This document shows, piece by piece, positions 1 to 64,000 of a stretch of 64,000 nucleotides of DNA. The stretch comes from Planctomycetia bacterium. Its GTDB lineage: Bacteria; Planctomycetota; Planctomycetia; Pirellulales; UBA1268. The notes beneath the pieces are model-generated. The model made no database searches, had not been told where the DNA came from, and was given only the letters and a program-made list of their open reading frames with translations. The stretch lies in the NCBI GenBank assembly GCA_026401035.1, contig JAPLNR010000054.1, positions 62,001 through 126,000 of the forward strand, in the 5' to 3' direction. The translations under genes and the position numbers were made by a program. Each line of letters begins with the position of its first letter. Within the stretch, counting starts at the first letter, position 1.

Positions 1-1947
1 GTGAAGGCGCTGGCCGAATCGGAGGAGTTTCGCAGCCTCGAATCCCGGATCCTCTCGATCCTCGACTCGAAGGAGCGGATCCCGATGGTCACAAAGATCG
101 GCGAACGGTTCTACAACTTCTGGCGGGATGCGGCGCACCCGAAGGGCCTCTGGCGCCGCACGACGCTCGCTGAATACAAGAAGCCGGATCCAGCCTGGGA
201 GACGGTCATCGATCTCGACGCGTTGGCGGCCGATGAGAAGGAAAACTGGGTCTGGCATGGGGCGATGGTGCTCGAGCCCGCGGATCAGGTCTGCCTCGTG
301 TCGCTTTCGCGGGGCGGGGCCGATGCCGATGTGGTCCGCGAGTTTGATCTCGAGCGGAAGGCGTTCGTCACGGATGGGTTCACGCTGCCGGAGGCGAAGA
401 GCCGCGTGGCCTGGCGAAATGAAAACAGCCTCTTCGTGGCCACGGACTTCGGACCGGGTTCGCTGACGACCTCGGGCTACCCGCGGACGGTCCGCGAATG
501 GCAGCGGGGCACACCGCTCGCGGCAGCGCCACTCGTCTTCGAGGGTCAGCCCGAGGACATGAGTGTGACGGGCTATCGGGACCTCACGCCCGGGTTTGAG
601 CGGGATTTTGTCGTGCGGCAAAAAACCTTTTACACGAGCGACTTTTTCCTGCGGCGCGACGGAAGGCTCATCAAGGTCGAGAAGCCCGACGATGCGAATG
701 CGTCGGTCCATCGCGAGTGGCTGCTCGTTGAGTTGCGAAGCGACTGGGAAGCCGGCGGAACGAAATATAAGGCCGGCAGCCTGCTCGCCGCCGACCTCGA
801 AAAGTTTCTCGTGGGCGACCGCACGCTGAACGTGCTCTTCGAGCCCACCCCCCGCACGTCGCTGGTGGGTTTCTCCAGCACGAAAAACCACGTGATCATC
901 ACCACGCTCGACAACGTGCGAAACCGGCTGTTCACGCTCGCCTTTCGTGACGGCCGCTGGCAGCGGGAGCCGCTGCCGGGCGTGCCGGAAATCGGCACCG
1001 GCAACGCCCTGCCCGTCGACGACCTCGAGAGCGACGACTTCTTTCTCATCACGTCCAGTTCCCTCGAGCCCTCGACGCTCGCGCTGGGCACGATCGGCGG
1101 GCCGGTTCCCGAGCGGCTCAAACAGGCTCCGGCGTTCTTTCACGCTGCGGGGCTGACGGTGAGCCAGCATGAGGCCGTGTCGAAGGACGGCACGCGGGTG
1201 CCCTACTTTCAGATCGCCCCGGAAAACCTGCCGCTCGACGGCACGACGCCGACGCTCCTCTACGGCTACGGCGGTTTCGAGATTCCCCTGCTGCCGGGCT
1301 ATGACCCGGTGGCCGGCGTGGCCTGGCTCGAGCAGAAAAACGTCTACGTGATTGCTAATATCCGCGGCGGCGGTGAATTCGGCCCCGCGTGGCATCAGGC
1401 CGCGCTCAAGGAGAAGCGGCCGCGGGCCTACGAGGATTTTATTGCGGTGGCCGAGGACCTGATCGCCCGCAAGATCACGTCGCCCAAGCACCTTGGCGTG
1501 AAGGGGGGCAGCAACGGCGGCCTGCTCGTCGGCAACATGTACACGCTGCGGCCCGACCTTTTCGGTGCGGTCGTCTGCCAGGTGCCGCTGCTCGACATGC
1601 GTCGGTATCACACGCTGCTGGCCGGCGCGAGCTGGATGGGGGAATACGGCAACCCCGACTCGCCCGAGGAATGGAAATCGATCCGGGGCTTCTCGCCATA
1701 TCACAACGTCGACCGTGGCCGTGCCTACCCGCCGCTCTTGATCACGACGTCGACCCGCGACGATCGCGTCCACCCCGGCCATGCCCGCAAGATGACGGCC
1801 CGGCTCGTGGAATACGGCAAGGAAGTTCTCTACTACGAGAACATCGAGGGCGGGCATGGCGGCGCCGCCGACAACAAGCAGCGAGCTTTCATGGACGCCC
1901 TCGGCTGGACGTTCCTCGAACAGCAAGTGAAGGAGGACAGCAAGTGA
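1..1947 (+). CDS. Prolyl oligopeptidase family serine peptidase (S9A), N-terminus cut by window edge
   Basis: This is a serine peptidase that cleaves after proline in short peptides. The N-terminal half is the beta-propeller part and the C-terminal third is an alpha/beta hydrolase. The triad is visible in visible-frame numbering: nucleophile Ser504 in GGSNGG, Asp587/588 in TRDDRVHPGH, and His619 in IEGGHGG. The visible 648 residues are shorter than the usual roughly 700, and the frame is open to base 1, so the real start lies upstream and the GTG at base 1 is not a trustworthy start. The 3' end carries an 18-bp tandem duplication (CAAGTGAAGGAGGACAG at 1924 and 1942) spanning the stop codon. 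Family assignment is firm; the physiological substrate is unknown. Confidence 0.93.
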   Translation: MKALAESEEFRSLESRILSILDSKERIPMVTKIGERFYNFWRDAAHPKGLWRRTTLAEYKKPDPAWETVIDLDALAADEKENWVWHGAMVLEPADQVCLVSLSRGGADADVVREFDLERKAFVTDGFTLPEAKSRVAWRNENSLFVATDFGPGSLTTSGYPRTVREWQRGTPLAAAPLVFEGQPEDMSVTGYRDLTPGFERDFVVRQKTFYTSDFFLRRDGRLIKVEKPDDANASVHREWLLVELRSDWEAGGTKYKAGSLLAADLEKFLVGDRTLNVLFEPTPRTSLVGFSSTKNHVIITTLDNVRNRLFTLAFRDGRWQREPLPGVPEIGTGNALPVDDLESDDFFLITSSSLEPSTLALGTIGGPVPERLKQAPAFFHAAGLTVSQHEAVSKDGTRVPYFQIAPENLPLDGTTPTLLYGYGGFEIPLLPGYDPVAGVAWLEQKNVYVIANIRGGGEFGPAWHQAALKEKRPRAYEDFIAVAEDLIARKITSPKHLGVKGGSNGGLLVGNMYTLRPDLFGAVVCQVPLLDMRRYHTLLAGASWMGEYGNPDSPEEWKSIRGFSPYHNVDRGRAYPPLLITTSTRDDRVHPGHARKMTARLVEYGKEVLYYENIEGGHGGAADNKQRAFMDALGWTFLEQQVKEDSK

Positions 1948-1952
1948 AGGAG

Positions 1953-1970
1953 GACAGGCTTCAGCCTGTC
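1953..1970. repeat. Dispersed palindrome GACAGGCTTCAGCCTGTC, copy 1
   Basis: A perfect 18-bp palindrome six bases after the peptidase stop codon. Identical copies occur at 54236-54253 and 58034-58051, the GA-centred form at 54263-54280, and a degenerate one at 52277-52294. All lie next to gene 3' ends. A second small hairpin (AGGTT gaa AACCT, 1979-1991) follows. It probably folds in RNA as a terminator-like or REP-like element; function is inferred. Confidence 0.7.
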
Positions 1971-2072
1971 TCGGCAATAGGTTGAAAACCTGCCCAAGCC
2001 CGGTCTTCACGAGACGGGCGATGGTGCCGCCCTATGCCAGCAGCCGCTTCGGCACGCCGATATCGAGCACGT

Positions 2073-2240
2073 GCACGTCGCTGGGCCACAACAACGACAC
2101 CGTGGGCGACGACCTGGATCTCGACCTGGACCTCGACCTGGTCTGCCGCGGGATCCTCTGGGCGGCGGGCAAGCTCGCCGCCGACGGCACCCCGGCGGCT
2201 GGCTATTCGCTCGAGGCCGCCGTGACCGGCGAATCGGCCG
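2073..2240 (+). pseudogene. Remnant of a ThuA-domain gene
   Basis: One frame here reads SLGHNNDTVGDD, then an acidic Asp-Leu run, then DLVCRGILWAAGKLAADGTP. This matches the end of a ThuA domain: the intact ThuA-DUF1080 protein at 55552-57018 has TIGHYTETV and DLVTRGTLWAAGKL at the equivalent place. There is no start, no upstream ThuA core and no DUF1080 part. The Asp-Leu run (five DL pairs, from a 12-bp imperfect DNA repeat) replaces a few ordinary residues and looks like slippage in decaying sequence. The rest of 1948-2423 holds the palindrome above and the ribosome binding site of the next gene; nothing else was recognised. Confidence 0.7.
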
Positions 2241-2423
2241 GCTTCACCGGTTCAGCCCGCAAACTCAACGCAACCGGCAGCGATTTGTCCTGGGGCGGCT
2301 GGAGAGGGTTTTTTAGGCCCCGGAGTCGTTTTTCCACCTGAGCGCGACGGCGGCCGTGGGCCGATAGACCCCGGTCGTATCGATCGTAGCGATCGACGGG
2401 AAGGGGATGCCAGGAGGTGAAGC

Positions 2424-3569
2424 ATGGGGCGTTTCGGAGCTACCGAACTAGGGCGGCAGGGCGTGCTGGCTGCCGCCGCGGTGATCGCGTTGCTGGTCAC
2501 GGGCGAGGCTGTCGCTGACGAGGCAGGGGTGCCGACGGAGGCGAGCGTGCCCGCCTTCATACCCGGGGAGGCCCGCGCGGCAGAACTCCCGGCCGACGCC
2601 TGCATGGAGGAACTCCGCCGCTGCTGCTCATGCTGCCCGGGCTGGAGCCACTACGCGATCTTCGACGTCTTGTTCCTGCAGCGGAATGCCCAGATCGGCA
2701 ACGCGCCGCTGGCCTTCAACGCCGACACCAATCTGCCGGTGATGACCGCGCAGGACCTGCAGCCGGGCATCGGCACCGGCTTCCGGCTGTTCTACGGCCG
2801 GTTCATCAACGACAGCATGGGCTGGGAGGTGGGCTACACCGGCATCTACGGGATGTTCGGCGACGCGACGGTGAACGGGCCCGATAACCTCGAACTGCCG
2901 CCGCCGTTGGGCCTGGCCGTCAACAACTTCAACGACGCCGAGCAGGTCCGCGGCACCTATGCCTCGACGCTCAACATCGCGGAAGCCAACGTCTTCTGTT
3001 ACGACTGCTGCGAGGAGTGCGGGCCCAACTGGTGCGGTCTGACCCGCTGCCGCCGCAACTGCCACTGCATCGACTGGCTGGCCGGCTTCGTCTGGGCGGG
3101 CCTCGACGAGACGGCGAATCTCGAGGTCCTCTGCTGCTCCCCGCCGGAGCCTGCCAACTACACGGTGCGGACGAGCACCAACTACTTCGGCGCCCAAGTC
3201 GGCATGCGGGGCCGCCGGCAGTGGGACCGCTGGGCGGTCGAGGGCTGGTGGAAGACGGCCCTGTGCGGCACCTCGGCCTACCAGTCGGCCGACCCGATCG
3301 TGGGCACGATCTCAGGCGAGGAGCGGCCCGCCGAGTCGGCCAATGCCGCCGGCGTAGGCTTCATTGGCGGGCTCAATGGCACGCTCATCTACCGGCTCAC
3401 TAAGCGCTGGGGCCTGCGGGCCGGCTACAACCTCTACTGGCTCACCGGCGCCGCCCTGGCCCCGACCCAGTGGGACTTCGCTACCGCTGCCGGGGCCGGC
3501 ACCGGCATCAACGACAACGGCGGGCTGTTTCTCCACGGTGCCAATCTGGGCACAGAGTATCGGTGGTAG
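2424..3569 (+). CDS. BBP7-like outer-membrane beta-barrel protein
   Basis: A predicted outer-membrane barrel of 381 residues. A signal sequence covers about residues 1-32 (hydrophobic LAAAAVIALLVTG, then an Ala cleavage region). Next comes a short Cys cluster (RRCCSCCPG), then alternating aromatic and polar strands such as GTGFRLFYGRFI and MGWEVGYTGIYGMFG, with the chain ending in YRW as barrels often do. A second Cys-rich patch (CYDCCEECGPNWCGLTRC) around residues 193-216 is typical of this planctomycete group. The start is supported by AGGAGGTG seven bases upstream. It stands alone between a ThuA scar and the giant repeat gene. The ligand is unknown. A second barrel without the Cys clusters is at 59874-60728. 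Confidence 0.75.
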   Translation: MGRFGATELGRQGVLAAAAVIALLVTGEAVADEAGVPTEASVPAFIPGEARAAELPADACMEELRRCCSCCPGWSHYAIFDVLFLQRNAQIGNAPLAFNADTNLPVMTAQDLQPGIGTGFRLFYGRFINDSMGWEVGYTGIYGMFGDATVNGPDNLELPPPLGLAVNNFNDAEQVRGTYASTLNIAEANVFCYDCCEECGPNWCGLTRCRRNCHCIDWLAGFVWAGLDETANLEVLCCSPPEPANYTVRTSTNYFGAQVGMRGRRQWDRWAVEGWWKTALCGTSAYQSADPIVGTISGEERPAESANAAGVGFIGGLNGTLIYRLTKRWGLRAGYNLYWLTGAALAPTQWDFATAAGAGTGINDNGGLFLHGANLGTEYRW

Positions 3570-3591
3570 GGGCCTTTCGCGCGCGCGGCTC

Positions 3592-3723
3592 GGGGCTGCC
3601 CGTGCCGTGTCGCCGGCCGCTCGCTGCGGGCATCCTGCCCTTCGCTCGCTCGGAGGAAACCGCGCTTTCGCCCTCCGGGCTGCGCTTGGTTTCCTACGCC
3701 GGCTCCACGGCACGGGCAGCCCC
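3592..3723. repeat. 132-bp element bounded by an 18-bp perfect inverted repeat
   Basis: GGGGCTGCCCGTGCCGTG at 3592-3609 is the exact reverse complement of 3706-3723. Inside are further partly complementary stretches (GCCGGC at both inner sides; GGAAACCGCGC against GCGCTTGGTTTCC), so the whole segment can fold into one long stem. It lies between the stops of two convergent genes (barrel at 3569, giant protein at 3781). It could be a bidirectional terminator or a miniature mobile element. No flanking target duplication was seen. Confidence 0.6.
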
Positions 3724-3780
3724 TTGCAGGCCATTGGGTTGCGCTCGGAGGAACGCGGATTGGCGGGTCGGGCCCTCCCT

Positions 3781-6700
3781 TTACCGTCGCAGGATCGCGA
3801 CCCGCAGCGGCGGGTAGGCGACGGTGGACTGCGGCAATAGCCGACCGCCGGCGCCCGAGGTCGAACTGTTTCGTCGCACCCCGTTGGTGCGGCCGAACTC
3901 ACCCTCGACCGTAAAGATTTCCGCCTCGCTGACCGCGGCCGCGAAGATCGCCGCTCGGCCACCGCCAAAGGCGCGGAAGGCCGCTTCGCGGGTGCGGGAC
4001 AGGCCGCTGTAGGTCTCGACCAGGCCGCCGGCGCCGCTGCCCGCCGCCACGAGGATCTTGTCGGCCGCGCCCGTGCTCGACGGCAGTCGTGAGACCGACA
4101 CGCCGCGGGCGTAGCCCGGGGCGATCGCTCGGAATTCGTTGATCGTCACCGGCGGGTTCGGCCGGCCGTTGAAGACCTTGACGGTGGCCGGCATGCCCGG
4201 GCCGCTGCCCACGACGAGTTCCGTGATGCCGTCGGGGTTGGGCGAGGTCCGCGAGCGGCCCGCGAAGGTGCCCAGGTCGGCCGTGGCCACGCTCACGCCG
4301 CCGCGGAAGGCGGCCCCGAAGGGCTGCAGTTGTCGGATCGGCGAACCGGCCACCGGTGTCGCGGCGCCGGGGGTCACGTCAAACACGCGGACCGTGCCGC
4401 CGCGGCTCTGCCCCACGACGATCTGGGTCGTGCCGGCGGCCGTCACGCTGCCCGCGGCGATCTCCAGGCCGCCGGTGTACCCGGGGCCGAAGGGGAAGAA
4501 GTTGTATTGGGGCAGCGGCACGCCCGTCTCGCTGAACACCCGCACCTGAGCCGGCCGGCCGGGGCCGGGCGCGGTTAGGATTTCAGGGATCCCGTCGCCG
4601 GTCACGTCGGCGCCGTAGACGCGGACGCCGCCGCGGAATCGCGGCTCGTAGGCGAAGAAGGGGATGATCCGGTCGGCGCCCGTGTCGGGGTCGATCACGC
4701 GGACGAACGGGCCGCTGATGCAGCCGATGTCGGTGCCCACGATCACGCCGCTCGCCTGCACATCCACGTCCACCGAGTCGGTGTTGTTGGAGGGATCGGG
4801 ATCGTACTCGCGGCCCGACACCGTCGCGGTGTTCGTCTCCGTGCCGCCGGTGCGACGGATCACCTTGGCGGTGATCGAGAGCGTCGGCGTGTCAGCGGTC
4901 GTCACGGTGCCCACGGTCCAGACACCGGTGCCTGCGACGTAGGCACCCTGACTGGCCGAGGCCGACACGAACTCCAGGCCGCTCGGCAACGGGTCGTTGA
5001 CGGTGACCAGGGTCGCCGTGTCGGGGCCGTAGTTGGCCACCACGATCTGGAACGTGACGAGTTCCCCGATCGACGGCTCCGCCTCATCGACCGTCTTGAA
5101 CACGGCCAGGTCGGCCGACCGGGGCGTGAGCGTGGACTGGTCGGTGTTGTTGTCGGGATTCGGATCGGGCGTGGTGCTCGTGGCCGTGGCGGTGTTGGTC
5201 AACGCCTGGGCGGGCCCTGACGAGGGGGCCCGCACCGTGGCGACGACCAGCAGCGTGTTCGTGGTCGCCGCGGGCACTGAGCCGAGCGTCCAGACGCCGG
5301 AGCCAGCACTGTACGAGCCGGCCGACGGGGTGGCGGAAACGAACTGCAGCCCGGCCGGCAGGAGGTCGGTCACCGCCACGCTCTGGGCCGTGCTCGGACC
5401 GACGTTCTCGAGCGTGATGGTGAAGGTCACGTTGTCGCCCACGTTGGGCGCCGTGTTGTTGACCGTCTTGGAGACAATCAGGTCGGCCTGCTGCGGGTCG
5501 GTCGGCGTCCGCGCCGTGTTGTTGCGGTTGTTGGGATCCCAGACGTCGCTGAAGGTGATCGTGGCGGTGTTGAAAGCCACGCTCGTGTTGACCGCCTCGA
5601 CCGTGAGCGTGAGCACGAAGGTCTGGCCCGGGGCGATCGAGGGCACGCTCCAGACGCCGCCGGTGGGCGACTCCTCGAACCGCGTGCCGGGGGCGGGCGT
5701 GGCCGAAAGGAAGGAGACGTTGGCCGGCAGGGCGTCGGTCACCTCGACGTTGGTGGCCACGGCCGTGCCCAGGTTAAACAGGCTCACGGTGTAGGTGACC
5801 GTTTCGCCCACATTGGGTCGGACGTTGCTCGTGGTTTTCTTGACGCCAAGATCGGCGTAGAGCGGCGTCTCCGTGGCGGTGCCGGTGTTGTTGCCCGGAT
5901 TGGGGTCGTACTCGTCGGCCTTCGTGACGGTGGCGACGTTCGTCCGCGCCGGCGGGATCGTGTTCACGGCCGGGGCGAGCACCCGCGCGGTGATCACGAG
6001 CGTCTCGGTGTTCGCGGAGCCCACGTCCACCGTGCCGACCGTCCAGACGCCCGTGCCGGTGTTGAACGTGCCCTGGCTGGGTACGGCTGAGAGGAGTTGC
6101 AGGCCCGCCACCGGGAAGGAGTCGGTGATCTGGACGTTGTTGGCCGAGTCGGGCCCGAGGTTCGAGACCGTGACGGTGAACGTGATCGTGTCGCCCACGT
6201 TCGGGTTCGGGTCGCTGACGGTCTTGGCGACGGCGAGGTCGGCCTCCCGCGTCGAGATCGTGGACTCTCCGCTGTCATTCGTGTGGTCGGGGTCGAACTG
6301 GTTGGTCGTGGAGACGGCGGCGACGTTTGTGAACGAGCCCGGCCCGGGGACGGCCACGACGATCGCCAGCGTCTTCTCGCCGCCGGCCGGGATCGTGCCG
6401 ACCTGCCAGACGCCGGTGGCGGGCGAATAGTTCGTGCCCGCCGAGGGGCTCGCCGACACGAACGTCAGGCCGCTCGGCAGCGGGTCGGCGATCGTGACGC
6501 CGGTGGCCTCATCGATGCCGAGGTTTCGCAGCGTGATGGTGAACGTGACCTGCCCGCCGACGTTCGGATTGGGATTGCTGACGACCTTCTCGACCGCGAG
6601 ATCCGCATACTGCGGCGTCTCGGTGACGCTGTCGGTGTTGTTCGACGGATCCGGGTCGTACTGGTCGCTCGTGTTGACGCTCGCCGTGTTGGTCGAAGGC

Positions 6701-9700
6701 TGGGGCACGCCCGAGACCGGCGGCAGCACGAGCGCGTCGATCTGGAGCGTGCGGGCGAAGAGCGTGTCGACCGTGCCCACGGTCCAGATGCCGGTGCCAG
6801 GGTCGTAGGTGCCCTCGTTGGCCGTCGCATCCACGAACTGCAAACCCGCCGGTAGCTGGTCGAGCACGGTCACGTTCGTGGCCGTGTCAGCCCCGAGATT
6901 CGAGAGCGTGATCGTGAAGGTGATGGTGTCGCCGACGTTGGGCGTGGCGTCGCTCACCACCTTGGTGACGGCCAGGTCGGCGTACTGGGGCGTCTCGGTA
7001 ACGCTATCGGTGTTGTTGGAGGGATCGGGGTCGTACTCGCGGCCCGAGACGGTCGCGGTGTTCGTGACCGGCTGCGGGATGCCGGGGGACGTGGGGGCAG
7101 TCACCGTTGCGGTGACCGTGAGCGTCGCGGAGCCGCCAGCGGCGACCTCGCCGACGGTCCAGACGCCCCCGGCGTAGGTGCCCGTTGAGGTCGAAGCCGA
7201 GACGAACGTCAAGCCAGCGGGCAGGATGTCGTTGACGACCACCTGTGTGGCGGCGTCGGGGCCGAAGTTGTCCCCCTCGATGGTGAAGGTGATCGTGTCG
7301 CCCACGTTGGGATTCGGATCGTCCACGACCTTGAACACGGCTAGGTCGGCCTGCAGCGGGGTCACCGTCTTGTCGTCGGTGTTGTTGTCGGGGTTCGGAT
7401 CGGGCGTGGTCGAGGTGGCGGTCGCGGTGTTGGTTCGCGCCGGGGCGAGGCCAGACGACGGCGCGGTCACGTTCGCCACGACCGTCAGCGTGTTGGTCGT
7501 GTTCGCGGCAACGCTGCCGAGCGTCCAGACACCCGTGCCTGGCACATACGACGGATCCCCGTTGCTCGCCGTATGGCTCACATACGTGAGCCCGGCGGGG
7601 AGCAGATCATTCACGACGACGTTCTGTGAGGCGCTCGGCCCCAGATTGTTCAGCGTGACCGTGAAGGTGACGTTGTCGCCCACGTTGGGCGTCGAGTCGT
7701 TCACCGTCTTCGAGACGACGAGGTCGGCCTCCTGGGGGTCGGTCGGGGTCTTCGCCGTGTTGTTGCGGTCGTTTGGATCCCAGACGTCGCTGGCCGTAAT
7801 GGCGACCGTGTTGAAGCTCCGGCCCGTGGACGTCGCCGTGGCGACGATCGTCAGCGTGAGCGGATTGGCGATGCCGTTCGTCGTGGGCACGTTCGGGATG
7901 CTCCACACCTTGTTCGTGCTGTCGAACGAGCCGGCCGATGGCGTGGCGCTCACGAACGTCACGTTGGCCGGCAGCGTGTCGGTGACCTCGACGTTGGTGG
8001 CGGCGGATGTGCCGAGGTTGAACAGGCTCACGGTATAGGTGACCGTGTCGCCGACGCCCGGCTGGACGTTGTCCGTCGTCTTCTTGACGCCCAGGTCGGC
8101 ATACTTCGGCGTCTCGGTGGCGGAGCCCGTGTTGTTGCCCGGGTTGGGGTCGGGCTCGGCCGAGTTGGTCACCGTGGCGACGTTCGTCTGCGCGATCGGG
8201 ATCGTGTTGACTGCGGGGGCGAGCACGAGGGCCGTAATCGTGAGCGTCTGGGCGTTCCCGGCCCCGGAGAGCACTGTGCCCACGTCCCACTTGTCACCGG
8301 TGTAGGTGCCCTGGCTGGGCGTCGCCGAGAGCAGTTGGAGCCCCGTCGTCGGGAACTGGTCGGTCACCTCCACCTCGGTCGCCGTGTTGGGGCCGAGGTT
8401 CGAGAGCGTGACGACGAACGTGATCGTGTCGCCGACGTTGGGCGTGGAGTTGCTGACCGTCTTCACGACGGCCAGATCGGCGGTGTTGACCGTGAAGCTG
8501 GCCGATGCGGTCGTGACGTAGTTGTTGAGTTCCCCCAAAGTCTTGGAGCCGGAACCCGTCCGCTCGTACGCATTGGGGTTGTTGGGGGTGATCTGGCCCG
8601 GTTCGCCGGGCAGGCTCGACCACTTAATCTGGTTGGTGTTGGTAATCCGCTGGTTGGCCGTGACCGGACCCGCGAGCGTGCCGCTCACCTTCAGCGTGAT
8701 CGTGCGGGTGGTCGGCTCCTTCGGCAGATCGAAGCCGGTGCCGGTCGTGGTGAGCGTGTTGCCGGAAAGCGCGAAGTTGGCGGCCGTGACGACACCCGAG
8801 GTGTCCACGACGCTCGTGAGCACGGGGCTCGCGATCGACGCGGGGATCACGTCGCGGAGCGTGACACCGAAGGCGTCGGTGTCGCTCGTGCCCGACTGCC
8901 GCACCACGATCGTGTAGGTGACGGGGTCGCCCACGTTGCCACCGAGGCCGCCGACGGCAACCGCCTTCGTAGTCCGGAGCTTGGGCTCGATCACCGTGAC
9001 CGGCCCGGCTTCGACGATCGGCGAGAACGAGGCGAAGTTCCAGCCGGCCTGAGCCTTGTTGACCAGCCACACGCCGCTGGTGTTCGTGTTCACGTTGAGA
9101 ACAACCGTTTCGATCGTGAACGTGATCGTCTCGTCGGTAGCGCTGTCGGTGTCGCTGTTGACGATGTCGCCGAGGTTCCATGTGGCCGTGGTGCCGGAGT
9201 TCGTCAGCACCGGGGCACTGGTGAGCCCCGGCACGGTCAGCTTCGCGGGATCGTCGTTGATCGCCGTGATCGTCCGGACATAGGCCATGCCCGATCCCAT
9301 GGCGTCGATGAGCTGAGCCGCTGGTGTGCGGCCCTGCGGGATCTTCATCGTGACGGTGTAGGTGGCCTTTTCGCCGATCACGGCCTGCGTGGCCGAATTC
9401 GACGCGTTCACGATCGACGTCGTGACGAGTTCCTTGGTGACCGTGGGGATGGCGACCGTCACGATCGCCGAGTCGCTCGACTTGTAGTTGTTGAGCTGGC
9501 CCTGGCTCGTCGATTCGGAACCCGTCCGCTCGTAGGCGTTTGGATTGTTGGGTGTGATCTGGCCGGGGTTGCCCGGCAGGCTCGTCCATTGCTCGGTCAC
9601 CGTGTTCGTGATCGCTTGGCCCGCGATTACGGTCGGATCGAGCCTCGCGCGGAACGTGAGCGTGCTCGTCTGGCCGGGTGTGAGTTGCGTGTAGGTGGCC

Positions 9701-12700
9701 GTGAACGAGGTGCCGCCGCCCGCGGTGGCCAGCGTCGTCGGCGCGATGCCGGCGATGTGGACGAGCGAGCCGGCGACGTAGGTGATGCCGCCGGGGAAGA
9801 TGTCGGACAGGGCGACGTTGTGGGCCGTGGTCTGACTGGCCGTGACCAGAATGGTGAACGTCACCAAATCGCTCGCCTGGGCCGTCGTCGGTGTCACCGA
9901 CTTGTCGATCGTGAGCTTGGGCTCGATCACCGTCACCGTGCCCGACTGAGCGGCCGGCAGGTTGGTGTGGCCCGTCCAGGTGAGCTTGGCACTGTTCGTG
10001 AGGGTCTTGCCCGCGACGTTGCTCGAGACGTTGAGCACCACCGCCTCGTAGCGGAACGTGATCCCCTGCTGCGCCGTGCCGGCGTTGGCGTTGGTCACGT
10101 CGCCGAGGCTGAACGTGAGCGTGCGGCCGCTGTTGGTCACCGCCGGGGCAGCCGAACCGGTGAAGGTCACCCCCGGATCGACGACCGGCGTGCCCACCAT
10201 CCGCACGAAGGCCAGGCCGGTCGGCAGCGAGTCGACGACCACGGCCGACGGCGTCGTACCCCGCGGGAAATCCACGGTCAGCTCGAACGTGGCGAGCTCG
10301 CCGATCACTCCCTGCGTGTTGGAGTTGAACGAGTCGACGATCGACGTGCTGACGAGCGACTTCGTCACGGTGGGTGACTGCACCGTCACGGTCGCGTCGT
10401 CGGTCAGGCCACCCGGCACGAAGTTGGGGCCGCCCTCGGTGGAGGCGTAGGCGGTGAGCGTGGCCGTGTTAGGGATCACGTCGTTCGGCACGACCGTCGG
10501 CAAGAGCTCGAGGTCGTATGTGATGATCGCAATGTTGGCGCCGGTGTTGATGACCGTGCCGCCGGTCGTCTTGCCGGGGTCGAGAGCGCCGGTCGAGGCC
10601 GAAGGATCGACGAGCGTGATCCCGGAGCCGAACAAATCGCCGGTGAATGGCAGGGTCGCCCCTGTGCCGTCGGTCACCTGGAGGTTGATCCCCGTGGTGT
10701 TGGTCGGAATCCGCATCCGGGTGGCGTCGAAGGCGTCGCGGACGGCCACGTCGAAGGCCCCCTTGACGCCGCTGCCGGTGTTTTCCACCACGATCGTAAA
10801 CTTGACAAGGTCGCTACCGAGCACGTTCGAGAGGTTTGAGTTGATCGGCTGACTGGCCAGGCCGCCCGAGCTGACCGTGCCGGTGAACGCCGCCCCGGGC
10901 TGACCGGGCGGCGAGAACGTGACGCCCGCGGGAGCGACCGTCGGCGGCGTAAACACGCCCGCTGAATTACTCGTCGAGACGACCCCCTTCGTGATTCCAA
11001 GCAGCGGCTCGGAGATCTGCACCTGGGCCAGTGCCGTGTTGCTCGTCAGCACGTTGCCCGTCTCGTTGCGCTCGCTCTGCTCGGCCTGATTGGTGAGCAG
11101 CAGGCCGTCGGCGAAGGGGCGGTTGGTGGCGGTGACGGTGAACAGGATGTCGGTGACGGCCGACCGGTCGAGGCTGTCCTGGAACGTGCCGAAGCTCCAC
11201 GTCTCGCTGTTGGCGGCGGCGCTGAAGGAGTTTGTCGGCGTGATCCCTGAGATCGTGCTGTAGGTGTCGGTCGGTCCGTAGCTCCAACGCCCGGCCGCCG
11301 GCACCGTCCCGCTGGGACTGCCGCCGGCAAACGTGAGGCTTTGCGCTGTGAAGATCGGCAGCGGCAGGAAGTCGGTGATCTGGTAGTCCTTGATGCTCGA
11401 AAACGGCAGGTTGTAGGTGATCCGGAACGTGACGGCATCACCGGCGGTGACGACGGGCGTGCCGGAGGCGGGGACGCCGTTGATCGCGAAGACGCTCTTC
11501 GCGGCCTGGCCGCTGACGAGCGTGAACGACTGCGAGCTGCCGTCGGAGACCGTGCTCGCCGTTGGGGCGAGATTCGCAAAGGCGAGCACGTCGGCCGTGG
11601 TCGTGGCGATGTCGGTCATCACGTCGCCCTGGACGACGTCGGCTCCCGGCCGGGGCGTCTGCCGGTATTGGTCGAGCACCCGTGCGCGGAACTTGATCGT
11701 GCCGCGTGTGCCCGGGCCGGAGGGGAGCGGGTCAGGCAGCGGCCCCCCCGTGCCGCCGGGCGGGATCGCGGCGCCGAGCAGGTCGCCGTCGGCGCTGCTG
11801 CGGAGGGCGGCAAGCTGGCTCGACACGTCAAACACCACGTCGGTCGTGCCGTTTCCCGGATCGTTCACCGTGACGGTCACGTTCGCCGGCGCAAACGGAG
11901 CGGCCGTATACGACTCAGACTGCTGGGTGTAGGTGAGCGTCGGCGTGAAGGTGGCGTCGAACTCCTGGCCGTCGGAGATCACGTCGGTGATGTCGAAGTT
12001 GTCGAGCGCGAAAAAGTCGCTGACCTGGAAGTTGAGCGTGTACTCGATCAGGTCGCCGGCCCGCGGCGAGCCGGGGTTGGTCAGGTCCGCATAGCTCTTT
12101 TGCAGGGCGACGGTGCGGACCGTGAGCGTGTGCTGGGCGTTGGCGTCGTCGGGGTCGCTCGCGATCGTCTGGGGACCGGGGTAGTTGGGGTTGGGGCTCG
12201 TCCAGGTGCCGGTGGCATTGGCAACGTTCGTGGCGATCGCCGTGCCACCGGTGCCCAGCGGGATCACGTCCAGGCCGGCAGCATCGTCCTGGGGCACGAA
12301 GTACGAGAATGTCATCACCACGTCGGAATCGCTGCCGGTGCCGAGCACCTGGTTGAACTGCCGGGTGAGCGTGCCGCCGGGCACTGTCGTGCTCGGCGTG
12401 GCGACCGGGGTGACCGTGGTGGCGCCGTTGCCCGTTGCAGTGACGAGCGACACGAACTGCACGTTGCCGGGCAGGACGTCGGCGAGCTGGAGATTCGTAA
12501 CCGTCTGGCCCGGCGCCACGGCCATGCTCACCGTGTAGGTGTGTTGGAAGTTGGGGCCCGTCGCCGTCTCGGCCTCGGGGGCGCTCGAGGTCTTCTTGAT
12601 CCGGAAGAGCTGCGGCTCGACAGGGTCGGTGGTCGTCGCACCGATCGTCGCGACGTTCACCGTGGGATTGCCGGCCGTGTCGGTCTGGTATTGAAACCCG

Positions 12701-13281
12701 CCGGTGGCGGTCACGGGATACGAGCTGCTGGGCTGGGCGAGCGGGCTGACGACGCCGACGAAGTCGATCTCGGCTGCGGGTTGCTCCGGGCCGTAGCTGC
12801 CAAAGGGGAGTTGCACGACCACGAGCTGGTCGCCCGGCTTGCCGGTGACCACGAGCGACGTGCCGTCGGGGTTCTTGGCGAAGGGATGCGTCGCCTGCCC
12901 CTGAGCATTGAAGGTGAGCACGGTCGTGGCGAGCGACAGGCCGTTGTACGTGGCGCTGCCGGGCTTGAACGAGATGCCGTCGAACGGCGTCGGCGGTGCG
13001 TCACCCGTGGCGGGCATCACGATGTCCACGAACGGCGAGTAGCCGATGTCGGCGGGGTTGGTCGCCGTGTTGTCGAACGTAACGGTGAGCGGGATCTCCT
13101 GGCCGATCAGGGCGCTGAGATCGGGCCCGTTGATCGTGGCCGTTGGAACCGCGGCCAACGCGAGCCGGTGCTCGAGCCGCTCGGCCTGGAGGCGGCGCCG
13201 CGCCGTCGCCGGGGAACGCCGCTGGGGGCCGGCGGCCGCCCGCCTCGAACCGAACACGCTGAGTCGTCTGATCACCGTCAT
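3781..13281 (-). CDS. Giant secreted DUF11-repeat protein with LEPR-XLL-like N-terminus and FG-GAP-like C-terminus
   Basis: A 3166-residue extracellular protein. The start at 13281 (MTVIRRLSVFGS) was chosen because GAGG sits seven bases upstream; the frame stays open further 5' without a better site. Residues about 25-40 (RLQAERLEHRLALAA) resemble the LEPR-XLL motif of planctomycete surface proteins. Residues about 40-1600 hold varied DUF11-like beta-sandwich units. About 1600-2840 hold ten tandem DUF11 repeats of roughly 124 residues, each opening with ADLxVxKxVxxxxPNVG and closing with DPNPxNNT. The last 325 residues carry FG-GAP/VCBS-like segments (ADVTGDGIPEILTAPGPG). Such proteins are usually taken as adhesins or S-layer-like stalks. 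Repeats 1-4 and 7-10 are pairwise most similar. There is no C-terminal membrane anchor. Domain calls are solid; the role is inferred. Confidence 0.88.
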   Translation of the reverse strand: MTVIRRLSVFGSRRAAAGPQRRSPATARRRLQAERLEHRLALAAVPTATINGPDLSALIGQEIPLTVTFDNTATNPADIGYSPFVDIVMPATGDAPPTPFDGISFKPGSATYNGLSLATTVLTFNAQGQATHPFAKNPDGTSLVVTGKPGDQLVVVQLPFGSYGPEQPAAEIDFVGVVSPLAQPSSSYPVTATGGFQYQTDTAGNPTVNVATIGATTTDPVEPQLFRIKKTSSAPEAETATGPNFQHTYTVSMAVAPGQTVTNLQLADVLPGNVQFVSLVTATGNGATTVTPVATPSTTVPGGTLTRQFNQVLGTGSDSDVVMTFSYFVPQDDAAGLDVIPLGTGGTAIATNVANATGTWTSPNPNYPGPQTIASDPDDANAQHTLTVRTVALQKSYADLTNPGSPRAGDLIEYTLNFQVSDFFALDNFDITDVISDGQEFDATFTPTLTYTQQSESYTAAPFAPANVTVTVNDPGNGTTDVVFDVSSQLAALRSSADGDLLGAAIPPGGTGGPLPDPLPSGPGTRGTIKFRARVLDQYRQTPRPGADVVQGDVMTDIATTTADVLAFANLAPTASTVSDGSSQSFTLVSGQAAKSVFAINGVPASGTPVVTAGDAVTFRITYNLPFSSIKDYQITDFLPLPIFTAQSLTFAGGSPSGTVPAAGRWSYGPTDTYSTISGITPTNSFSAAANSETWSFGTFQDSLDRSAVTDILFTVTATNRPFADGLLLTNQAEQSERNETGNVLTSNTALAQVQISEPLLGITKGVVSTSNSAGVFTPPTVAPAGVTFSPPGQPGAAFTGTVSSGGLASQPINSNLSNVLGSDLVKFTIVVENTGSGVKGAFDVAVRDAFDATRMRIPTNTTGINLQVTDGTGATLPFTGDLFGSGITLVDPSASTGALDPGKTTGGTVINTGANIAIITYDLELLPTVVPNDVIPNTATLTAYASTEGGPNFVPGGLTDDATVTVQSPTVTKSLVSTSIVDSFNSNTQGVIGELATFELTVDFPRGTTPSAVVVDSLPTGLAFVRMVGTPVVDPGVTFTGSAAPAVTNSGRTLTFSLGDVTNANAGTAQQGITFRYEAVVLNVSSNVAGKTLTNSAKLTWTGHTNLPAAQSGTVTVIEPKLTIDKSVTPTTAQASDLVTFTILVTASQTTAHNVALSDIFPGGITYVAGSLVHIAGIAPTTLATAGGGTSFTATYTQLTPGQTSTLTFRARLDPTVIAGQAITNTVTEQWTSLPGNPGQITPNNPNAYERTGSESTSQGQLNNYKSSDSAIVTVAIPTVTKELVTTSIVNASNSATQAVIGEKATYTVTMKIPQGRTPAAQLIDAMGSGMAYVRTITAINDDPAKLTVPGLTSAPVLTNSGTTATWNLGDIVNSDTDSATDETITFTIETVVLNVNTNTSGVWLVNKAQAGWNFASFSPIVEAGPVTVIEPKLRTTKAVAVGGLGGNVGDPVTYTIVVRQSGTSDTDAFGVTLRDVIPASIASPVLTSVVDTSGVVTAANFALSGNTLTTTGTGFDLPKEPTTRTITLKVSGTLAGPVTANQRITNTNQIKWSSLPGEPGQITPNNPNAYERTGSGSKTLGELNNYVTTASASFTVNTADLAVVKTVSNSTPNVGDTITFVVTLSNLGPNTATEVEVTDQFPTTGLQLLSATPSQGTYTGDKWDVGTVLSGAGNAQTLTITALVLAPAVNTIPIAQTNVATVTNSAEPDPNPGNNTGSATETPKYADLGVKKTTDNVQPGVGDTVTYTVSLFNLGTSAATNVEVTDTLPANVTFVSATPSAGSFDSTNKVWSIPNVPTTNGIANPLTLTIVATATSTGRSFNTVAITASDVWDPNDRNNTAKTPTDPQEADLVVSKTVNDSTPNVGDNVTFTVTLNNLGPSASQNVVVNDLLPAGLTYVSHTASNGDPSYVPGTGVWTLGSVAANTTNTLTVVANVTAPSSGLAPARTNTATATSTTPDPNPDNNTDDKTVTPLQADLAVFKVVDDPNPNVGDTITFTIEGDNFGPDAATQVVVNDILPAGLTFVSASTSTGTYAGGVWTVGEVAAGGSATLTVTATVTAPTSPGIPQPVTNTATVSGREYDPDPSNNTDSVTETPQYADLAVTKVVSDATPNVGDTITFTITLSNLGADTATNVTVLDQLPAGLQFVDATANEGTYDPGTGIWTVGTVDTLFARTLQIDALVLPPVSGVPQPSTNTASVNTSDQYDPDPSNNTDSVTETPQYADLAVEKVVSNPNPNVGGQVTFTITLRNLGIDEATGVTIADPLPSGLTFVSASPSAGTNYSPATGVWQVGTIPAGGEKTLAIVVAVPGPGSFTNVAAVSTTNQFDPDHTNDSGESTISTREADLAVAKTVSDPNPNVGDTITFTVTVSNLGPDSANNVQITDSFPVAGLQLLSAVPSQGTFNTGTGVWTVGTVDVGSANTETLVITARVLAPAVNTIPPARTNVATVTKADEYDPNPGNNTGTATETPLYADLGVKKTTSNVRPNVGETVTYTVSLFNLGTAVATNVEVTDALPANVSFLSATPAPGTRFEESPTGGVWSVPSIAPGQTFVLTLTVEAVNTSVAFNTATITFSDVWDPNNRNNTARTPTDPQQADLIVSKTVNNTAPNVGDNVTFTITLENVGPSTAQSVAVTDLLPAGLQFVSATPSAGSYSAGSGVWTLGSVPAATTNTLLVVATVRAPSSGPAQALTNTATATSTTPDPNPDNNTDQSTLTPRSADLAVFKTVDEAEPSIGELVTFQIVVANYGPDTATLVTVNDPLPSGLEFVSASASQGAYVAGTGVWTVGTVTTADTPTLSITAKVIRRTGGTETNTATVSGREYDPDPSNNTDSVDVDVQASGVIVGTDIGCISGPFVRVIDPDTGADRIIPFFAYEPRFRGGVRVYGADVTGDGIPEILTAPGPGRPAQVRVFSETGVPLPQYNFFPFGPGYTGGLEIAAGSVTAAGTTQIVVGQSRGGTVRVFDVTPGAATPVAGSPIRQLQPFGAAFRGGVSVATADLGTFAGRSRTSPNPDGITELVVGSGPGMPATVKVFNGRPNPPVTINEFRAIAPGYARGVSVSRLPSSTGAADKILVAAGSGAGGLVETYSGLSRTREAAFRAFGGGRAAIFAAAVSEAEIFTVEGEFGRTNGVRRNSSTSGAGGRLLPQSTVAYPPLRVAILRR

Positions 13282-13532
13282 AGTTCCTCGCATGAAACCA
13301 GGCACCGGATCCCGAGACCCAGGCCGCTCTTCCATCGGCCGGATCGTCCGCCGATCGTGCAGGACAGCCTCGCCAGACTGTCCGAGCGACACGACCGGTA
13401 CGATCCAACCTCTCTGGCAGGCTACCCTGCGGAGCCCGCACCCGCAACGAGCGGGCGGCCCTGGAAATTCAGGCCAGGATCGCCGTCACGGGCCGGGCCG
13501 GCTCGACGCCGGTGCCGCTCCCCTGGCCCATC

Positions 13533-13665
13533 GGCGTCCGGCTGGTCGAAGCCAACCTTCCGCGCGACAAACGTGGCAGTAACTTCGGCCCGCACGCAAA
13601 CCCCCGCCGCCGTTCCCGTGTCGCAGTCCATCCCCGATGGCAGATCGACGACAGAGCCGCCAGAC
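13533..13665 (-). pseudogene. nnrE: Remnant of NAD(P)H-hydrate epimerase (YjeF N-terminal domain)
   Basis: The minus strand reads [13 protein letters not shown], then [20 protein letters not shown], which is the C-terminal signature of the YjeF_N/NnrE family (DLPSGLDCDTG and TFVARKxGF). Nothing before it fits the domain core, and past GFDQPDA the frame becomes unlike the family. A one-base shift leads to a plausible short tail ending near 13469. It is a broken piece, not a gene. The remainder of the 608-bp space 13282-13889 contains only the start region of the giant gene and the leader of the next sulfotransferase; nothing else was recognised. Confidence 0.65.
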
Positions 13666-13889
13666 CGGCGGAGGTTTGGGCAGACTGCGTCGCCCAGCAG
13701 GTCGCGAGGCATGCCAAATCGACCAGGCCCCTTCACCAGACCGGGACGCTGCGGCCTGTAACGATCATTGAAGTTTCGCGGATAGAACTGTCGATTCCGA
13801 ATGGAGAACCTGATTTGGTTGAGAGGATTCCAGGCCCGCATCCACAGGGCGTGGATAGTCTCGGGGATCCGCGATTGTGGAGACTTGCC

Positions 13890-14606
13890 ATGCTGATTAG
13901 CCGCACATTTGAGATCGGGTTTGCCCACTATCCAAAGACCGCCGGCACATCGCTCCAACACTGGTTTATCGAGACCTGCCCGGATGCTGCGCTCCTGTTG
14001 CCGAAAAACCCCCACTATCCCGTAGCACTGAGCCTGAGACGGCTGCGACCAAACACCGTTGAACGGCGGCTCAGACGCTTCACGCGCCGCACCCTCACGC
14101 TGCTGTCGCCAGGGCTGGCTGATCGCTACCGTCCGTTGCACGAATCCCTGCGGATCGTCGGCGTGATGCGGGATCCCCTTGAGATGCTCGTGTCGCTGTT
14201 TGAGTTCTGGAAACGGGAGCCATCCCTCGCGGAGACGACCGATGCCTTCATCGGTATCGCGCGGCGCAATACCTTCCGGGATTTTGTCGCGGCCGCAGTC
14301 ATCGGCGGCAGGATCGCCACCTACGAGCAGTTCTTCGACGTCGGCGGGCCGCTCTGGCACAACACGACGCTCCTCGACTTCGAGTCGCTCCAGCCGGCGC
14401 TTCAGTCATTTTGTGACGACCACGGTCTTGGCCACGCCCGGCCACTCCCTTCGCTCAACCGCTCGCAGGGCGGTCGCGACATCCAACAGTATGTGGATGA
14501 AATCGGGCCGCTCATGGGAGACGTCCGCCGACACTTTCGGTGGTACTACGAGGAGGGCGTCCACCTCATGCTACGGGGCAGGCAGCCCCTTCGGATGGCG
14601 GCCTGA
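13890..14606 (+). CDS. Sulfotransferase family protein, left border of glycan cluster
   Basis: A 238-residue cytoplasmic enzyme predicted to move sulfate from PAPS to a glycan or other acceptor. The N-terminus has the 5'-phosphosulfate loop as [13 protein letters not shown] (about residues 10-22). [16 protein letters not shown] is the likely 3'-phosphate-binding strand and helix. The start ATG at 13890 was chosen because it immediately precedes the conserved fold and has GGAG upstream; the frame remains open 5' but that part is not family-like. It is a paralogue of the minus-strand gene at 21264-22055, sharing FAHYPKTAG and [13 protein letters not shown]. It points toward the minus-strand glycan genes and so is transcribed separately. 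The acceptor is unknown. Confidence 0.8.
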
Positions 14607-14631
14607 ACGGCATCCTGCCCGGTAACGGATT

Positions 14632-15522
14632 TTATAAGAACACGCCCTGCCCGGGATCATTGCGACTCACTTCCGGCAGGCGGATGCCTCGGTCCTGCGA
14701 CTGAAAACCAGCGACGATGAGTCCGTCACCGCTGTACGATTCGGCCACGCTATGCTCGGCGAGAATGGTGCCGCCACAGAACTCCAATTCCCGGATGCAG
14801 TCGGCGTGCGTGGTCGCCGACCCACTGATGGCCGCGTCGTGGGTGGACACCACGACAAACCGCACGAGTCCCGCCTCGACGGCCCGTGGCATCGAACGGA
14901 TGAAGGGCAGTTCGGCACCCTGAACATCCATGTGGAGCACCTCGATCGGCGATGAATCGATACGGTCAAGCAAGGCATCCATGTCGAGACACTCAAGCCC
15001 CGGCGCACCTGGGTTGCGCGCTTCTCCCACCAGAGCGTTTATGAACTCCGCCGTGTGGCCGTTCAACACGATGTTGCGACGGCCGACTTCCAGATTGCTT
15101 GCATTCGGTTCGACACAAACCGCCCGTGAGCCGGGAACGGCGCCGAGGTACCAATTGGTGTAGTAGGCCCAGAAGCAGCCGAGTTCGACAACGAGCGTGC
15201 CCGGGCGGACATGCCCGAGCAGGTAGTGAAAGAGCAATTCCTCCTGCGGCTCGTGGTGCCCGCGCAGGCTGCGGATCACCTCGATCATCCAGTCGCCGTG
15301 GTACCCGCCGGCCATCACCCTCGAGCCGTCGTGCATGATCTGCACCCGCCCGTCCGGAATCTCCACAACCTGGCCCGCGTTCGGCACCTTCGGCACCGCG
15401 TCGGCGTCGCGGCACGACACGGTCAACTGCACCCGTTGCCGCACGGCTGACAGGACGTCAACGACGGGCCCCGGGCCAGCCGCCGCACGCGTTCTGCCGC
15501 ACCCACTGGAAATACCTCGCAT
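14632..15522 (-). CDS. FkbM family SAM-dependent methyltransferase
   Basis: 296 residues. The SAM-binding Rossmann start is VVELGCFWAYYTNWYL, followed by the acidic strand end AVCVEPNASN and the late FkbM motif EVLHMDVQGAELPFIRSM. FkbM proteins methylate hydroxyl groups, often on sugars of surface polysaccharides. It starts one base after the stop of the upstream methyltransferase (TGACATG), so the two are probably translated together. It is the last gene of the minus-strand glycan operon. The N-terminal 75 residues before the fold are variable, so a later start is possible. Confidence 0.82.
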   Translation of the reverse strand: MRGISSGCGRTRAAAGPGPVVDVLSAVRQRVQLTVSCRDADAVPKVPNAGQVVEIPDGRVQIMHDGSRVMAGGYHGDWMIEVIRSLRGHHEPQEELLFHYLLGHVRPGTLVVELGCFWAYYTNWYLGAVPGSRAVCVEPNASNLEVGRRNIVLNGHTAEFINALVGEARNPGAPGLECLDMDALLDRIDSSPIEVLHMDVQGAELPFIRSMPRAVEAGLVRFVVVSTHDAAISGSATTHADCIRELEFCGGTILAEHSVAESYSGDGLIVAGFQSQDRGIRLPEVSRNDPGQGVFL

Positions 15523-15523
15523 G

Positions 15524-16501
15524 TCACTTCTCCGCGGTCGATGCTGCCGAGCCCTTCCGCATGATCAGACCGATGGAGGTCGATGCATACCCGAACAGGT
15601 CGAGCCGGAGGTGCCGATCCTGCGTATAGGGTGGCGGGTCGATATGCCGGTCTAGCTCCGTGTTTCCGGTGGCAAGATCGAGGGGCTCCACGGCGTGCCC
15701 GCGTGACCGGAGGAGCGCGATGATCCGCTCGATATCCTTGAGCCTGAAGATCACGCAACCGCCGTCCGTCACTGTCGCGTCGTTTGAGGAGAGATTGAAC
15801 TCCGTCGTGTGCACCGCCACGCCGCCGGGCTTCAGGCACCGCATCTGCTCCTCGAGGAACCGGAGCCCCAGGTCGATGCTCCCGCAATGCTCGAAGGAGC
15901 ACGTCGACCAAGTGAAGTCAAAGCCGGTGAGGTCAGCCGGAATCTGGTTCATGTCCACGGGCCGGTAGGTGACGTTGTCACGAAACGTCTGCTTTGGACA
16001 AAGGCTGGCGTGGTTGAGTGACGCGAGGTTGCCGACCCACTGTCCGGTCTTGGCCCACTGCTGGTTGCGTTCGTCCTCGACCGGAAGATCGGTCGCCGTG
16101 ATCAGGCAGCCTCGGGCCGCGAAGAAGGCCGGCAGTTTTTCCGCGCCCACGGCAAAGCCCAATCCCCTGCGACCCGGTTGCAGCATGCCCCGTTCTTCAA
16201 GCGCCTCGCAGATGTAGGCCAGTTCCCAGAGTTTGCGGTGGGCACGCCAGGGCTCCTGGATGGCAGCCGCCCAGTGGCGAAACCGCGGGCTGTCGAGTTG
16301 ATCGAAGGTGCAGAGGCTCGACACCGTTCCCTGTTCAGGCCCCTGTTCAGGCGTCTTACCCAGAAGTATGGTGGGATCAGCCTTCACAAACCGGTCGACC
16401 TCGATGCGGGCGGCAGACGGCCGCGCTGGTTTTTTCCCGCGGCGCGAGGGCCGGCCCCCCCAGGCTGTGATCGATCCCAGCAGTTCGCGTACCCGTACCA
16501 T
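15524..16501 (-). CDS. Class I SAM-dependent methyltransferase
   Basis: 325 residues. The fold is seen as GLGFAVGAEKLPAFFAARG (SAM loop), the acidic ATDLP strand, FTWSTCSFEHCG, and CLKPGGVAVHTTEF (the post-motif of methyltransf_11-type enzymes). The C-terminus HLRLDLFGYASTSIGLIM is nearly repeated in a fragment at 20331-20460, showing that a relative once stood upstream. A small in-frame tandem (PEQGPEQG) lies near residue 53. It sits within the glycan operon between a GT4 gene and an FkbM gene, so the likely substrate is a sugar or nucleotide sugar; that is inference. Confidence 0.78.
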   Translation of the reverse strand: MVRVRELLGSITAWGGRPSRRGKKPARPSAARIEVDRFVKADPTILLGKTPEQGPEQGTVSSLCTFDQLDSPRFRHWAAAIQEPWRAHRKLWELAYICEALEERGMLQPGRRGLGFAVGAEKLPAFFAARGCLITATDLPVEDERNQQWAKTGQWVGNLASLNHASLCPKQTFRDNVTYRPVDMNQIPADLTGFDFTWSTCSFEHCGSIDLGLRFLEEQMRCLKPGGVAVHTTEFNLSSNDATVTDGGCVIFRLKDIERIIALLRSRGHAVEPLDLATGNTELDRHIDPPPYTQDRHLRLDLFGYASTSIGLIMRKGSAASTAEK

Positions 16502-16585
16502 GATCGTTTCTCTCGTGTCTTGCTACCGGTCGCTATTGGTAAGGCGAACGTTTTGTCAGCCTGAAAAAGTGCCCGGTGTTTTGGT

Positions 16586-17938
16586 CTACGCCGCCACGCG
16601 GCCGGACTCCTGCCGCTGGGCGTTCACGTCAGGTGAGGCCAGCGCGATCGCCATGAGTTGATCCACCGCCTGCCGCCACGTCGGCGATTGAAAATCCCCC
16701 TCCGGCTTCACGGCCTGAAAAATTCCTTCCCGCTCGAACCGGATGATTTTTTCCGCAAGTGCGCCAGCATCGGTGGGTGGGAAGTAGACGCACCACGGCC
16801 CCCCCACCTCGCGGTGGGCGGGAATGTCGGAGGCGAACACTCGCAGCTCGTGCGCCAGCGCCTCGACGATTGGCAGGCCATAGCCTTCGGCCAGCGACGG
16901 AAACACCAGCCCGCGTGCCTGGCCGTAGGCGTAGAGCAGTTCGCCGTCGGACAGGTCGACAAAGTGCATGAGGTGCGTGCCGTATCGAGGATGCTGCCGC
17001 ATTCGGCGCACGACCTCATCCCCTTTCCAGCCGACGAAACCAGCCACCAGCAAACGGGCCTCGGGCACCTGCTGCCAGACCCGTTCGAAGACATCCATCA
17101 GCAGGTCCTGATTCTTACGGGGCTCGAGTGTTCCCACGGTGAGATAGGGACCGCCTGGCCCAGCGGCGATGAATGCGGCCAGTTCGGGCCTGGGCGCCTC
17201 GACCTTCATCGCTGGCTCGACATCAGCCCCGAGCCGAAATGACTGCACAAGCGGGCGGGCACGCTCCGGCTCCCGGCCCAGCCGCCGCAGTTCCTCACGG
17301 GCTTCGACGGCGACGGCCTCAGAGATGGCCGCCACGAAATCGACCCGCGTGAGCGTGTTGGTCATCCAATCGCGGAATGTGGCGGGGAGCCGTTTCGGCA
17401 TGAGTTCCGGATGCGTGTGCGGAATGAAGTCGTATTGCACGACCCCGAGTCGGGTTCCGGCAGCCCTGGCTTCATCGACAGCGTGCCAGCAACGACTCGT
17501 CCAGGATGAATCCGCAAGCAGGAGCGAATCGCCAGGCTGAAACTCGATTCGCTCACCCGAATGCGTGCTTCGAAACAGTTTCCGCCACTGCGTGCGGACC
17601 GCCCGCATGATCGTTCTGGGCACGAGCAACTTGTGGAGGCGGTGGAGCAGTGGATGGCACGGCGGCGCGGCGCGCGTGGACACATCGATAAGATCGCCGG
17701 TCGAGGCCATGCCGAGAGCGACAAACCGGTCTTCTGCGAACCGCACGGGCACGAGCACCGCGCCGTGGGCGGCAGCCGCCGCGGCACCATGCCGGGCGAT
17801 GTTTCGCACCACCCGCGGAATGCCGGCCTGCCTGGGCGTGCTGATCGTCTGCGTGCAGTCGAGAAACACCCTCCCCCCGCCGTGCTTCCGCTCGCCGGTG
17901 TGCGCTGCTGCCCCACCAGCCATGCAGAGTGTGCTCAT
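16586..17938 (-). CDS. GT4 family glycosyltransferase
   Basis: 450 residues with a GT-B fold. The acceptor domain is N-terminal. The donor domain begins near GGPYLTVGTLEPRKNQDLLM, and the retaining-GT EX7E-type motif is SLAEGYGLPIVEALAHE (about residues 370-390), followed by ASDIPAHREVGGP. The start is the ATG at 17938, which overlaps the stop of the preceding GT4 gene as ATGA with GGGGG just upstream; an earlier in-frame start would run deep into that gene. Overlap implies translational coupling. It probably adds a hexose to a lipid-linked surface glycan. Donor sugar cannot be read from sequence. Confidence 0.87.
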   Translation of the reverse strand: MSTLCMAGGAAAHTGERKHGGGRVFLDCTQTISTPRQAGIPRVVRNIARHGAAAAAAHGAVLVPVRFAEDRFVALGMASTGDLIDVSTRAAPPCHPLLHRLHKLLVPRTIMRAVRTQWRKLFRSTHSGERIEFQPGDSLLLADSSWTSRCWHAVDEARAAGTRLGVVQYDFIPHTHPELMPKRLPATFRDWMTNTLTRVDFVAAISEAVAVEAREELRRLGREPERARPLVQSFRLGADVEPAMKVEAPRPELAAFIAAGPGGPYLTVGTLEPRKNQDLLMDVFERVWQQVPEARLLVAGFVGWKGDEVVRRMRQHPRYGTHLMHFVDLSDGELLYAYGQARGLVFPSLAEGYGLPIVEALAHELRVFASDIPAHREVGGPWCVYFPPTDAGALAEKIIRFEREGIFQAVKPEGDFQSPTWRQAVDQLMAIALASPDVNAQRQESGRVAA

Positions 17939-19482
17939 GCCGCCCCCAAGGTTCTGGTCGATTCGTTGTGCTGCCGCACTGCGTCGGCTTCTTGCCCGCT
18001 CCGAGGCGACGCTCCTGGGCGGGCCCGGCCAGCCGGTGCGTTGATGGCCGCCAGCACCTGGGCTGCCGTGTCGCGCCACGCGGTCGGGCGGAATTCCGTC
18101 CGGATCGTTTCCTCGCGGTGCTGCACCCAGGCCGGGTCATCCAGCACGCGTTCCACGAGCGTTACGAGCCCGTGAACATCAAAGGGATCGAAAAACTCAG
18201 GCAGATCGCTGCTGATCTCCGGAATGCTCGTGGCGTTCGACGCCAGGCACATCCGGCCGTGTCCCAGGCTTTCCGCGACAGGCAAACCCCAGCCTTCATA
18301 CTTGGACGGATAGATGGTGGCCTGGCAATGCTTGTAATACCAATCCAGTTCGCTGTCCTCGATGCCATGCAGCACGTGGATGTGGCGGTTGACGGTGCGA
18401 TCCTGGCGGATCTCACGGAGCAGGTCGGCAACGTAGAGATGGGGGGTGCCGATGCAGACCAGATCGGGGCAGCCCTCACCCCGCTGGGCCGCGAGATGCG
18501 TCCAGACATCGTAGAGCAGCCGGTGATTCTTGCGGACGTCGAGTGTCGAGACGCAGACGAAGAACGGCCGCGTCGGAACGAACCGCGGCAACGCTGCGGG
18601 CGTCGCCGCTGCAGCGCCATCGCCCAGCACATCCCCCAGCCGGACGACCGTCAGCGGGGGTGTCTCAAAGCGGCACTCCTCGCAATAGCGTTCGATCTCC
18701 TGCCGGGAGAATTCTGAAATCGTCAATACGCGGTCGGATTCACGGAGCACGCTGCGAACCCATGCCGTAATGGACTTCGTATGGACCGGCTCCAGCCATT
18801 GCGGCTTGATGGTCGGAATCAGGTCATAGATCATCCATACCACGTTCACGCCCCGACTGCGGGCCCGGGCTGCGGCTTCTGCGCAGCCTGGCAGGCACCA
18901 TGTGGCGCCGATCGACATGAGGACATCGCCGGGTGCGGCGAACGCCGCCACGTCCGGAGTTGTCAACGCAGCCATTCCATGCGGGGCCACTCCCCGCATG
19001 TGTGACGGCGGAGCCAGCGGCTGGCCCGGGCGAGCCGCCCGCCGCAGTCGCCGCTTCGCCCAGTGCCCGATGCTTTTTCGCAGCTGCCGTGCAGCGGTCT
19101 TGAACTGCCGAAACGCGCTTCGTAGCTCCTCGGTTTCGCCAGCACCGCTGAAGAAAAAGCTTTTCTTGAACAGCTTCAGCTTGCGGCGACCGGGCCGCGC
19201 CGCGGCCTTCGCCGCCGGAAGCGGTCCAGAACGTGCCGACTCGGCCGACGACTTGACCGACTCGACAGCAGCGAATCCGCGGAGATGGCACCGCACGGCC
19301 GCGGGCAATTCGGACTCGCCCATGGTGGAAAATCGGCCAGCCTTCGCATCGTACCGCACCAATCGCACCGCTGCACCGGCGGCGATGAGACCGTTGAGAA
19401 TGCCGACGGTGGTCCTCTGAATGCCGGTAAGGTGCGGGAGCTTCCACCCCACCAGGTCGGAGACGTCGTACCAGATCTTCAC
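17935..19482 (-). CDS. GT4 family glycosyltransferase
   Basis: 515 residues, GTG start with AAAGGGA seven bases upstream. The N-terminus (MKIWYDVSDLVGWKLPHLTG) resembles mannosyltransferase-like GT4 proteins. A basic linker of about 60 residues (residues 90-160) is inserted in the acceptor domain. The donor domain has PFFVCVSTLDVRKNHRLLYD, then the EX7E-type motif SKYEGWGLPVAESLGHG and TSIPEI. It is the first of the coupled pair with the GT4 gene downstream (ATGA overlap). It belongs to the glycan operon bordered by sulfotransferases. Confidence 0.87.
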   Translation of the reverse strand: MKIWYDVSDLVGWKLPHLTGIQRTTVGILNGLIAAGAAVRLVRYDAKAGRFSTMGESELPAAVRCHLRGFAAVESVKSSAESARSGPLPAAKAAARPGRRKLKLFKKSFFFSGAGETEELRSAFRQFKTAARQLRKSIGHWAKRRLRRAARPGQPLAPPSHMRGVAPHGMAALTTPDVAAFAAPGDVLMSIGATWCLPGCAEAAARARSRGVNVVWMIYDLIPTIKPQWLEPVHTKSITAWVRSVLRESDRVLTISEFSRQEIERYCEECRFETPPLTVVRLGDVLGDGAAAATPAALPRFVPTRPFFVCVSTLDVRKNHRLLYDVWTHLAAQRGEGCPDLVCIGTPHLYVADLLREIRQDRTVNRHIHVLHGIEDSELDWYYKHCQATIYPSKYEGWGLPVAESLGHGRMCLASNATSIPEISSDLPEFFDPFDVHGLVTLVERVLDDPAWVQHREETIRTEFRPTAWRDTAAQVLAAINAPAGRARPGASPRSGQEADAVRQHNESTRTLGAA

Positions 19483-19539
19483 GGTGATCCCTTTCTGCTT
19501 CGAAAGACTGAATGTGCTCGAGCGGCCACGTGCCTCTGA

Positions 19540-20271
19540 CTAGGCCGCGGCAGGGGTCGCCAGGTAATGCCCCTTCACGAGTTTGAATCCATCGGTGATG
19601 TTCGCGGGATACGAGAGCGGGGCCCGCAGCGAGGGCTCCTCGCGGCGGTAGTAGTAGCGGTTCAAACCATCGAACAGGCCAAATTCGTAGCCGTGCTCGA
19701 AGAGGAGCCCCTCCCATTCGAACCAGGTCGGCTCATAGGAGTAAATGTCGCAGCCGGGCAGCTTCGCCTTGATCGCCTCGAGCAAAATCACTCGCGGCCG
19801 GAAGGCCCGCCACTCACCGCCGAGCAGCACGTCCCGCTCGGCGCCTTCGACATCGATCTTGAGAAACTGCACGTCCTGGCCATCCAACTGGCTGGTGACG
19901 TCGGCGAGGGTGATCATGTTGACGGAATAGGTCTTCTTCGCAAGGCCAAAGCCCGCCAAACTCTTGGCGTCCATCGTATCGCGATACGTCGACAGGCCTG
20001 AGTCGCCCCATTCGCTGAACTCGACCGACCCACGCTCGGTACCGAGCACGACGTTGAGGTTCCAGTCGCGGGGCCGTTGTTGTTCAAATTTCTCATAGAA
20101 CCGCACGACTGGCTCAACATTCACGCCCGACCAGCCCTTGTCGTAGAAGTACTTCGTGACCGAGTCGACCACGGGGTCGTAGCCGCCGACGTCGATGTAG
20201 CGGCCGTTCTTCACGTCGTGAAACACTCGGTTGAGGACAACATCCTCGAAGTTCTGAGCGTACGAAATCAT
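19540..20271 (-). CDS. FkbM family methyltransferase
   Basis: 243 residues. Begins MISYAQNFEDVVLNRVF, the standard opening of this subfamily, which decides the start at 20271 (GGAG is 12 bases upstream). Motifs in order: GRYIDVGGYDPVVDSVT (SAM loop), GVNVEPV, VQFLKIDVEGAERDVLLG. It is distinct from the FkbM protein at 14632. Its likely role is O-methylation of a sugar in the same surface polysaccharide. A 57-bp gap separates it from the GT4 gene downstream on the same strand. Family is firm; substrate is inferred. Confidence 0.86.
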   Translation of the reverse strand: MISYAQNFEDVVLNRVFHDVKNGRYIDVGGYDPVVDSVTKYFYDKGWSGVNVEPVVRFYEKFEQQRPRDWNLNVVLGTERGSVEFSEWGDSGLSTYRDTMDAKSLAGFGLAKKTYSVNMITLADVTSQLDGQDVQFLKIDVEGAERDVLLGGEWRAFRPRVILLEAIKAKLPGCDIYSYEPTWFEWEGLLFEHGYEFGLFDGLNRYYYRREEPSLRAPLSYPANITDGFKLVKGHYLATPAAA

Positions 20272-20330
20272 CGCGTTGGCTTCTCCAGAGTCAGAAATAT
20301 TCGAACGAGTGGTCAATCTTCGCGGTGCCG

Positions 20331-20935
<605 letters not shown>

Positions 20936-21202
20936 CTAGCAGCCGGGTATGGCCGACGATACGGCACTTTCCCAGGTCAGAAACCGCGCATGATGCCCGT
21001 GTACACACTCGGCATACCCCCGGGCCGTGGCGGCCCAGGAAAAACCGGCCGCATGGTCCTTGAGCCGTGCCGCGAAGGCCGGATCGGACCGATACCGTGA
21101 CAGACCGTCCCGATACACCGCCGCGAGTTCCGCCGGCTCGTAGCCAGCGAAATAGAAACCCTGATCACCCGCCACCTCGGGCAGGCTCGTCCGCCATGAC
21201 AC
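20936..21202 (-). pseudogene. C-terminal fragment of a glycosyltransferase
   Basis: The 88-codon frame reads TSLPEVAGDQGFYFAGYEPAELAAVY and later HAAGFSWAATARGYAE, which is the last helix region of a GT4 enzyme (LPEVxGDAGxYF; FSWxxTA). The nucleotide-binding domain that should precede it is absent, and the sulfotransferase gene ends just upstream at 21264. It is a truncated relic of the glycan cluster. Confidence 0.72.
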
Positions 21203-21263
21203 CGCTACCTCTCAACAGCTCGCGCCGCATGACCATTCTCGATCGTTCAGAAGCTGCTAACGG

Positions 21264-22055
21264 TCAGGCAGTTCCGCCCGCGACGGGGGCCGAGGACTCG
21301 TTCCCGTTTCCCTTGACCATGAGATGGACACCTTCTTCGTAATACCACCGAAAATGGGAGCGAACCTCCGGCAGCATGTTTCCGGCTGCCACCCGATGGC
21401 GCTCAAGACTGCGGTGCCGATTCGGCCCGGTGTTGAGAACACCGAGCCTGTCAGCCGGAACCTCCACACCAAATTCACGGCAGACTTGCAGGAGCGCGGG
21501 CTTCAGGGCATTGAAGTCGAGCAGCCGGGTGTGGGCTGACGCCGGTCCATCCATGTCGAAGAAATCTCGGTAGTTTTGCACGGCATGCTCGACGACCGCC
21601 ATTTCGAGAAAGCGATGAAATGTACCCGTCCGGGCGCAGCGGATGAGCGGCTGCGAGGGCTCTTCGCTAAAGTCATAGCCCCGCCAGTATTCGAACAACG
21701 ACACCAGCATCTCAAACGGCTCCCGGACGACGCCGATGATGCGGGGGAAGCAGGGGGTTTTTCCGCCCGTCGATCTTTCACGCCGCGCGGGTATCCAGCT
21801 GCCCAGACTTCGGACAAGATCGGCAGAGGCCCGAGCGATGCGGCGACGCCGCGAGCTATCGGAGGGTGGGCATGGTTCCACCAGCCCCAACCGCTCCAGT
21901 GAATGCCGAACGGAAAGGTGGTTGACCTCGTACCTTGGATGCTGCTCGATCAGGCTCGCGTCAGGGAACACCTCACGAAACCACTTCGTGAGCGAATGCC
22001 CGGCTGTTTTCGGGTAGTGGGCGAACCCAATGTTCATGGACGGGCTGTAGAGCAT
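21264..22055 (-). CDS. Sulfotransferase family protein, right border of glycan cluster
   Basis: 263 residues. The 5'-phosphosulfate loop is [16 protein letters not shown] (about residues 11-26) and the second PAPS-contact region [16 protein letters not shown]. It is a paralogue of the plus-strand gene at 13890. A linker after the first third (RRRRIARASADLVRSLG) is longer than in the partner. The start at 22055 has AAGGGA seven bases upstream. It is the first gene of the minus-strand cluster, whose promoter must lie in 22056-22432. Two sulfotransferases imply a polysaccharide sulfated at more than one position, or two acceptors; that is inference. Confidence 0.8.
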   Translation of the reverse strand: MLYSPSMNIGFAHYPKTAGHSLTKWFREVFPDASLIEQHPRYEVNHLSVRHSLERLGLVEPCPPSDSSRRRRIARASADLVRSLGSWIPARRERSTGGKTPCFPRIIGVVREPFEMLVSLFEYWRGYDFSEEPSQPLIRCARTGTFHRFLEMAVVEHAVQNYRDFFDMDGPASAHTRLLDFNALKPALLQVCREFGVEVPADRLGVLNTGPNRHRSLERHRVAAGNMLPEVRSHFRWYYEEGVHLMVKGNGNESSAPVAGGTA

Positions 22056-22216
22056 GCCAATCCCTTACGCAGAGGTATTGGTCTGACTTGAGGGCGGTGG
22101 TTGACCGCGATGTCCCGCAGAGCACGCCGCGCGACTTTTTGCCACCGCCCGACATCACTCGATTATCGACAACGCCAAGCATTCCGCTTGCTCAATATTC
22201 CGGATAGTCATTCTTC

Positions 22217-22258
22217 AAGGACAGCCCGGTCAACGGCACTTCCGCAACGCTTTTCCGG
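22217..22258. repeat. 42-bp dispersed intergenic repeat, copy 1
   Basis: This matches 60900-60941 at 37 of 42 positions (core AGCCCGGTCAAYGGCACTTC). Both copies are in noncoding DNA. The 377-bp divergent spacer 22056-22432 that holds it must also contain promoters for the sulfotransferase (-) and the Gly-zipper gene (+), but no clear -35/-10 pair was recognised. Confidence 0.6.
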
Positions 22259-22432
22259 ATGGGCCGCGATCGCGCCGCCACACGCACGAACCTGTTCTGT
22301 CGGTTTGTGCATAGAAGCACGCAAGGCAACGCCGGCGTCGGCGCCTCGAGTATGGAAACTCGTCTTTCTGGATCGGCAGCCCCGGTGCTATGACGCGTTT
22401 GTCCGAGCAGCCGCATTTACTGAGGAGAAAGC

Positions 22433-22978
22433 ATGATGAACAGGAGCGTCGAGCGAATGAAGACTGCACATGGATTCTTGATGACGATGACGATCGTCGT
22501 GAGCATGGCGGCCATGACCCACGCAGGTCCGCCGGCTCTCAGCACGAACCCCGGAAACCTGGCGATTTTCCCGGCGCGGGGGCAGAGTCCCGAGCAACAG
22601 AAGGCCGACGAGGCGACCGCGTATGACTGGGCCACGAAGCAAACCGGGTGGGACCCGTATCAGGCCAAGACCCTTCTGGATCAGCAGACCCAGGCGGCGA
22701 CAGCGGCAGGTGCAGCGGCCCGAGGCGGCGCCGTCAAGGGTGCTGCAGGAGGCGCGCTCGCCGGGGTTGCGATCGGCGCCATCGCCGGCGACGCCGGCAA
22801 GGGAGCGGCCATCGGTGCGACGTCGCTCGGACTGACGGGCGGGGTTCGCTCCCGCCGGGCCACGAAGGCGGCAGGCGGCACGGCGGATTCCGCCATCGCG
22901 GCCTACCAGCAGCAATTCGCGTTGTGGAACCGGAACTTCATGGCGGCCATGGAAGCCAAGGGCTACACCGTCCGCTGA
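22433..22978 (+). CDS. Secreted glycine-zipper protein
   Basis: 181 residues. The signal sequence reaches about residue 31 (GFLMTMTIVVSMAAMTHA). Then comes a Gln-rich helix (AYDWATKQTGWDPYQAKTLL) and a glycine zipper of about 40 residues (GGALAGVAIGAIAGDAGKG) like those of YMGG/OmpA-type Gly-zipper envelope proteins. A hydrophilic C-terminus (YQQQFALWNRNFMAAME) follows. A strong site (GAGGAGAAAGC) precedes the ATG; a second ATG follows at 22436. Such zippers insert in or pack on membranes. No enzymatic motif. It is followed 64 bp later by another small secreted protein on the same strand. Confidence 0.75.
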   Translation: MMNRSVERMKTAHGFLMTMTIVVSMAAMTHAGPPALSTNPGNLAIFPARGQSPEQQKADEATAYDWATKQTGWDPYQAKTLLDQQTQAATAAGAAARGGAVKGAAGGALAGVAIGAIAGDAGKGAAIGATSLGLTGGVRSRRATKAAGGTADSAIAAYQQQFALWNRNFMAAMEAKGYTVR

Positions 22979-23042
22979 CGACACGCCGGAATCGACGGCG
23001 ACAGTCTCAAACCCTCAACCAAGTGATCCAAGGAGTGAATCA

Positions 23043-23462
23043 ATGCCGACGAAAGCGACGACGATGATGATGGTGATGCTGGCCGCGATGGGCACGGTAT
23101 GCGGCGACGCATGGGCCGGCCAGTCATGGCTCTGCTCGGTGGGCTCGGCTGTGGCGGTGGACGAGGATGGAACCGTGGGGCCGCCCGACCTTGGCGACCG
23201 CGAACGGCCCACGTTCTTCCGGCTGGATGCCGACAAGAAAGAACTGACACTGCTCGCTCCCGAGTCTCGGCGCGGCGAGGTGACGAAGCTCGACACAGTG
23301 CACGACGTAAACGGGCAGCGGGTGTTCTCCGGCGTGGAGCACGGCCGCGTCGTAAGCGTCATCGTGAGCACCGACGGCCGGATGACCTTGTCGATCATCA
23401 GCGACGGGGTCGTGTGGTCGGTCTTCGGGCATGCGCTGCCGGAGGAGCGGACGAAGGACTGA
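23043..23462 (+). CDS. Small secreted protein of unknown function
   Basis: 139 residues with a signal peptide (MMMVMLAAMGTVCGDAWAG; cleavage near residue 26). The mature part is a short beta-rich sequence, with DEDGTVGPPDLGDRERPTFFRL followed by RVVSVIVSTDGRMTLSIISDG; it resembles no family I can name. The ribosome site AAGGAG is nine bases before the ATG. It is probably co-transcribed with the Gly-zipper gene. Confidence 0.65.
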   Translation: MPTKATTMMMVMLAAMGTVCGDAWAGQSWLCSVGSAVAVDEDGTVGPPDLGDRERPTFFRLDADKKELTLLAPESRRGEVTKLDTVHDVNGQRVFSGVEHGRVVSVIVSTDGRMTLSIISDGVVWSVFGHALPEERTKD

Positions 23463-23498
23463 GGCCTTGCCGTCGTTCGCAGCCGGGAGCCGACGCCG

Positions 23499-25434
23499 CT
23501 ACTTTTGCCGATTGAAAAGCAGCGGTTTCGCTCCCGGCGGGCCTCCGGTCAGGGTGAATTCGAAGGCGTCTGGTCCCTTCGGCACGACTGCGCCGGTCAT
23601 CGTGCCCGCCTTTTCGCTAACCAGTGCGATGGCATCGCGGGCGGTTTGAATCGTGCCTGAGATCTCGACGGCGGAGCCTCCCGAGGGCGTCGCTTTCCAA
23701 GAGAACGTCGAGTCTGCCCCGATCGTGAGCGTGACGGCGTCCTTGCCAGCGGCCGCCTTCCACGTGCCGACAAGGTCGGTCTCGGGAGTGGTGTCGGCGG
23801 GTGCTGGGGGCGGTGCGGCGGCGGGCTCCGCCGGGGCGACGGTCGCGAGGAGGTGGGCCGCCACCGCGTCTTCCGGCTTCTGTTTGACGACCACGCGCAA
23901 GGCGTCGGCCGCCTCGGCGTTGTGGCCGCCCACGAGATAGTGATACGCGAGCACGAAGTGGGACGCTGCGTCGGCGGGATGCGCTTGGCAGGGTGTAATC
24001 GTCGCCCAAGCCGTAGAGGCCGCTGAGAGTGGTCCAGTCCATCCCGGGCGCTGCAGCCAGGATCGCATTCAAGGCGGCGGCGGCCTCCGGATATCTGGCG
24101 AGCGCGAAGAGCGCGAGGGCCCGCACCTCGTGGACGATCGTGTCTTTCGGTGCCAGCCGCACGGCCTTGTCGCACGCCGTGAGCGCCGCAGCGTAGTCGC
24201 CGGCTTTGAATCGCGCGAGCGCGTCGTCGAAGGCTCGCTCGGCTTCGGTGGGCGCGTCGGCCGGGGCGGCGGCAGCCGGTGCCGCGTCGATGCCGCCGAT
24301 GTCTTCCATGGGAGGCGCGTAGGTGGTCACGGCGACCGGCTGGCCGTAGTCGTAGGGTGACGTCGCGACGACCGTCGCCGGAATCGTGGAGTAGTAGGGG
24401 TTTGCATATGCGGTGCCGTAGCCCCACGCGCTGGAGCCGAGCCCCCACGCGCCGACCGTCGAGGCCAACCCCCACGTGGCGGCGCCGACTGCGAACGGAG
24501 CCCACCATCCGCCGCCCCAGCAGCCGTTGTACCAGCCATAGTGCGGGTTCACGCAGCCGCCATTCCAGGCGCCTGCCCAGCCGCCTCCATACCCGGGATA
24601 GCCCCAGCGACCGCCGCCCGGATAGCCCCAGCCACCACCGGCCCAGGGGCCGCCAACGTGCACGTTGTTGAAATTATTGTTACTGAAGTTGTTGCCGATC
24701 CCGATGTTGCCGTTATTCCAGAGGTTGTTGTCGTTGCCGATGCCAGGTCTGTTTCCGCCAATGATGGGGCGGTCGCCACCGATGCCGGGGCGATCGCCGC
24801 CGATGCTCGGACGGTTGTTGCCACCAAGGCCCGGCCTATTTTCACCGATTCCCGGACGGTTTCCGCCGATGCTCGGACGGTTGGGTGCGTTGGGAAGCTT
24901 GCCGGGAAGCGTTGTGGGACGCTGAACGCCCCCGAGACTGGGGCGACTTCCTGCCGCTCCACTGCCCCCGAGGCCCGGCCGAGGAGCGGGCTTGGTGGTC
25001 GCCGCTTGACCGGGCCGAACCGAGCCGATGCCTGGGCGGGCTCCGCCTGCCGGCAGCGAGGGCCGTGTCGTCGCTGTGGGAAACGTCGGCCGTGCCGGCA
25101 TGGCGGGCCGCGTGGCTGCCGGCCGCTGCATGTTTCCGAGACTGGGGCGTTGGCCGAGCTGTGGCCGCGAGACGTTTGGGAGCGAAGGACGCGACGCCGG
25201 CATCTGGGGACGTGCGACGGGCATCTGGGGCCGTTGCGCCGGCATGGCGGGCCTCTGAGGACGTGCGGCAGGCATCTGAGGACGGGCCATTCCACCAGCC
25301 GGCCGCGCCATGCCGCCAGCGGGCCGGGCCATGCCGCCACGTCCGCCTCCGCCAGCGGGCCGGGCCACCGCCACCGGCGCGCACAATGCCAAGAGCAGCA
25401 CAAACGCGGTTGCTATTCTGGTGAGTTTCTTCAC
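23499..25434 (-). pseudogene. Secreted Gly/Pro/Arg-rich TPR protein, frameshifted
   Basis: A GTG start overlaps the upstream stop as GTGA. The first frame (25434 to about 23996) gives a signal peptide, many PAGGMARP/RPQMP and RPSIGGNRPGIG repeats, a Trp/Gly-rich stretch (WWAPFAVGAATWGLAST), and TPR-like helices (AERAFDDALARFKAGDYAAAL). It breaks after GLYGLGDDYTL. A second frame (about 23992 to 23499) continues with AHPADAASHFVLAYHYLVGG, a further TPR, and a C-terminal domain beginning DLVGTWKAAAGKDAVTL. Relatives, as I know the family, have about a dozen more residues at the joint, so a small deletion whose length is not a multiple of three is likely. A sequencing error cannot be excluded. 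Possible surface scaffold. Confidence 0.75.
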
Positions 25435-26372
25435 TTTTTCACTCCCGGGGCCGGAGCGCGACGGGCGATCGTGAGCTCGAAGTCGGGCTCTTCGACGCCT
25501 GCCACGATGCGGTCGGTCGCCCGCACCGCGAAGTGGTCGGCATCCTTGGGCACGATCGTCATGGTGGCCGAGCCGAGCGTGCCATCGGGCATCGTCGCCT
25601 CCGACTTCACCGTCCACCCGTCCGCAGTCGCCTCCCATTCGCCGCCGCTGAATCCCCCATCGGAATCAAACGTCCATGACCGCAGCCGTCCCGTCACCGG
25701 ATCCCAGCCGATGCGCTGGGTGCTGCGGGATGCTTCCTGATCGGGGCCGGTGATCTCGTAGTCGCCGAGCAGAAAATTGCCGTCATCACTCCAGCGAAAC
25801 GTCACGGCGGTCCGGCCACTTGAGCCTTCATCGACCCAGTTGCCGACGAGCCAGGCAGCCGACTGGAGCATTTCGCGCGGCGTCGGCAACGGGTCGTCGG
25901 CGAACTCGTGGTACGACGCGATCGGCCAGCGAGCGCCCTGCTTCGATCGCACGACGACATAGCGCACCTGCGCTGATGCCGCGCCCTCGGCCGTCGTGAT
26001 CCGGCGATCGCCCTCCTCGACCACGAGCGCATCGCCCACCAGCCGCGCCGATGTCGGCTGCATCTCGAGCACGGCCTTGGGAAACTTTTTGAAGAATCCG
26101 TCGAACAGCGACGTGATCGCCTGCCGGCCCGCGTGCACCGTGCCCGCTTCGTCGACCAGTTCGCCGCCATCGAGAAACATGCCGCTCAGGGCGGCGGCAT
26201 CGCCGGCGTTGAACGCCTTGACGGTGGCATCGGCTTCACGGTCTATGGCTGCTTCGATCGGCGACGCAGCTACCGTGGGCGACTCGGCGGCCCGAGCCAC
26301 TGCAAGGTACGACGCGCATGGCATCAGGGTGATGGCGAGTGCGGCCGTCAGGCGGGAGCAAAACCAGTTCAT
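25431..26372 (-). CDS. Secreted SnoaL/NTF2-like (DUF4440) protein
   Basis: 313 residues. The start (MNWFCSRLTAALAIT) gives a good signal peptide ending near residue 29 (VARAAESP). Residues about 40-160 form an NTF2-like fold of the SgcJ type (ADATVKAFNAGDAAALSGMF, then AGRQAITSLFDGFF). Residues about 175-305 are a second beta-rich domain (LVGNWVDEGSSGRTAVTFRW, later GEWEATADGWTV), similar to the lipocalin-like half of related planctomycete proteins. It is coupled to the frameshifted TPR gene by a 4-bp overlap. No catalytic residues can be assigned. It is divergent from the AraC regulator. Confidence 0.75.
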   Translation of the reverse strand: MNWFCSRLTAALAITLMPCASYLAVARAAESPTVAASPIEAAIDREADATVKAFNAGDAAALSGMFLDGGELVDEAGTVHAGRQAITSLFDGFFKKFPKAVLEMQPTSARLVGDALVVEEGDRRITTAEGAASAQVRYVVVRSKQGARWPIASYHEFADDPLPTPREMLQSAAWLVGNWVDEGSSGRTAVTFRWSDDGNFLLGDYEITGPDQEASRSTQRIGWDPVTGRLRSWTFDSDGGFSGGEWEATADGWTVKSEATMPDGTLGSATMTIVPKDADHFAVRATDRIVAGVEEPDFELTIARRAPAPGVKK

Positions 26373-26671
26373 GCCAGGGAGTTCCACAAAAAAAGGTCGT
26401 CGTCCGCGGCGGCGCCGTGACCACGCTGGCTGGCACCCGGGAACGCCATGCATTGTCATGTCCCTCGCGCAGGTTCACAAGATGCCGGTTCGTCATGATC
26501 GGCATGGTCGGCACGGTCGGCGGATTTTCCTGTGCGTTTTCCGACAGAACGACGGGCTTTCAAGCGCTGCCGCGATGTGTTCCGATGATGTCGGCCTTTT
26601 CGACGTCTGTCGGGGGTGATCGTGGTCCAGGATGTTTTGGCTCAGTCTGGCGAGTGCTGCGGTGGTGCGCG

Positions 26672-27574
26672 ATGATCCGGTTCGATGATTTCGACGCCTG
26701 GGGAGACGCGATCAGCGGTGCGAGCCTGCGGCTCACGTGCGACGCCGTCGAACAGCGTGCCTGGACGCTCGGCACAGTGGACCTCGGCAGCGTCGTGCTT
26801 CAGATCGGCTGGGAAGGGGGCGGCACGCTGTGTTACGGGGCCAACACGCACCCGGGAACGATTCTGTTTGTTCCGCTCACGCATGCGTCGGAACACGTTG
26901 CGAACGGCGAACGGCTCGACAACGACTCGTTCCTGGCCATCCCCTCAGGCGCCGACTTCCGGATCGCCGTCCGGAAGCGAGCCCACGCGTGGTGTTCGAT
27001 CGCCCTCCCGGACGATGCCGCTGCGACGCTTCAGCCGACGCCGGCGAGTGCGCGGATCGCCTGCGGGCCGGGCCTCGTGCCGCGGGTGCGGCGGCTCGCC
27101 ACCGAAATTGCGGCAGCGATGCTCGACCGTTCGGGAGGCTCCGCTGCCCATCTAACGGCGGGCCGCACGTTGGCCGAGGCCGCTATGGCATGCCTGCCGG
27201 CCCAGCAGGCGCCGCCCGTGCCGATCGGGCGGCCGCGATTCGATCGGGGCGAGATCGTACGGCGCGCGATGGCAGCGATCGACGGCCAGGCGATGCTGCC
27301 GACAGCAGCCGATCTCGCCCGTGACGTCGGCGTCACCAGCCGCACGCTGTTGCGGACGTTTCAGGAGACATTCGGCGTGCCGCCGCGGCAGTACCTGATC
27401 CTCCGTGAACTGCACGCCGTCCGGCGCAGCCTGCGAACCGCGGCCGGCGCGGATGTGACCGTGGCCAACGTGCTCGCTCGGCACGGCATCTGGGAGTTTG
27501 GCCGGTTCGCCGTCCGCTACCGTCGGCATTTCGGCGAATCGCCGTCGGTGACGCTCTCACGCGTCCGAGGTTGA
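26672..27574 (+). CDS. AraC family transcriptional regulator
   Basis: 300 residues. The C-terminal double helix-turn-helix covers about 200-298: ADLARDVGVTSRTLLRTFQE is the first recognition helix, and HGIWEFGRFAVRYRRHFGE ending ESPSVTL the second. The N-terminal 170 residues are a sensor domain without a recognised family. The start MIRFDDFDAW is the first plausible one after the leader, and the frame is open far upstream. It is divergent from the NTF2-like/TPR operon, with about 300 bp between starts, so control of that operon is a fair guess. Confidence 0.85.
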   Translation: MIRFDDFDAWGDAISGASLRLTCDAVEQRAWTLGTVDLGSVVLQIGWEGGGTLCYGANTHPGTILFVPLTHASEHVANGERLDNDSFLAIPSGADFRIAVRKRAHAWCSIALPDDAAATLQPTPASARIACGPGLVPRVRRLATEIAAAMLDRSGGSAAHLTAGRTLAEAAMACLPAQQAPPVPIGRPRFDRGEIVRRAMAAIDGQAMLPTAADLARDVGVTSRTLLRTFQETFGVPPRQYLILRELHAVRRSLRTAAGADVTVANVLARHGIWEFGRFAVRYRRHFGESPSVTLSRVRG

Positions 27575-27634
27575 CCCCGATCGTCAGCCGTGCATGGCCG
27601 CGGCGTTCAGCGGCCCTACGCCGCCTTGCCCCGG

Positions 27635-27699
27635 GCCATGAGCCTGGCCCAGGCTTTTGCGGGAGGTGTCGTGTGAACGGGAATTGTCACATGATTCGC
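27635..27699. repeat. 65-bp direct repeat, left copy
   Basis: This matches 28436-28500 at 61 or so of 65 positions, starting GCCATGAGCCTGGCCCAGGC; most differences are near the right end. The two copies flank the nucleotidyltransferase gene, 801 bp apart. The segment contains a 13-bp palindrome (GCCTGGCCCAGGC). Confidence 0.75.
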
Positions 27700-27738
27700 C
27701 GCATCAGCGCGAGGTGGATCACGTGCATGAGCAGAGGT

Positions 27739-28281
27739 TCATCTGGCGTCGGCCGGTCGTTTGACGAGGGCCTGCAGGTCAGGCGGGAGGTGAGCCCAAA
27801 GCCTTGGGTGTGCCTCGACGAGCCTGACGATGTCGGTAAAGTCCTTGGCCTGCTTGCTCTGCCGTCGCGTCGGTTCGCTCCACGCTTTGATCTTGCCGGC
27901 CAGGGTGTCTTCCAGTGAGGCCACCCTCAGCAGGATGCCGTGGACATCGGCTGGAACCGCCCGGCCGGGAAAATCCCGATAAAAACCCTCGGTCGACAGT
28001 TGGATCGTGACGGCCGAGCGACCGCGGAGGTTGATCGACCAGTCGAATCGCTCGCTCCTGAAACCGGCCTGTTCGAGGATCGCGACGGCCCGGTCGACGT
28101 CATCGAGGGCGATGACGAGGTCCACGTCGCGTGTGACCATCTGCTCCTCGGCCCAGTGGTTCACCGCCACGCCGCCGATGCAGCACCAAGACAGGTCGGC
28201 CCGTTCGAGGCAATCGACGAGCCGCATCACGTCGTCGGTCCCGCCGGACGTCTGCCAGTCAAAAAACTGTTTCTCCGTCAT
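27739..28281 (-). CDS. AbiEii-like nucleotidyltransferase
   Basis: 180 residues of the NTase superfamily. The core is CCIGGVAVNHWAEEQMVTRDVDLVIAL: the GG helix turn followed by the Asp-x-Asp metal site (about residues 37-57). The later GKIKAWSEPTRRQSKQAKDFTD is the lysine/aspartate helix typical of AbiEii/DUF6036-like proteins. Members act as toxins or antitoxins in abortive infection and related modules, though many are uncharacterised. No partner overlaps it, but a vapBC pair begins 250 bp away on the same strand. It lies between two nearly identical 65-bp direct repeats, so it may be a small insert. Confidence 0.75.
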   Translation of the reverse strand: MTEKQFFDWQTSGGTDDVMRLVDCLERADLSWCCIGGVAVNHWAEEQMVTRDVDLVIALDDVDRAVAILEQAGFRSERFDWSINLRGRSAVTIQLSTEGFYRDFPGRAVPADVHGILLRVASLEDTLAGKIKAWSEPTRRQSKQAKDFTDIVRLVEAHPRLWAHLPPDLQALVKRPADAR

Positions 28282-28435
28282 GCGACGATTGAACCACCCC
28301 GGATGGATGGCGTCCAGATCGAGAGCGATACCGGCACAGTTCAGAGGCTGCGGCCCCGGCTCGGTGATGAATGCGACGAGTCAGATGTCGCCGCTACAGC
28401 CAGGGGACTCCAGCGGAAAATCCTCCCCCACCCGC

Positions 28436-28500
28436 GCCATGAGCCTGGCCCAGGCTTTTGCGGGAGGTGTCGTGTGAACGGGGCTTGTCACATGAGTCGC
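28436..28500. repeat. 65-bp direct repeat, right copy
   Basis: Partner of 27635-27699. It lies between the nucleotidyltransferase and vapC. The interval 28282-28435 shows nothing else that could be recognised. Confidence 0.75.
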
Positions 28501-28526
28501 AGCGGAGCAGGCATGAGAGGCACCGA

Positions 28527-28964
28527 TCACTTGGCGATGAGCGGGTTTCGGGTCTTCAATTCGGGAAAGAGGGAGAAATCGCGGTCCGCGGTCCAGAGCT
28601 CGGCGACACCATGGTTCAGGCAGATAGCCGCGATCCGTGCATCATGAACCTTCCCGCCCACGATTTTGGCCTGCACGCACAAGCGTTCGAGCTTGTCGAG
28701 ATAGCCGGGACCCTCGTGGAGCAGATGCAAGCCTGGCGAGCCCTGCCAGGCCTTGAGCGATTCGAAGGCAGTCGCCTGCGGGGTGGGTGGGGCGTAGATG
28801 CGCGGATGGGTGACGATGGCAAGAAACTCGTGCAGGGAACTCCAGGCGATGGCCCAGGAGTTTCCGCTGTTGGCGAGATCGACGAGACACGAATTGGCTG
28901 CGGCATGCCACTCGCTGTCTTCGCGGTGGGCGTAGACAAGCAGATTGGTGTCAATCGCGATCAT
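28527..28964 (-). CDS. vapC: VapC-like PIN-domain toxin
   Basis: A 145-residue ribonuclease of the PIN family, expected to cleave RNA using metal held by acidic residues: Asp5 (IAIDTNLLVY), Glu46 (LHEFLAI), Asp108 (VHDARIAA) and Asp127/129 (TADRDF). The ATG overlaps the vapB stop (ATGA), which is the standard arrangement. The substrate RNA is unknown. Length and motifs are complete, so it is probably functional. Confidence 0.9.
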   Translation of the reverse strand: MIAIDTNLLVYAHREDSEWHAAANSCLVDLANSGNSWAIAWSSLHEFLAIVTHPRIYAPPTPQATAFESLKAWQGSPGLHLLHEGPGYLDKLERLCVQAKIVGGKVHDARIAAICLNHGVAELWTADRDFSLFPELKTRNPLIAK

Positions 28965-29206
28965 GACTCCGCGGTTCCATAGATGGCGTCGCGGATTGCG
29001 TCCCAGCCTTTGCCGCGGAATTCAGGCTGCAGCCCTCTTCCCCGGAAAGTCACGGGCTTGATCGGCTTTTGCTTCGACGACCCCTTGCGGCCGAGCACCT
29101 CACGCAGGCCCTCTTCAATGAGGCTGCGCAACGTGGTCTGGGAAGCCTCGGCCTCCCGTTTCGCACGGAGGAGAAGGTCATCGGCAATATCTACGGTTGT
29201 CTTCAT
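28961..29206 (-). CDS. vapB: VapB-like antitoxin
   Basis: 81 residues. The N-terminal part (MKTTVDIADDLLLRAKREA) is a ribbon-helix-helix DNA-binding domain, and the C-terminal tail (RGRGLQPEFRGKGWDAIRDA) is the usual toxin-blocking segment. The start at 29206 fits the family; an ATG four codons earlier (29218) is possible. It is expected to neutralise the downstream VapC and repress its own promoter. A palindrome overlaps the start region. Confidence 0.87.
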   Translation of the reverse strand: MKTTVDIADDLLLRAKREAEASQTTLRSLIEEGLREVLGRKGSSKQKPIKPVTFRGRGLQPEFRGKGWDAIRDAIYGTAES

Positions 29207-29220
29207 ATGGGTAACCATAT
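29205..29220. promoter_or_regulatory. Probable VapB operator
   Basis: The inverted repeat ATATGG GTAA CCATAT has 6-bp arms and a 4-bp spacer and sits right at the vapB start codon. Ribbon-helix-helix antitoxins bind such palindromes to autoregulate. The site is seen; binding is inferred. Confidence 0.5.
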
Positions 29221-29303
29221 TGACCGGCTCTCGCCCGGTCAAGCGGACCCCGCCCCGCTGTTCGCGCCCCGGCTCTTCCGGACTGGACAGTCAGGGACAG
29301 CAT

Positions 29304-32300
29304 TCAGGGCTTTGCCGAGGAGGTCTGAGCGGTCCGGTAGAGCTCGGCCAGTTGGGATGGCGTTACGAACACCATGTCGGCGTCCCGCTCGGCGTAGATT
29401 TTCGCGAGGTCGTCCATCGAGAACGTCCAGCAATGGATGAAGCCGTTGACGAAGGCGGGCCGCTGGTCGCCCACCTGCTCACGAATCTCCCGCAGGAAGC
29501 CCTCCTTGCCATAGCGCCAGCTCGTCACCGATCGGAACACGGGCATGCCGTCGGGCAGCGAGTAGGTGAGGTTTTCGATTCCCGATCGGCCGGAGTAGCG
29601 GCCCATGTCGGCGAAGATGCTGTGGCAGAAGGGCAGTGCCGTGGCAAAGCGGGCGACGTTTTCATCGCTGCCGCCGACGGTGCGGACCGATCGCAGGCCG
29701 AGCGGCTCCATCAGACGGCGGGTCCAGGCGAGATAGTTCGACCAGACGGTCTCACGATCGGCATACGCCTCCGCGAAGTGATCGGGCTGCATGTAGCCGG
29801 CGCCCGACACGTCGGCAAAGAACTCGGTCGTGGGCGTGGCCTGCTCGAAATACCACTGGGCCACCGCCGGCTGGAATTCGCGGATCGCCGGCCCGATGCC
29901 GAAGGCGAGTGGAAACGTGCCAAACGCGGGGTGCTCGAAATACTTGCGGAAGAACCCAGGCCAGAGGATCTGGTTGTCGCCGTCGGAGAGGTTGAGCGCG
30001 ATGTAGATCTTGTCGCGCTCGAGCGCCGGGGCTGGCGAGGCGGGTGGCGGCGTGAGCTTGTCGATCCGGATGCTGCTTGAGAATGAGTGATTGCCCTGAT
30101 GGTTGGTGGGGACGAGCGACTTGCCAAATCGGCTGAGCAGCTCGACGCCCGGCGGCTCGCCCATCCCCTCGCCGTCGCCCATGCCCGGAAACCCGACCGA
30201 GATTCCATCCGCCGGCATTTCGGCGAGGATGCGGGCCATGAGATCGCGTTCCGCGAGGCGATCGACGCCGGCGTGACATTCCTCGCGGGGGCCGGCCACC
30301 CAAAACATGAGGCCCCGCCACTGGTAGGCGTAGTCGAACGTTCCATACAGCAACAGCCCCGGAAAGCGGAAGTCGCAGAGGTGGGGATTGAGCCGGTCCT
30401 TGTAGGTGGCCCGCAGCCACTCGAGGCCCTCGGCGTAGGTCGTGAATCGGCCGCGGAGATCGATCACTACGGGGAGCCCGAGCCGCTCGGCCAGTTGTGG
30501 CGACGCGACGAGCAGGTCTTCGCAGGCCGCGACGTTCACAGCGAGCAGGTCGCCCCGGTAGAGCGCCGGGTCGGGAACGACCACGCCCTTGATACTGTCG
30601 CGATGGGCGGCGACGAGCGTCTTCCAGTCGGCCACGGTCTCGAAGGCGTCGACGTGCCCCTTCGCCACGCACCAGTCCATCCAGAACTGATCTTGGGCGG
30701 CGTTTTGGATCAGGAAGAGCCGGGGCTGCTTCCGGGCGAGCAGTCCTTGCAGGCAGGTCAGCGCGATCCGCTCGTCCGCGGATAGGCCGTGCAGCGACAC
30801 AGCCTGAATCGTGCGGGCCGGCGGCAGCGACTTTGGCACGAACGTGTCGCCCCAGGATCGCGGCCCCAGAACTGCCTTCACGGGCGCCGTGCTCGTGTCT
30901 TCGGGCTTGGGCATCGCGTCGAGCGTCGCGAGTCGCTCCGCCACGTCGGCGGCGCCGAGCAACTGCCGTTCCTTCAGGCTCCAGAGTGCGCCCCGCACGA
31001 GCAACTGTTCCCCGGCATAGCGTTCGGCCGCGTTCAGATTCCAGACGGTCTGTCCGAGCCAGACATCGCAGGCCTGCGGACAGAACTGACAGCGGTGACG
31101 GATTGCGGCGGCAATCGGAAGCTCGGGGGCATCGGCAGAACGGATCGTCACGAGCGGGATCACCTCGTCGCCGTCAGGAAACGTCTTGGGCTCGAGGCGA
31201 CGTTGGTGGGCGTGTGTGCCTGCGAGCATCGCCGTCGTGAAGCCCAGTGGATTCGCCGGCACCATGCGTTCGGCCTTCGCATCGGCCGGGAGCGGGCCGA
31301 GCAGTCCGCCCGTGGCAAGACCGGCGTCGTTGTGTGCCCAGAGGTCTTTGATGTGCCGCGTGGTCCACTCGCCCGCGGGGCCGCCGGGCTGGCGGCTGGC
31401 AGCCTGATGGAACGGAACGCCGAACGTGATCAGGCTGCCGCCCGCGCGGCGGTAGCGATGGAGGTTTTCGAGGGCCTCCTCGGGAAATGCGTCGCCGGAC
31501 GGCATGACGAGTAGCGGGAGCCGCGCGGCGTTGAGTTTCTTGGGATCGGCGAGATCGGCCACGGTGAGCTGCTCGACGGGCAGGAAGGCCTCGAGGGCGC
31601 GGACGCAGATGGGACCGGGCAGGCAGTCGTTCTTGCCGACGCCGGCAAAGTCGCGATCGACGAACACGCCGACGCGGGCCCGCGGCGACATGCCGGTCCA
31701 GCGGGGCGGAATCGTGCCGCGTTCCCATTCGGCCAGCGCGGCGTTCAGCCGCGCGACATCAGCGGCCCGGTCCGCCGCGAGAGTTTTTGATTCGGCAACG
31801 TCGCTGGCGAGGTCATAGAGTTCGTCCGGCTGGCCGTGTGCCTTGAGCAGTTTGAGATTTCCCTGCCGCACGGCCTTCCAGCCGGCGAACCGCCAGAAGA
31901 GTGCTTCATGCGGCTGTTCGGTGGCGTGTTCGCCAACTCGATCGCCGGCAAGAAATGGCAGGAGGCTCACGCCGTCGGTGTCGCCGGGCGCGGCAAGGCC
32001 GGCGGCCGCGAGCGCGGTCGGCACGACGTCGAGCGACGAGACTGGCTTGTCGTAGGCCGTGCCAGCGGCGACATGGCCGGGCCATTCCACGAGATACGGC
32101 ACCCGGATGCCGCCCTCGTAGCATTCCCCCTTCAAGCCCCGCAGTGGCGTGTTGAGCGAGTAGTTCTCGCAGCCCGCCTCGACGAGCGTCTTGTTGCCGC
32201 CGGGGCTGCCGCCATTGTCCGAGAGGAAGACGATGATCGTGTCGTCGGCGAGGCCATGCGTCCGGAGCCGCTCCCGAATTGTTCCGATACCTTCATCCAT

Positions 32301-33152
32301 CGCCGCGACCATTGCGGCGATCGTGCGGCGGATCGGGTTTTCGATGTGGGAGAGTTTTTCCTCCCAGCGGGCACAGGGCGTGATCGGCGTGTGAGGGGCG
32401 CTGTAGGCGAGGTAGAGCAGGAACGGCTCGGCCCTGTGGGTGTCGATGAAGGCGAGCGCCTCGCGGGTGAAGGCGTCGGTGAGATACTCGCGCTCGGGTA
32501 CCGTCTCACGCCCCCGCATCACGGGCGAGCGGCCGTTTTCCTTGAAGGGCACCTTCTGATGGGGCGGTGAGCTCTTTAAGTAGAAGTTCCTCGCATCGTC
32601 GTCGGGAAGGTAGGCCCGGCCGCCATCGAGGAACCCGAAGAACTCGTCGAACCCTTGCGAGAGCGGGTGGTAGCGGTCGTGAACGCCGAGGTGCCACTTG
32701 CCGACGGCCGCCGTGCGGTAGCCCGCGGCTTTGAGCCGCTCCGCGAGCGTCTGCTCGTCGAGCGGCAGGCCCATCAATTCCGCATGCTCCAGTTCGAAAC
32801 TCTGCGCAATATTGTTTTCGTGGCCGAACCGCTGCTGATAGCGGCCGGTGAGCAGCCCGGCCCGCGTGGGGCTGCAGACGGGGCAGGTGACGTAGCCGTC
32901 CGTGCACCGGGCGCCGGCCTTCGCCATCGCATCGAGGTGTGGCGACGGAGCGTCTTTACCGCCGTAGCAGCCGAGTTCACCGTAGCCGAGGTCGTCGGCC
33001 ACGATCACGATCACATTGGGGGGCCGGGGAGCGGCGGCCTCTGCCCCGAGGGCATGCGGCGAGCCTGCCGCGAGCGTGCCCGTGAGCAGGGCGAGTGCGG
33101 CAGGCAGCACTGCGCGGAGCCGGGCCAGCACGCGAACCGGGAGGGCAGGCAT
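29304..33152 (-). CDS. Secreted sulfatase fused to GATase-like and GxGYxYP domains
   Basis: 1282 residues with a signal peptide (residues 1-37). Residues about 45-480 are a type I sulfatase. Metal-binding VADDLGYGELG comes first, then the formylglycine motif C93-S-P-T-R, then AVGKWHLGVH and FLSDNGGSPGG. Residues about 490-620 look like a Rossmann/GATase-type domain (LPLLVMPSGDAFPEEAL, RRAGGSLITFG). From about 770 to the end is a GxGYxYP-family domain, a putative glycoside hydrolase. Its signature is SGAGYMQPDHF, with Gln where Tyr usually stands, and SDGDN precedes it. GAGG lies seven bases before the ATG. Desulfation and glycan cleavage in one chain is the natural reading, but the hydrolase activity of this family is only predicted. 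Activation needs a formylglycine-generating enzyme encoded elsewhere. Confidence 0.85.
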   Translation of the reverse strand: MPALPVRVLARLRAVLPAALALLTGTLAAGSPHALGAEAAAPRPPNVIVIVADDLGYGELGCYGGKDAPSPHLDAMAKAGARCTDGYVTCPVCSPTRAGLLTGRYQQRFGHENNIAQSFELEHAELMGLPLDEQTLAERLKAAGYRTAAVGKWHLGVHDRYHPLSQGFDEFFGFLDGGRAYLPDDDARNFYLKSSPPHQKVPFKENGRSPVMRGRETVPEREYLTDAFTREALAFIDTHRAEPFLLYLAYSAPHTPITPCARWEEKLSHIENPIRRTIAAMVAAMDEGIGTIRERLRTHGLADDTIIVFLSDNGGSPGGNKTLVEAGCENYSLNTPLRGLKGECYEGGIRVPYLVEWPGHVAAGTAYDKPVSSLDVVPTALAAAGLAAPGDTDGVSLLPFLAGDRVGEHATEQPHEALFWRFAGWKAVRQGNLKLLKAHGQPDELYDLASDVAESKTLAADRAADVARLNAALAEWERGTIPPRWTGMSPRARVGVFVDRDFAGVGKNDCLPGPICVRALEAFLPVEQLTVADLADPKKLNAARLPLLVMPSGDAFPEEALENLHRYRRAGGSLITFGVPFHQAASRQPGGPAGEWTTRHIKDLWAHNDAGLATGGLLGPLPADAKAERMVPANPLGFTTAMLAGTHAHQRRLEPKTFPDGDEVIPLVTIRSADAPELPIAAAIRHRCQFCPQACDVWLGQTVWNLNAAERYAGEQLLVRGALWSLKERQLLGAADVAERLATLDAMPKPEDTSTAPVKAVLGPRSWGDTFVPKSLPPARTIQAVSLHGLSADERIALTCLQGLLARKQPRLFLIQNAAQDQFWMDWCVAKGHVDAFETVADWKTLVAAHRDSIKGVVVPDPALYRGDLLAVNVAACEDLLVASPQLAERLGLPVVIDLRGRFTTYAEGLEWLRATYKDRLNPHLCDFRFPGLLLYGTFDYAYQWRGLMFWVAGPREECHAGVDRLAERDLMARILAEMPADGISVGFPGMGDGEGMGEPPGVELLSRFGKSLVPTNHQGNHSFSSSIRIDKLTPPPASPAPALERDKIYIALNLSDGDNQILWPGFFRKYFEHPAFGTFPLAFGIGPAIREFQPAVAQWYFEQATPTTEFFADVSGAGYMQPDHFAEAYADRETVWSNYLAWTRRLMEPLGLRSVRTVGGSDENVARFATALPFCHSIFADMGRYSGRSGIENLTYSLPDGMPVFRSVTSWRYGKEGFLREIREQVGDQRPAFVNGFIHCWTFSMDDLAKIYAERDADMVFVTPSQLAELYRTAQTSSAKP

Positions 33153-33269
33153 TGAAAAACCTCAGGTGTGCGGAAAGCAGTGGTAGCCGCTGCCTTCCAC
33201 CCTCTAGCGTGTCCTGCCTTGCCCGCGTGAACCATAGCCACTTTTGGCGACGGCCTGGCCGGGCCGTTC

Positions 33270-33947
33270 TCACCCGCGGCGGTTGTAGAGGGCGACGGCC
33301 TGGCCGCGAGACCGCACGTGGAGTTTTTCGTAGATATGCCGCACGTGGGCATGGATCGTGTGGTAGCTCACGCCCACCTTCGCGGCGATCTCCTTGTAGA
33401 GATAGCCTTGCGCGAGCAGGGCGAGCACCTCGGCCTCGCGTTCGGAGAGGTGTTCCATGCCGGACCGGGCCGGGCCGGCCGGTTTCTTGAAGGCCTGCAC
33501 CACGCGGCGGGCGATATTACTCGTCATCGGCGCACCGCCGGCATGCACGTCGCGGACCGCGGCCAATAGTTCCGCCGCCCGCACCGGCTTCACGAGGTAG
33601 CCGTGGGCGCCCGCGGAGAGGGAATCGAAGATGGCGTCGTTGTGGTCGTAGACCGTGAGCATCATGATCTGCGTTTCCGGCGATCCTTCCGCCAAGTGCC
33701 GCACACACTCCACGCCGCTCATGCCCGGTAGGTTAATGTCGAGAATCGCGACCTTCGGGGCGAGTTTCGGCAGTGCACGGATCGCCTCCTCGGCGGAGCC
33801 GTACGCGGCCACGCACCGCACGTCGCTGGCGGCCTTCAGGATCTGCTGCAGCGACGAGCGAACGGCCGCATCATCCTCCACGATCGCGACGGTGATCAGC
33901 CCGCCGGGCCGTATTGTCTCGGGAGATTCAACGGCTGCCTTGCTCAT
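33270..33947 (-). CDS. NarL/LuxR family response regulator
   Basis: 225 residues. The receiver domain starts VAIVEDDAAVRSSL; phospho-acceptor Asp70 is in AILDINLPGMSG, and the conserved Lys is in YLVKPV. The C-terminal LuxR helix-turn-helix is LSEREAEVLALLAQGYLYKEIAAKVGVS. The ATG overlaps the kinase stop as ATGA, which sets the start at 33947 rather than 14 codons earlier. It is expected to be phosphorylated by the kinase encoded just upstream and to act on promoters; the divergent surface-protein gene is an obvious candidate target. Confidence 0.92.
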   Translation of the reverse strand: MSKAAVESPETIRPGGLITVAIVEDDAAVRSSLQQILKAASDVRCVAAYGSAEEAIRALPKLAPKVAILDINLPGMSGVECVRHLAEGSPETQIMMLTVYDHNDAIFDSLSAGAHGYLVKPVRAAELLAAVRDVHAGGAPMTSNIARRVVQAFKKPAGPARSGMEHLSEREAEVLALLAQGYLYKEIAAKVGVSYHTIHAHVRHIYEKLHVRSRGQAVALYNRRG

Positions 33948-35668
33948 GTGCCACGGCCCTGTGGTTGCCCGGGCTTCAGCGGCACGCAAAACCGCACGAT
34001 CGTGCCACGGCCACCGGCTCCGGCCGCGATCGTGTAGATTCCGCCGAGGGCCGCGATCCTCGCCCGCATATTGCCCAGTCCATCATGCCCCGGGGGCAGG
34101 CGGCCCGCCAGAGCGTCTGCCGGGATTCCGCAGCCGTCGTCTTCGACCTCGATCGTGAGTGAGCCGTCCGCGGACTGCATGCGGATCCAGACCTCGGTCG
34201 CCCGGGCATGCTGCACGACGTTGTGCAGAGCCTCCTTGATCGTGAGGAAGATGCCGCGCCGCTCGATCGATGAGAGTTGGCCCGTCGGCATTTCGTCGGG
34301 TATCTGGAGCCGACAGCCGATGCCTGCCGACCGCAGGTATTCCTGCGACTCCTTGGAGAGAAACGTGGCCAGGCTTTCGACCGAGTCTTGGCCCGGGCTG
34401 ATCGCCCACACGGCGGCGTCGAGTTGCCTCGCGAGATGGTGGGCCGTGGAGAAGATCGTGTCGAGCTGCGACCGGGCCGCCTCCCGGTCGGCAAGCCCGT
34501 CGCGGGCGAGTTCGCTCGCCAGCGCGATCTGCGTGAGGCTTCCGCCGAGTTCGTCATGCAGATCCTGGGCGATCCGCGTGCGTTCGGTGCTGACGGCGTG
34601 GGCCTTCTCGAGACGTGCCAGCTCAAGTTGGAGCCGATTCCATTCGAAATACCGCCACGTGCCGAAAAAGGCGCCGCCGGCCGCCAGCCCGCATGCCGCC
34701 CAGAACCAGGGCCGATTCCAGAGCGGCTCGGGGAGGACGATCTCCGTGACCTTCTCGACGCCGGTGGGCACGCCCTCGGTAGTGGCGGCAGCAAGTCGGA
34801 AGCGGTAGGTGCCCGGCTTCAGGTGGCGATAGCGCTCCGTGCCGCCCGAATTCGCGCCGATCGAGAACACTTCCCCCCATTCTAGTTCGAGCGTATCGCC
34901 CGGCGTCACCGCCATCTGCGCTCTGCTGAGCAGCCGCCATCCGGAGAAACCTTCCGGATCCGCATCGATGAATTGAAGCGCCGGCTGCCCATTGAAATCA
35001 CCGATCACGGCGGAGTCGGAATTACTGCCGAATTTTTCCCACGGAAGGCCTGTCGCCGCCACGGAAAACGTGGTGACCAAGGGGGCGACGTCGGACGTCT
35101 TTCCAAGTGTCGTCACGGTGACTCCATCGATCGCGAGCACCCCTACCGTCGTGAACACGCCGCCCGACCAGATCGCGATGCCCATCTTCGCGCTATCGGG
35201 AGGCACCGTCACCCGGCTGGTGCGGCGGGTGAACTGCGACGCCGCCAGCGTACCGCGCCACCCCGCACTCTTCCCCTTCATAAAGAATTCGAACATGCCC
35301 GTCTGCGCACTTTTAGCACTAAAAAAGATGACGCTCATCCGCATGTGGGCGGAGCCCGAATCGATGTCGCGCCAGTCCGTATCCACACCCTCCAATTTGA
35401 AGAGCAGCCTCGTGCCTGAGGGGCCGGCCGACGCCAGGTCGAAGGGTTCAAACGAGAGGGAGACGTCGGCCTCCTGCCGGGCCGGAAGGTGAATCGCCTG
35501 CCCGGCCCGCATGACAATGGGTGTGCCATCGACAGACAGGCTCGTGATCGAGGCGAACCCCGGCCCGCGAGGAGAGGAATCCTCCCCCGCGAAAGCTGTG
35601 CCAGCCGCCATCACTGCGGCAGCCAGTGCCGGAAATGATGACCAAGATCGGCGTGGCGATGCGTCCAT
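33944..35668 (-). CDS. Sensor histidine kinase, HisKA_3 (NarX/DesK) type
   Basis: 574 residues. Signal or anchor at 1-28 (FPALAAAVMAAGTAFAG), then a periplasmic region of about 300 residues ending in a Y_Y_Y-like beta domain (GGTERYRHLKPGTYRFRLAA). One membrane segment follows (WFWAACGLAAGGAFFGTW). The dimerisation motif with the phosphorylated His is RIAQDLHDELGGSLTQIA. The ATPase has the N box as IKEALHNVVQHA, then DDGCGIP and DGLGNMRARI. Start 35668 fits the signal peptide. The two-component partner is the overlapping LuxR-type regulator. The input domain suggests sensing a periplasmic or surface ligand. Confidence 0.88.
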   Translation of the reverse strand: MDASPRRSWSSFPALAAAVMAAGTAFAGEDSSPRGPGFASITSLSVDGTPIVMRAGQAIHLPARQEADVSLSFEPFDLASAGPSGTRLLFKLEGVDTDWRDIDSGSAHMRMSVIFFSAKSAQTGMFEFFMKGKSAGWRGTLAASQFTRRTSRVTVPPDSAKMGIAIWSGGVFTTVGVLAIDGVTVTTLGKTSDVAPLVTTFSVAATGLPWEKFGSNSDSAVIGDFNGQPALQFIDADPEGFSGWRLLSRAQMAVTPGDTLELEWGEVFSIGANSGGTERYRHLKPGTYRFRLAAATTEGVPTGVEKVTEIVLPEPLWNRPWFWAACGLAAGGAFFGTWRYFEWNRLQLELARLEKAHAVSTERTRIAQDLHDELGGSLTQIALASELARDGLADREAARSQLDTIFSTAHHLARQLDAAVWAISPGQDSVESLATFLSKESQEYLRSAGIGCRLQIPDEMPTGQLSSIERRGIFLTIKEALHNVVQHARATEVWIRMQSADGSLTIEVEDDGCGIPADALAGRLPPGHDGLGNMRARIAALGGIYTIAAGAGGRGTIVRFCVPLKPGQPQGRGT

Positions 35669-35844
35669 GACGGGAACCCTGGGTCGGCCAGACCCCCTCA
35701 TTATGCCGTGCCGCAGGCAGAAAAACCGGCCTAAATCCAACTTTGTGAGTCGCCAGTTCTGGCTATTTCGGGCCTCCGAACCATGGCCTACTCTAGCCGG
35801 ATGAGGGGGAAGTTCTCCCGGAACCGAAATCGGAGTCGACGATT
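35669..35844. promoter_or_regulatory. Divergent promoter region between sensor kinase and PEP-CTERM surface-protein gene
   Basis: 176 bp separate the two opposite start codons, so both promoters must lie here. No confident -35/-10 pair or operator could be picked by eye. Confidence 0.45.
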
Positions 35845-38800
35845 ATGGTCGCTTTCGAGCATTTTCGTGCAGTCAATTCAGCCCGTTGGGCGGGAATTAC
35901 CGTTGGCTTGTGGGCGTTGGCATCGGCGGCACCGGCTCTCGCGGCGACTGGCACATGGAACACCACGACCACGAACGGGTCGTGGGCCACTACAGGCAAC
36001 TGGAACGGCGGTGTGCCGGGAACGGGCGACACGGCGACGTTCAGCGGCACGAGTAACAACCAGACGATCGTCACCGGCACAATAACGCTCGGCAGCCTGC
36101 TGTTCGACACGGCCAGCGTCGGCGCGTACACGGTCGGAGGCGCTGCGGCGGGCACCGGCCAGATCACACTCGACAACAACGGGTCGATCACGGTAACGGC
36201 CAGCGCCACAAACTCTCAGACGATCAATGCGAAGATCGTGCTGGGTGCCAGCGGTACCGTCTCCAATAGCGCATCGGGCAAAACGCTCTCACTGGCTGGA
36301 GGCATTACGGGGGCCTCCACTGGCACGAGCACACTTTCGATCGCCGGGCCGGCCCAGACCACGATCAACGGAGCGATCATCGATGGCGCCGGTGGCGCTT
36401 TGGGAATCACGATTACGAGCGCCGGCAACACCCGCTTTGGTGGCGCGAACACGTTCACCGGGCCGCTGATAATCGCCGCCGGCGCTGGCGCGTTCAACAA
36501 CGACGGCGCTTCCTCGATCCCAACCGGAGCCGCGGTGACGTTCAATGGCGGCAGTTGGGGTCTGAATAACGACATCACGGTCGGCGCGCTCAGCGGCACG
36601 AACGCGTCGTCATTTTTCTTCAGGAATCCCGCCGGAGCGAAGACAATAACCGTTGGGTCAGGGAACGCCTCCAGCAGTTTTGCCGGGAGCATCAGCGACA
36701 ACAATCCAACCAGCACCATCAATGTCGGAAAGATCGGATCCGGGACATGGTCGTTGTCGAATGCCGGTAGCACGTACGCAGGCACGACAACGATCAGTGC
36801 CGGGGCGGTTCAGGTCGCGAAGCTCTCGAACATCAACACCGCCAGTAGCATCGGGAAAGGGTCGTCCGCTGGGGCGGCGACGGACCTCGTTCTCGCCGGC
36901 GGTGTCCTCCGGTACGCCGGTTCCGGTGATTCAACGAATCGGTTGTTCAGCACCGGCACCGCGGGCGGAGGCATCGAGGCCTCCGGAGCAGCGGCTCTGG
37001 TCTTCACGGGCACGGGCGCCATGGGGTTCAACAGCCAGTCGGGCGCCCGCACGGTCACGCTTTCCGGCACGAGCACGGCAAACAACTCGCTCGCCATGGC
37101 GATCGGCGACAACGGGGGCGCCACGAGTCTCCTGAAGAACGGCGCGGGCCTCTGGATCCTCACGGGCGCCAACGGCTACTCGGGCTCGACGACCGTGAAT
37201 GCCGGCACGCTCCAGTTCGGCAGTGATTCGACCGCGACTTCGTTTTCGACGAGCGGCACGATCGCCCTGGCCGGCACGCTCAAGGCACATAACGGCACGC
37301 TCACGCTCACCAACAACCGGATCAATATCACGGGTGCGTCCGGCAACCTCACGACCGGTGCCTCGGGCACGATCAGCGTGTCGGGCGTAACGTTCGCCAA
37401 TCAGGCAGGCACAAACGTCGCGGTAACCGCCCCGATGGTGATTGGGGTCGGCGGGCTGACCGTTGCCGCCTCATCGACGTCGTCCGGGGCCTGGGTGAAC
37501 CTGAGCGGCAATCTCTCTGGTGCGGGGGCGGTAACGCTCGATTCACAGGGCCTTAACACGTTTCAGCTGACCGGCTCCAACTCCTTCACCGGCGGAATCG
37601 TCGCCTCCAGTGGCTACTGGCATGGCGGCCAGAACAACAGCATCCCGGCCGGAGCCTCGGTCACGAACAACGGTACCTGGGGCGTCACGGGAGATGCAAC
37701 TATTGGTAGCCTCACGGGGAACGGCGGTATCTTCAATACCAACAGCGTGCTCAAGACACTGACGATCGGTGCAGGAAATGCTTCGAGTAGCTACAGCGGC
37801 GGGATCGGTGGGGGGCAAAATCTGGCGGTTGTGAAAACAGCCAGCGGGACGTTTACGCTCTCGGCTGCCTGGAGTCATGACGGCGGCACGACGATCAATG
37901 GCGGCATGCTTTCGATCGCCTCGGCCGGGGCGCTCAGCGGCACGGCGGGCACGGTCACGATCAACGGGGGCGAACTGAAATACAACTCGGCGACGACGCT
38001 CACGCGACCGATCGCGTTCACGGCCGGCACGATCTCCGGCACGGGCACGATCGGCGCGGCGGTGACCGCCGGCGTTGGCGCCATCCTCTCTCCCGGCAAC
38101 TCGCCAGGCACGCAAAACTACACGAGTGGACTGACGCTCGGCCCCGGCGGCCAGTACACCTGGGAGATCAACAACTGGACCGGCTCCGCCGGCACCAACT
38201 ACGACCAGCTCGCCGTGTCGGGTAGCGCGCTCAATATCACCGCGACGAGCGGCAGCACGTTCAAGATCGCGGTGACGAGTCTCACGGGATCGAATACCAC
38301 GGGGGCAGTGGCAAACTTTGGTGGCGGGGCCAACGGGACCTCGTTCACGATCGCCACGGGCTCGGCAGGCATTTCAAACTTCGACAAGACTAAGTTCACG
38401 GTCGATACGGCCGCGTTCACCAATAACAACTCGCTGCCGACGAGCGCCGGCTTCTGGCTCACGACCAACGCGGGCAGCACGAGCCTGATCCTCAACTACG
38501 CCCCGTCGGCGACTCGTTCGCTCGCGGCGGCCACGAGCGCCGCGCAGATCATCGTGGGCGGTACCGCCACGATAACGGCGGGCGTGATCAACGCCGGCAA
38601 TCCGGCGAACAGCCCCGATGCGTTGAGCTTCACGGGGCTCGCTGTGGGAAATGGCGTGTCGCTCGGGGCCACCAGCGGCTCTGGGATCACGGCCGGAGGC
38701 ACGAGCGCGACGTCGGGGGCGTTCACGACACTGACGGCCGGCACGTTTAGTTTCACGCCGAGCGTGGCGACGGCCACGAACACGAACATCGGCACCATCG

Positions 38801-39357
38801 CCCTGACTGGTTCCACGAGTGCAGCGACGGTGACGGTGCTCGACCATGCGACATCGAGCCTTTCGGGGACGGGGGCCGTCCTGAGCGCCGTCCTCGACCT
38901 CGGCACATGGGACTACGGGAGCCAGACATGGACCTCCGGCTGCAACACGGGAACGTTCTTCATCTCCAATCTCACGAGCCTCGCCGGGGCTTCGCTCACG
39001 GCCGACCTGTCGCTGACGAACTACACGGCCAACGCCGACGGCTTCTCGACCAACCTGAGCACCTACGCGGACATCCTCGGCGGCCAATCTTCCCCCTTCA
39101 CGATCACTTTCGATCCCACGTCATTTGGGACGTCGGGCACACAGACGAAAACGTTCACGCTCACGATGGCCGACAAGACCGGCCTCTCCGGTGGGACGAG
39201 CACCAACACGCTCACCGTAACGGCGAACGTGGTGGTGGTGCCTGAGCCTGGGGCTCTTGCCATCGCCGGGATCGGCACCGGCATGACCATTGCCGGGTGG
39301 TTTGCCGCGAAGCGGCGACGAATGCACCGGGTGAAGATTAGCAGTACACTTTGTTGA
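35845..39357 (+). CDS. PEP-CTERM protein with autotransporter-associated beta-strand repeats
   Basis: 1170 residues. Signal peptide about 1-33 ([15 protein letters not shown]). The body is a Gly/Ser/Thr/Asn-rich right-handed beta-helix of PATR-type repeats, for example [20 protein letters not shown] and [21 protein letters not shown] later region is [20 protein letters not shown], then a non-repetitive beta domain. The C-terminus is a sorting tag: [13 protein letters not shown], a hydrophobic helix and [17 protein letters not shown] proteins are processed by an exosortase and exported to the surface or matrix; no exosortase is seen in the window. It is followed two bases later by a DUF1559 gene and is divergent from the kinase. 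Confidence 0.88.
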
Positions 39358-39359
39358 TC

Positions 39360-40430
39360 ATGAGTGTGGCTTTGCCAACGGGTCTGGGGCCCGAGGGAAA
39401 TAACGTGCCTACCGTTTCGGTGCCGCGGGCCCGACGATTATCGGGCTTCACGCTCGTCGAGATGCTCGTCGTGGTTGCGATCATCGGCGTGCTCGTCGCC
39501 CTGCTCATTCCAGGCGTCCAGTCGGCCCGCGAATCAGCCCGCCGAATCCAATGTGGCAACAACCTGAAGCAGATGGGGCTGGCGCTTCACAACTACCACG
39601 ACGTCAGAAAAAAGCTGCCTTCGCCCAGCATGAGCATGAAAATGCTGAACCCGGAGTCCTCATCTGGCACCCAGACGTGGTCAACCACAGCGGGCTCGAG
39701 TTGGCCGGCCCACACCTGGAGCGAATATATCTTTCCCTTCATGGATATGGCTGACATCTATAACCAGATCGACTTTAACAGAGACTATTGGACACTCGCG
39801 GTGCTACGGGGCCGAAGACTCCCGCAATTCGAATGTCCGAGCAATCCTTTCTGCGCGACGATGATGCCAAAGGACGGCGTGAGCTACTTCTTCCCGCCGA
39901 GCGGTTCGTTCAAGATGGCCGTGGGCTGCTATGCCCCGAGTATGGGGCCGTCGCATCCGGCCGCCCTCGGCGGATCGGTGGCCGTCGATTGCCCTAGCAA
40001 CAACACCTACTGCTCCGTGGCTGCCTCCGACCCGAAACTCCAAAAGCTCTATGCGACCCCCGGCATGTTCAGTGGTCGCAGCACGCTGCAAGTGCCTTTC
40101 TCGGCGGTGACCGACGGCCTCTCGAAGACGATCATGCTTGGCGAGCGACGGGGCGAACTCTGTAAGAATTGTCTGCAGTTGTCTTACTACACGCCCTGTA
40201 TCTGGACTGGAAACCGGATCAACAGTCCAAACATCAAGGAAAACGACATGACCGCCGATTACAACAACGGCGGCGCTGCCAGCTACCACGCCGCTGGTGC
40301 CAGCTTCGTCATGGGCGACGGGGCGGTAGTCTTCTTCGACAACAACATCGACTACCAGATCTACAATGCCCTCGGCTGCCGTGATGACGCAGGCTTCGCC
40401 ATCAATGTCGCCAACGTGGCCGTGCCATGA
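39360..40430 (+). CDS. DUF1559 pseudopilin-like protein
   Basis: 356 residues. Prepilin-type N-terminus [19 protein letters not shown] after a basic leader (about residue 25); cleavage is expected after the Gly with the following Phe methylated. Next comes the family sequence [22 protein letters not shown], and at the end the signature [15 protein letters not shown]. Start at 39360 lies just after the stop of the PEP-CTERM gene; an ATG nine bases earlier overlaps it. DUF1559 proteins are hugely expanded in planctomycetes and are thought to form type II secretion- or pilus-like structures. The 3' end overlaps the lipoprotein gene by ATGA. Confidence 0.9.
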
Positions 40431-40891
40431 CCTCTTCATTGAAACAGCCTCTAGCAGTATCCGTCGCCCGGTCGAACCTCGTCGTGCTTCCCGGTCTGCT
40501 CCCCTGCCTACTCTTGGCCAGCGGGTGCGGGCCTCGTGTACCCGCGGGCTTCGTCGTCGTGGCGGGCACCGTGACCTACGAAGCCGCACCGCTCACTACC
40601 GGTACGATTCTTTTTTCTGCTGAATCTGGCGCTGCAGCCTCTGCACAGATTGATCCGTACGGCAGGTTTCGTACGACTTTGCGACCAGGGCGAGTAGTGA
40701 TCGCCGTGCGAGCGAAAGAAGGCGTCGACAGACTCGACGAGAAGGGCAACTACATTGCTGCCAAGAGCGTGATCCCCGAGACGCTGGGCGACACGAAAAC
40801 CTCCGGCCTCTCGATCGACGTCGCAGCCGGCATGAAGCCGGTGAACATCGTTCTGGACCAGCAGGCTGACCCTCAGCCGGTTCGCAAGTGA
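40427..40891 (+). CDS. Small lipoprotein with Ig-like/carboxypeptidase-regulatory-like fold
   Basis: 154 residues with a lipobox (LLLASGC, Cys about 32). The mature part is a single beta-sandwich: [20 protein letters not shown], then [20 protein letters not shown]. Such proteins regularly follow DUF1559 genes in planctomycetes. The ATG overlaps the DUF1559 stop by four bases, so the two are co-translated. It is probably an outer-membrane or periplasmic partner of the pseudopilin. Confidence 0.82.
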
Positions 40892-41013
40892 GAGACAGCC
40901 GGATCGGGACATCTGCTCGCTTGATCTGCGCCTGATTGGAGCAGGGCCTGAAGCGAGAGGTGACGGCGCGTAAAAGAATCGAAAAAAAGCACGCCCGTCC
41001 CGATTTATCTTCG

Positions 41014-41027
41014 GGACGATATCGTCC
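41014..41027. promoter_or_regulatory. 14-bp perfect palindrome GGACGATATCGTCC
   Basis: It overlaps another hairpin (GTCCCGA tttatct TCGGGAC, 40997-41017), so the two folds exclude each other. It lies in the 457-bp spacer 40892-41348 downstream of the lipoprotein gene. It could be an operator or a folded 3' end; there is no T-run to make it a classic terminator. Confidence 0.35.
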
Positions 41028-41073
41028 GCCTATCCCGATCTTCACCGTCTCGAATTCCTTTGGAGACCACCCG

Positions 41074-41151
41074 ATGCCCACCAGCCCGTACGCGCCGCTC
41101 TCCATCGGCACCACCACGACCCGCCGCGGATTGCGGCATGAGTTTCCGTGA
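41074..41151 (+). pseudogene. Orphan gene start, truncated
   Basis: An ATG with TTTGGAG nine bases upstream begins MPTSPYAPLSIGTTTTRRG. The motif YAPLSIG is reminiscent of the N-terminus of NADH:flavin oxidoreductases (PLxIG), but only about 18 residues remain before the frame enters the fic scar and stops. It looks like a real 5' end cut off by rearrangement; the family guess is weak. Confidence 0.35.
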
Positions 41152-41232
41152 ACTATCCCCCGAGCATCGCGTTCAAGCGACGCCAGGGCGAGTACTATGC
41201 CCGCCTCGCAGCCGTCCGCACCGAAGGCGACT
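41129..41232 (+). pseudogene. Scar of a duplicated fic locus with an internal deletion
   Basis: 41129-41158 matches 46145-46174 (upstream of fic) at 29 of 30 positions, and the next bases 41159-41232 match 46967-47040 (inside fic) at 73 of 74. In the intact locus these two stretches are about 790 bp apart; here they are directly joined. Both are in the same order and strand. A copy of the fic region once stood here and was mostly deleted. Confidence 0.85.
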
Positions 41233-41348
41233 ATCACCTCGTCCACGGCCTGCTAATCCATGCTGGTGATTTGCCGTCAGCAACACCGTAGTATTCTTTC
41301 ATTTATGCTCGCTCGTCGCATTTCCCATTTTCCCCCAGGACTTCTGCA

Positions 41349-44282
41349 GTGAGAGCAGTGCGCAGGACGACCGTTGTGGTCATGGCCGCCTGCCTCGCGA
41401 CGCTGCGTCTCGAAGCCGCGGTGCCGATCGTGGCTGGCTTCGAGCGCTATGGCCGCTTCGCCGAGGGCGACGGCGCAAGGGTGGAGGCCGGGCTCCTCCT
41501 CCTCGGTGATTTGGGCTGCGTGAACTGCCATGCCGGCTCAGCAAAAGCCACGCAGCACTTCCTACCCAAGGCCGGCCCCGTGCTCGACCAGGTCGGTACG
41601 AGGCTCCGCCCGGAATGGATCGTCCGCTACTTGGCGGATCCGCATGCGACCAAGCCGGGCACTACCATGCCTCACGTGCTCGCCGGCCTGCCGGATGCCG
41701 AGCGGGAGCATGCGGCCACGGCGCTTGCCCACTTTCTGGTTTCCACCGGGGAATTCGTCGACGGTTGGGGCAACGAGCGGCCAAACGTCAGTCTTCAGGA
41801 GGGGCTCGCCGTGTATGAGCGTTCTGGCTGTACCGCCTGCCACGGCTCGCGAAAGACCGATGCCGTTGCGCTTGCTGACAGCGTGCCGCTCGGTGAACTC
41901 GACGGCAAGTGGTCTCCCCGGTCGCTCGACGAGTTCCTCAAAGACCCGCTGGCGACACGTCCCTCCAGCCGGATGCCCACGACCGTGCTCGCCGACAGTG
42001 ACCGCCGCCAACTCGTTGCCGCGCTCATGACCACCCCGCCGAGTCATGGATCAAGTTTCGACGACGTGACCGCCTTCAATGGGCGGGTGTGGTCCGCCCG
42101 CATTGATACGCTCGACGAGATGGCCTCGCTCGGGCCGCCAACGCGGTCAGCGCCGATGAAGGGCTTCGATGTCGTTGGACTGGCCCAGGCACGCGAGAAC
42201 TTCGCCGTGCAGCTCGATGGATTTTTTCATGCCCCCGTGCCGGGAGCGTATACCTTTCATCTGGCGAGCGACGACGGCAGCCGGCTGTTCGTGGGGGGAA
42301 CACTGGTCGTGAACAACGACGGCATCCACGGCCTTACCGAACGGCAGGAAACGGTCACTCTCGTGGCCGGAGTTCATCCACTGCGGATTGACTATTTCGA
42401 GGCGACTGGCGGCGAGGGGCTCTCCGTCGATGTGGTGCCCCCCGGCCGCCGGCGGCGGACGCTGCTGGCCCATGCCACTCCCGGCGCAGAAGACCATCCG
42501 GCGTTCCAGACGCGGAAGTTGGAGGTCGCGGCCCTGCCGTTCACGGTCGATCCCGCGCTTGCTGCCGAGGGGCGGCAGTTGTTCGGGAAGGTTGGTTGTG
42601 CGAACTGCCATGTGATGCACGACGGTGAAGGGCAACAGCTGGCGGTCTTGTCGGAGCCGAAATCCTTGTCTGAGTTGCGCGCGTTGACCTCCGGCTGCCT
42701 AACGGCCAATCCCGGCCAGGCAGCGGGTGGTCGGCCCGCTGCGGCACGGTATGGACTCGACGAGATCCAGCGGAGCATGCTGCGCGACGCCGTCTCGTGG
42801 CTGAAGGAATCGGCCGCGGATCAGGAGCCAACCCGCGAGTATCGCATCGACCGGGGGTTCACAGCGCTCAACTGCTACGCATGCCACGTTCGTGACGGTA
42901 AGGGGGGCACTGTGCCGGCGGTAGTCACCTTGGATGAGGAGGGCGAACCGGTCCGTGTCGACGCGGCCCGCGACGCGCTCTTCACCTCGGCGGTGGCGGA
43001 ACTCGGCGAAGAAGCCCGGCTTCCGCCATTGCTCACGGGCGTCGGCGACAAACTGGCTCCCGACTTTCTTGCACAGGTGCTTCGCGACGGCGGGCATGAC
43101 CGCGTTGGCTACATGCACACGCGCATGCCGAAATGGAACGGTCTCGTCGCCGATCCCCTCGCCGCCCTGCTCGCAGAGGATGCCAAGACCTCGGTGCCGG
43201 TGCCCGAACTTGGCGGGTTTGTCGCTGCAGAGGTAGCCGAACAGGGGCGGAGGCTGTGCGGATCAACGGCGTTAGGCTGCATCAAGTGCCATGCATTCGG
43301 CGGCGAGAAGGGGCAGAGCCTCGGCGTGATCGACATGACACGGATGCCCAAACGCCTGCGCCACGAATGGTTTCTCGCGTACGTCGCCAATCCACAGCGG
43401 TTTCGCCCCGGCACGCGGATGCCCGCGGCCTGGCCCGACGGCAAGACGTTTTTCACTGACATCCTCGATGGCTCCGCTGCCGGCCAGATCGAGAGCGTCT
43501 GGCGGTATGTCTCGGGAGCGAAACCCGCTCCGCCCCTCGGCCTGGCCACCGACCCGATCGAACTCGTTCCCGCAGGACGGCCGATCGTCTACCGGAATTT
43601 TATCGAGGGAGCCGGCCCGCGGGCGATCGGCGTCGGCTACCCGGAGCGGATCAACATGGCGTGGGATGCGAATGCCTCACGGCTGGCCTTGGTCTGGAGT
43701 GGCGGATTCATCGACGCCAGCCGCCATTGGACCGGGCGGGGCGCGGGCTTTCAGCCACCGTTGGGAAACGGAGTGTTTTGCGCCGACGCCTCGACGCCGC
43801 TCGCCGTGTTTGCGTCCAAGGCTGATCTGGCGACCGCCATGTGGCCGGCAGCCGCCGATCGTAAGTCGCAAGGCCCCGCCGCAGGGCATACCGCCCTCGG
43901 CTATCGCCTCGATGCCGCCGGCAGACCGATTTTTCGGTGGCGCTGGGGTGAGTGCATCGTGGTCGACGCAATCGAGCCGGTGACGTTCGGGGCCGCTGGC
44001 GCCGGGAAAGGGCCGTTCGCTGGCCTGAGACGCACGCTCACCATCTCCGGATCGCCCCCCGCAGGGACCGTCGCATTCAGGGCCGCTACAGGCGACTCGA
44101 TCGCAGATGAATCGGATGGCTGGTACCGCGTCGATGGGCGGTGGCGGGTGCGGGTCGAGGCAGACGGGACAATCGTGCGACGTGGCGACGAGGGTCACCC
44201 CGAAGTGCGGGTGCCGCTCGTCTGGAAGCCAACTGCCGACGGCCGAGCCGAGGCTGTGGTGGTGGAGGAACTCAGATGGTGA
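41349..44282 (+). CDS. Secreted c-type cytochrome-like protein with PA14 domain
   Basis: 977 residues, GTG start with AGGA nine bases upstream and an N-terminal signal (VVMAACLATLRLEA). Five CxxCH haem-binding motifs are visible: CVNCH, CTACH, CANCH, CYACH and CIKCH. A PA14 domain lies between the second and third (about residues 235-375; FHLASDDGSRLFVGGTLVV, then DYFEATGGEGLSVDV). It belongs to the large haem-binding planctomycete proteins thought to act in periplasmic oxidation of sugars or in electron transfer. It overlaps the next gene by seven bases, and the products probably form one complex. Electron acceptor and substrate are unknown. Confidence 0.85.
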   Translation: MRAVRRTTVVVMAACLATLRLEAAVPIVAGFERYGRFAEGDGARVEAGLLLLGDLGCVNCHAGSAKATQHFLPKAGPVLDQVGTRLRPEWIVRYLADPHATKPGTTMPHVLAGLPDAEREHAATALAHFLVSTGEFVDGWGNERPNVSLQEGLAVYERSGCTACHGSRKTDAVALADSVPLGELDGKWSPRSLDEFLKDPLATRPSSRMPTTVLADSDRRQLVAALMTTPPSHGSSFDDVTAFNGRVWSARIDTLDEMASLGPPTRSAPMKGFDVVGLAQARENFAVQLDGFFHAPVPGAYTFHLASDDGSRLFVGGTLVVNNDGIHGLTERQETVTLVAGVHPLRIDYFEATGGEGLSVDVVPPGRRRRTLLAHATPGAEDHPAFQTRKLEVAALPFTVDPALAAEGRQLFGKVGCANCHVMHDGEGQQLAVLSEPKSLSELRALTSGCLTANPGQAAGGRPAAARYGLDEIQRSMLRDAVSWLKESAADQEPTREYRIDRGFTALNCYACHVRDGKGGTVPAVVTLDEEGEPVRVDAARDALFTSAVAELGEEARLPPLLTGVGDKLAPDFLAQVLRDGGHDRVGYMHTRMPKWNGLVADPLAALLAEDAKTSVPVPELGGFVAAEVAEQGRRLCGSTALGCIKCHAFGGEKGQSLGVIDMTRMPKRLRHEWFLAYVANPQRFRPGTRMPAAWPDGKTFFTDILDGSAAGQIESVWRYVSGAKPAPPLGLATDPIELVPAGRPIVYRNFIEGAGPRAIGVGYPERINMAWDANASRLALVWSGGFIDASRHWTGRGAGFQPPLGNGVFCADASTPLAVFASKADLATAMWPAAADRKSQGPAAGHTALGYRLDAAGRPIFRWRWGECIVVDAIEPVTFGAAGAGKGPFAGLRRTLTISGSPPAGTVAFRAATGDSIADESDGWYRVDGRWRVRVEADGTIVRRGDEGHPEVRVPLVWKPTADGRAEAVVVEELRW

Positions 44283-45814
44283 TTCGAATCGGCCGAGCGT
44301 TGGCCTGCTGCGTGTTGCTCTTGTCGGGTTTGGCGTGGATCGTGCCAGTTGCTGCCGTGGAACCCGCGAGCACCACGCCCGCGCAGAGCGATTACTGGCA
44401 GATCGAGGCGGTGCCCACACCGTCCGACGTGGTGCTCGAGGTTTCGGCGCTGGAATGGGTTCCGGCTTCCCCCGCTGCTCCAGAGGGCATGCTGGCCGTA
44501 GCCACGCGCCGCGGCGACATCTGGCTGGCCACGGGCGTCGAGGGTGACCTCTCGAAAGTCACCTGGAAGCGGTTCGCTGAAGGACTGCACGAGCCGTTCG
44601 GCCTGGCCTGGCGCGACGGGCCCGACGGCACATGGCTCTACGTCACGCAGCGAGGCGAGCTCTCGCGGCTGCGGGACGAGACAGGCGATGGTGTGGCCGA
44701 TGTCTACGAGACGGTCAGCGATGCATGGGGCATCAACGGCGACTACCACGAATACGCCTTCGGATCGAAGTTCGACCGCGAGGGCCGGATCTGGATCGTA
44801 CTTTGCCTCACCGCATCGACCTCCAGCGATGCACCGTTCCGGGGCTGGTGCGTCCGGGTGGCGGAGGACGGCACGATGATCCCCACCTGCAGCGGGATTC
44901 GATCGCCCGGCGGCATCGGCTTCGGCTGCGACGGCGAGGTCTATTACACCGACAATCAAGGCCCATGGAACGGCAGCTGCTCGCTCAAGCACCTCGTGCC
45001 GGGCGACTTCATGGGAAATCCTGCGGGCAACAAGTGGTATACCCAGGCGCCGGGGATGGGATCCGCGCCGGAAGAGCCGAAGAGTGGTTCGCGGATCACG
45101 GCCGAGACCAGGCGGATTCCGCGACTGAGGCCACCGGCCGTGGTCTTTCCCTACGCACTGATGGGACAGAGCGCCGCGGGCATCCTCTGCGACTCTACCC
45201 AGGGCCGATTCGGCCCCTTTGCAGGACAGCTCTTCGTTACCGACAACTCGCACAGCATGGTGATGCGGTGCGCGCTGGAAACGATCCACGGCGTGAAGCA
45301 GGGCGGCTGCTTTCCGATGCTCGCGGGCCTGCGGAGCGGCTCGCTCGCCGAGCAGTTTTCGCCAGGGGGCAGGCTCTTCGTGGGCGGCACGAATCGCGGC
45401 TGGGGATCGCGCGGCCCCGGCAGCTTCGCCCTCGAACGAGTCACTTGGACGGGCCGAACGCCGTTCGAGATCCGAGCCATCAGGGCCATTGCCGGAGGAT
45501 TCGAACTCGAGTTTACGCACCCTGTCGATCCGGCCACGGCGGCAGATCTGCGGAGCTATGCCGCCCGTGGATTCACCTACATCTATCAGTCGGCCTACGG
45601 GAGCCCCGTGGTGGACAACGAGCCGTGCCCGGTTCAGAAGGCGGAGCCGACGGCCGACGGCCGCAGCGTGAGGCTCATGCTGGGAAACCTTCGCGAGGGA
45701 ATGATCCACGAGATTCGGGCCGCCGGGATCCGCGCCGCCGCCTCGGCCGACGGCGCCGCTGGCCAGCCGTTACTGCACGATACCGGCTGGTACACGCTCA
45801 ACCGCCTGCCGTAG
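44276..45814 (+). CDS. Secreted beta-propeller protein partnering the haem protein (DUF7133/PVC-type dehydrogenase-like)
   Basis: 512 residues. Signal peptide about 1-27 (ALACCVLLLSGLAWIVPVAA). Propeller blades of the glucose/sorbosone dehydrogenase type follow: EGLHEPFGLAWRDGPDG, SDAWGINGDYHEYAFGSKFD, SGIRSPGGIGFGCDGEVYYTDNQG, PFAGQLFVTDN. The ATG lies inside the end of the upstream gene with GGAGGAACTCAG before it. It has no CxxCH of its own, so the upstream protein would supply the haems. This is probably the substrate-binding half of a periplasmic sugar-oxidising pair; substrate not readable. Confidence 0.8.
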   Translation: MVIRIGRALACCVLLLSGLAWIVPVAAVEPASTTPAQSDYWQIEAVPTPSDVVLEVSALEWVPASPAAPEGMLAVATRRGDIWLATGVEGDLSKVTWKRFAEGLHEPFGLAWRDGPDGTWLYVTQRGELSRLRDETGDGVADVYETVSDAWGINGDYHEYAFGSKFDREGRIWIVLCLTASTSSDAPFRGWCVRVAEDGTMIPTCSGIRSPGGIGFGCDGEVYYTDNQGPWNGSCSLKHLVPGDFMGNPAGNKWYTQAPGMGSAPEEPKSGSRITAETRRIPRLRPPAVVFPYALMGQSAAGILCDSTQGRFGPFAGQLFVTDNSHSMVMRCALETIHGVKQGGCFPMLAGLRSGSLAEQFSPGGRLFVGGTNRGWGSRGPGSFALERVTWTGRTPFEIRAIRAIAGGFELEFTHPVDPATAADLRSYAARGFTYIYQSAYGSPVVDNEPCPVQKAEPTADGRSVRLMLGNLREGMIHEIRAAGIRAAASADGAAGQPLLHDTGWYTLNRLP

Positions 45815-46229
45815 TCGAGCAACGGCACTTCGGCTGACCTGCTTCCCTTGAAAGGCAGCACTTCCCCAGAGAGAATCCAAGCTGAGTAGCCCGACGACGG
45901 TTGAAACTCCACCGACGCCAAGACCCTCGGCCGCACCCATTCCGTGGCTCCTGGCATCAAGCCCGTCGAGTTCGTGCTCGTCCGTTGATGTGCCGCCCGC
46001 ATCGGTCGTGGGATCAGGCCAAGATCTCTTTGATCACGTGCGACGGCTCCACGCCGGTGAGGCGGAAGTCGAGCCCCTGCGACCGGAAACTCAGCCGGGT
46101 ATGGTCGCAAGAAAAGGCCCGCCGGCAGCCACGCCCGGAAAATTGATTGCGGCATGAGTTTCCGCGAACTATCCTCTAGGAAACGATCGTTGCTTACGGT
46201 CTATTGCTCGAAAAGGATCGTTTCTTTCG
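45815..46229. other. 415-bp spacer with a possible gene tail
   Basis: One frame ending at 45988 reads DAKTLGRTHSVAPGIKPVEF and then VLVR and a stop, preceded by an in-frame stop at 45902. It may be the last 27 codons of a lost gene; the family was not recognised. The stretch 46145-46174 recurs in the scar at 41129. Otherwise nothing was seen. Confidence 0.35.
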
Positions 46230-47420
46230 ATGCCCCGCGAGACCGGCAGTTTCCGAACCAGTACGACCCACGGGGAGACCGTCCGGGCGTTTGTGCCGTA
46301 CCCTTTGCCGCCGGCCGCCCCACCACTGGCGATCGAGAATGAACTCGCTGAGCGGCACACTGAGGCCCTTGCCGCCATCGGCCGTCTCCGGCTCGCCGGG
46401 GCGATGGTGCCCGATCCAAGCTGGTTTCTTTACGGCTTCGTTCGCAAGGAGGCCGTGCTGTCGTCGCAGATCGAAGGCACTCAGGCGACCCTCCGCGATG
46501 TCGCCACCTTCGAGGCCACGAGCATGGCCGACAGGCCGGCCGACGTCGCGGAGGTCTGTAACTACGTCGATGCCTTGAACCAGTCCCGTGCCACGATCAA
46601 TGATCCGGCGGGCCTGCCACTCTCCACGCGGCTGCTCTGCCACGCGCATCGCATTCTGATGCGTGGCGTGCGCGGCGCTGACAAACTCCCAGGCGAGATC
46701 CGCCGCAGTCAAAACTGGATCGGTGGTAGCCGGCCAGGCAACGCAAGCTTTGTGCCACCGCCACCTGAGGAGGTCGCTCCCGCGCTGGCCGCGCTTGAGC
46801 GGTGGATCCATGCAGACGATCCGCTGCCCCCCTTGGTCAAGGCCGGGCTCGCGCACGTGCAGTTCGAGACGATCCACCCGTTTCTCGATGGCAACGGCCG
46901 CATCGGCCGCATGCTCATCACCTTGCTGGTCGAGCATTGGGACCTGCTCGACCAGCCACTCCTCTACCCGAGCATCGCGTTCAAGCGACGCCAGGGCGAG
47001 TACTACGCCCGCCTCGCAGCCGTCCGCACCGAAGGCGACTGGGAAGGTTGGACGTCGTTCTTTCTCGAGTGCGTAGCCGCTGCGGCCGATGACGGCGTCG
47101 CCATCGCGAGGGCCATCCACGCCCTCGTTGCCCGCGACCGCAACCGAATTGTCCAACACCCCCGGGCGACCGTCGCGGCCATCCAACTCCTCGACCATCT
47201 TCCCTCGACCCCGGTTCTGACGGTTCCGCGGGCGCGCGGTCTCCTCGGCATTACTGCGCCGCCAGCACGCAAGGCCATTGAACTGCTCGAGTCGCTCGGC
47301 GTGCTTCGCGAGACGACGGGGAAGCAGCGAGACCGTGTCTATGCCTATCATGCATATCTGGAACTGCTGACGGAGTCGTCTCAACCGACTGCCGTAGTCG
47401 AGTTCGTGCCCGCCCAATGA
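46230..47420 (+). CDS. Fic family AMPylase-like protein
   Basis: 396 residues. Fic proteins transfer AMP or related groups to hydroxyl side chains of target proteins. Three parts are seen: Fic_N with the inhibitory helix motif SSQIEGT (Glu82), the Fic core with catalytic H216-P-F-L-D-G-N-G-R, and a C-terminal winged-helix-like domain (ITAPPARKAIELLESLGVLRE). Because the inhibitory motif is N-terminal, it is a class II Fic protein, held inactive by Glu82. No separate antitoxin is needed. A partial copy of this locus is at 41129. The target is unknown. Confidence 0.92.
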   Translation: MPRETGSFRTSTTHGETVRAFVPYPLPPAAPPLAIENELAERHTEALAAIGRLRLAGAMVPDPSWFLYGFVRKEAVLSSQIEGTQATLRDVATFEATSMADRPADVAEVCNYVDALNQSRATINDPAGLPLSTRLLCHAHRILMRGVRGADKLPGEIRRSQNWIGGSRPGNASFVPPPPEEVAPALAALERWIHADDPLPPLVKAGLAHVQFETIHPFLDGNGRIGRMLITLLVEHWDLLDQPLLYPSIAFKRRQGEYYARLAAVRTEGDWEGWTSFFLECVAAAADDGVAIARAIHALVARDRNRIVQHPRATVAAIQLLDHLPSTPVLTVPRARGLLGITAPPARKAIELLESLGVLRETTGKQRDRVYAYHAYLELLTESSQPTAVVEFVPAQ

Positions 47421-47454
47421 CGTGCCTTGAGATGCCTCACGGAGCCGCTCGTAT

Positions 47455-48371
47455 ATGCCTGAATGGCTGACTGTTTCCGTTGGATCCCAGCCGGGGCTCC
47501 CCTGGCAGGCCTTGGCCATTCGACTCGCGGCGGCGGCGGCTTTCGGGCTCGTCGTGACATGGCTGTATCGAGCCACACGAGACGCTGCGCGGATCTCGGC
47601 TTCGTTTCCGGGCACGCTCTCGCTCTTATGTGTGCTCATCGCCATGGTGACGCAGGTGATCGGCGACAACGTCGCGCTCGCCTTCAGCCTCGTGGGCGCC
47701 CTGTCGATCGTTCGCTTCCGCACCGTCGTGCAGGACACGCGTGACACCGCCTTCGTGATCTTCGCGGTGGCGGTGGGCATGGCGATCGGTGCCGGACAGC
47801 CCGCGGTGGCGGTGGCGGGCACAATCGCCACGGGGGCGGTGGCCTGGCTGTTTCGTGACGCCGCCGCCATCCATCGGGGCAGAAGTCCACGGGCCTTCGC
47901 CGTGGTGGTGCGGGCCGGGGCGGATGCCGCGGTCGAGGGCCGCGTGTGCGAGGTGCTCGGGAGGCATGGCGATAAGGTCGAACTCGTCGGCAGCGGCACC
48001 GCCAAGAAGGGCATGGCCGTGCAGGCCGAATCCCTGGTCCGGGAACTGCTTGGGTCGGAGATCTTTCGAGCGGCCGGCATCCCCACGCCCCGCGTGGCCC
48101 GGGCCCGACCGCTGGCAGGCGGTCGAGGACGTGCTCGCCGTCGAACCGTTTCTCACGTTCGCCGCGCTGGAACTGATGACGGGCCACTGGGATGGCTACT
48201 GCCTCAGCCGCAACAACTACCGCCTCCATGCAGATCCAGCGGACGGCGGCCGGTTTCACTTCCTGCCGCATGGCCATGGATCAGATCTTCGGCAACGCCC
48301 AGGCCGAGGTGCCGGAGCCGCCGCTGTGGTGCACGGCACTCGACGCCTCCGGGCGGGGCGACGTCTGGTAG
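47455..48371 (+). pseudogene. Decayed DUF4956-CotH fusion
   Basis: The frame starts as a DUF4956 membrane protein: helices ALAIRLAAAAAFGLVVTWLY, SLLCVLIAMVTQV and TAFVIFAVAVGMAIG, with LVGALSIVRFRTVVQDTRD between. After SGTAKKGMAV (about residue 180) it runs directly into a CotH-kinase-like segment (ESLVRELLGSEIFRAAGIPTPR). Then a second frame carries on as EDVLAVEPFLTFAALELMTG and HWDGYCLSRNNYRL, and a third as MAMDQIFGNAQ before a stop at 48371. So a deletion fused the two genes and at least two frameshifts broke CotH. DUF4956, VTC and CotH genes are commonly neighbours in planctomycetes. The DUF4956 part could still be made with a foreign tail. Confidence 0.72.
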
Positions 48372-48442
48372 ACGGGCGGGCATCGCAGAAAACGATATGC
48401 TCATGCCAGATCTAGATCAGGTCCTTCGGCAAGGACGCAAAA

Positions 48443-48705
48443 ATGCCGCTCGAAACACATCCTGACTGGCGGAACTTCGAGCTGGAGTTGAGTCCACACG
48501 TCGAGGAGCGGATGCTAGATCGAGGTTTCTCCGAGGTTGACCTGGGCTCATGCTCGAAGCGACTTCTGCCATTCGTTCAGGCGTCGGCGGAGGCCGATGG
48601 ATCTTGGAAACAACGCACGACAGTGATGCGTGGAAAGTTGTTGTGGAGCCGGATGAACACGAACAGGTGATCGTCATAATTACCGCCTATCGGGTGACAC
48701 TATGA
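48443..48705 (+). pseudogene. DUF4258-type toxin-like gene with a one-base deletion
   Basis: The start (AGGA before ATG at 48443) gives FELELSPHVEERMLDRGFSEVDL. The same frame then becomes meaningless. Shifting one base at about 48544 restores a sensible ending: MLEATSAIRSG, RWILETTHDSDAWKVVVEP, VIVIITAYRVTL, stop at 48705. That stop overlaps the ATG of the next gene as ATGA. One missing base (CTG GGC for CTG CGG GC) explains it. DUF4258 proteins resemble RelE/BrnT-type toxins. The unit appears inactivated. Confidence 0.78.
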
Positions 48706-48971
48706 AGCGTTCTTTTTTGAAGGTGACGTACCGGCACGGACGGCCAATCGCGGCCTATTTTCACCTGCCGCGGCAGCCTGGCGATTCTGCCGTACGGACC
48801 GAACGCGTTGACGAACTACTGCTCGTTGACCGTGCCGCCGATGGCCGACCGATCGGGATCGAAATCACCGATCCTGTCCGATTCGATCCCGACAGCTTCT
48901 TTGCCCTGCTCGAATCGTTGGGGCAAACCGCCATCGACCGAGACGAACTGCGGCCGCTTGTTGCCGCTTGA
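48702..48971 (+). CDS. DUF2283-like protein, probable partner of DUF4258
   Basis: 89 residues. KVTYRHGRPIAAYFHLPRQP, then ERVDELLLVDRAADGRPIGIEI, which is the DUF2283 pattern (Y-D-x-x-D/A..GxxxGIE). These proteins often sit directly after DUF4258 genes and are thought to be the antitoxin or immunity half. The ATG overlaps the end of the frameshifted DUF4258 gene. It appears intact, unlike its partner. Confidence 0.72.
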   Translation: MKRSFLKVTYRHGRPIAAYFHLPRQPGDSAVRTERVDELLLVDRAADGRPIGIEITDPVRFDPDSFFALLESLGQTAIDRDELRPLVAA

Positions 48972-49109
48972 GCACGGGGTACATCGGGAATGAATAAGGG
49001 ATAGGACGGTCAACGTCACCTCCGCAGGCGTTTGACCGGTGATGGGCGGTCGATTGGGTGCCATTGCGGGCCGTTTGCGGCACGAGGATTCTGTCTCTGA
49101 GAGTGACGA

Positions 49110-49262
49110 CTACGGTTGAGCAGCACCCTTGCCGCGGCAGCGGTCGCTGCAATACCGCACCTGCTCCCAGCACCGCTCCCATTTCTTGCGCCACGTAAAC
49201 TCGCGGCCGCAGGCGGCGCAGATCTTCGCGGGCCGGTTTACGCGGTCTTGGCTGCGGCCCAT
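49110..49262 (-). CDS. DUF2256 zinc-ribbon-like small protein
   Basis: 50 residues. [20 protein letters not shown], then [12 protein letters not shown]: the four-cysteine pattern CxxC and CxxxC of DUF2256. The start is the ATG at 49262 with GGAG nine bases before it; it lies inside the end of cstA by 25 bp in another frame. It may be translated together with cstA. Function of the family is unknown; zinc binding is expected. Confidence 0.8.
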
Positions 49263-51022
49263 GCCTTGGGCTCCGGAAGGTGTCCACTGGGGCCCGGCCT
49301 CTGCGGCCCCGGCGGCGCCGCCAAGACGCGAATGGCCTCCACCAGCATCACGCCCGCCAGCGCGAGCAGCACCACGCCCGCCCAGGGCACCGGATCGGCC
49401 GGCAGCACGAAGCCACCCGCCCCGCGGAAGCGCGGCAGCGTCATGCTCGCCAGCGCCCAGGTGCTCATCACATACATGAACACGGTCGGCACGCCGGTGA
49501 CGAGCCAGACCCAGGCCTCGCGACGCGTTCGCCACAGCCAGACCGTCACGCCCAGGAGCGTGAGCGCCGCCAGCAGCTGGTTGCTCGCGCCAAACAGGCT
49601 CCAGAATGTTTTCCAGACGGGGATCGCGTCGCCGTTGCCGTCGAGCTGCGGCCGCAGGAGGAAGAGCAGCGGCACGCCCGCCGTTAGTGCGGTGCCGAGC
49701 CACGCGCCCGTCCGGCCCGTCAGGCCGGTGAGCTCCTGGACGATGTACCGGCCGAGCCGGGTGCAGACGTCGAGCGTGTCGTAGACGAAGGTCGTGAAGG
49801 CCATGAGCGCGAACGACACGCCGATCGTCGTCGGCACGCCGAGGATCTCGAGAAACCGACCCATGCCGAGGGCATAGACGAAGTTCGGCGGCTGGTTTGC
49901 CAGCGGGCTGTCGGCGGCGAGCACCATCACGCACGACAGGCTCACGATCGCCACCATCGCCTCCAGGAGCATCGTGCCATAGCCAATCGGCCGGGCGTCG
50001 GTCTCCCTGCGCAATTGCTTGCTCGTGGTGCCCGAGGCGATCAGCGAGTGAAAGCCGGAGCAGGCGCCGCAAGCGATCGTAATGAAGAGCATCGGAATCA
50101 GTTCGCCCGCCTTCGCCGTCTGCCAGTTTGTGAAGGCCGGGTAGCGCACGCACGAATCGCCCGCCACCAGCCGGTCGCTCGCCACGAGGCCGATCACCGC
50201 GCCTGCCAGGGCGACATAAAGAAAACAACCGCCGAGGTGTCCGCGCGGCTGCAGCAGCAGCCACATCGGCACCATCGCCGCCCCGAGACAGTAGAGCAAG
50301 AGCAGCACGCCCCAGATCTTCTGGGCCTGCCCGTTGCTCACGCCGAGCAGCGCCGCCAGGTCGAACGGAATGAACTGGCCGATCCAGATCGCCACGCCCA
50401 CGAGCGGCAGAAAGATCAGCGTGGCCAGCCAGAGGGGCATCTTCAGATGCCGCATGCAAAGCCCCATGATCACCGGCAGTACGAGATAGAGCAGGCTCGA
50501 CGTGGCGATGCCGCCGCCCGACACCTCCTGGCCGTTCTCGAGTGTCTGCCGTCCGATGAAGCTCGAGGCCGTGATGTCGGTGAAGGCGACGACGATGTAG
50601 ACCAGCGCGATCCAGACGAACGCCAGGAAGAGCACGTAGCTCCGGCGGCTCATGTGATCGCGGACCACCTCGGCGATCGACCGGGCCTTGTGGCGGATCG
50701 AGGCCACGAGCGCCGCAAAATCGTGCACGCCGCCGATGAAGATGCTGCCGATCAAGATCCAGAGCAGGGCCGGCAGCCAGCCGAAGGCCACGCCGGCGAG
50801 GATCGGCCCGACGATCGGCCCGGCCGCCGCGATCGCCGAGAAGTGCTGGCCGAGCAGGAGCTGCGGGGCGATCGGCTCGTAGTCGATGTCGTCGCGGAGC
50901 GTGACCGCGGGCGTGGGCGTGGCGGCGTCGAGCCGGAAGAGCCGGGCGAGCAGGCTGCCATAAAGCCGGTAGGCCACCATGAGGATGAGGCCGCTCGGGA
51001 TGAGAATGGCAAGAAGGCTCAT
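49238..51022 (-). CDS. cstA: Carbon starvation protein CstA (peptide/pyruvate transporter)
   Basis: 594 residues of an inner-membrane protein with about 14-16 hydrophobic segments. N-terminus [20 protein letters not shown]. Family signatures: [21 protein letters not shown] and [21 protein letters not shown], then [20 protein letters not shown], later [20 protein letters not shown]. CstA is known as a pyruvate/peptide uptake system induced by starvation in E. coli. The start at 51022 is the first Met of the family-like sequence; no strong ribosome site is seen. It is divergent from the thioredoxin-reductase-like gene by 174 bp and overlaps DUF2256 at its end. Confidence 0.93.
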
Positions 51023-51196
51023 GGTGATGCTCAGGGCCGCCGGCGGGCTGCCTGTTTCGGGGGAATCCGCGGGGCGGGTGTGCCGTCCGCGACGAACCGT
51101 TACCATCATGCCGATTCCGGCCGGTGGCGTCGATCCAGAAGCCGCCGGTGCGCGATCTGGGCATCAGCGAAGGCACGCGTGAAGGGAGTCATCCAC

Positions 51197-52258
51197 ATGG
51201 CCGCATCCTCGAAAGAAACACTCGTCATCATCGGTAGCGGCCCGGCCGGCTGGTCGGCCGCCACCTACGCTGCCCGGGCCCAGCTCAAGCCGCTGGTCTA
51301 CGAAGGGGCGATCACCGAAAAGAACCGGATGTCGGGCACGCTGCCGCTCGGGCAATTAGCCCTCACGAGCGAAGTGGAAAACTACGCCGGCTTCCCCCAT
51401 GGCAACCTCGGCGCCTTCCTCGATTCGGCCCTGCCGGCCGCGCGGCGGCAGATGATGGCCCCGCATGCGGGCGAGGGCGTCACCGGCCCGGAACTCATGG
51501 AACTGATGCGGCAGCAGGCCGTCAACATGGGCACGCGGATCATCACCGACGACATCCTCAAGGTCGACTTCTCGCAGCGGCCCTTCAAGCTCTTCCCGAG
51601 CGAAGGGGGCGTGGTCGAGGCGGCCTGCGTGATCGTGGCGACGGGTGCGAGCGCCAACTGGCTCGGCCTGCCGAGCGAGGAGAAATACAAGAACCGCGGC
51701 GTGAGCGCCTGTGCCGTCTGCGACGGCGCGCTGCCCCGCTTCCGCAACCAGCCGATCGTCGTGGTGGGCGGCGGTGACTCGGCCGTGGAGGAGGCGACCT
51801 ATCTCGCCAAGTTTGCGAGCACCGTCCACCTCGTGCACCGCCGCGACGCCCTCCGCGCCTCGAAGATCATGGCCCAGCGGGCGCATGACGACCCGAAGAT
51901 ACGGATCCATTTCAACTCGGGGCTGGCCGAGGTGCTCGGCGACGATGCGAAGGGCGTAACGGGTGTGCGGCTGCAGAGCACGGTAGATGCCAGCACCGAG
52001 GTGCTCGAGGCGGCGGGCGTCTTCCTCGCGATCGGCCACACGCCGAACACGGGCTTTCTCGACGGCCAGCTCGAACTCACGCCCAAGAAGTACATCGTGT
52101 GGAAGAAGCACTTCCGCACCGACACGACCGTGGAGGGCGTCTTCGCCGCCGGCGACGTGGCCGACGACTACTACCGCCAGGCGATCTCGGCCGCCGGCAC
52201 CGGCTGCATGTCAGCCCTCGACGCGGAACGCTGGCTGGCTGCCCAGGGCACGCACTGA
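51197..52258 (+). CDS. trxB: Thioredoxin reductase-like FAD/NAD(P) oxidoreductase
   Basis: 353 residues. FAD loop [20 protein letters not shown] near the N-terminus, redox-active C172-A-V-C175-DG in the NADPH domain, [20 protein letters not shown] for NADPH binding, and the C-terminal FAD motif [19 protein letters not shown]. It is expected to reduce thioredoxin with NADPH in the cytoplasm. Slightly longer than the usual 310-330 residues, with an insertion ([19 protein letters not shown]) near residue 75. AAGGGAG precedes the ATG. Open frame upstream is only antisense to cstA. Confidence 0.9.
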
Positions 52259-52276
52259 CCACCGCCTGCGGAGGCC

Positions 52277-52294
52277 GACGGGCTGAAGCCTGTT
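52277..52294. repeat. Degenerate copy of the GACAGGCTTCAGCCTGTC palindrome
   Basis: GACGGGCTGAAGCCTGTT, 18 bases after the trxB stop; it differs from the GA-centred form at two positions. Confidence 0.5.
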
Positions 52295-52300
52295 CTCGTT

Positions 52301-52334
52301 AAAAAACCCGGCCGGGAGAGGTCTCCCGGCCGGG
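52301..52334 (-). terminator. Intrinsic terminator of the Cys-rich protein gene
   Basis: CCCGGCCGGGAGA (52307-52319) and its exact complement (52322-52334) form a 13-bp GC-rich stem with a tiny loop. On the minus strand it is followed by six T. It is 36 bp beyond the minus-strand stop. There is no T-run for the plus strand. Confidence 0.85.
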
Positions 52335-52369
52335 CGGATGAAACTCGTGAAGCTGGCGATCAGAGCGGA

Positions 52370-52888
52370 CTAAAAGCCCACGTAGGTCACGCAGATGTCG
52401 CCGTGCTTCTGGAAGCGGATGACCACCGAGCAGCCGCAGCCGTAGTCGTAGCGAACCTGGCCGCAGCCGAGCAGCGTGCAGCGGGAGGTTTCGCACGGGC
52501 AGCCCTGGCAGCAGGCCGGCAGGCAGACCGGCACGTTGACCGTGCAGCAGGTTTCCGGGCTCGTCGGCGAGAGCACCGTCTCGTAGGTCGGCTCTTCGCA
52601 GCAGCCCCGGTCGCACCTGTGCTTGTGGGCGTGCTTGTGGCGATACTTGATGCAGGGATTCGTCGGGCAGCAGGTCTCGGCACCGCAGCCGGGCTCGAAA
52701 CCGCACGACGGCTCGATGGCACAGGCCGGCTCGAACGCGCTGCAGCCGGGCTCCGCGGCACAGCTGGCCTCGGGGGCGGCACACGTCGGATCGAGGTGAC
52801 GACGGTGGTGACCAAAACCAGCCTCGGCAGACGAACCGATGGCAAACGACAGGGCGGCAAGACCGCAAAGAAACAGCGAACGACCCAT
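52370..52888 (-). CDS. Secreted cysteine-rich protein
   Basis: 172 residues; signal peptide about 1-23 (LFLCGLAALSFAIGSSAEAG), start chosen because GGAGG lies eight bases before this ATG. The mature chain has 24 Cys. The first part repeats an E-P-x-C pattern (AAEPGCSAFEPACAIEPSC) and a His/Lys-rich strip (KYRHKHAHKHRC) follows. The C-terminal part has Cys pairs (CCTVNVPVCLPACCQGCPC) and ends in a short beta region. Similar Cys-rich exported proteins occur across planctomycetes. It may be disulfide-linked wall material or metal-binding; function unknown. A strong terminator follows. Confidence 0.78.
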   Translation of the reverse strand: MGRSLFLCGLAALSFAIGSSAEAGFGHHRRHLDPTCAAPEASCAAEPGCSAFEPACAIEPSCGFEPGCGAETCCPTNPCIKYRHKHAHKHRCDRGCCEEPTYETVLSPTSPETCCTVNVPVCLPACCQGCPCETSRCTLLGCGQVRYDYGCGCSVVIRFQKHGDICVTYVGF

Positions 52889-53137
52889 GAGAAGAGCCTC
52901 CATGGCAGTGACTGGGGGGGACCGTGATCGGGACGGAGAATTCCGTGCCCGGCGGTGAAGCCGCGGGTGCAGCCGCAACTTCCCTCAACTCTGGCACACG
53001 CCCGGATATTGTCAAAGAACAGTTTCTTTTTCGCGAGTTTTCGGTTTTCGGGGTGGACGGATCTCCAGCGCGTGGCGAGAGTTACAGCGATTCGCGCTTT
53101 CGCGGCCCATTCCCGGCACGAAACCAGGAGTTGATCC

Positions 53138-54235
53138 ATGGCCTCCGCCCCCGACGTGCTCGTTGCCTTCGTGAAGGACTGCCTCCAGCGGGGGCTCGAT
53201 CGCGACGCGATCACCCGGGCGCTCGAGGCGGCCGGGTGGTCGGCCCGCGAGGCGCAGACCGCGCTCGCCGAATTCGCGGAATCAGCGCTGCCCGTGCCCG
53301 TGCCGCGGAAACGCGTGTCGAGTTCACCCCGCGACGCGTTCCTCAACCTGCTCGCCACCGCGATGCTCTATCACGGGGCGATCGCCACGGGCGTGATCTT
53401 CTTCGTGCTCATCGACCGCTGGCTGCCCCTGCCCGGCGAACGGAGCATCTTCTTCCGGGACATCCTGCGGTGGGCCGCAGCGGCATTGCTCGTGTCGCTG
53501 CCGATCCTCGGCCTCGTCCAACGCACGATCTCCCGCGACAGCGCCGCCAATCCGATGGCGCGAATGACACCCGTCTATCGTGCGCTCGCCTACTTCACGC
53601 TGCTCGTGACGGCGCTGGTGATGGCGGGCGACCTGATCTGCGTGGTCATCAACTTCCTCGAAGGCGATGCCACGCTGCGGTTCATTCTCAAGGCGCTCGT
53701 CGTGCTCCTGATCGCGGGGGGCGTCTACCTCTGGTACTCAAGCGACGTGCGCCGCGAGGAGGCGCTGGCCGCCGGGAGTGCGACGTCCGGTGCGGGCCCG
53801 ATGCACCCCACCCCGCCCTGGCGGCAGTGGCTTTCCCGCGTGGCGCTCGCGGTGGCGCTCGTCGCGATTGTTGCGGCCCTCGGGCTCCTCGGCAGTCCGG
53901 TGCGGGCGCGGATGCTGCGGCTCGACAGCCAGCGGGTGAGCGACCTGCGGGCCATCCAGGCCAATGTCGAGCTCTACCATTCGCGGCGCGGCGAACTGCC
54001 GGCCGCGCTCGACGACCTCGCGAAGGATCCCGACACCTACGTGCAGCAACTCGCCGATCCGGCCTCGAAGCAGCCCTACGGCTACACGCGGATCGACGGC
54101 AAGACGTATCGGCTGCTGGCGACGTTCGACCTGCCGACGCCGGCCGAGGATGAGCAGCAGCCGTGGAACCGCGACGACTTCTTCAAGCACGCCGCGGGCG
54201 AGCAGACGTTCACGCTCACCGCGCCCGAAAAGTAG
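53138..54235 (+). CDS. Multi-pass membrane protein, DUF5671-like
   Basis: 365 residues. The N-terminal 45 residues form a UBA-like helical part (ALEAAGWSAREAQTALAEF). Next come four membrane helices from about 70 to 200 (HGAIATGVIFFVLI, AAAALLVSLPILGLV, FTLLVTALVMAGDLICVVI, ALVVLLIAGGVYLWYSS) with spacing like DUF5671. A fifth helix is near 235 (LAVALVAIVAALGLLG). The last 100 residues are a periplasmic or cytoplasmic domain resembling the globular end of type II secretion pseudopilins (VSDLRAIQANVELYHSRRGELP, then DPASKQPYGYTRIDG). AGGAG precedes the ATG. Function unknown. Confidence 0.75.
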   Translation: MASAPDVLVAFVKDCLQRGLDRDAITRALEAAGWSAREAQTALAEFAESALPVPVPRKRVSSSPRDAFLNLLATAMLYHGAIATGVIFFVLIDRWLPLPGERSIFFRDILRWAAAALLVSLPILGLVQRTISRDSAANPMARMTPVYRALAYFTLLVTALVMAGDLICVVINFLEGDATLRFILKALVVLLIAGGVYLWYSSDVRREEALAAGSATSGAGPMHPTPPWRQWLSRVALAVALVAIVAALGLLGSPVRARMLRLDSQRVSDLRAIQANVELYHSRRGELPAALDDLAKDPDTYVQQLADPASKQPYGYTRIDGKTYRLLATFDLPTPAEDEQQPWNRDDFFKHAAGEQTFTLTAPEK

Positions 54236-54282
54236 GACAGGCTTCAGCCTGTCAGGAACGGCGACAGGCTGAAGCCTGTCCT
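54234..54282. terminator. Bidirectional terminator built from two palindromic repeats
   Basis: AGGACAGGCTTCAGCCTGTC (54234-54253) is the exact reverse complement of 54263-54282, giving a 20-bp stem with a 9-nt loop. It begins inside the stop codon of the plus-strand gene and ends three bases before the carA stop, so it serves both convergent genes. There is no T-run; the role is inferred from position and structure. Confidence 0.65.
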
Positions 54283-54285
54283 GCT

Positions 54286-55428
54286 TCAGGCCATCATCCT
54301 GCGGAAACGCTCGAAGAGATAGGCGGAGTCGTGCGGACCCGCGGCGGCCTCGGGGTGATACTGCACGCTCGCGGCCGGAGCGGTCGTGTGCCGCACGCCC
54401 TCGATCGTGCCGTCGTTCAGATTGCGGTGCGTTACCGTCAGCTCCGGCGGGAGCGTTGCCTCGTCGACCGCGAAGCCATGGTTTTGTGACGTGATCTCCA
54501 CCTTGCCGGTCTCGAGGTCCATCACGGGCTGGTTCGCGCCGCGATGGCCAAATTTGAGTTTGAACGTCTTCGCACCGCAGGCCAGCGCCAGCAGTTGATG
54601 GCCGAGGCAGATGCCAAACAGCGGCACCTTGCCGACGAGATCCCGCACCGTCGTCACGCAGTAGTCGAGCACCTCCGGATCGCCGGGGCCGTTCGAGAGA
54701 AAAACACCATCCGGCTGGTGCGCGAGCACCTCGGCGGCCGTCACCTTTCCCGGCAGCACCGTCACGCGGCAGCCGGTGCTCGCGAGGTGCCGGGCGATGT
54801 TCCACTTCATGCCGTAGTCGAGCGCGACGACATGCTTTGTGCCCGCAAACACCGGCGGCGACGGCATCACGCCCCCCTCGGTCGGCTGCAGGAGCGGCTC
54901 GCCCCAGGCATCGAGCTTCTCGGTCCATTCGCTTTGGCGTTCCGGCATCACCTCGCGGACAAGATCACGCCCCACGAGCTGCGGCGCCGCCTTCGCGAGC
55001 GTCACCAATTGCGCCGCGTCGAGCACCTCGCTCGAGAGCACCCCCGTCATGGCGCCGCGGATCCGCAGCCGCCGCACGAGCGACCGCGTATCGATGCCGC
55101 TGATGCCGACGACGCCGGCCTTCGCAAGATAGTCACCGAGCGTGCCCTCGGCGGTGAAGTTGCTCGCCACCCGGCTGGCTTCGCGGACCACGAAGCCGGC
55201 CATCTGCAGATGGCCGCTTTCGACGTCGGCGTGGTTCACGCCGTAGTTGCCGATCTGCGGCGCGGTCATCGTGAGGATCTGGCCGCGGTAGGAGGGGTCG
55301 GTCAGGATCTCCTGATACCCCGTCATCGACGTGTTGAAGCAGACCTCGCCAGACACGGTTCCCGTCGCGCCGAACGACTCGCCGAAATAGACCGTGCCGT
55401 CTTCGAGAGCCAGTGCCGCACGTGCCAC
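54286..55428 (-). CDS. carA: Carbamoyl-phosphate synthase small subunit
   Basis: 380 residues, GTG start with GGAGG nine bases upstream. It supplies ammonia from glutamine for carbamoyl phosphate (pyrimidine and arginine synthesis). The N-terminal CPSase_sm_chain domain opens [19 protein letters not shown]. The C-terminal GATase has the nucleophile Cys in [16 protein letters not shown], and His and Glu in [13 protein letters not shown]. Length and motifs are complete. The large subunit gene is not in this window. Confidence 0.96.
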
Positions 55429-55483
55429 GTCGATGAGCCTCCGGGGAATGTGTTTTGAAGCATGATAGCGGAAGGCCCGACGC

Positions 55484-55532
55484 TTGTAGACCGCCTCGGT
55501 TGCAGACCGCTTCGGAACGAAGCGGTCTGCAA
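55484..55532. repeat. Tandem and inverted repeat near carA promoter
   Basis: TTGTAGACCGCCTCGG (55484-55499) is followed at once by the similar TTGCAGACCGCTTCGG. The second forms a perfect 13-bp inverted repeat with AAGCGGTCTGCAA at 55520-55532 (7-nt loop). It lies between the carA start and the ThuA gene stop. It is a different family from the GACAGGCT palindromes but has the same look. Confidence 0.65.
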
Positions 55533-55551
55533 GTTCGCTACTTTCCGCTGG

Positions 55552-57018
55552 TTACTTTGTCGTCGGGGCGGCCGTCGGGGCCGCCGTCACGAGGACATCC
55601 TGCGGGTCTTCCACGAGACGGAGGCCGCGGAAGCGGACTTCCTGTGGAACCTTGTTGGAATGGAGTTGCAGGCCGATCGGGCCGCTCTCGCAGAGCTCCG
55701 GCTTCGGATCGGTCCAGTCGAGCACCTCCTGCCCGTTGACTGCGAAGCGGATGCGATTCCCGATCGCGAGGATCTCCATCTGGTTCCAGTCGTGCTGCTT
55801 GCCGGCCTTCTTCGCCTTGCCGTCCTGGTCGCCGCTGATGCCGTTGCGCCGGTAGAGGTCGTAGAGGCCCCAGCCGGAGGGAAACATCACGAGGTGCCCC
55901 TGGTAGCTCGAGGCCTCGCCATCCTTGTCGAACTTTTTCCCCCAGATGGCCACGCCGGAGTGCATCTCGCTCGTCGCGAGCTTGCCCTCGAGGAGCAGCC
56001 GGAAGTTGCGATACGGCTTCTTCGTCAGCAGGTAGGTGCTCACCTTCGGGGCGTTTTCAGCAGTGTTGCGGCCCACGATCTCGGCGCCATCGATCGACCA
56101 GTAGGGATCGATGTGCCCCTCCCAGCCCTCGAGGTCGCGGCCGTTGAAGAGCTTCACGGCCTTCGCCTGCTCCTCGGCCGGCAGGTTCACCGACGACGCC
56201 CAATCGGTCGCGGCGGCAGCCTCGCCGGGAGCGAGCGTGACGTCGGCCGCGGGCGTGCCGTCATCCTGCAGTTTGCCGGCGGCCCAGAGCGTGCCGCGGG
56301 TGACGAGGTCGAGAAACTCAGGCATCCGCACGGTCTCGGTGTAGTGGCCGATCGTCGTGCCGAAGACACGGGTCTTGTGGTAGTCGTTGGTCCAGACCAC
56401 CGTCTGGTTGCTCTTCCGCTCGCGGCTCATCGCCTCGGCAAGCGGCGTGGCGGTGGGAAACAGCTTGTCGCAGAAGTAGAGCTCCTCCTTGGGCAGCTTC
56501 CATTCCTTCGGCAGGCCGTTCACGATCGGATGCTTCCCGATGATGTTCGCCGTGTATTCGTAGTGGGCCCCGTGGCCGGGCGACTGGATGCCGCAGAATT
56601 CGAACCAGTCGTCGTTACCGGTGCGGTAGCAGTGCATCGCGCAGTGCATGAGCACGGCCGGCACGCCCTTCTTATGTTCGGCGACGATCCCCTTCACGAA
56701 CTCCGGATCCTTGACGGCGGCGAAGCACTCGTTGTGGAAGACCACGTCGTAGCCCTTCGACCAGTCGGGCTTGGAATAGATCGACACCTTGTGGTCGGTG
56801 CTCGCGCCCCCTTCGTGGACGACCGTGACCTTCATCCGCGCCCGCGACGAGAGCCCCTCGGAGATCACCTTCTTCTGGCCGTCATAGTCGTGGCAGCAGC
56901 CACCGGTGATGTAGAGCACCTCGAGCGGCTTGCCCGCCTCCGCGGCCGACACGGCAGCGGGGAGAAGGATCGACAGGGCGAGTAGTCCAACGACGGCACG
57001 GGTGGCGAAGCGGATCAT
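55552..57018 (-). CDS. Secreted ThuA-DUF1080 fusion
   Basis: 488 residues. Signal peptide about 1-25 (VVGLLALSILLPAAVSAAEA); start fixed by GGAGG nine bases before the ATG. Residues about 30-270 are a ThuA/trehalose-utilisation domain with a GATase-like fold (LEVLYITGGCCHDYDGQKKV, then PAVLMHCAMHCYR, DLVTRGTLWAAGKL). Residues about 285-475 are DUF1080 (LFNGRDLEGWEGHIDPYWSI, NFRLLLEGKLATSEMHSGV, WNQMEILAIGNRIRFAVNG), the 3-keto-disaccharide hydrolase family. It is probably periplasmic breakdown of oxidised sugars. The LssY_C gene precedes it by 47 bp on the same strand. Confidence 0.88.
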   Translation of the reverse strand: MIRFATRAVVGLLALSILLPAAVSAAEAGKPLEVLYITGGCCHDYDGQKKVISEGLSSRARMKVTVVHEGGASTDHKVSIYSKPDWSKGYDVVFHNECFAAVKDPEFVKGIVAEHKKGVPAVLMHCAMHCYRTGNDDWFEFCGIQSPGHGAHYEYTANIIGKHPIVNGLPKEWKLPKEELYFCDKLFPTATPLAEAMSRERKSNQTVVWTNDYHKTRVFGTTIGHYTETVRMPEFLDLVTRGTLWAAGKLQDDGTPAADVTLAPGEAAAATDWASSVNLPAEEQAKAVKLFNGRDLEGWEGHIDPYWSIDGAEIVGRNTAENAPKVSTYLLTKKPYRNFRLLLEGKLATSEMHSGVAIWGKKFDKDGEASSYQGHLVMFPSGWGLYDLYRRNGISGDQDGKAKKAGKQHDWNQMEILAIGNRIRFAVNGQEVLDWTDPKPELCESGPIGLQLHSNKVPQEVRFRGLRLVEDPQDVLVTAAPTAAPTTK

Positions 57019-57065
57019 CGGGGCGGGCCTCCAGAGAGTGGGATTGCCCGCGGAGGATACCACGC

Positions 57066-57758
57066 TCACCGCCGGATCGCGATCACCCCGACGGCGAGCC
57101 GTCCGTCCGTAAAATATGGATCGCCGCCGCCGTTGCGGCCGTCGCGGGAGCCATGGAAGCGGTCGACCCAGTAAAAGCCGTCGAGCACGCCGGAGTCGCG
57201 GGTGTCGGTCAGGAGCTTGTTGCGTTCGCGGTCGATGTCCGGGCCGATGCGATGGGTCACGCCGCCGGTCGTGCGGCTGATCTCCACCCGCTCGTCGTAG
57301 GTGGCCGCGCCCAGCCAGAGCGGCTCGCCGTTGCCGTCGACTTCGGTCGACCGCCAGAACCGCACGTGGTGTCGCTGCTTCGGGCTGTTGCCGACGGGCT
57401 GCTCGAACGCGAAGTCCTGCCGGCGGCTCCAGAGAAACAGGTCGCTCACCGGCGCATGTTCATACGGCTTCCGCAGCACCACGTCGGCGGCGATCCGCAC
57501 CGACGTGCGGAGCGTGATCGGATCGGCGGCATACCAGCCGGCCGTGGCCAGCACGCGATGCAGTTCTTCGTCGGTTCCGATGAAGGCGACGTTGACGGCA
57601 TCGCCGGGACGGCCGTCGTGCGTCGCGGTCACCCGCGGCGCGCGGGCGAGCGCCGGATGGCCGGTGATCGCGCCGTCGGGTTCCTGGCCAGATGAAGACG
57701 CCGGGGCGAGGTTCCACAGACAGCAGACGGCGAGCAGCAGGGGGGCGATGCGACACAC
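57066..57758 (-). CDS. Secreted LssY C-terminal domain protein
   Basis: 230 residues, GTG start, signal peptide about 1-24 (APLLLAVCCLWNLAPASSSG). The body matches the LssY_C domain: DAVNVAFIGTDEELHRVLATAGWYAADPIT, then RRQDFAFEQPVGNSPKQRHHVRFW and IGPDIDRERN. In other bacteria this domain stands behind PAP2/DedA membrane proteins; here it is free. Function unknown. It may be co-transcribed with the ThuA gene downstream. Confidence 0.82.
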   Translation of the reverse strand: MCRIAPLLLAVCCLWNLAPASSSGQEPDGAITGHPALARAPRVTATHDGRPGDAVNVAFIGTDEELHRVLATAGWYAADPITLRTSVRIAADVVLRKPYEHAPVSDLFLWSRRQDFAFEQPVGNSPKQRHHVRFWRSTEVDGNGEPLWLGAATYDERVEISRTTGGVTHRIGPDIDRERNKLLTDTRDSGVLDGFYWVDRFHGSRDGRNGGGDPYFTDGRLAVGVIAIRR

Positions 57759-57922
57759 GGGCGGCGGCTCCGAACGGGGGCGGTGAACGTGGAAGCGAGC
57801 GGGAAAATAGCGGCCACCCCAGGCCCCCTCAAGGCCATTCCGAGTCTGTCAGTGGTGTGGCGTTGGCTCACATGCCGTATTGCTCGCCGGCGGTGACATG
57901 CTCGGAGCCGCGGAAATTGCTA

Positions 57923-57980
57923 CAGGAGGCTCGTGGGCGATTGCGAATCGTCCGTGAGTCGCAATTGTCTGCGTCTCCTG
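57923..57980. other. Possible structured RNA hairpin in a 299-bp spacer
   Basis: Nested complementary arms: CAGGAG (57923) with CTCCTG (57975), and ATTGCGA (57940) with TCGCAAT (57959). It lies in 57759-58057, which has no recognisable gene. It may be an RNA fold or decayed DNA. Confidence 0.3.
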
Positions 57981-58033
57981 CGCGTGCCCCCGACCGACTC
58001 CTCAGCATCGGGAGTTGCTGGTGCCGTAAGTAG

Positions 58034-58051
58034 GACAGGCTTCAGCCTGTC
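58034..58051. repeat. Dispersed palindrome GACAGGCTTCAGCCTGTC, copy 4
   Basis: Identical to the copies at 1953 and 54236, and with the 54236 copy it shares the longer context AAGTAGGACAGG. It ends six bases before the serpin stop at 58058, so it is beyond the 3' end of that gene. Confidence 0.7.
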
Positions 58052-58057
58052 GGAGCT

Positions 58058-59299
58058 TCAGCCGCGGGGATCGCGGACGGTGCCGGCAAACAGGATCGTG
58101 CCCGTCGCCCGCTCGATGATCGCCCACGCAAACGGCCGGTCGGCCCGCACCACGAGCGGCGGTTCGGTCGGGGGAGCCGCGCTTCGCACGCCGATGGCGA
58201 CTCCCGTCGCCGCGGCCGCCTCAGTGCCCTCTTCAGTGACGTCGACGAAACCTTCGTGCACGACCGCCGACACGACGAGATCCCGAGTGCCGTCGATGCC
58301 GGAGAAGTCGGCAAGCCCGCCTTCGAAGGCCTGCTTCATGCCCATCGCCATCAGCGGCTCCTTGAGCGACAAGGGCCGGCGGGCGGTCCACCGTGGCAGC
58401 GCGAGCTCCACCGGCCGCGACTGCAGTGACTTTGTGCCGTTCACGGTCCACTTGTCGCGCCAGTGGCTGTCGAACCCTGCGACCACCTGGTCGAGGCCGT
58501 CGGCCTCGTCGGGCACGGCGACGAGCATCGCCAGCCGGTTGCCCGCGTAGGGAATCTCGCAGGCGGTGACCGGATGACCAGCGACGGTCACCTTGCCGGC
58601 GGTCAGCCTGCCTGAGCGATGCATGAACGGCACTTCCGCCATCTGCCCTCCACGGAGCATGAACGGCTCGGGCCGCGTCGCACTCTTGTCAAACGGCTCG
58701 GCCCACGGGGCCTTGAAATAGAGGGCATTGGTCAGCACCATCCGCGTGAGTGGATCGATCGTGCCCGACTTCATCAGTTCGACGATCCTGCCCTCCGTGT
58801 TGTCGCTCACCCACTTGTTCACCTCCGCCCGCGCGGCCTCTGAGGCGCCGGCGAAATCGACCTCGCCGGGGGCCGCGTTGTGCCGCTCCTGGAGCAGCGT
58901 GGTGAACGCCGGATCGAGCGGCTTGCCCCGCTGCACCCAGAGCCGGTTGGCCCGCTCGAGCGTGACGAATTGTCCCTTGGCGATCTTGAATGTGCTCCGC
59001 AGCGACTCGACGGCGGCAGCCAACTGCTCGCGGTCGTCGGGCATACCGAGCACGCCGGCGATTTCCGCCGCCGTGCCGCCGCGGGCGCCGGCGTGGGTCA
59101 TGGCCAGTGCTCCCCAGACGCTTGCCGGCGAGAGGATCACGTTGCCGTCACCGGCCGTCCGCACGAGGTCCCAGGCCATCTTGGCGATCCCCTCCGACAC
59201 CTCGGTGCCAGAGGTGGGGTCCGCGGCGCGAACATCAGTTCGCCAGGCGTGGGGGAAGGCACACGCAATCAACACGGCGACGACACACAAACGCTTCAT
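58058..59299 (-). CDS. Secreted serpin
   Basis: 413 residues. Signal peptide about 1-25 (LCVVAVLIACAFPHAW), start fixed by AAGGAG nine bases upstream. Serpin landmarks: NVILSPASVWGALAMTHAGA, RMVLTNALYFKAPWAEPFD, then the reactive-loop hinge EEGTEAAAATGV followed by about 15 exposed residues, and RPFAWAIIERATGTILFAGTV at the end. Small residues throughout the hinge (positions P15-P9) mark an inhibitory serpin, able to trap a protease. The protease it targets is unknown; defence against foreign or own secreted proteases is the usual idea. Confidence 0.92.
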   Translation of the reverse strand: MKRLCVVAVLIACAFPHAWRTDVRAADPTSGTEVSEGIAKMAWDLVRTAGDGNVILSPASVWGALAMTHAGARGGTAAEIAGVLGMPDDREQLAAAVESLRSTFKIAKGQFVTLERANRLWVQRGKPLDPAFTTLLQERHNAAPGEVDFAGASEAARAEVNKWVSDNTEGRIVELMKSGTIDPLTRMVLTNALYFKAPWAEPFDKSATRPEPFMLRGGQMAEVPFMHRSGRLTAGKVTVAGHPVTACEIPYAGNRLAMLVAVPDEADGLDQVVAGFDSHWRDKWTVNGTKSLQSRPVELALPRWTARRPLSLKEPLMAMGMKQAFEGGLADFSGIDGTRDLVVSAVVHEGFVDVTEEGTEAAAATGVAIGVRSAAPPTEPPLVVRADRPFAWAIIERATGTILFAGTVRDPRG

Positions 59300-59342
59300 G
59301 GCACTCTCCTTCAATGACGCTCACTCGACCGTTTGCGGGGCT

Positions 59343-59453
59343 GTCTGCTCGAGCATGCCGGCGATCCGGCGACCCGGCGCGGTCATCGACAGCGTAGCGA
59401 GTTTTGCCACCGGCACCCAAGCGCGATTCGCTGCGGTTCGTCCGGCCCGGGCG
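59343..59453 (-). pseudogene. Duplicated 3' fragment of mutY
   Basis: 106 of 111 bases are identical to 61326-61436, which encodes the last residues of the intact MutY (ANRAWVPVAKLATL, APGRRIAGMLEQT). Same strand, about 2 kb from the source. Only the tail was copied; upstream sequence is unrelated. Confidence 0.88.
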
Positions 59454-59873
59454 CAAGGAGAAACCCGACCGTTTCCGTCGCTTCCGCTTCGGGCTCGGCG
59501 ACCTCCCGCCGTTCCGCTGAGCGGCTCGTGAGCCACCTGTGGAACCGCCCGGACTTCTGGGGGCGGCTCACGGAACGCCTGCCTTTCCCCCTGCAGGATC
59601 TTCCGGATCGGCCCTGGCTCGCGGACAGGAAGTCCGCCGCAACCGGAGGTTGCCAACAGTGCGAAGGCCAGGGATGGTTTCGCACTGGTAAAACAGTCTG
59701 AACGCGATCAGCCGGATGTCGCCGCCGCACGCTCTCGGTGAGCGTGGCCAGATCAGCTTGGGTGATCGGCCGCACCGGCAGGAACACCGGTGGGGCGTCG
59801 CACGCGGGCCGGTGCTGGGGCCATTCAGGAGCAGGACGGAGGCGCTACAGGCGAAGAGGGAGTGGCTGGCAAA
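59454..59873. other. 420-bp region without a supported gene
   Basis: Plus-strand frames read HLWNRPDFWGRLTERLPFPL with a CxxC pair (GCQQCEGQGW), stop near 59702, and then HRWGVARGPVLGPFRSRTEA. Both look like protein fragments but neither has a start or a family I recognise. They may be further scars. Confidence 0.3.
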
Positions 59874-60728
59874 CTACCGCCAGTTCCGGAATGGCTCGTA
59901 GATGCGAAACGCGAAGAATAGTTCGCTGGCACTGAATGCGGATCCAACGACCTCGCTTCCTACAGGCGGTCCGGGAACATAGGAGATCGCCGCGGTCGAA
60001 GTACCATTGGCGATCTGAAAGAAGCGGTATCCGATGTCAAGGGTGATGCGCTCGGTGATCGCATAGGCAGTGCCACCACCAGCCTGCCATGCAAACGCAC
60101 TCACATGCGGCGACGTCTCAATCTGATAATTGTCTGCCGGATTGAATTTCTGGTACGAGAACCGGTATCCACCAGCCCCAATGCCTCCGCCGACGTACAT
60201 GGTCCACCTATCGGTGAGTTCATAGTCCCGCCAAAGGTTGACCATCGTTGACCAGCCGTTTTTCGCTGTCGTCGTGAAGAGATACGTTTCCGGGCCTACA
60301 ACTGAGTCAAACGTACTCGTGCGGTTGCTGACGAGGTTGTTCCGGCCACGGCCTTCGAACTCAACCCGCCAATCGCGGTCGAGCGCTTCGAAGGCAAAGC
60401 CGATGGCACCGCCCGCAGTAAAAAGCGACTGGTTGGCGGCAGGACTGGGCGATGGGTCACCGGTGCCGTTACCGTTCGGCCCGAGGGGTGTGCCGAGCGT
60501 AGCGAAGGAGTCGCCCACGATGCCTGCGATGTACAGACGTCGGGTATTTCTATTGCCACGGAAGAAACTGACCGGCTCGATCAGGTCGTTGAACGCCGCA
60601 TCGTCGCACGACTGCTGAAGATCAATCGGCAGACCGAAGTCATCAATGCTTTGGCCGACATCATTGACTGCGTAGGCTCGGGCGACGGAGGCACACAACA
60701 CCGCAGCAGCCAAGAGCAGCCTACGCAT
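59874..60728 (-). CDS. Outer-membrane beta-barrel protein
   Basis: 284 residues. Signal peptide about 1-21 (LLLAAAVLCASVARAYAV), start at the ATG with GGAGG seven bases before it. Barrel strands alternate (DWRVEFEGRGRNNLV, WTMYVGGGIGAGGYRFSYQ, AWQAGGGTAYAITERITLDIGYRFF), and the last strand is SELFFAFRIYEPFRNWR. No Cys clusters, unlike the barrel at 2424. It is probably a porin-like or structural outer-membrane protein. Confidence 0.75.
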   Translation of the reverse strand: MRRLLLAAAVLCASVARAYAVNDVGQSIDDFGLPIDLQQSCDDAAFNDLIEPVSFFRGNRNTRRLYIAGIVGDSFATLGTPLGPNGNGTGDPSPSPAANQSLFTAGGAIGFAFEALDRDWRVEFEGRGRNNLVSNRTSTFDSVVGPETYLFTTTAKNGWSTMVNLWRDYELTDRWTMYVGGGIGAGGYRFSYQKFNPADNYQIETSPHVSAFAWQAGGGTAYAITERITLDIGYRFFQIANGTSTAAISYVPGPPVGSEVVGSAFSASELFFAFRIYEPFRNWR

Positions 60729-60899
60729 CACCGAGCCTCCCTGCCGAGTTACCCCATCGAGACGTACCCGTTAATCGTCAGGATCGGAAAGGCGAGTGTG
60801 ATTCGTTGCGCGGCCATGGGGGGCGTTCGCCATTGCCCTCATCTTTGTTTTCAAGAGTTGTCCCGCCAGTCGGCACAAACTGCCTGTCCGCGTAGGCCT

Positions 60900-60941
60900 A
60901 AGGATAGCCCGGTCAATGGCACTTCCGCACCGGTCTTCCGG
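60900..60941. repeat. 42-bp dispersed intergenic repeat, copy 2
   Basis: 37 of 42 matches to 22217-22258. It lies in the 587-bp spacer 60729-61315 upstream of the barrel gene and downstream of mutY, where no gene was recognised. Confidence 0.6.
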
Positions 60942-61238
60942 CTGACGGACTGCCCTTGAGCAGCGAGATTGGGCGTTTCGGCCGTCCGGAGGCGGTTCGC
61001 CCAAACGCCGCGCATTCTCCTGTGGTGGCGTTTTTCTCGCGTCGGCGCAGACCGCGTCCCAGTCGGGCCGCTCACCCCTGGCCGCATGGACGTTCGCGAG
61101 CGGCCCGGGCCGTGGGCGGAAGTCCACGCGGCCAAGAACCGCGTCCGCCTTTTGACGTCCTTTGTCCGTGCGGTGAATCGACGGTATAATCGACGCACGA
61201 GATGCGGCGATTATGGCTTTCATCCACGCAAGCGGACT

Positions 61239-61261
61239 GAAAAGGGGACGCAGCTCTTTTC
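61239..61261. repeat. REP-like hairpin
   Basis: GAAAAGGGGACGCAGCTCTTTTC: 6-bp outer arms around AGGGGACGCAGCTC. The AAAGGGGAC..CTCTTTT layout is like the repeats that accompany REP-associated transposases in many bacteria. No such transposase is seen here. Confidence 0.4.
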
Positions 61262-61315
61262 GCGACCCAAAGCACCGTCCCATCGATTTTAGACGGGGGG
61301 TCGGCGCCGCGAGGA

Positions 61316-62386
61316 TCAGCGGGACGTCTGTTCGAGCATGCCGGCGATCCGGCGACCCGGCGCGGTCATCGCGAGCGTGGCGAGTTTTGCCACCGGCACC
61401 CAAGCGCGATTCGCCGCGGTTCGTCCGGCCCGGGCGGCGGCACATTCGACGATTTCAAGCGTGATTTTATGGTGCGTGACGGTGTGGGTGATCCTGCCCA
61501 GCCGCCGCGGTTTGCCGCAGCCGAGCGGCGCGAGGGCCTGCGATGTCGCCCGCCGCGGAAAATCCCAGAGGCCCGCCCACCATTCCTCCGGGCCGCGCCG
61601 CTCGACGAGCACGCGGCCGCCGCGCCAGACGACGACCGCCGTTTCGCGGAGCTGCTTCGTCTCGCGCCTCGCGGCCTTCATGGGAATCGTCGCGGTGCGG
61701 TTGGTCTGATTCGCCACGCAGCACGCCGCGAGCGGGCAGGCCGTGCAGAGCGGCCGCTCGGGCGTACAGACAAGTGCGCCCAGATCCATGACCGCCTGGT
61801 TGAACCGTCCCGGCGCGGTCTTCGGCACGAGCCGTTCCGCGATCTCCCAGATCGGCGTATCGCCGCTGGGCCCGTCGAGCCGCTTGGCATGGCCCGCGAG
61901 CCGGGCGATCACGCGGCGGGAGTTGGCCTCCACGATTGGCGCCGGCACGTCGAACGCGATCGACGCAATCGCGCCGGCGGTGTAGCGGCCGATGCCGGGC
62001 AGACTGCGAAGCCCGTCGACCGTGTGTGGAAACCTGCCGCCATGCTCCGCCAGGAGCTGCTTGGCCGCTGCATGGAGCTGCCGCGCGCGGCGGTAGTAGC
62101 CGAGGCCCTCCCAGAGCCGCAGCACATCGTGCTCTTCGGCCTGCGCGAGCGCCTGCACGTCGGGAAACGCGGCGATGAACCGCACGAAGAAATCCTTCAC
62201 CCGCTCGACCTGCGTCTGCTGGAGCATGATCTCGCTCACCCAAACGCGGTAGGGATCGCGAGACCGCCGCCAGGGCAGGTCGCGCCGCGCGCGGGCATAC
62301 CAGGCGAGCAGCGGCCGCGCGATTTGCCGGGAAGAGGGAATCCCTGCAGCCTTCACGTTGCCCTTTGGCACAGCGGCCCCTTGCAA
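61316..62386 (-). CDS. mutY: A/G-specific adenine glycosylase
   Basis: 356 residues. Base-excision repair enzyme that removes adenine paired with 8-oxoguanine. Order: helix with catalytic Glu (VSEIMLQQTQVERV), the helix-hairpin-helix LRSLPGIGRYTAGAIASIAF, VEANSRRVIARL where E. coli has LDGNVKRVLAR, the 4Fe-4S cluster C-x6-C-x2-C-x5-C (CTPERPLCTACPLAACC), and a NUDIX-like C-terminal domain (GGRVLVERRGPEEWWAGLWDFP). The start given is a TTG; GTG codons at 62371 and 62356 are good alternatives. The 3' end was copied to 59343. Confidence 0.93.
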   Translation of the reverse strand: MQGAAVPKGNVKAAGIPSSRQIARPLLAWYARARRDLPWRRSRDPYRVWVSEIMLQQTQVERVKDFFVRFIAAFPDVQALAQAEEHDVLRLWEGLGYYRRARQLHAAAKQLLAEHGGRFPHTVDGLRSLPGIGRYTAGAIASIAFDVPAPIVEANSRRVIARLAGHAKRLDGPSGDTPIWEIAERLVPKTAPGRFNQAVMDLGALVCTPERPLCTACPLAACCVANQTNRTATIPMKAARRETKQLRETAVVVWRGGRVLVERRGPEEWWAGLWDFPRRATSQALAPLGCGKPRRLGRITHTVTHHKITLEIVECAAARAGRTAANRAWVPVAKLATLAMTAPGRRIAGMLEQTSR

Positions 62387-62455
62387 TCGGGTTTTTGTTC
62401 CGTTCCAACAACCTGAGGAGTGTAGCGTTCGTCTCCCGTTTTCAGCCCGGCATCA

Positions 62456-62965
62456 ATGGCAGAGAAACTTCAACTCAAGCAGCAGCAGCCGCCCGCGGGC
62501 AGCGGCTGGGAATTCGTGCAGCCGCGGTGTGCCCGCAAGCGGCGCGACGACATCGCCGAGGTGGAGGCGATGGTGGAGGCGGGCGAGACGGAGATCGCGC
62601 GGGACGAACTGGTCTGGCTCCTTTCCGAGTGCCCCGATTTTCTCGAGGCCCACGTGCACCTCGGCCTGATCGCGTTGGAGGAGAACGATCCCAAGCTGGC
62701 CCGCGGCCACTTCGGCCGGGCCTACGAGCTCTGCCTCAAGACGCTCGAGGCGGCCGGCAACCCGCAGCCGCTGCCCTACTCGCTGCCCGGCAATCATCCA
62801 TTCTATGAGGCCGCGAAGGGGCTCGTGCACTGCCTGCTCGAGACGGGCCGCCAGCCGATGGCGCGGGACATTTGCCGGCGGATCGCAGTTTTCGATTCAT
62901 CCGATCCGCTCGGCATCCAGCGGCTCGTGGCCGCCGCCGGCAAGCCGCAGGAACGCCAGCCATGA
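62456..62965 (+). CDS. Small TPR protein
   Basis: 169 residues, no signal peptide. Two or three TPR-like helix pairs: AEVEAMVEAGETEIARDELVWLLSECPDFLEAHVHLGLIAL and EENDPKLARGHFGRAYELCL, then AKGLVHCLLETGRQPMARDI. It is a probable cytoplasmic protein-binding scaffold. It overlaps tmk by four bases (ATGA), so it is co-translated with it. Divergent from mutY. Function unknown. Confidence 0.75.
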   Translation: MAEKLQLKQQQPPAGSGWEFVQPRCARKRRDDIAEVEAMVEAGETEIARDELVWLLSECPDFLEAHVHLGLIALEENDPKLARGHFGRAYELCLKTLEAAGNPQPLPYSLPGNHPFYEAAKGLVHCLLETGRQPMARDICRRIAVFDSSDPLGIQRLVAAAGKPQERQP

Positions 62966-63603
62966 GCGACGATCGCGCGACAGGGGGCCGCTTCCTCACG
63001 CTCGAGGGCATCGACGGCGCGGGCAAGAGCTCGCAGATCGCGGCGCTCGCCGCCTGGCTGGGCCGGCAGGGCCGCGAAGTCGTCACCTGCCGCGATCCCG
63101 GTTCGACGGCGGCCGGTGATGCGATCCGCGGGATCCTTCTCGACAGGCATGAGATTCACCTCGCCGCCACCGCCGAGATGTTTCTCTACATGGCCGCGCG
63201 GGCGCAGCTTGTCGGCGAGGTGATCCGTCCGGCACTCGACCGCGGTGCCTGGGTCGTTTCCGACCGCTACGTGCTTTCGAACATCGTCTACCAGGGGCAT
63301 GCCGGCGGCCTCGATCCCGACGTGATCCGCGGCGTGGCCGAGGTGGCCACGGGCGGGCTCATGCCGGATCTCGTGCTCGTGCTCGACGTCGATCTCGAGA
63401 CAGCGGCGCGGCGGCTCGCCCGGCCGCTCGACAAGCTGGAGAATCGCGGCGACGGGTTTCGCCGCCGGCTGCACGACGGATACCATGCCGAGGCGGCGCG
63501 GAGCCCCGACCGCATCCGCCTCGTCGACGCCACCGGCGGCATCGACGACGTGGCCACGCGAATCCGCGACGTGGTGACCAAACGCTTTTCCGAACTGGCC
63601 TGA
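62962..63603 (+). CDS. tmk: Thymidylate kinase
   Basis: 213 residues. Phosphorylates dTMP to dTDP with ATP. P-loop LEGIDGAGKSSQ (about residues 14-25), the DR(Y) motif VVSDRYVLSNIVYQG, and the late helix with the LID-side basic residues (DKLENRGDGFRRRLHDGY). The start overlaps the TPR gene stop (ATGA). A holB start follows 22 bases after the stop, the usual tmk-holB neighbourhood. Confidence 0.95.
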   Translation: MSDDRATGGRFLTLEGIDGAGKSSQIAALAAWLGRQGREVVTCRDPGSTAAGDAIRGILLDRHEIHLAATAEMFLYMAARAQLVGEVIRPALDRGAWVVSDRYVLSNIVYQGHAGGLDPDVIRGVAEVATGGLMPDLVLVLDVDLETAARRLARPLDKLENRGDGFRRRLHDGYHAEAARSPDRIRLVDATGGIDDVATRIRDVVTKRFSELA

Positions 63604-63624
63604 CATGAGCTGGCGGAGGCCGAT

Positions 63625-64000
63625 GTGAGTTGGCAAGGAATCGAGGGACACGACGCCGTTGTCGACGCCTTCGTCGGTGCGCAGGCCCGCAACCGCGTCG
63701 CCGGATCGTATCTCTTCATCGGCCCCGCGGGCGTCGGCAAGGCGACCTTCGCCCGCAAGCTCGCCAAGGCGCTCGTCTGCGCGGCCCCGCGTCCGGGGCT
63801 CGTGCCGTGCGAGTCTTGTGCGTCGTGCGTGCAGGCCGAGGCGGGCAGCCATCCCGATATCGATGTCGTGCAGAAGCCCGAGGACCGCGCGACGATCCCG
63901 CTCGACACCTTCATTGGCGATGCCGACCATCGCATGCGGGAAGGGCTCTGCTGGCGAATCCTGCTGCGGCCGGCGCTCGGTGGTCGGAAGGTGGCGATCA
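63625..64000 (+). CDS. holB: DNA polymerase III delta' subunit, N-terminal part (cut by window end)
   Basis: 125 codons visible. GTG start with GGAGG six bases upstream; reads SWQGIEGHDAVVDAFVGAQA, then Walker A FIGPAGVGKATFARKLAKAL, a CESCASC half of the zinc site, and HPDIDVVQKPEDRATIPLD, all typical of delta'. It loads the sliding clamp with tau/gamma and delta. No internal break is seen up to base 64000; the rest lies outside the window. Confidence 0.88.
   Translation, partial: MSWQGIEGHDAVVDAFVGAQARNRVAGSYLFIGPAGVGKATFARKLAKALVCAAPRPGLVPCESCASCVQAEAGSHPDIDVVQKPEDRATIPLDTFIGDADHRMREGLCWRILLRPALGGRKVAI

Follow-up and report, generated by a model that had tools for sequence, protein, structure and literature searches.

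The giant gene of the window analysed here, a stretch of 64,000 nucleotides from a Planctomycetia bacterium, carries ten contiguous DUF11 repeats in the order ABCDEFABCD. We consider it probable that this ten-domain CLIPPER stalk arose by an old block duplication, that its repeat number has since been fixed, and that variation has come largely from in-register recombination between lineages. The array would form the stalk of a giant fibrillar-adhesin-like protein, a row of ten Ig-like DUF11 (CLIPPER) domains preceded by isopeptide-type domains in an N-terminal block and followed by an all-beta domain at the C-terminus. Each stalk domain bears the Lys-Asp/Glu-Asn residues that an internal isopeptide bond requires. 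The order ABCDEFABCD would go back to the duplication of a multi-domain block; in the relatives examined the number would then have stayed at ten, while homologous recombination between lineages replaced single repeats or runs of repeats in register. The components are ordinary and the evolutionary mode is unusual. Among open-access titles and abstract openings on DUF11/CLIPPER domains, periscope proteins and planctomycete giant genes, we found no published account of this array or of such in-register exchange.

Table 1. Features of the window and the basis of their assignment. A minus-strand feature begins at its higher coordinate.
Feature	Position	Strand	Basis and remarks
BBP7-like outer-membrane beta-barrel gene	2424..3569	+	Pfam BBP7 (PF07585), E 1.3e-4, 21.7 bits
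Giant gene	3781..13392	-	Mechanical ORF, 3203 aa; likely start Met at 13281
C-terminal all-beta domain, conserved, perhaps propeller-like (low confidence)	3784..4749	-	Sub-cut-off FG-GAP_3, alignment, model
DUF11 repeat R10, class D	4750..5115	-	Profile match, repeat trees
DUF11 repeat R9, class C	5116..5487	-	Profile match, repeat trees; modelled jointly with R8
DUF11 repeat R8, class B	5488..5856	-	Profile match, repeat trees; modelled jointly with R9
DUF11 repeat R7, class A	5857..6243	-	Profile match, repeat trees
DUF11 repeat R6, class F, without partner	6244..6606	-	Profile match, repeat trees
DUF11 repeat R5, class E, without partner	6607..6981	-	Profile match, repeat trees
DUF11 repeat R4, class D	6982..7350	-	Profile match, repeat trees
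DUF11 repeat R3, class C	7351..7728	-	Profile match, repeat trees
DUF11 repeat R2, class B	7729..8100	-	Profile match, repeat trees
DUF11 repeat R1, class A	8101..8481	-	Profile match, repeat trees
N6, second copy of N4	8482..8982	-	Global alignment, DNA repeats
N5, second copy of N3	8983..9450	-	Global alignment, DNA repeats
N4	9451..9942	-	Pairs with N6 (46%); DNA repeats; hand-set boundaries
N3, isopeptide-type domain (TIGR04226 best stretch aa 1006-1138)	9943..10377	-	Pairs with N5 (45%); hand-set boundaries
Conserved N-terminal region (about aa 60-630)	11503..13215	-	Orthologue probe
Methyltransferase (FkbM and other) and glycosyltransferase genes	14632..20475	-	Between giant gene and shared flank

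Translation of the giant gene probably starts at Met38 of the reading frame, and the alignment of orthologues to the protein begins at about residue 49. The whole protein scores 1040.9 bits against Pfam DUF11 (PF01345), and each of the ten places in the array scores 97.8-129.8 bits against a cut-off of 24.6. The repeats measure 121-129 residues, the end of the tenth having been placed by hand. One extra DUF11 match (41.6 bits, above the Pfam cut-off) lies upstream at about 9592-9915, outside the contiguous array. NCBIfam adds matches to the DUF11 repeat TIGR01451 and to the isopeptide-forming family TIGR04226, the latter matching best toward the N-terminus. In self-BLAST searches, the N- and C-terminal parts of the protein gave the full-length self match only, and plus-strand ORFs across the gene were taken for antisense frames. 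The window had no match in the plasmid collection, and a tRNA search of it found none.

Relatives were sought with the N-terminal region, so that the array itself would not bias their choice, and this probe matched 17 of 72 genomes of the family at E<=1e-30; from a scan of genome contigs, the best 80 of 245 confirmed loci were retained. Eight of the 17 arrays are cut by contig ends and were not counted (G073, G003, G002, G023, G093, G018, G083 and G034, with G073, G018 and G083 judged cut off from match coordinates; G093 shows five repeats before the contig end, the last incomplete). The nine complete arrays belong to the window's genome and to G014, G086, G078, G059, G022, G005, G085 and G017. 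All nine contain exactly ten strong repeats, the eight outside the window being counted above a score of 40 bits with a profile derived from 40 repeats that came from four of these genomes; weaker DUF11-like stretches upstream of the array fall below this threshold and were left out.

A sequence-only reading of this DNA had described ten tandem repeats in which repeats 1-4 and 7-10 correspond at a constant offset of about 2.24 kb, and our computation agrees with it closely. The end coordinate that it gave for the gene, 13281, coincides with Met38, all eight repeat starts that it named lie within 5 bases of the computed ones, the offsets are 2238 (R1-R7), 2244 (R2-R8), 2241 (R3-R9) and 2235 bases (R4-R10), and the motifs that it cited are present, ADLGVKKTT in R2 and R8 and APAVNTIP in R1 and R7. 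The reading had made the duplication depend on these pairs grouping in a tree of the ten repeats, and all four do so, with the following support (SH-aLRT/UFBoot, protein and codon tree, respectively): R1+R7, 97.1/91 and 98.8/94; R2+R8, 100/100 and 100/100; R3+R9, 98.5/99 and 98.7/98; R4+R10, 95.8/88 and 96.5/95. Mean protein identity in the window reaches 68.9% between repeats six positions apart (lag 6; 61-73% for individual pairs) against 44.0-51.3% at the eight other lags, and among 100,000 shuffles of the repeat order this value was reached by 39 at lag 6 and by 84 at any lag from 1 to 7. At the DNA level, the lag-6 pairs are 74-80% identical over stretches of 181-300 bases, and R4 and R10 share a 64-base stretch that is 92% identical.

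The same periodicity recurs across the family. Lag 6 gives the highest mean of nine lags in all nine genomes, 58.6-69.3% in eight of them and only slightly the highest value in G017 (44.7% versus 34.9-41.8% at the other lags). Trees of 40 and of 90 repeats group the sequences by position class and not by genome, namely A (R1, R7), B (R2, R8), C (R3, R9), D (R4, R10), E (R5) and F (R6), with the G017 repeats weakly placed in parts of the 90-repeat tree (bootstrap 47 for R1, 76 for R7). Reciprocal best pairs were found for 1-7 in eight of the nine genomes, for 2-8 in nine and for 3-9 in seven, R2-R8 being the only such pair in G017. For 4-10 there were none in the nine genomes, and by plain protein identity R4 of the window is closer to R5 (63.9%) than to R10 (61.3%), so that the R4-R10 pair rests on the trees. 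Among five distant relatives from other phyla with 9-11 repeats (L065, L068, L091, L100 and L081), lag 6 was highest in none. The acidobacterial members of this set (L065, L068 and L091) have arrays of about ten DUF11 repeats with the highest identity at lags other than 6. Elsewhere, L058 (44.1%) and L061 (52.9%) peak at lag 3 and L081 (51.7%) at lag 4, perhaps reflecting other block duplications; these three are recorded as Chloroflexi or Anaerolineaceae. Lag 1 is highest in L076 and L085.

The sequence-only reading had gone further and proposed that six repeats were copied as one unit. The six-repeat offset stands; the six-repeat unit does not follow from it, since R5 and R6 have no partners. 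With a partner at only four of six positions, a six-repeat unit is one of several possible histories: duplication of a six-repeat block with subsequent loss of two repeats and copying of a four-repeat block past R5-R6 fit equally well.

The duplication is old. Identity at fourfold degenerate sites in the window is 0.58 for lag-6 pairs, 0.53 for other lags and 0.41 by chance from composition, and the pooled value for lag-6 pairs ranges from 0.35 to 0.61 across the nine genomes. These sites are thus close to saturated, which rules out a recent duplication, and the likeness of partner repeats is kept mainly by the protein. That several genera have the arrangement says less about its age, since the gene itself apparently moves between them. 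In-register gene conversion within each gene could also have held R1-R4 and R7-R10 alike, in which case the age of the duplication would be unreadable. Two observations are in line with this: R1 and R7 of the window are 72% identical, compared with 51% for R1 of the window and R1 of G017, although G017 too has ten repeats; and in the 40-repeat tree R2 of the window and of G014 lie, with low support, nearer to the R8 repeats than do R2 of G022 and G005. However, recent conversion would have left synonymous sites identical, which the fourfold values of all nine genomes contradict, and the 40-repeat tree keeps R1 and R7 apart as two positional groups. We consider such an account of the pairing unlikely; older conversion between paired repeats could still have taken place.

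Coming back to an old duplication followed by exchange, stretches of the giant gene appear to have passed between lineages with the repeat number unchanged, as judged from segment-wise DNA identity, a sliding profile, the 90-repeat protein tree and approximately unbiased (AU) tests on 20 segments. The window and G059 provide the firmest cases. G059 and G022 belong to the same genus, with 93.5% identity over an rpoB segment (83.0% between the window and G059; 81.7-86.3% for G005), and their flanks agree at 87.7% over 6.9 kb upstream and 86.4% over 2.2 kb downstream of the gene. Within the gene, the DNA identity of R1, R2, R5 and R6 of G059 is nevertheless higher to the window (85-90%) than to G022 (69-78%); R3 is also of the window type, and these five repeats together span 80-90% identity to the window. 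R7, R9 and R10 show 76, 70 and 66% identity to the window versus 84-88% to G022, and the C-terminus 69-81% to the window, with 84-93% on the G022 side for R7, R9, R10 and the C-terminus. R8 is about equidistant (88% window, 86% G022), and the sliding profile locates one switch at the border of R6 and R7, between aa 2365 and 2405. The protein tree places R4 of G059 with G017 (99.8/100), a genome that DNA identity does not single out, R4 being about equally far from all the others (65-73%), and aa 630-1320 of G059 are 56-75% identical to each of the genomes compared, among which there is no donor.

In the window itself, identity over aa 1320-1480 is 93% to G022 and G085 but 75-79% to the five other close relatives. 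The adjoining aa 1480-1637 are 79-81% identical to G022 and G085, with G086 nearest, and aa 1010-1150 are close to both G022 (92.7%) and G086 (90.8%). G014 offers a further candidate. Over R1-R7 it has 74-91% DNA identity with the window, whereas the 90-repeat protein tree places its R8-R10 with G017 (99.7/100, 97.9/99 and 100/100). By DNA only R10 of these three is nearest to G017 (67.2 versus 57-59%), R8 and R9 being 66.7 and 63.7% identical to G017 versus up to 71.0 and 67.2% to others. In AU tests, which set each segment's own best tree, picked on the same data, against the concatenated tree, the concatenated topology was rejected (p<0.05) in 14 of the 20 segments, including six of the ten repeats, and in 3 of 20 after Bonferroni correction. 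The value for G017 in segment 330-630 (about 10% identity) is an alignment artefact, and the branch of G005 in C3040-3203, where it has no usable data, is meaningless. A single history for the whole gene was rejected on the segment identities together with the AU tests. The arrays showing mosaic ancestry all have ten repeats.

Almost all of these sequences come from metagenome-assembled genomes, and several contigs with the giant gene are only 8-16 kb long, so that chimeric assembly or mis-binning can mimic exchange. The mosaic could then be an artefact of short-read assemblies that joined pieces from different species, or of bins containing foreign contigs. G085 may be such a case: its giant gene and the neighbouring gene are close to G022, yet rpoB is only 81.8% identical, so that G085 looks mis-binned or transferred. 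The firmest cases are harder to explain in this manner. The segment of the window at 93% identity to G022 and G085 lies on a 145 kb contig that also holds an RNA polymerase beta-subunit match, and on the 39 kb contig of G059 the gene is flanked on either side by DNA typical of the genus of G059. Moreover, long DNA stretches of repeats in the same gene diverge by about 20% or more, which is too much for an ordinary mix-up of the repeats of one genome. An artefactual origin of the mosaic as a whole therefore seems to us rather improbable, and exchange between lineages is the reading that we retain.

The N-terminal part of the protein is built along similar lines. Between positions 8482 and 10377, two unlike isopeptide-type domains are doubled as abab (N3-N4-N5-N6), with DNA repeats spaced 936 and 966 and identities for N3-N5 and N4-N6 (Table 1) that compare with 19-28% between unlike members in global alignments of the hand-set segments. 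In both cases it seems that a block was doubled rather than a single domain, which leaves unlike domains mostly as neighbours, R4 and R5 (64%) being an exception. The available text of PMC8201768 reports that adjacent domains of large proteins are usually less than 50% identical, and proposes that this limits misfolding; mean identity at lag 1 in the array of the window is 51.3%. The array offers a natural test of whether neighbouring domains should differ in order to fold well. A stronger proposal, which we regard as doubtful, is that selection maintains a positional code of ten non-interchangeable slots, that piecewise exchange across genera generates diversity in an exposed surface, and that the BBP7-like barrel encoded next to it is a dedicated outer-membrane partner. 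If this were true, the placing of the most alike domains mostly far apart (again with R4-R5 as an exception) would limit both misfolding and slippage, the diversified surface would face phages or grazers, and the N-terminal abab block would have been built likewise.

Bacterial stalks made of repeats are often treated as variable in length, and the sequence-only reading had likewise expected the length of this array to vary between strains. The nine complete arrays, from different species of the family, speak against this expectation, and length variation between the species examined was rejected; even G022 and G085, whose genes are only about 3% apart in the tree, both have ten repeats. Selection for a fixed length would be consistent with this constancy. 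Exact DNA runs between paired repeats extend over at most 23 bases in the window and at most 37 across the nine genomes (the unpaired R4 and R5 of G086 share 35 identical bases in a row), and such short matches, together with the near-saturated fourfold sites, leave little homology for slippage. The periscope proteins described in the available text of PMC8201768 resemble the giant protein in being large surface proteins whose stalk consists of folded domains in tandem, and stalks with long, highly similar DNA repeats are described there as length-variable; in them the repeats are near-identical (82-100% for adjacent SHIRT repeats), whereas those of the giant gene have diverged (at most 73% protein identity between any two repeats in the window and 78% at lag 6 in any of the nine genomes), and the array has neither long, highly identical DNA repeats nor, among the nine arrays of different species, any variation in number. 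It is therefore very improbable that the duplication, clear as it is in these tandem stalk domains and marked by the 64-base stretch of R4 and R10, is a snapshot of ongoing gain and loss between near-identical repeats. With fixed number and order in nine genomes of several genera and a reshuffled sequence, the array presents a testable contrast to periscope proteins. The G005 protein (L044, 8266-8715) stops early in the C-terminal domain and has a tail unlike the others, perhaps owing to a frameshift or an assembly error.

According to the available text of PMC12617251, DUF11 is the "CLIPPER" domain, which contains an isopeptide triad and occurs in the stalks of fibrillar adhesins. Our array shares with these stalks a profile score far over the cut-off, the Lys-Asp-Asn residues, a predicted Ig-like fold and the tandem arrangement in a long protein; it differs in that nine genomes of one family keep the order ABCDEFABCD and in the lack of a recognised sorting domain. 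The triad is conserved throughout the 90 repeats of the nine genomes (Lys in 90, Asn in 90, Asp in 81 and Glu in the other 9). The family profile finds the solved DUF11 domain 9IFR (E 5.9e-5), and, read by eye, Lys, Asp and Asn align with the positions of its isopeptide bond, which suggests that a bond may form in each repeat. An AlphaFold2 model of R8-R9 (pLDDT 97.3) contains two domains that are nearly all beta, and the repeats are accordingly predicted to adopt an Ig-like beta-sandwich fold. Foldseek with this model listed integrin alpha chains first and C-terminal domains of streptococcal AgI/II further down, with modest TM-scores by query length (0.27-0.52); 9IFR was absent among the 50 matches listed.

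Large size (3203 aa) and a repetitive stalk (ten repeats) also agree with the description of fibrillar adhesins in the available text of PMC9210967, and the array is most likely a covalently stiffened stalk of a giant protein of this kind. The protein is probably surface-exposed, export being suggested by its family. An N-terminal LExR-like stretch, without a Pfam match, resembles planctomycete export signals. Searches of Pfam and NCBIfam, from which planctomycete anchors may be absent, recognised neither a cell-surface anchor nor an adhesive domain that could be told apart from the Ig-like repeats; the families found were mostly Ig-like and overlapped DUF11, CARDB among them. Matches in the N-terminal block recall the isopeptide domains of RrgB and Gram-positive pilins (TIGR04226, PF16569). 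However, no sorting signal was found with Pfam or NCBIfam, so that nothing points to a pilin assembled by sortase. Conservation extends over the C-terminal 322 residues (67-92% in the alignment), with a match to FG-GAP_3 that falls under the cut-off (E 0.089) and a model of low confidence (pLDDT 60.8).

The BBP7-like gene converges with the giant gene and stays below the BBP7 (PF07585) cut-off of 26 bits, which some neighbours of giant genes pass (for example G014:C73 with 43.6 and G097:C485 with 349 bits). Of 16 other close loci, 12 have a relative of it adjoining the giant gene (L032, L033, L035-L042, L070 and L111) and L043 has a weak one, whereas none was found in the flanks of 0.1-3.7 kb available in L031, L034 and L044. 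The 39%-identical relatives L051 and L052 have weak BBP7-like neighbours, with strong BBP7 matches there (G096, G097), and in strain CA13 the related gene is immediately preceded by a BBP7 match, provided that contig C1 of G099 is that record. BBP7 matches were absent from two of 15 genomes searched (G095 and G101). A partnership between the BBP7-like barrel and the giant protein is plausible from this neighbourhood, and makes the barrel a candidate partner for a giant planctomycete protein. The plus-strand ORF at 13512-14606 was considered as a second BBP7 copy in the window and rejected on comparison. Elsewhere in the window's genome, a second DUF11 ORF (C2:68667-68987) is followed 1.5 kb on by a BBP7 match. 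The methyltransferase and glycosyltransferase genes separate the giant gene of the window from the shared flank at 23.5-26.2 kb, unlike in G059, G022 and G003. Five of the loci (L031, L032, L035, L037 and L042) are titled 'Candidatus Kuenenia stuttgartiensis' and match genomes of the window's family, so that these titles look wrong.

Follow-up and report, generated by a model that had tools for sequence, protein, structure and literature searches.

A predicted secreted planctomycete protein uniting an S1-type sulfatase, a GATase-like domain and a GxGYxYP unit, with a possible role in sulfated-glycan degradation

Sulfatase–glycosidase fusions are already known, as are the S1 sulfatase and GxGYxYP families. 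P36 of Formosa agariphila, which functions in ulvan degradation, first takes the sulfate off a terminal rhamnose with its S1_25 sulfatase, and its GH78 alpha-L-rhamnosidase domain then frees that rhamnose (PMC8511951). Since 2014 the GxGYxYP family has been predicted to consist of glycoside hydrolases, and in that year its one known catalytic fusion partner was phytase (PMC4071793); no member with demonstrated activity was found in the literature searched. For BT_2193 (structure 3sgg), the proposed catalytic residues are Glu272, Asp331 and Asp333, together with Asn334 (PMC4071793).

The window analyzed here is a 64,000-nucleotide stretch of a Planctomycetia bacterium genome. A single open frame on its reverse strand (29304–33152), with an ATG start and no internal stop, encodes a 1282-aa protein with the following features:

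33042–33152 (−): predicted Sec signal peptide, residues 1–37 (basic N-region, hydrophobic core and AxA-type end, by eye)
31695–33026 (−): S1-type sulfatase domain, S1_19-like, residues 43–486 (PF00884; phmmer matches 6prm, 6bia, 9hh3 and 6b0k)
32862–32876 (−): CSPTR formylglycine motif, residues 93–97, aligning with CGPSR of 6prm
30813–31682 (−): middle domain, GATase/ThuA-like Rossmann fold plus beta layer, residues ~491–780 (AlphaFold2, Foldseek)
30063–30812 (−): GxGYxYP N-terminal three-repeat part, residues 781–1030, including E999 (PF16216, PF20957, PF20958)
29334–30014 (−): GxGYxYP C-terminal beta/alpha barrel, residues 1047–1273 (PF14323, E 4.9e-37; 3sgg fold)
29973–29987 (−): SDGDN, residues 1056–1060, aligned to 3sgg
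29784–29804 (−): GAGYMQP signature, residues 1117–1123 (read in the sequence and in the family alignment)

Six Pfam matches exceed the curated cut-offs: Sulfatase (residues 45–385, E 1.2e-64), SGSH_C (344–464), GxGYxYP_N (785–848), its N_2nd (854–921) and N_3rd (940–1027) repeats, and GxGYxYP_C (1047–1273, E 4.9e-37). Residues ~487–780 match no Pfam family. The initial annotation had described one secreted chain in which a sulfatase, a central Rossmann-like domain and a GxGYxYP domain are fused, and this layout is borne out by the Pfam profiles (Sulfatase and all four GxGYxYP models), the fold search and the uninterrupted frame, with secretion predicted from the signal peptide evident by eye. 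Like P36, the protein carries a sulfatase and a (here predicted) glycan-cleaving domain on one chain, which in P36 act in consecutive steps; unlike P36, its sulfatase is S1_19-like rather than S1_25, its cleaving domain is the uncharacterised GxGYxYP rather than GH78, and a GATase-like domain lies between its two enzymes. BT_2193 shares the three N-terminal repeats, the 7-stranded barrel and the same predicted acidic triad plus Asn, but has neither a sulfatase nor a GATase-like domain.

The sulfatase part scores 219 bits against PF00884 (cut-off 25), and phmmer finds its closest solved chains among the S1_19 carrageenan sulfatases (6prm, E 9.5e-100; 6bia; 9hh3; 6b0k). The active site had been described as complete on the basis of C93-S-P-T-R, and alignment to 6prm agrees: besides the motif at residues 93–97, all active-site residues of the S subsite are retained (D53/D54, C93, R97, K152, H154, H254, D312/N313 and K341), H254 being the counterpart of the catalytic acid H233. 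The likeness to PsS1_19A/B (6bia, 6prm) covers the catalytic Cys, the catalytic-acid His, and the Lys and Asp/Asn of the core, and the S1_19B subsite Phe (F103) is matched by F119. However, the C-terminal tail that bears the −1 subsite tyrosines of S1_19B (Y455/Y458) is without an aligned counterpart, because the chain enters the middle domain directly after W485; the specificity of S1_19B is therefore not transferable to this sulfatase. Carrageenan is not implied as the substrate; those relatives that carry a name and come closest are MAGs with the labels Lake Pavin/Lake Fargette. A strong formylglycine-generating-enzyme homolog (E 5.2e-79) is encoded on the same contig, and the genome has 34 sulfatase matches.

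The structure predicted for the middle domain plus the GxGYxYP unit (mean pLDDT 89.9, pTM 0.86) matches 3sgg with E 5.2e-31, a TM-score of 0.83 normalised on 3sgg and ~21% identity, which together with the four Pfam models above cut-off identifies the C-terminal part as GxGYxYP. E999 corresponds to Glu272 of BT_2193, an assignment taken from the multiple alignment (the pairwise alignment to 3sgg is ambiguous in that region), and D1057, D1059 and N1060 correspond to D331, D333 and N334; all four are kept in every aligned relative that covers those positions. The initial annotation had suggested that Gln in place of Tyr in GAGYMQP might alter activity. GAGYMQP nevertheless conforms to the signature, a degenerate motif of which the sixth position varies across the family: BT_2193 has GSSYIFP, with Phe there (PMC4071793), and among relatives the residue is Q, A, R, S, Y, K or N. 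The window protein, L036 and L097 all carry GAGYMQP, Gln being ordinary for this clade, and the motif's exposed Tyr is conserved in the aligned relatives, as are the predicted catalytic acids. The concern over Gln is therefore unsupported, and the idea of an activity altered on this account is rejected.

The middle domain was modelled from an alignment of eleven relatives (AlphaFold2, mean pLDDT 82). In Foldseek its best match is a GH42 enzyme (5xb7, E 1.7e-6, TM 0.50), and the ThuA-like proteins 1t0b and 4jqs also match (TM 0.51–0.52 on the target), in keeping with the central Rossmann-like domain proposed earlier and specifying it as a GATase/ThuA-like fold. The matched portion of the GH42 enzyme is taken to be its GATase-like trimerisation domain; by analogy with GH42 enzymes, the role of the middle domain is probably structural, in spacing, oligomerisation or pocket shaping. 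In its own bacterial family the domain is present in only two of 72 genomes, each time adjoining GxGYxYP. A 1227-aa frame near another GxGYxYP gene (L102:1558–5241, +) has a weak match to the middle domain (E 9e-9) and no Pfam family. Elsewhere in the window, a ThuA domain is fused to a 3-keto-disaccharide hydrolase domain (55552–57069, −).

We infer, as a reading that is somewhat better than an even bet, that the protein is a secreted bifunctional enzyme for a sulfated glycan, which desulfates a sugar and then cleaves the glycan; both activities, their order, the shared substrate and the export are part of the inference. Conversion of Cys93 to formylglycine would render the N-terminal S1 sulfatase active, and this domain would strip a sulfate ester from a sugar that probably sits at the non-reducing end or close to it. 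Hydrolysis of the glycosidic bond thereby exposed would follow in the cleft that separates the N-terminal repeats of the GxGYxYP unit from its barrel; there E999 would serve as the acid, and the attacking water would be held by D1057/D1059. The GATase-like domain between the two enzymes would probably be structural. The initial annotation had already suggested a single glycan as the target of both sulfate removal and cleavage; the idea gains from the P36 precedent, from a GH78 fusion in a relative and from sulfatase genes beside GxGYxYP genes, and the glycosidase activity of GxGYxYP stays a prediction.

The GH78 fusion is encoded by G675, a planctomycete MAG labelled Lake Pavin/Lake Fargette that belongs to the same bacterial family as the window genome. 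Its 1754-aa protein (L099:7817–13081, +, on G675:C31; a chain of the same composition is also listed at L119:7878–13142) unites the middle domain, GxGYxYP and a complete GH78 alpha-L-rhamnosidase in one chain, and that genome has no other GH78 match; a genome search found no GH78 in the window genome. The two proteins thus share the middle–GxGYxYP unit, but the partner is a C-terminal GH78 in G675 and an N-terminal sulfatase in the window protein. With respect to separate genes, six of 51 GxGYxYP loci have a sulfatase gene no more than 3 kb away, where 1.9 were expected (Poisson p ~0.014), and four have one on the same strand, where 0.98 were expected (p ~0.018). The expectations were computed from genome-wide densities; the enrichment is modest, and related loci are not fully independent. 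At L156 (genome G287) the sulfatase gene is 18 bp downstream of the GxGYxYP gene on the same strand, and at L124, outside the 51-locus set, it is 110 bp upstream. Several GxGYxYP-bearing genomes have no sulfatase at all, and the family as a whole is therefore not tied to sulfated glycans.

The sulfatase-free genomes and the lack of GH78 in the window genome count against the bifunctional reading, as does the setting of the window gene: no recognisable polysaccharide locus surrounds it, and its near neighbours encode a two-component system, a TPR protein and a PATR/PEP-CTERM protein. Directly upstream on the same strand are a LuxR-type response regulator and a HisKA_3 sensor kinase (33270–35740, −), a pair that is a possible regulator of the sulfatase–GxGYxYP gene. 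Just 3′ of the gene, a short frame running from ~29206 downward (−) starts MKTTVDIADDLLLRAKREAEASQTTLRSLIEEGL and is ribbon-helix-helix antitoxin-like by eye; an AbiEii-like nucleotidyltransferase (PF08843, E 5e-8) is encoded at 27739–28281 (−). The window also encodes a single chain that combines cytochrome c domains with a PA14 domain (41349–44282, +), a 688-aa frame with a C-terminal DUF2256 as its sole Pfam match (49110–51176, −), and a bacterial Serpin family protein (58058–59314, −; PF00079, E 4.5e-93).

Two other functions for the C-terminal unit were considered. In the first, which we regard as unlikely, the GxGYxYP and middle domains merely bind or position the glycan, and the sulfatase is the sole catalyst, equipped with a large binding appendage. 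This would fit a family for which no activity is known, with lectin-like modules (F5/8C, LamG) in other members, and for which the cleft of BT_2193 was inferred (PMC4071793). However, the three acidic residues and the Asn in the cleft are near-invariant even in very distant members, which goes beyond the usual demand of binding alone, and a conserved two-domain fold of ~500 aa is large for a binding module. In the second, which appears improbable, GxGYxYP is catalytic but is not a glycosidase (being, for example, a deacetylase, an esterase or lyase-like), such that the chain would desulfate its substrate and then strip another decoration. The barrel does resemble polysaccharide deacetylases (3rxz, E 3e-4), and the sole catalytic fusion reported in 2014 was with phytase; yet Rigden et al. 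report that BT_2193 lacks residues that are key to catalysis in the barrel families it matches (PMC4071793), and the GH78 fusion in the relative fits glycan cleavage, although debranching would fit it equally.

Outside the window protein, the combination appears to be rare. PF14323 is present in 20 of 392 genomes of the phylum set and 51 of 397 of the order set, giving ~97 matches from planctomycete genomes once the overlap between the sets is removed, and the GxGYxYP unit occurs in only two of the 72 genomes of the protein's own bacterial family. When co-occurrence of PF00884 and PF14323 was surveyed, the window protein was the only fusion among these ~97 matches, and none of 15 relatives from a GTDB R220 scan has a sulfatase fused. 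The absence of another in-frame sulfatase follows from the small number of frames long enough to hold one, each of which was individually checked: the other long GxGYxYP frames (1178, 1181, ~950, 979, 907 and 1757 aa) gave no sulfatase profile match, and carry F5/8C, LamG/dockerin, unassigned extensions or GH78. Among the matches listed from plasmid and phage collections, only the sulfatase part is represented. The fusion is thus unique within the sampled planctomycete genomes and GTDB relatives, and the literature searched contained no paper describing a sulfatase–GxGYxYP fusion and no report of this combination, of the GATase-like linker or of the parallel GH78 fusion.

The same genome encodes an 830-aa GxGYxYP paralog (L031:9724–12216) in which the order is signal peptide, middle domain and GxGYxYP; it shares 44% identity with the part of the window protein that begins at residue 491. 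The middle–GxGYxYP architecture is also found in a planctomycete of a distant class (L040) and a further planctomycete (L116), and beyond planctomycetes in Lentisphaerae (L117), Sumerlaeota (L120) and Armatimonadota (L121–L123). It is a pre-existing secreted architecture, to which a whole sulfatase has been added in place of the signal peptide with a seamless joint: the sulfatase extends to its usual final residues (W485), the middle domain takes over at ~491, and the joint holds no start region, signal peptide or intergenic remnant. An assembly or sequencing artefact uniting two neighbouring genes is very improbable, even in a draft genome of 82 contigs with the fusion in no second genome sampled, given that the joint bears no such leftover, whereas in the paralog a separate signal peptide occupies that place, and that GC by codon position is steady over the junction and all parts (GC3 0.74–0.89 throughout, continuous across the joint), with no sign of a frame artefact. 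By identity, the GxGYxYP part comes closest (73–75%) to middle-less proteins of G675, whereas the middle domain is closest to that of the paralog (49%); shuffling of the two parts is not needed to explain these unequal identities, because in the best tree, though weakly supported, the groups of the paralog and of the window protein already stand side by side.

More broadly, and only tentatively, GxGYxYP may be a new glycoside hydrolase family, the planctomycete branch of which would act on sulfated, perhaps rhamnose-containing, glycans and serve as an exchangeable core of bifunctional secreted enzymes; if so, that core is linked to a sulfatase in one genome and to a rhamnosidase in another. 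The sulfatase and GH78 links narrow the search for GxGYxYP substrates to sulfated, possibly rhamnosylated glycans, and both fusions are ready constructs in which glycan cleavage by the family can be tested, opening a direct route to the function of this uncharacterised family.
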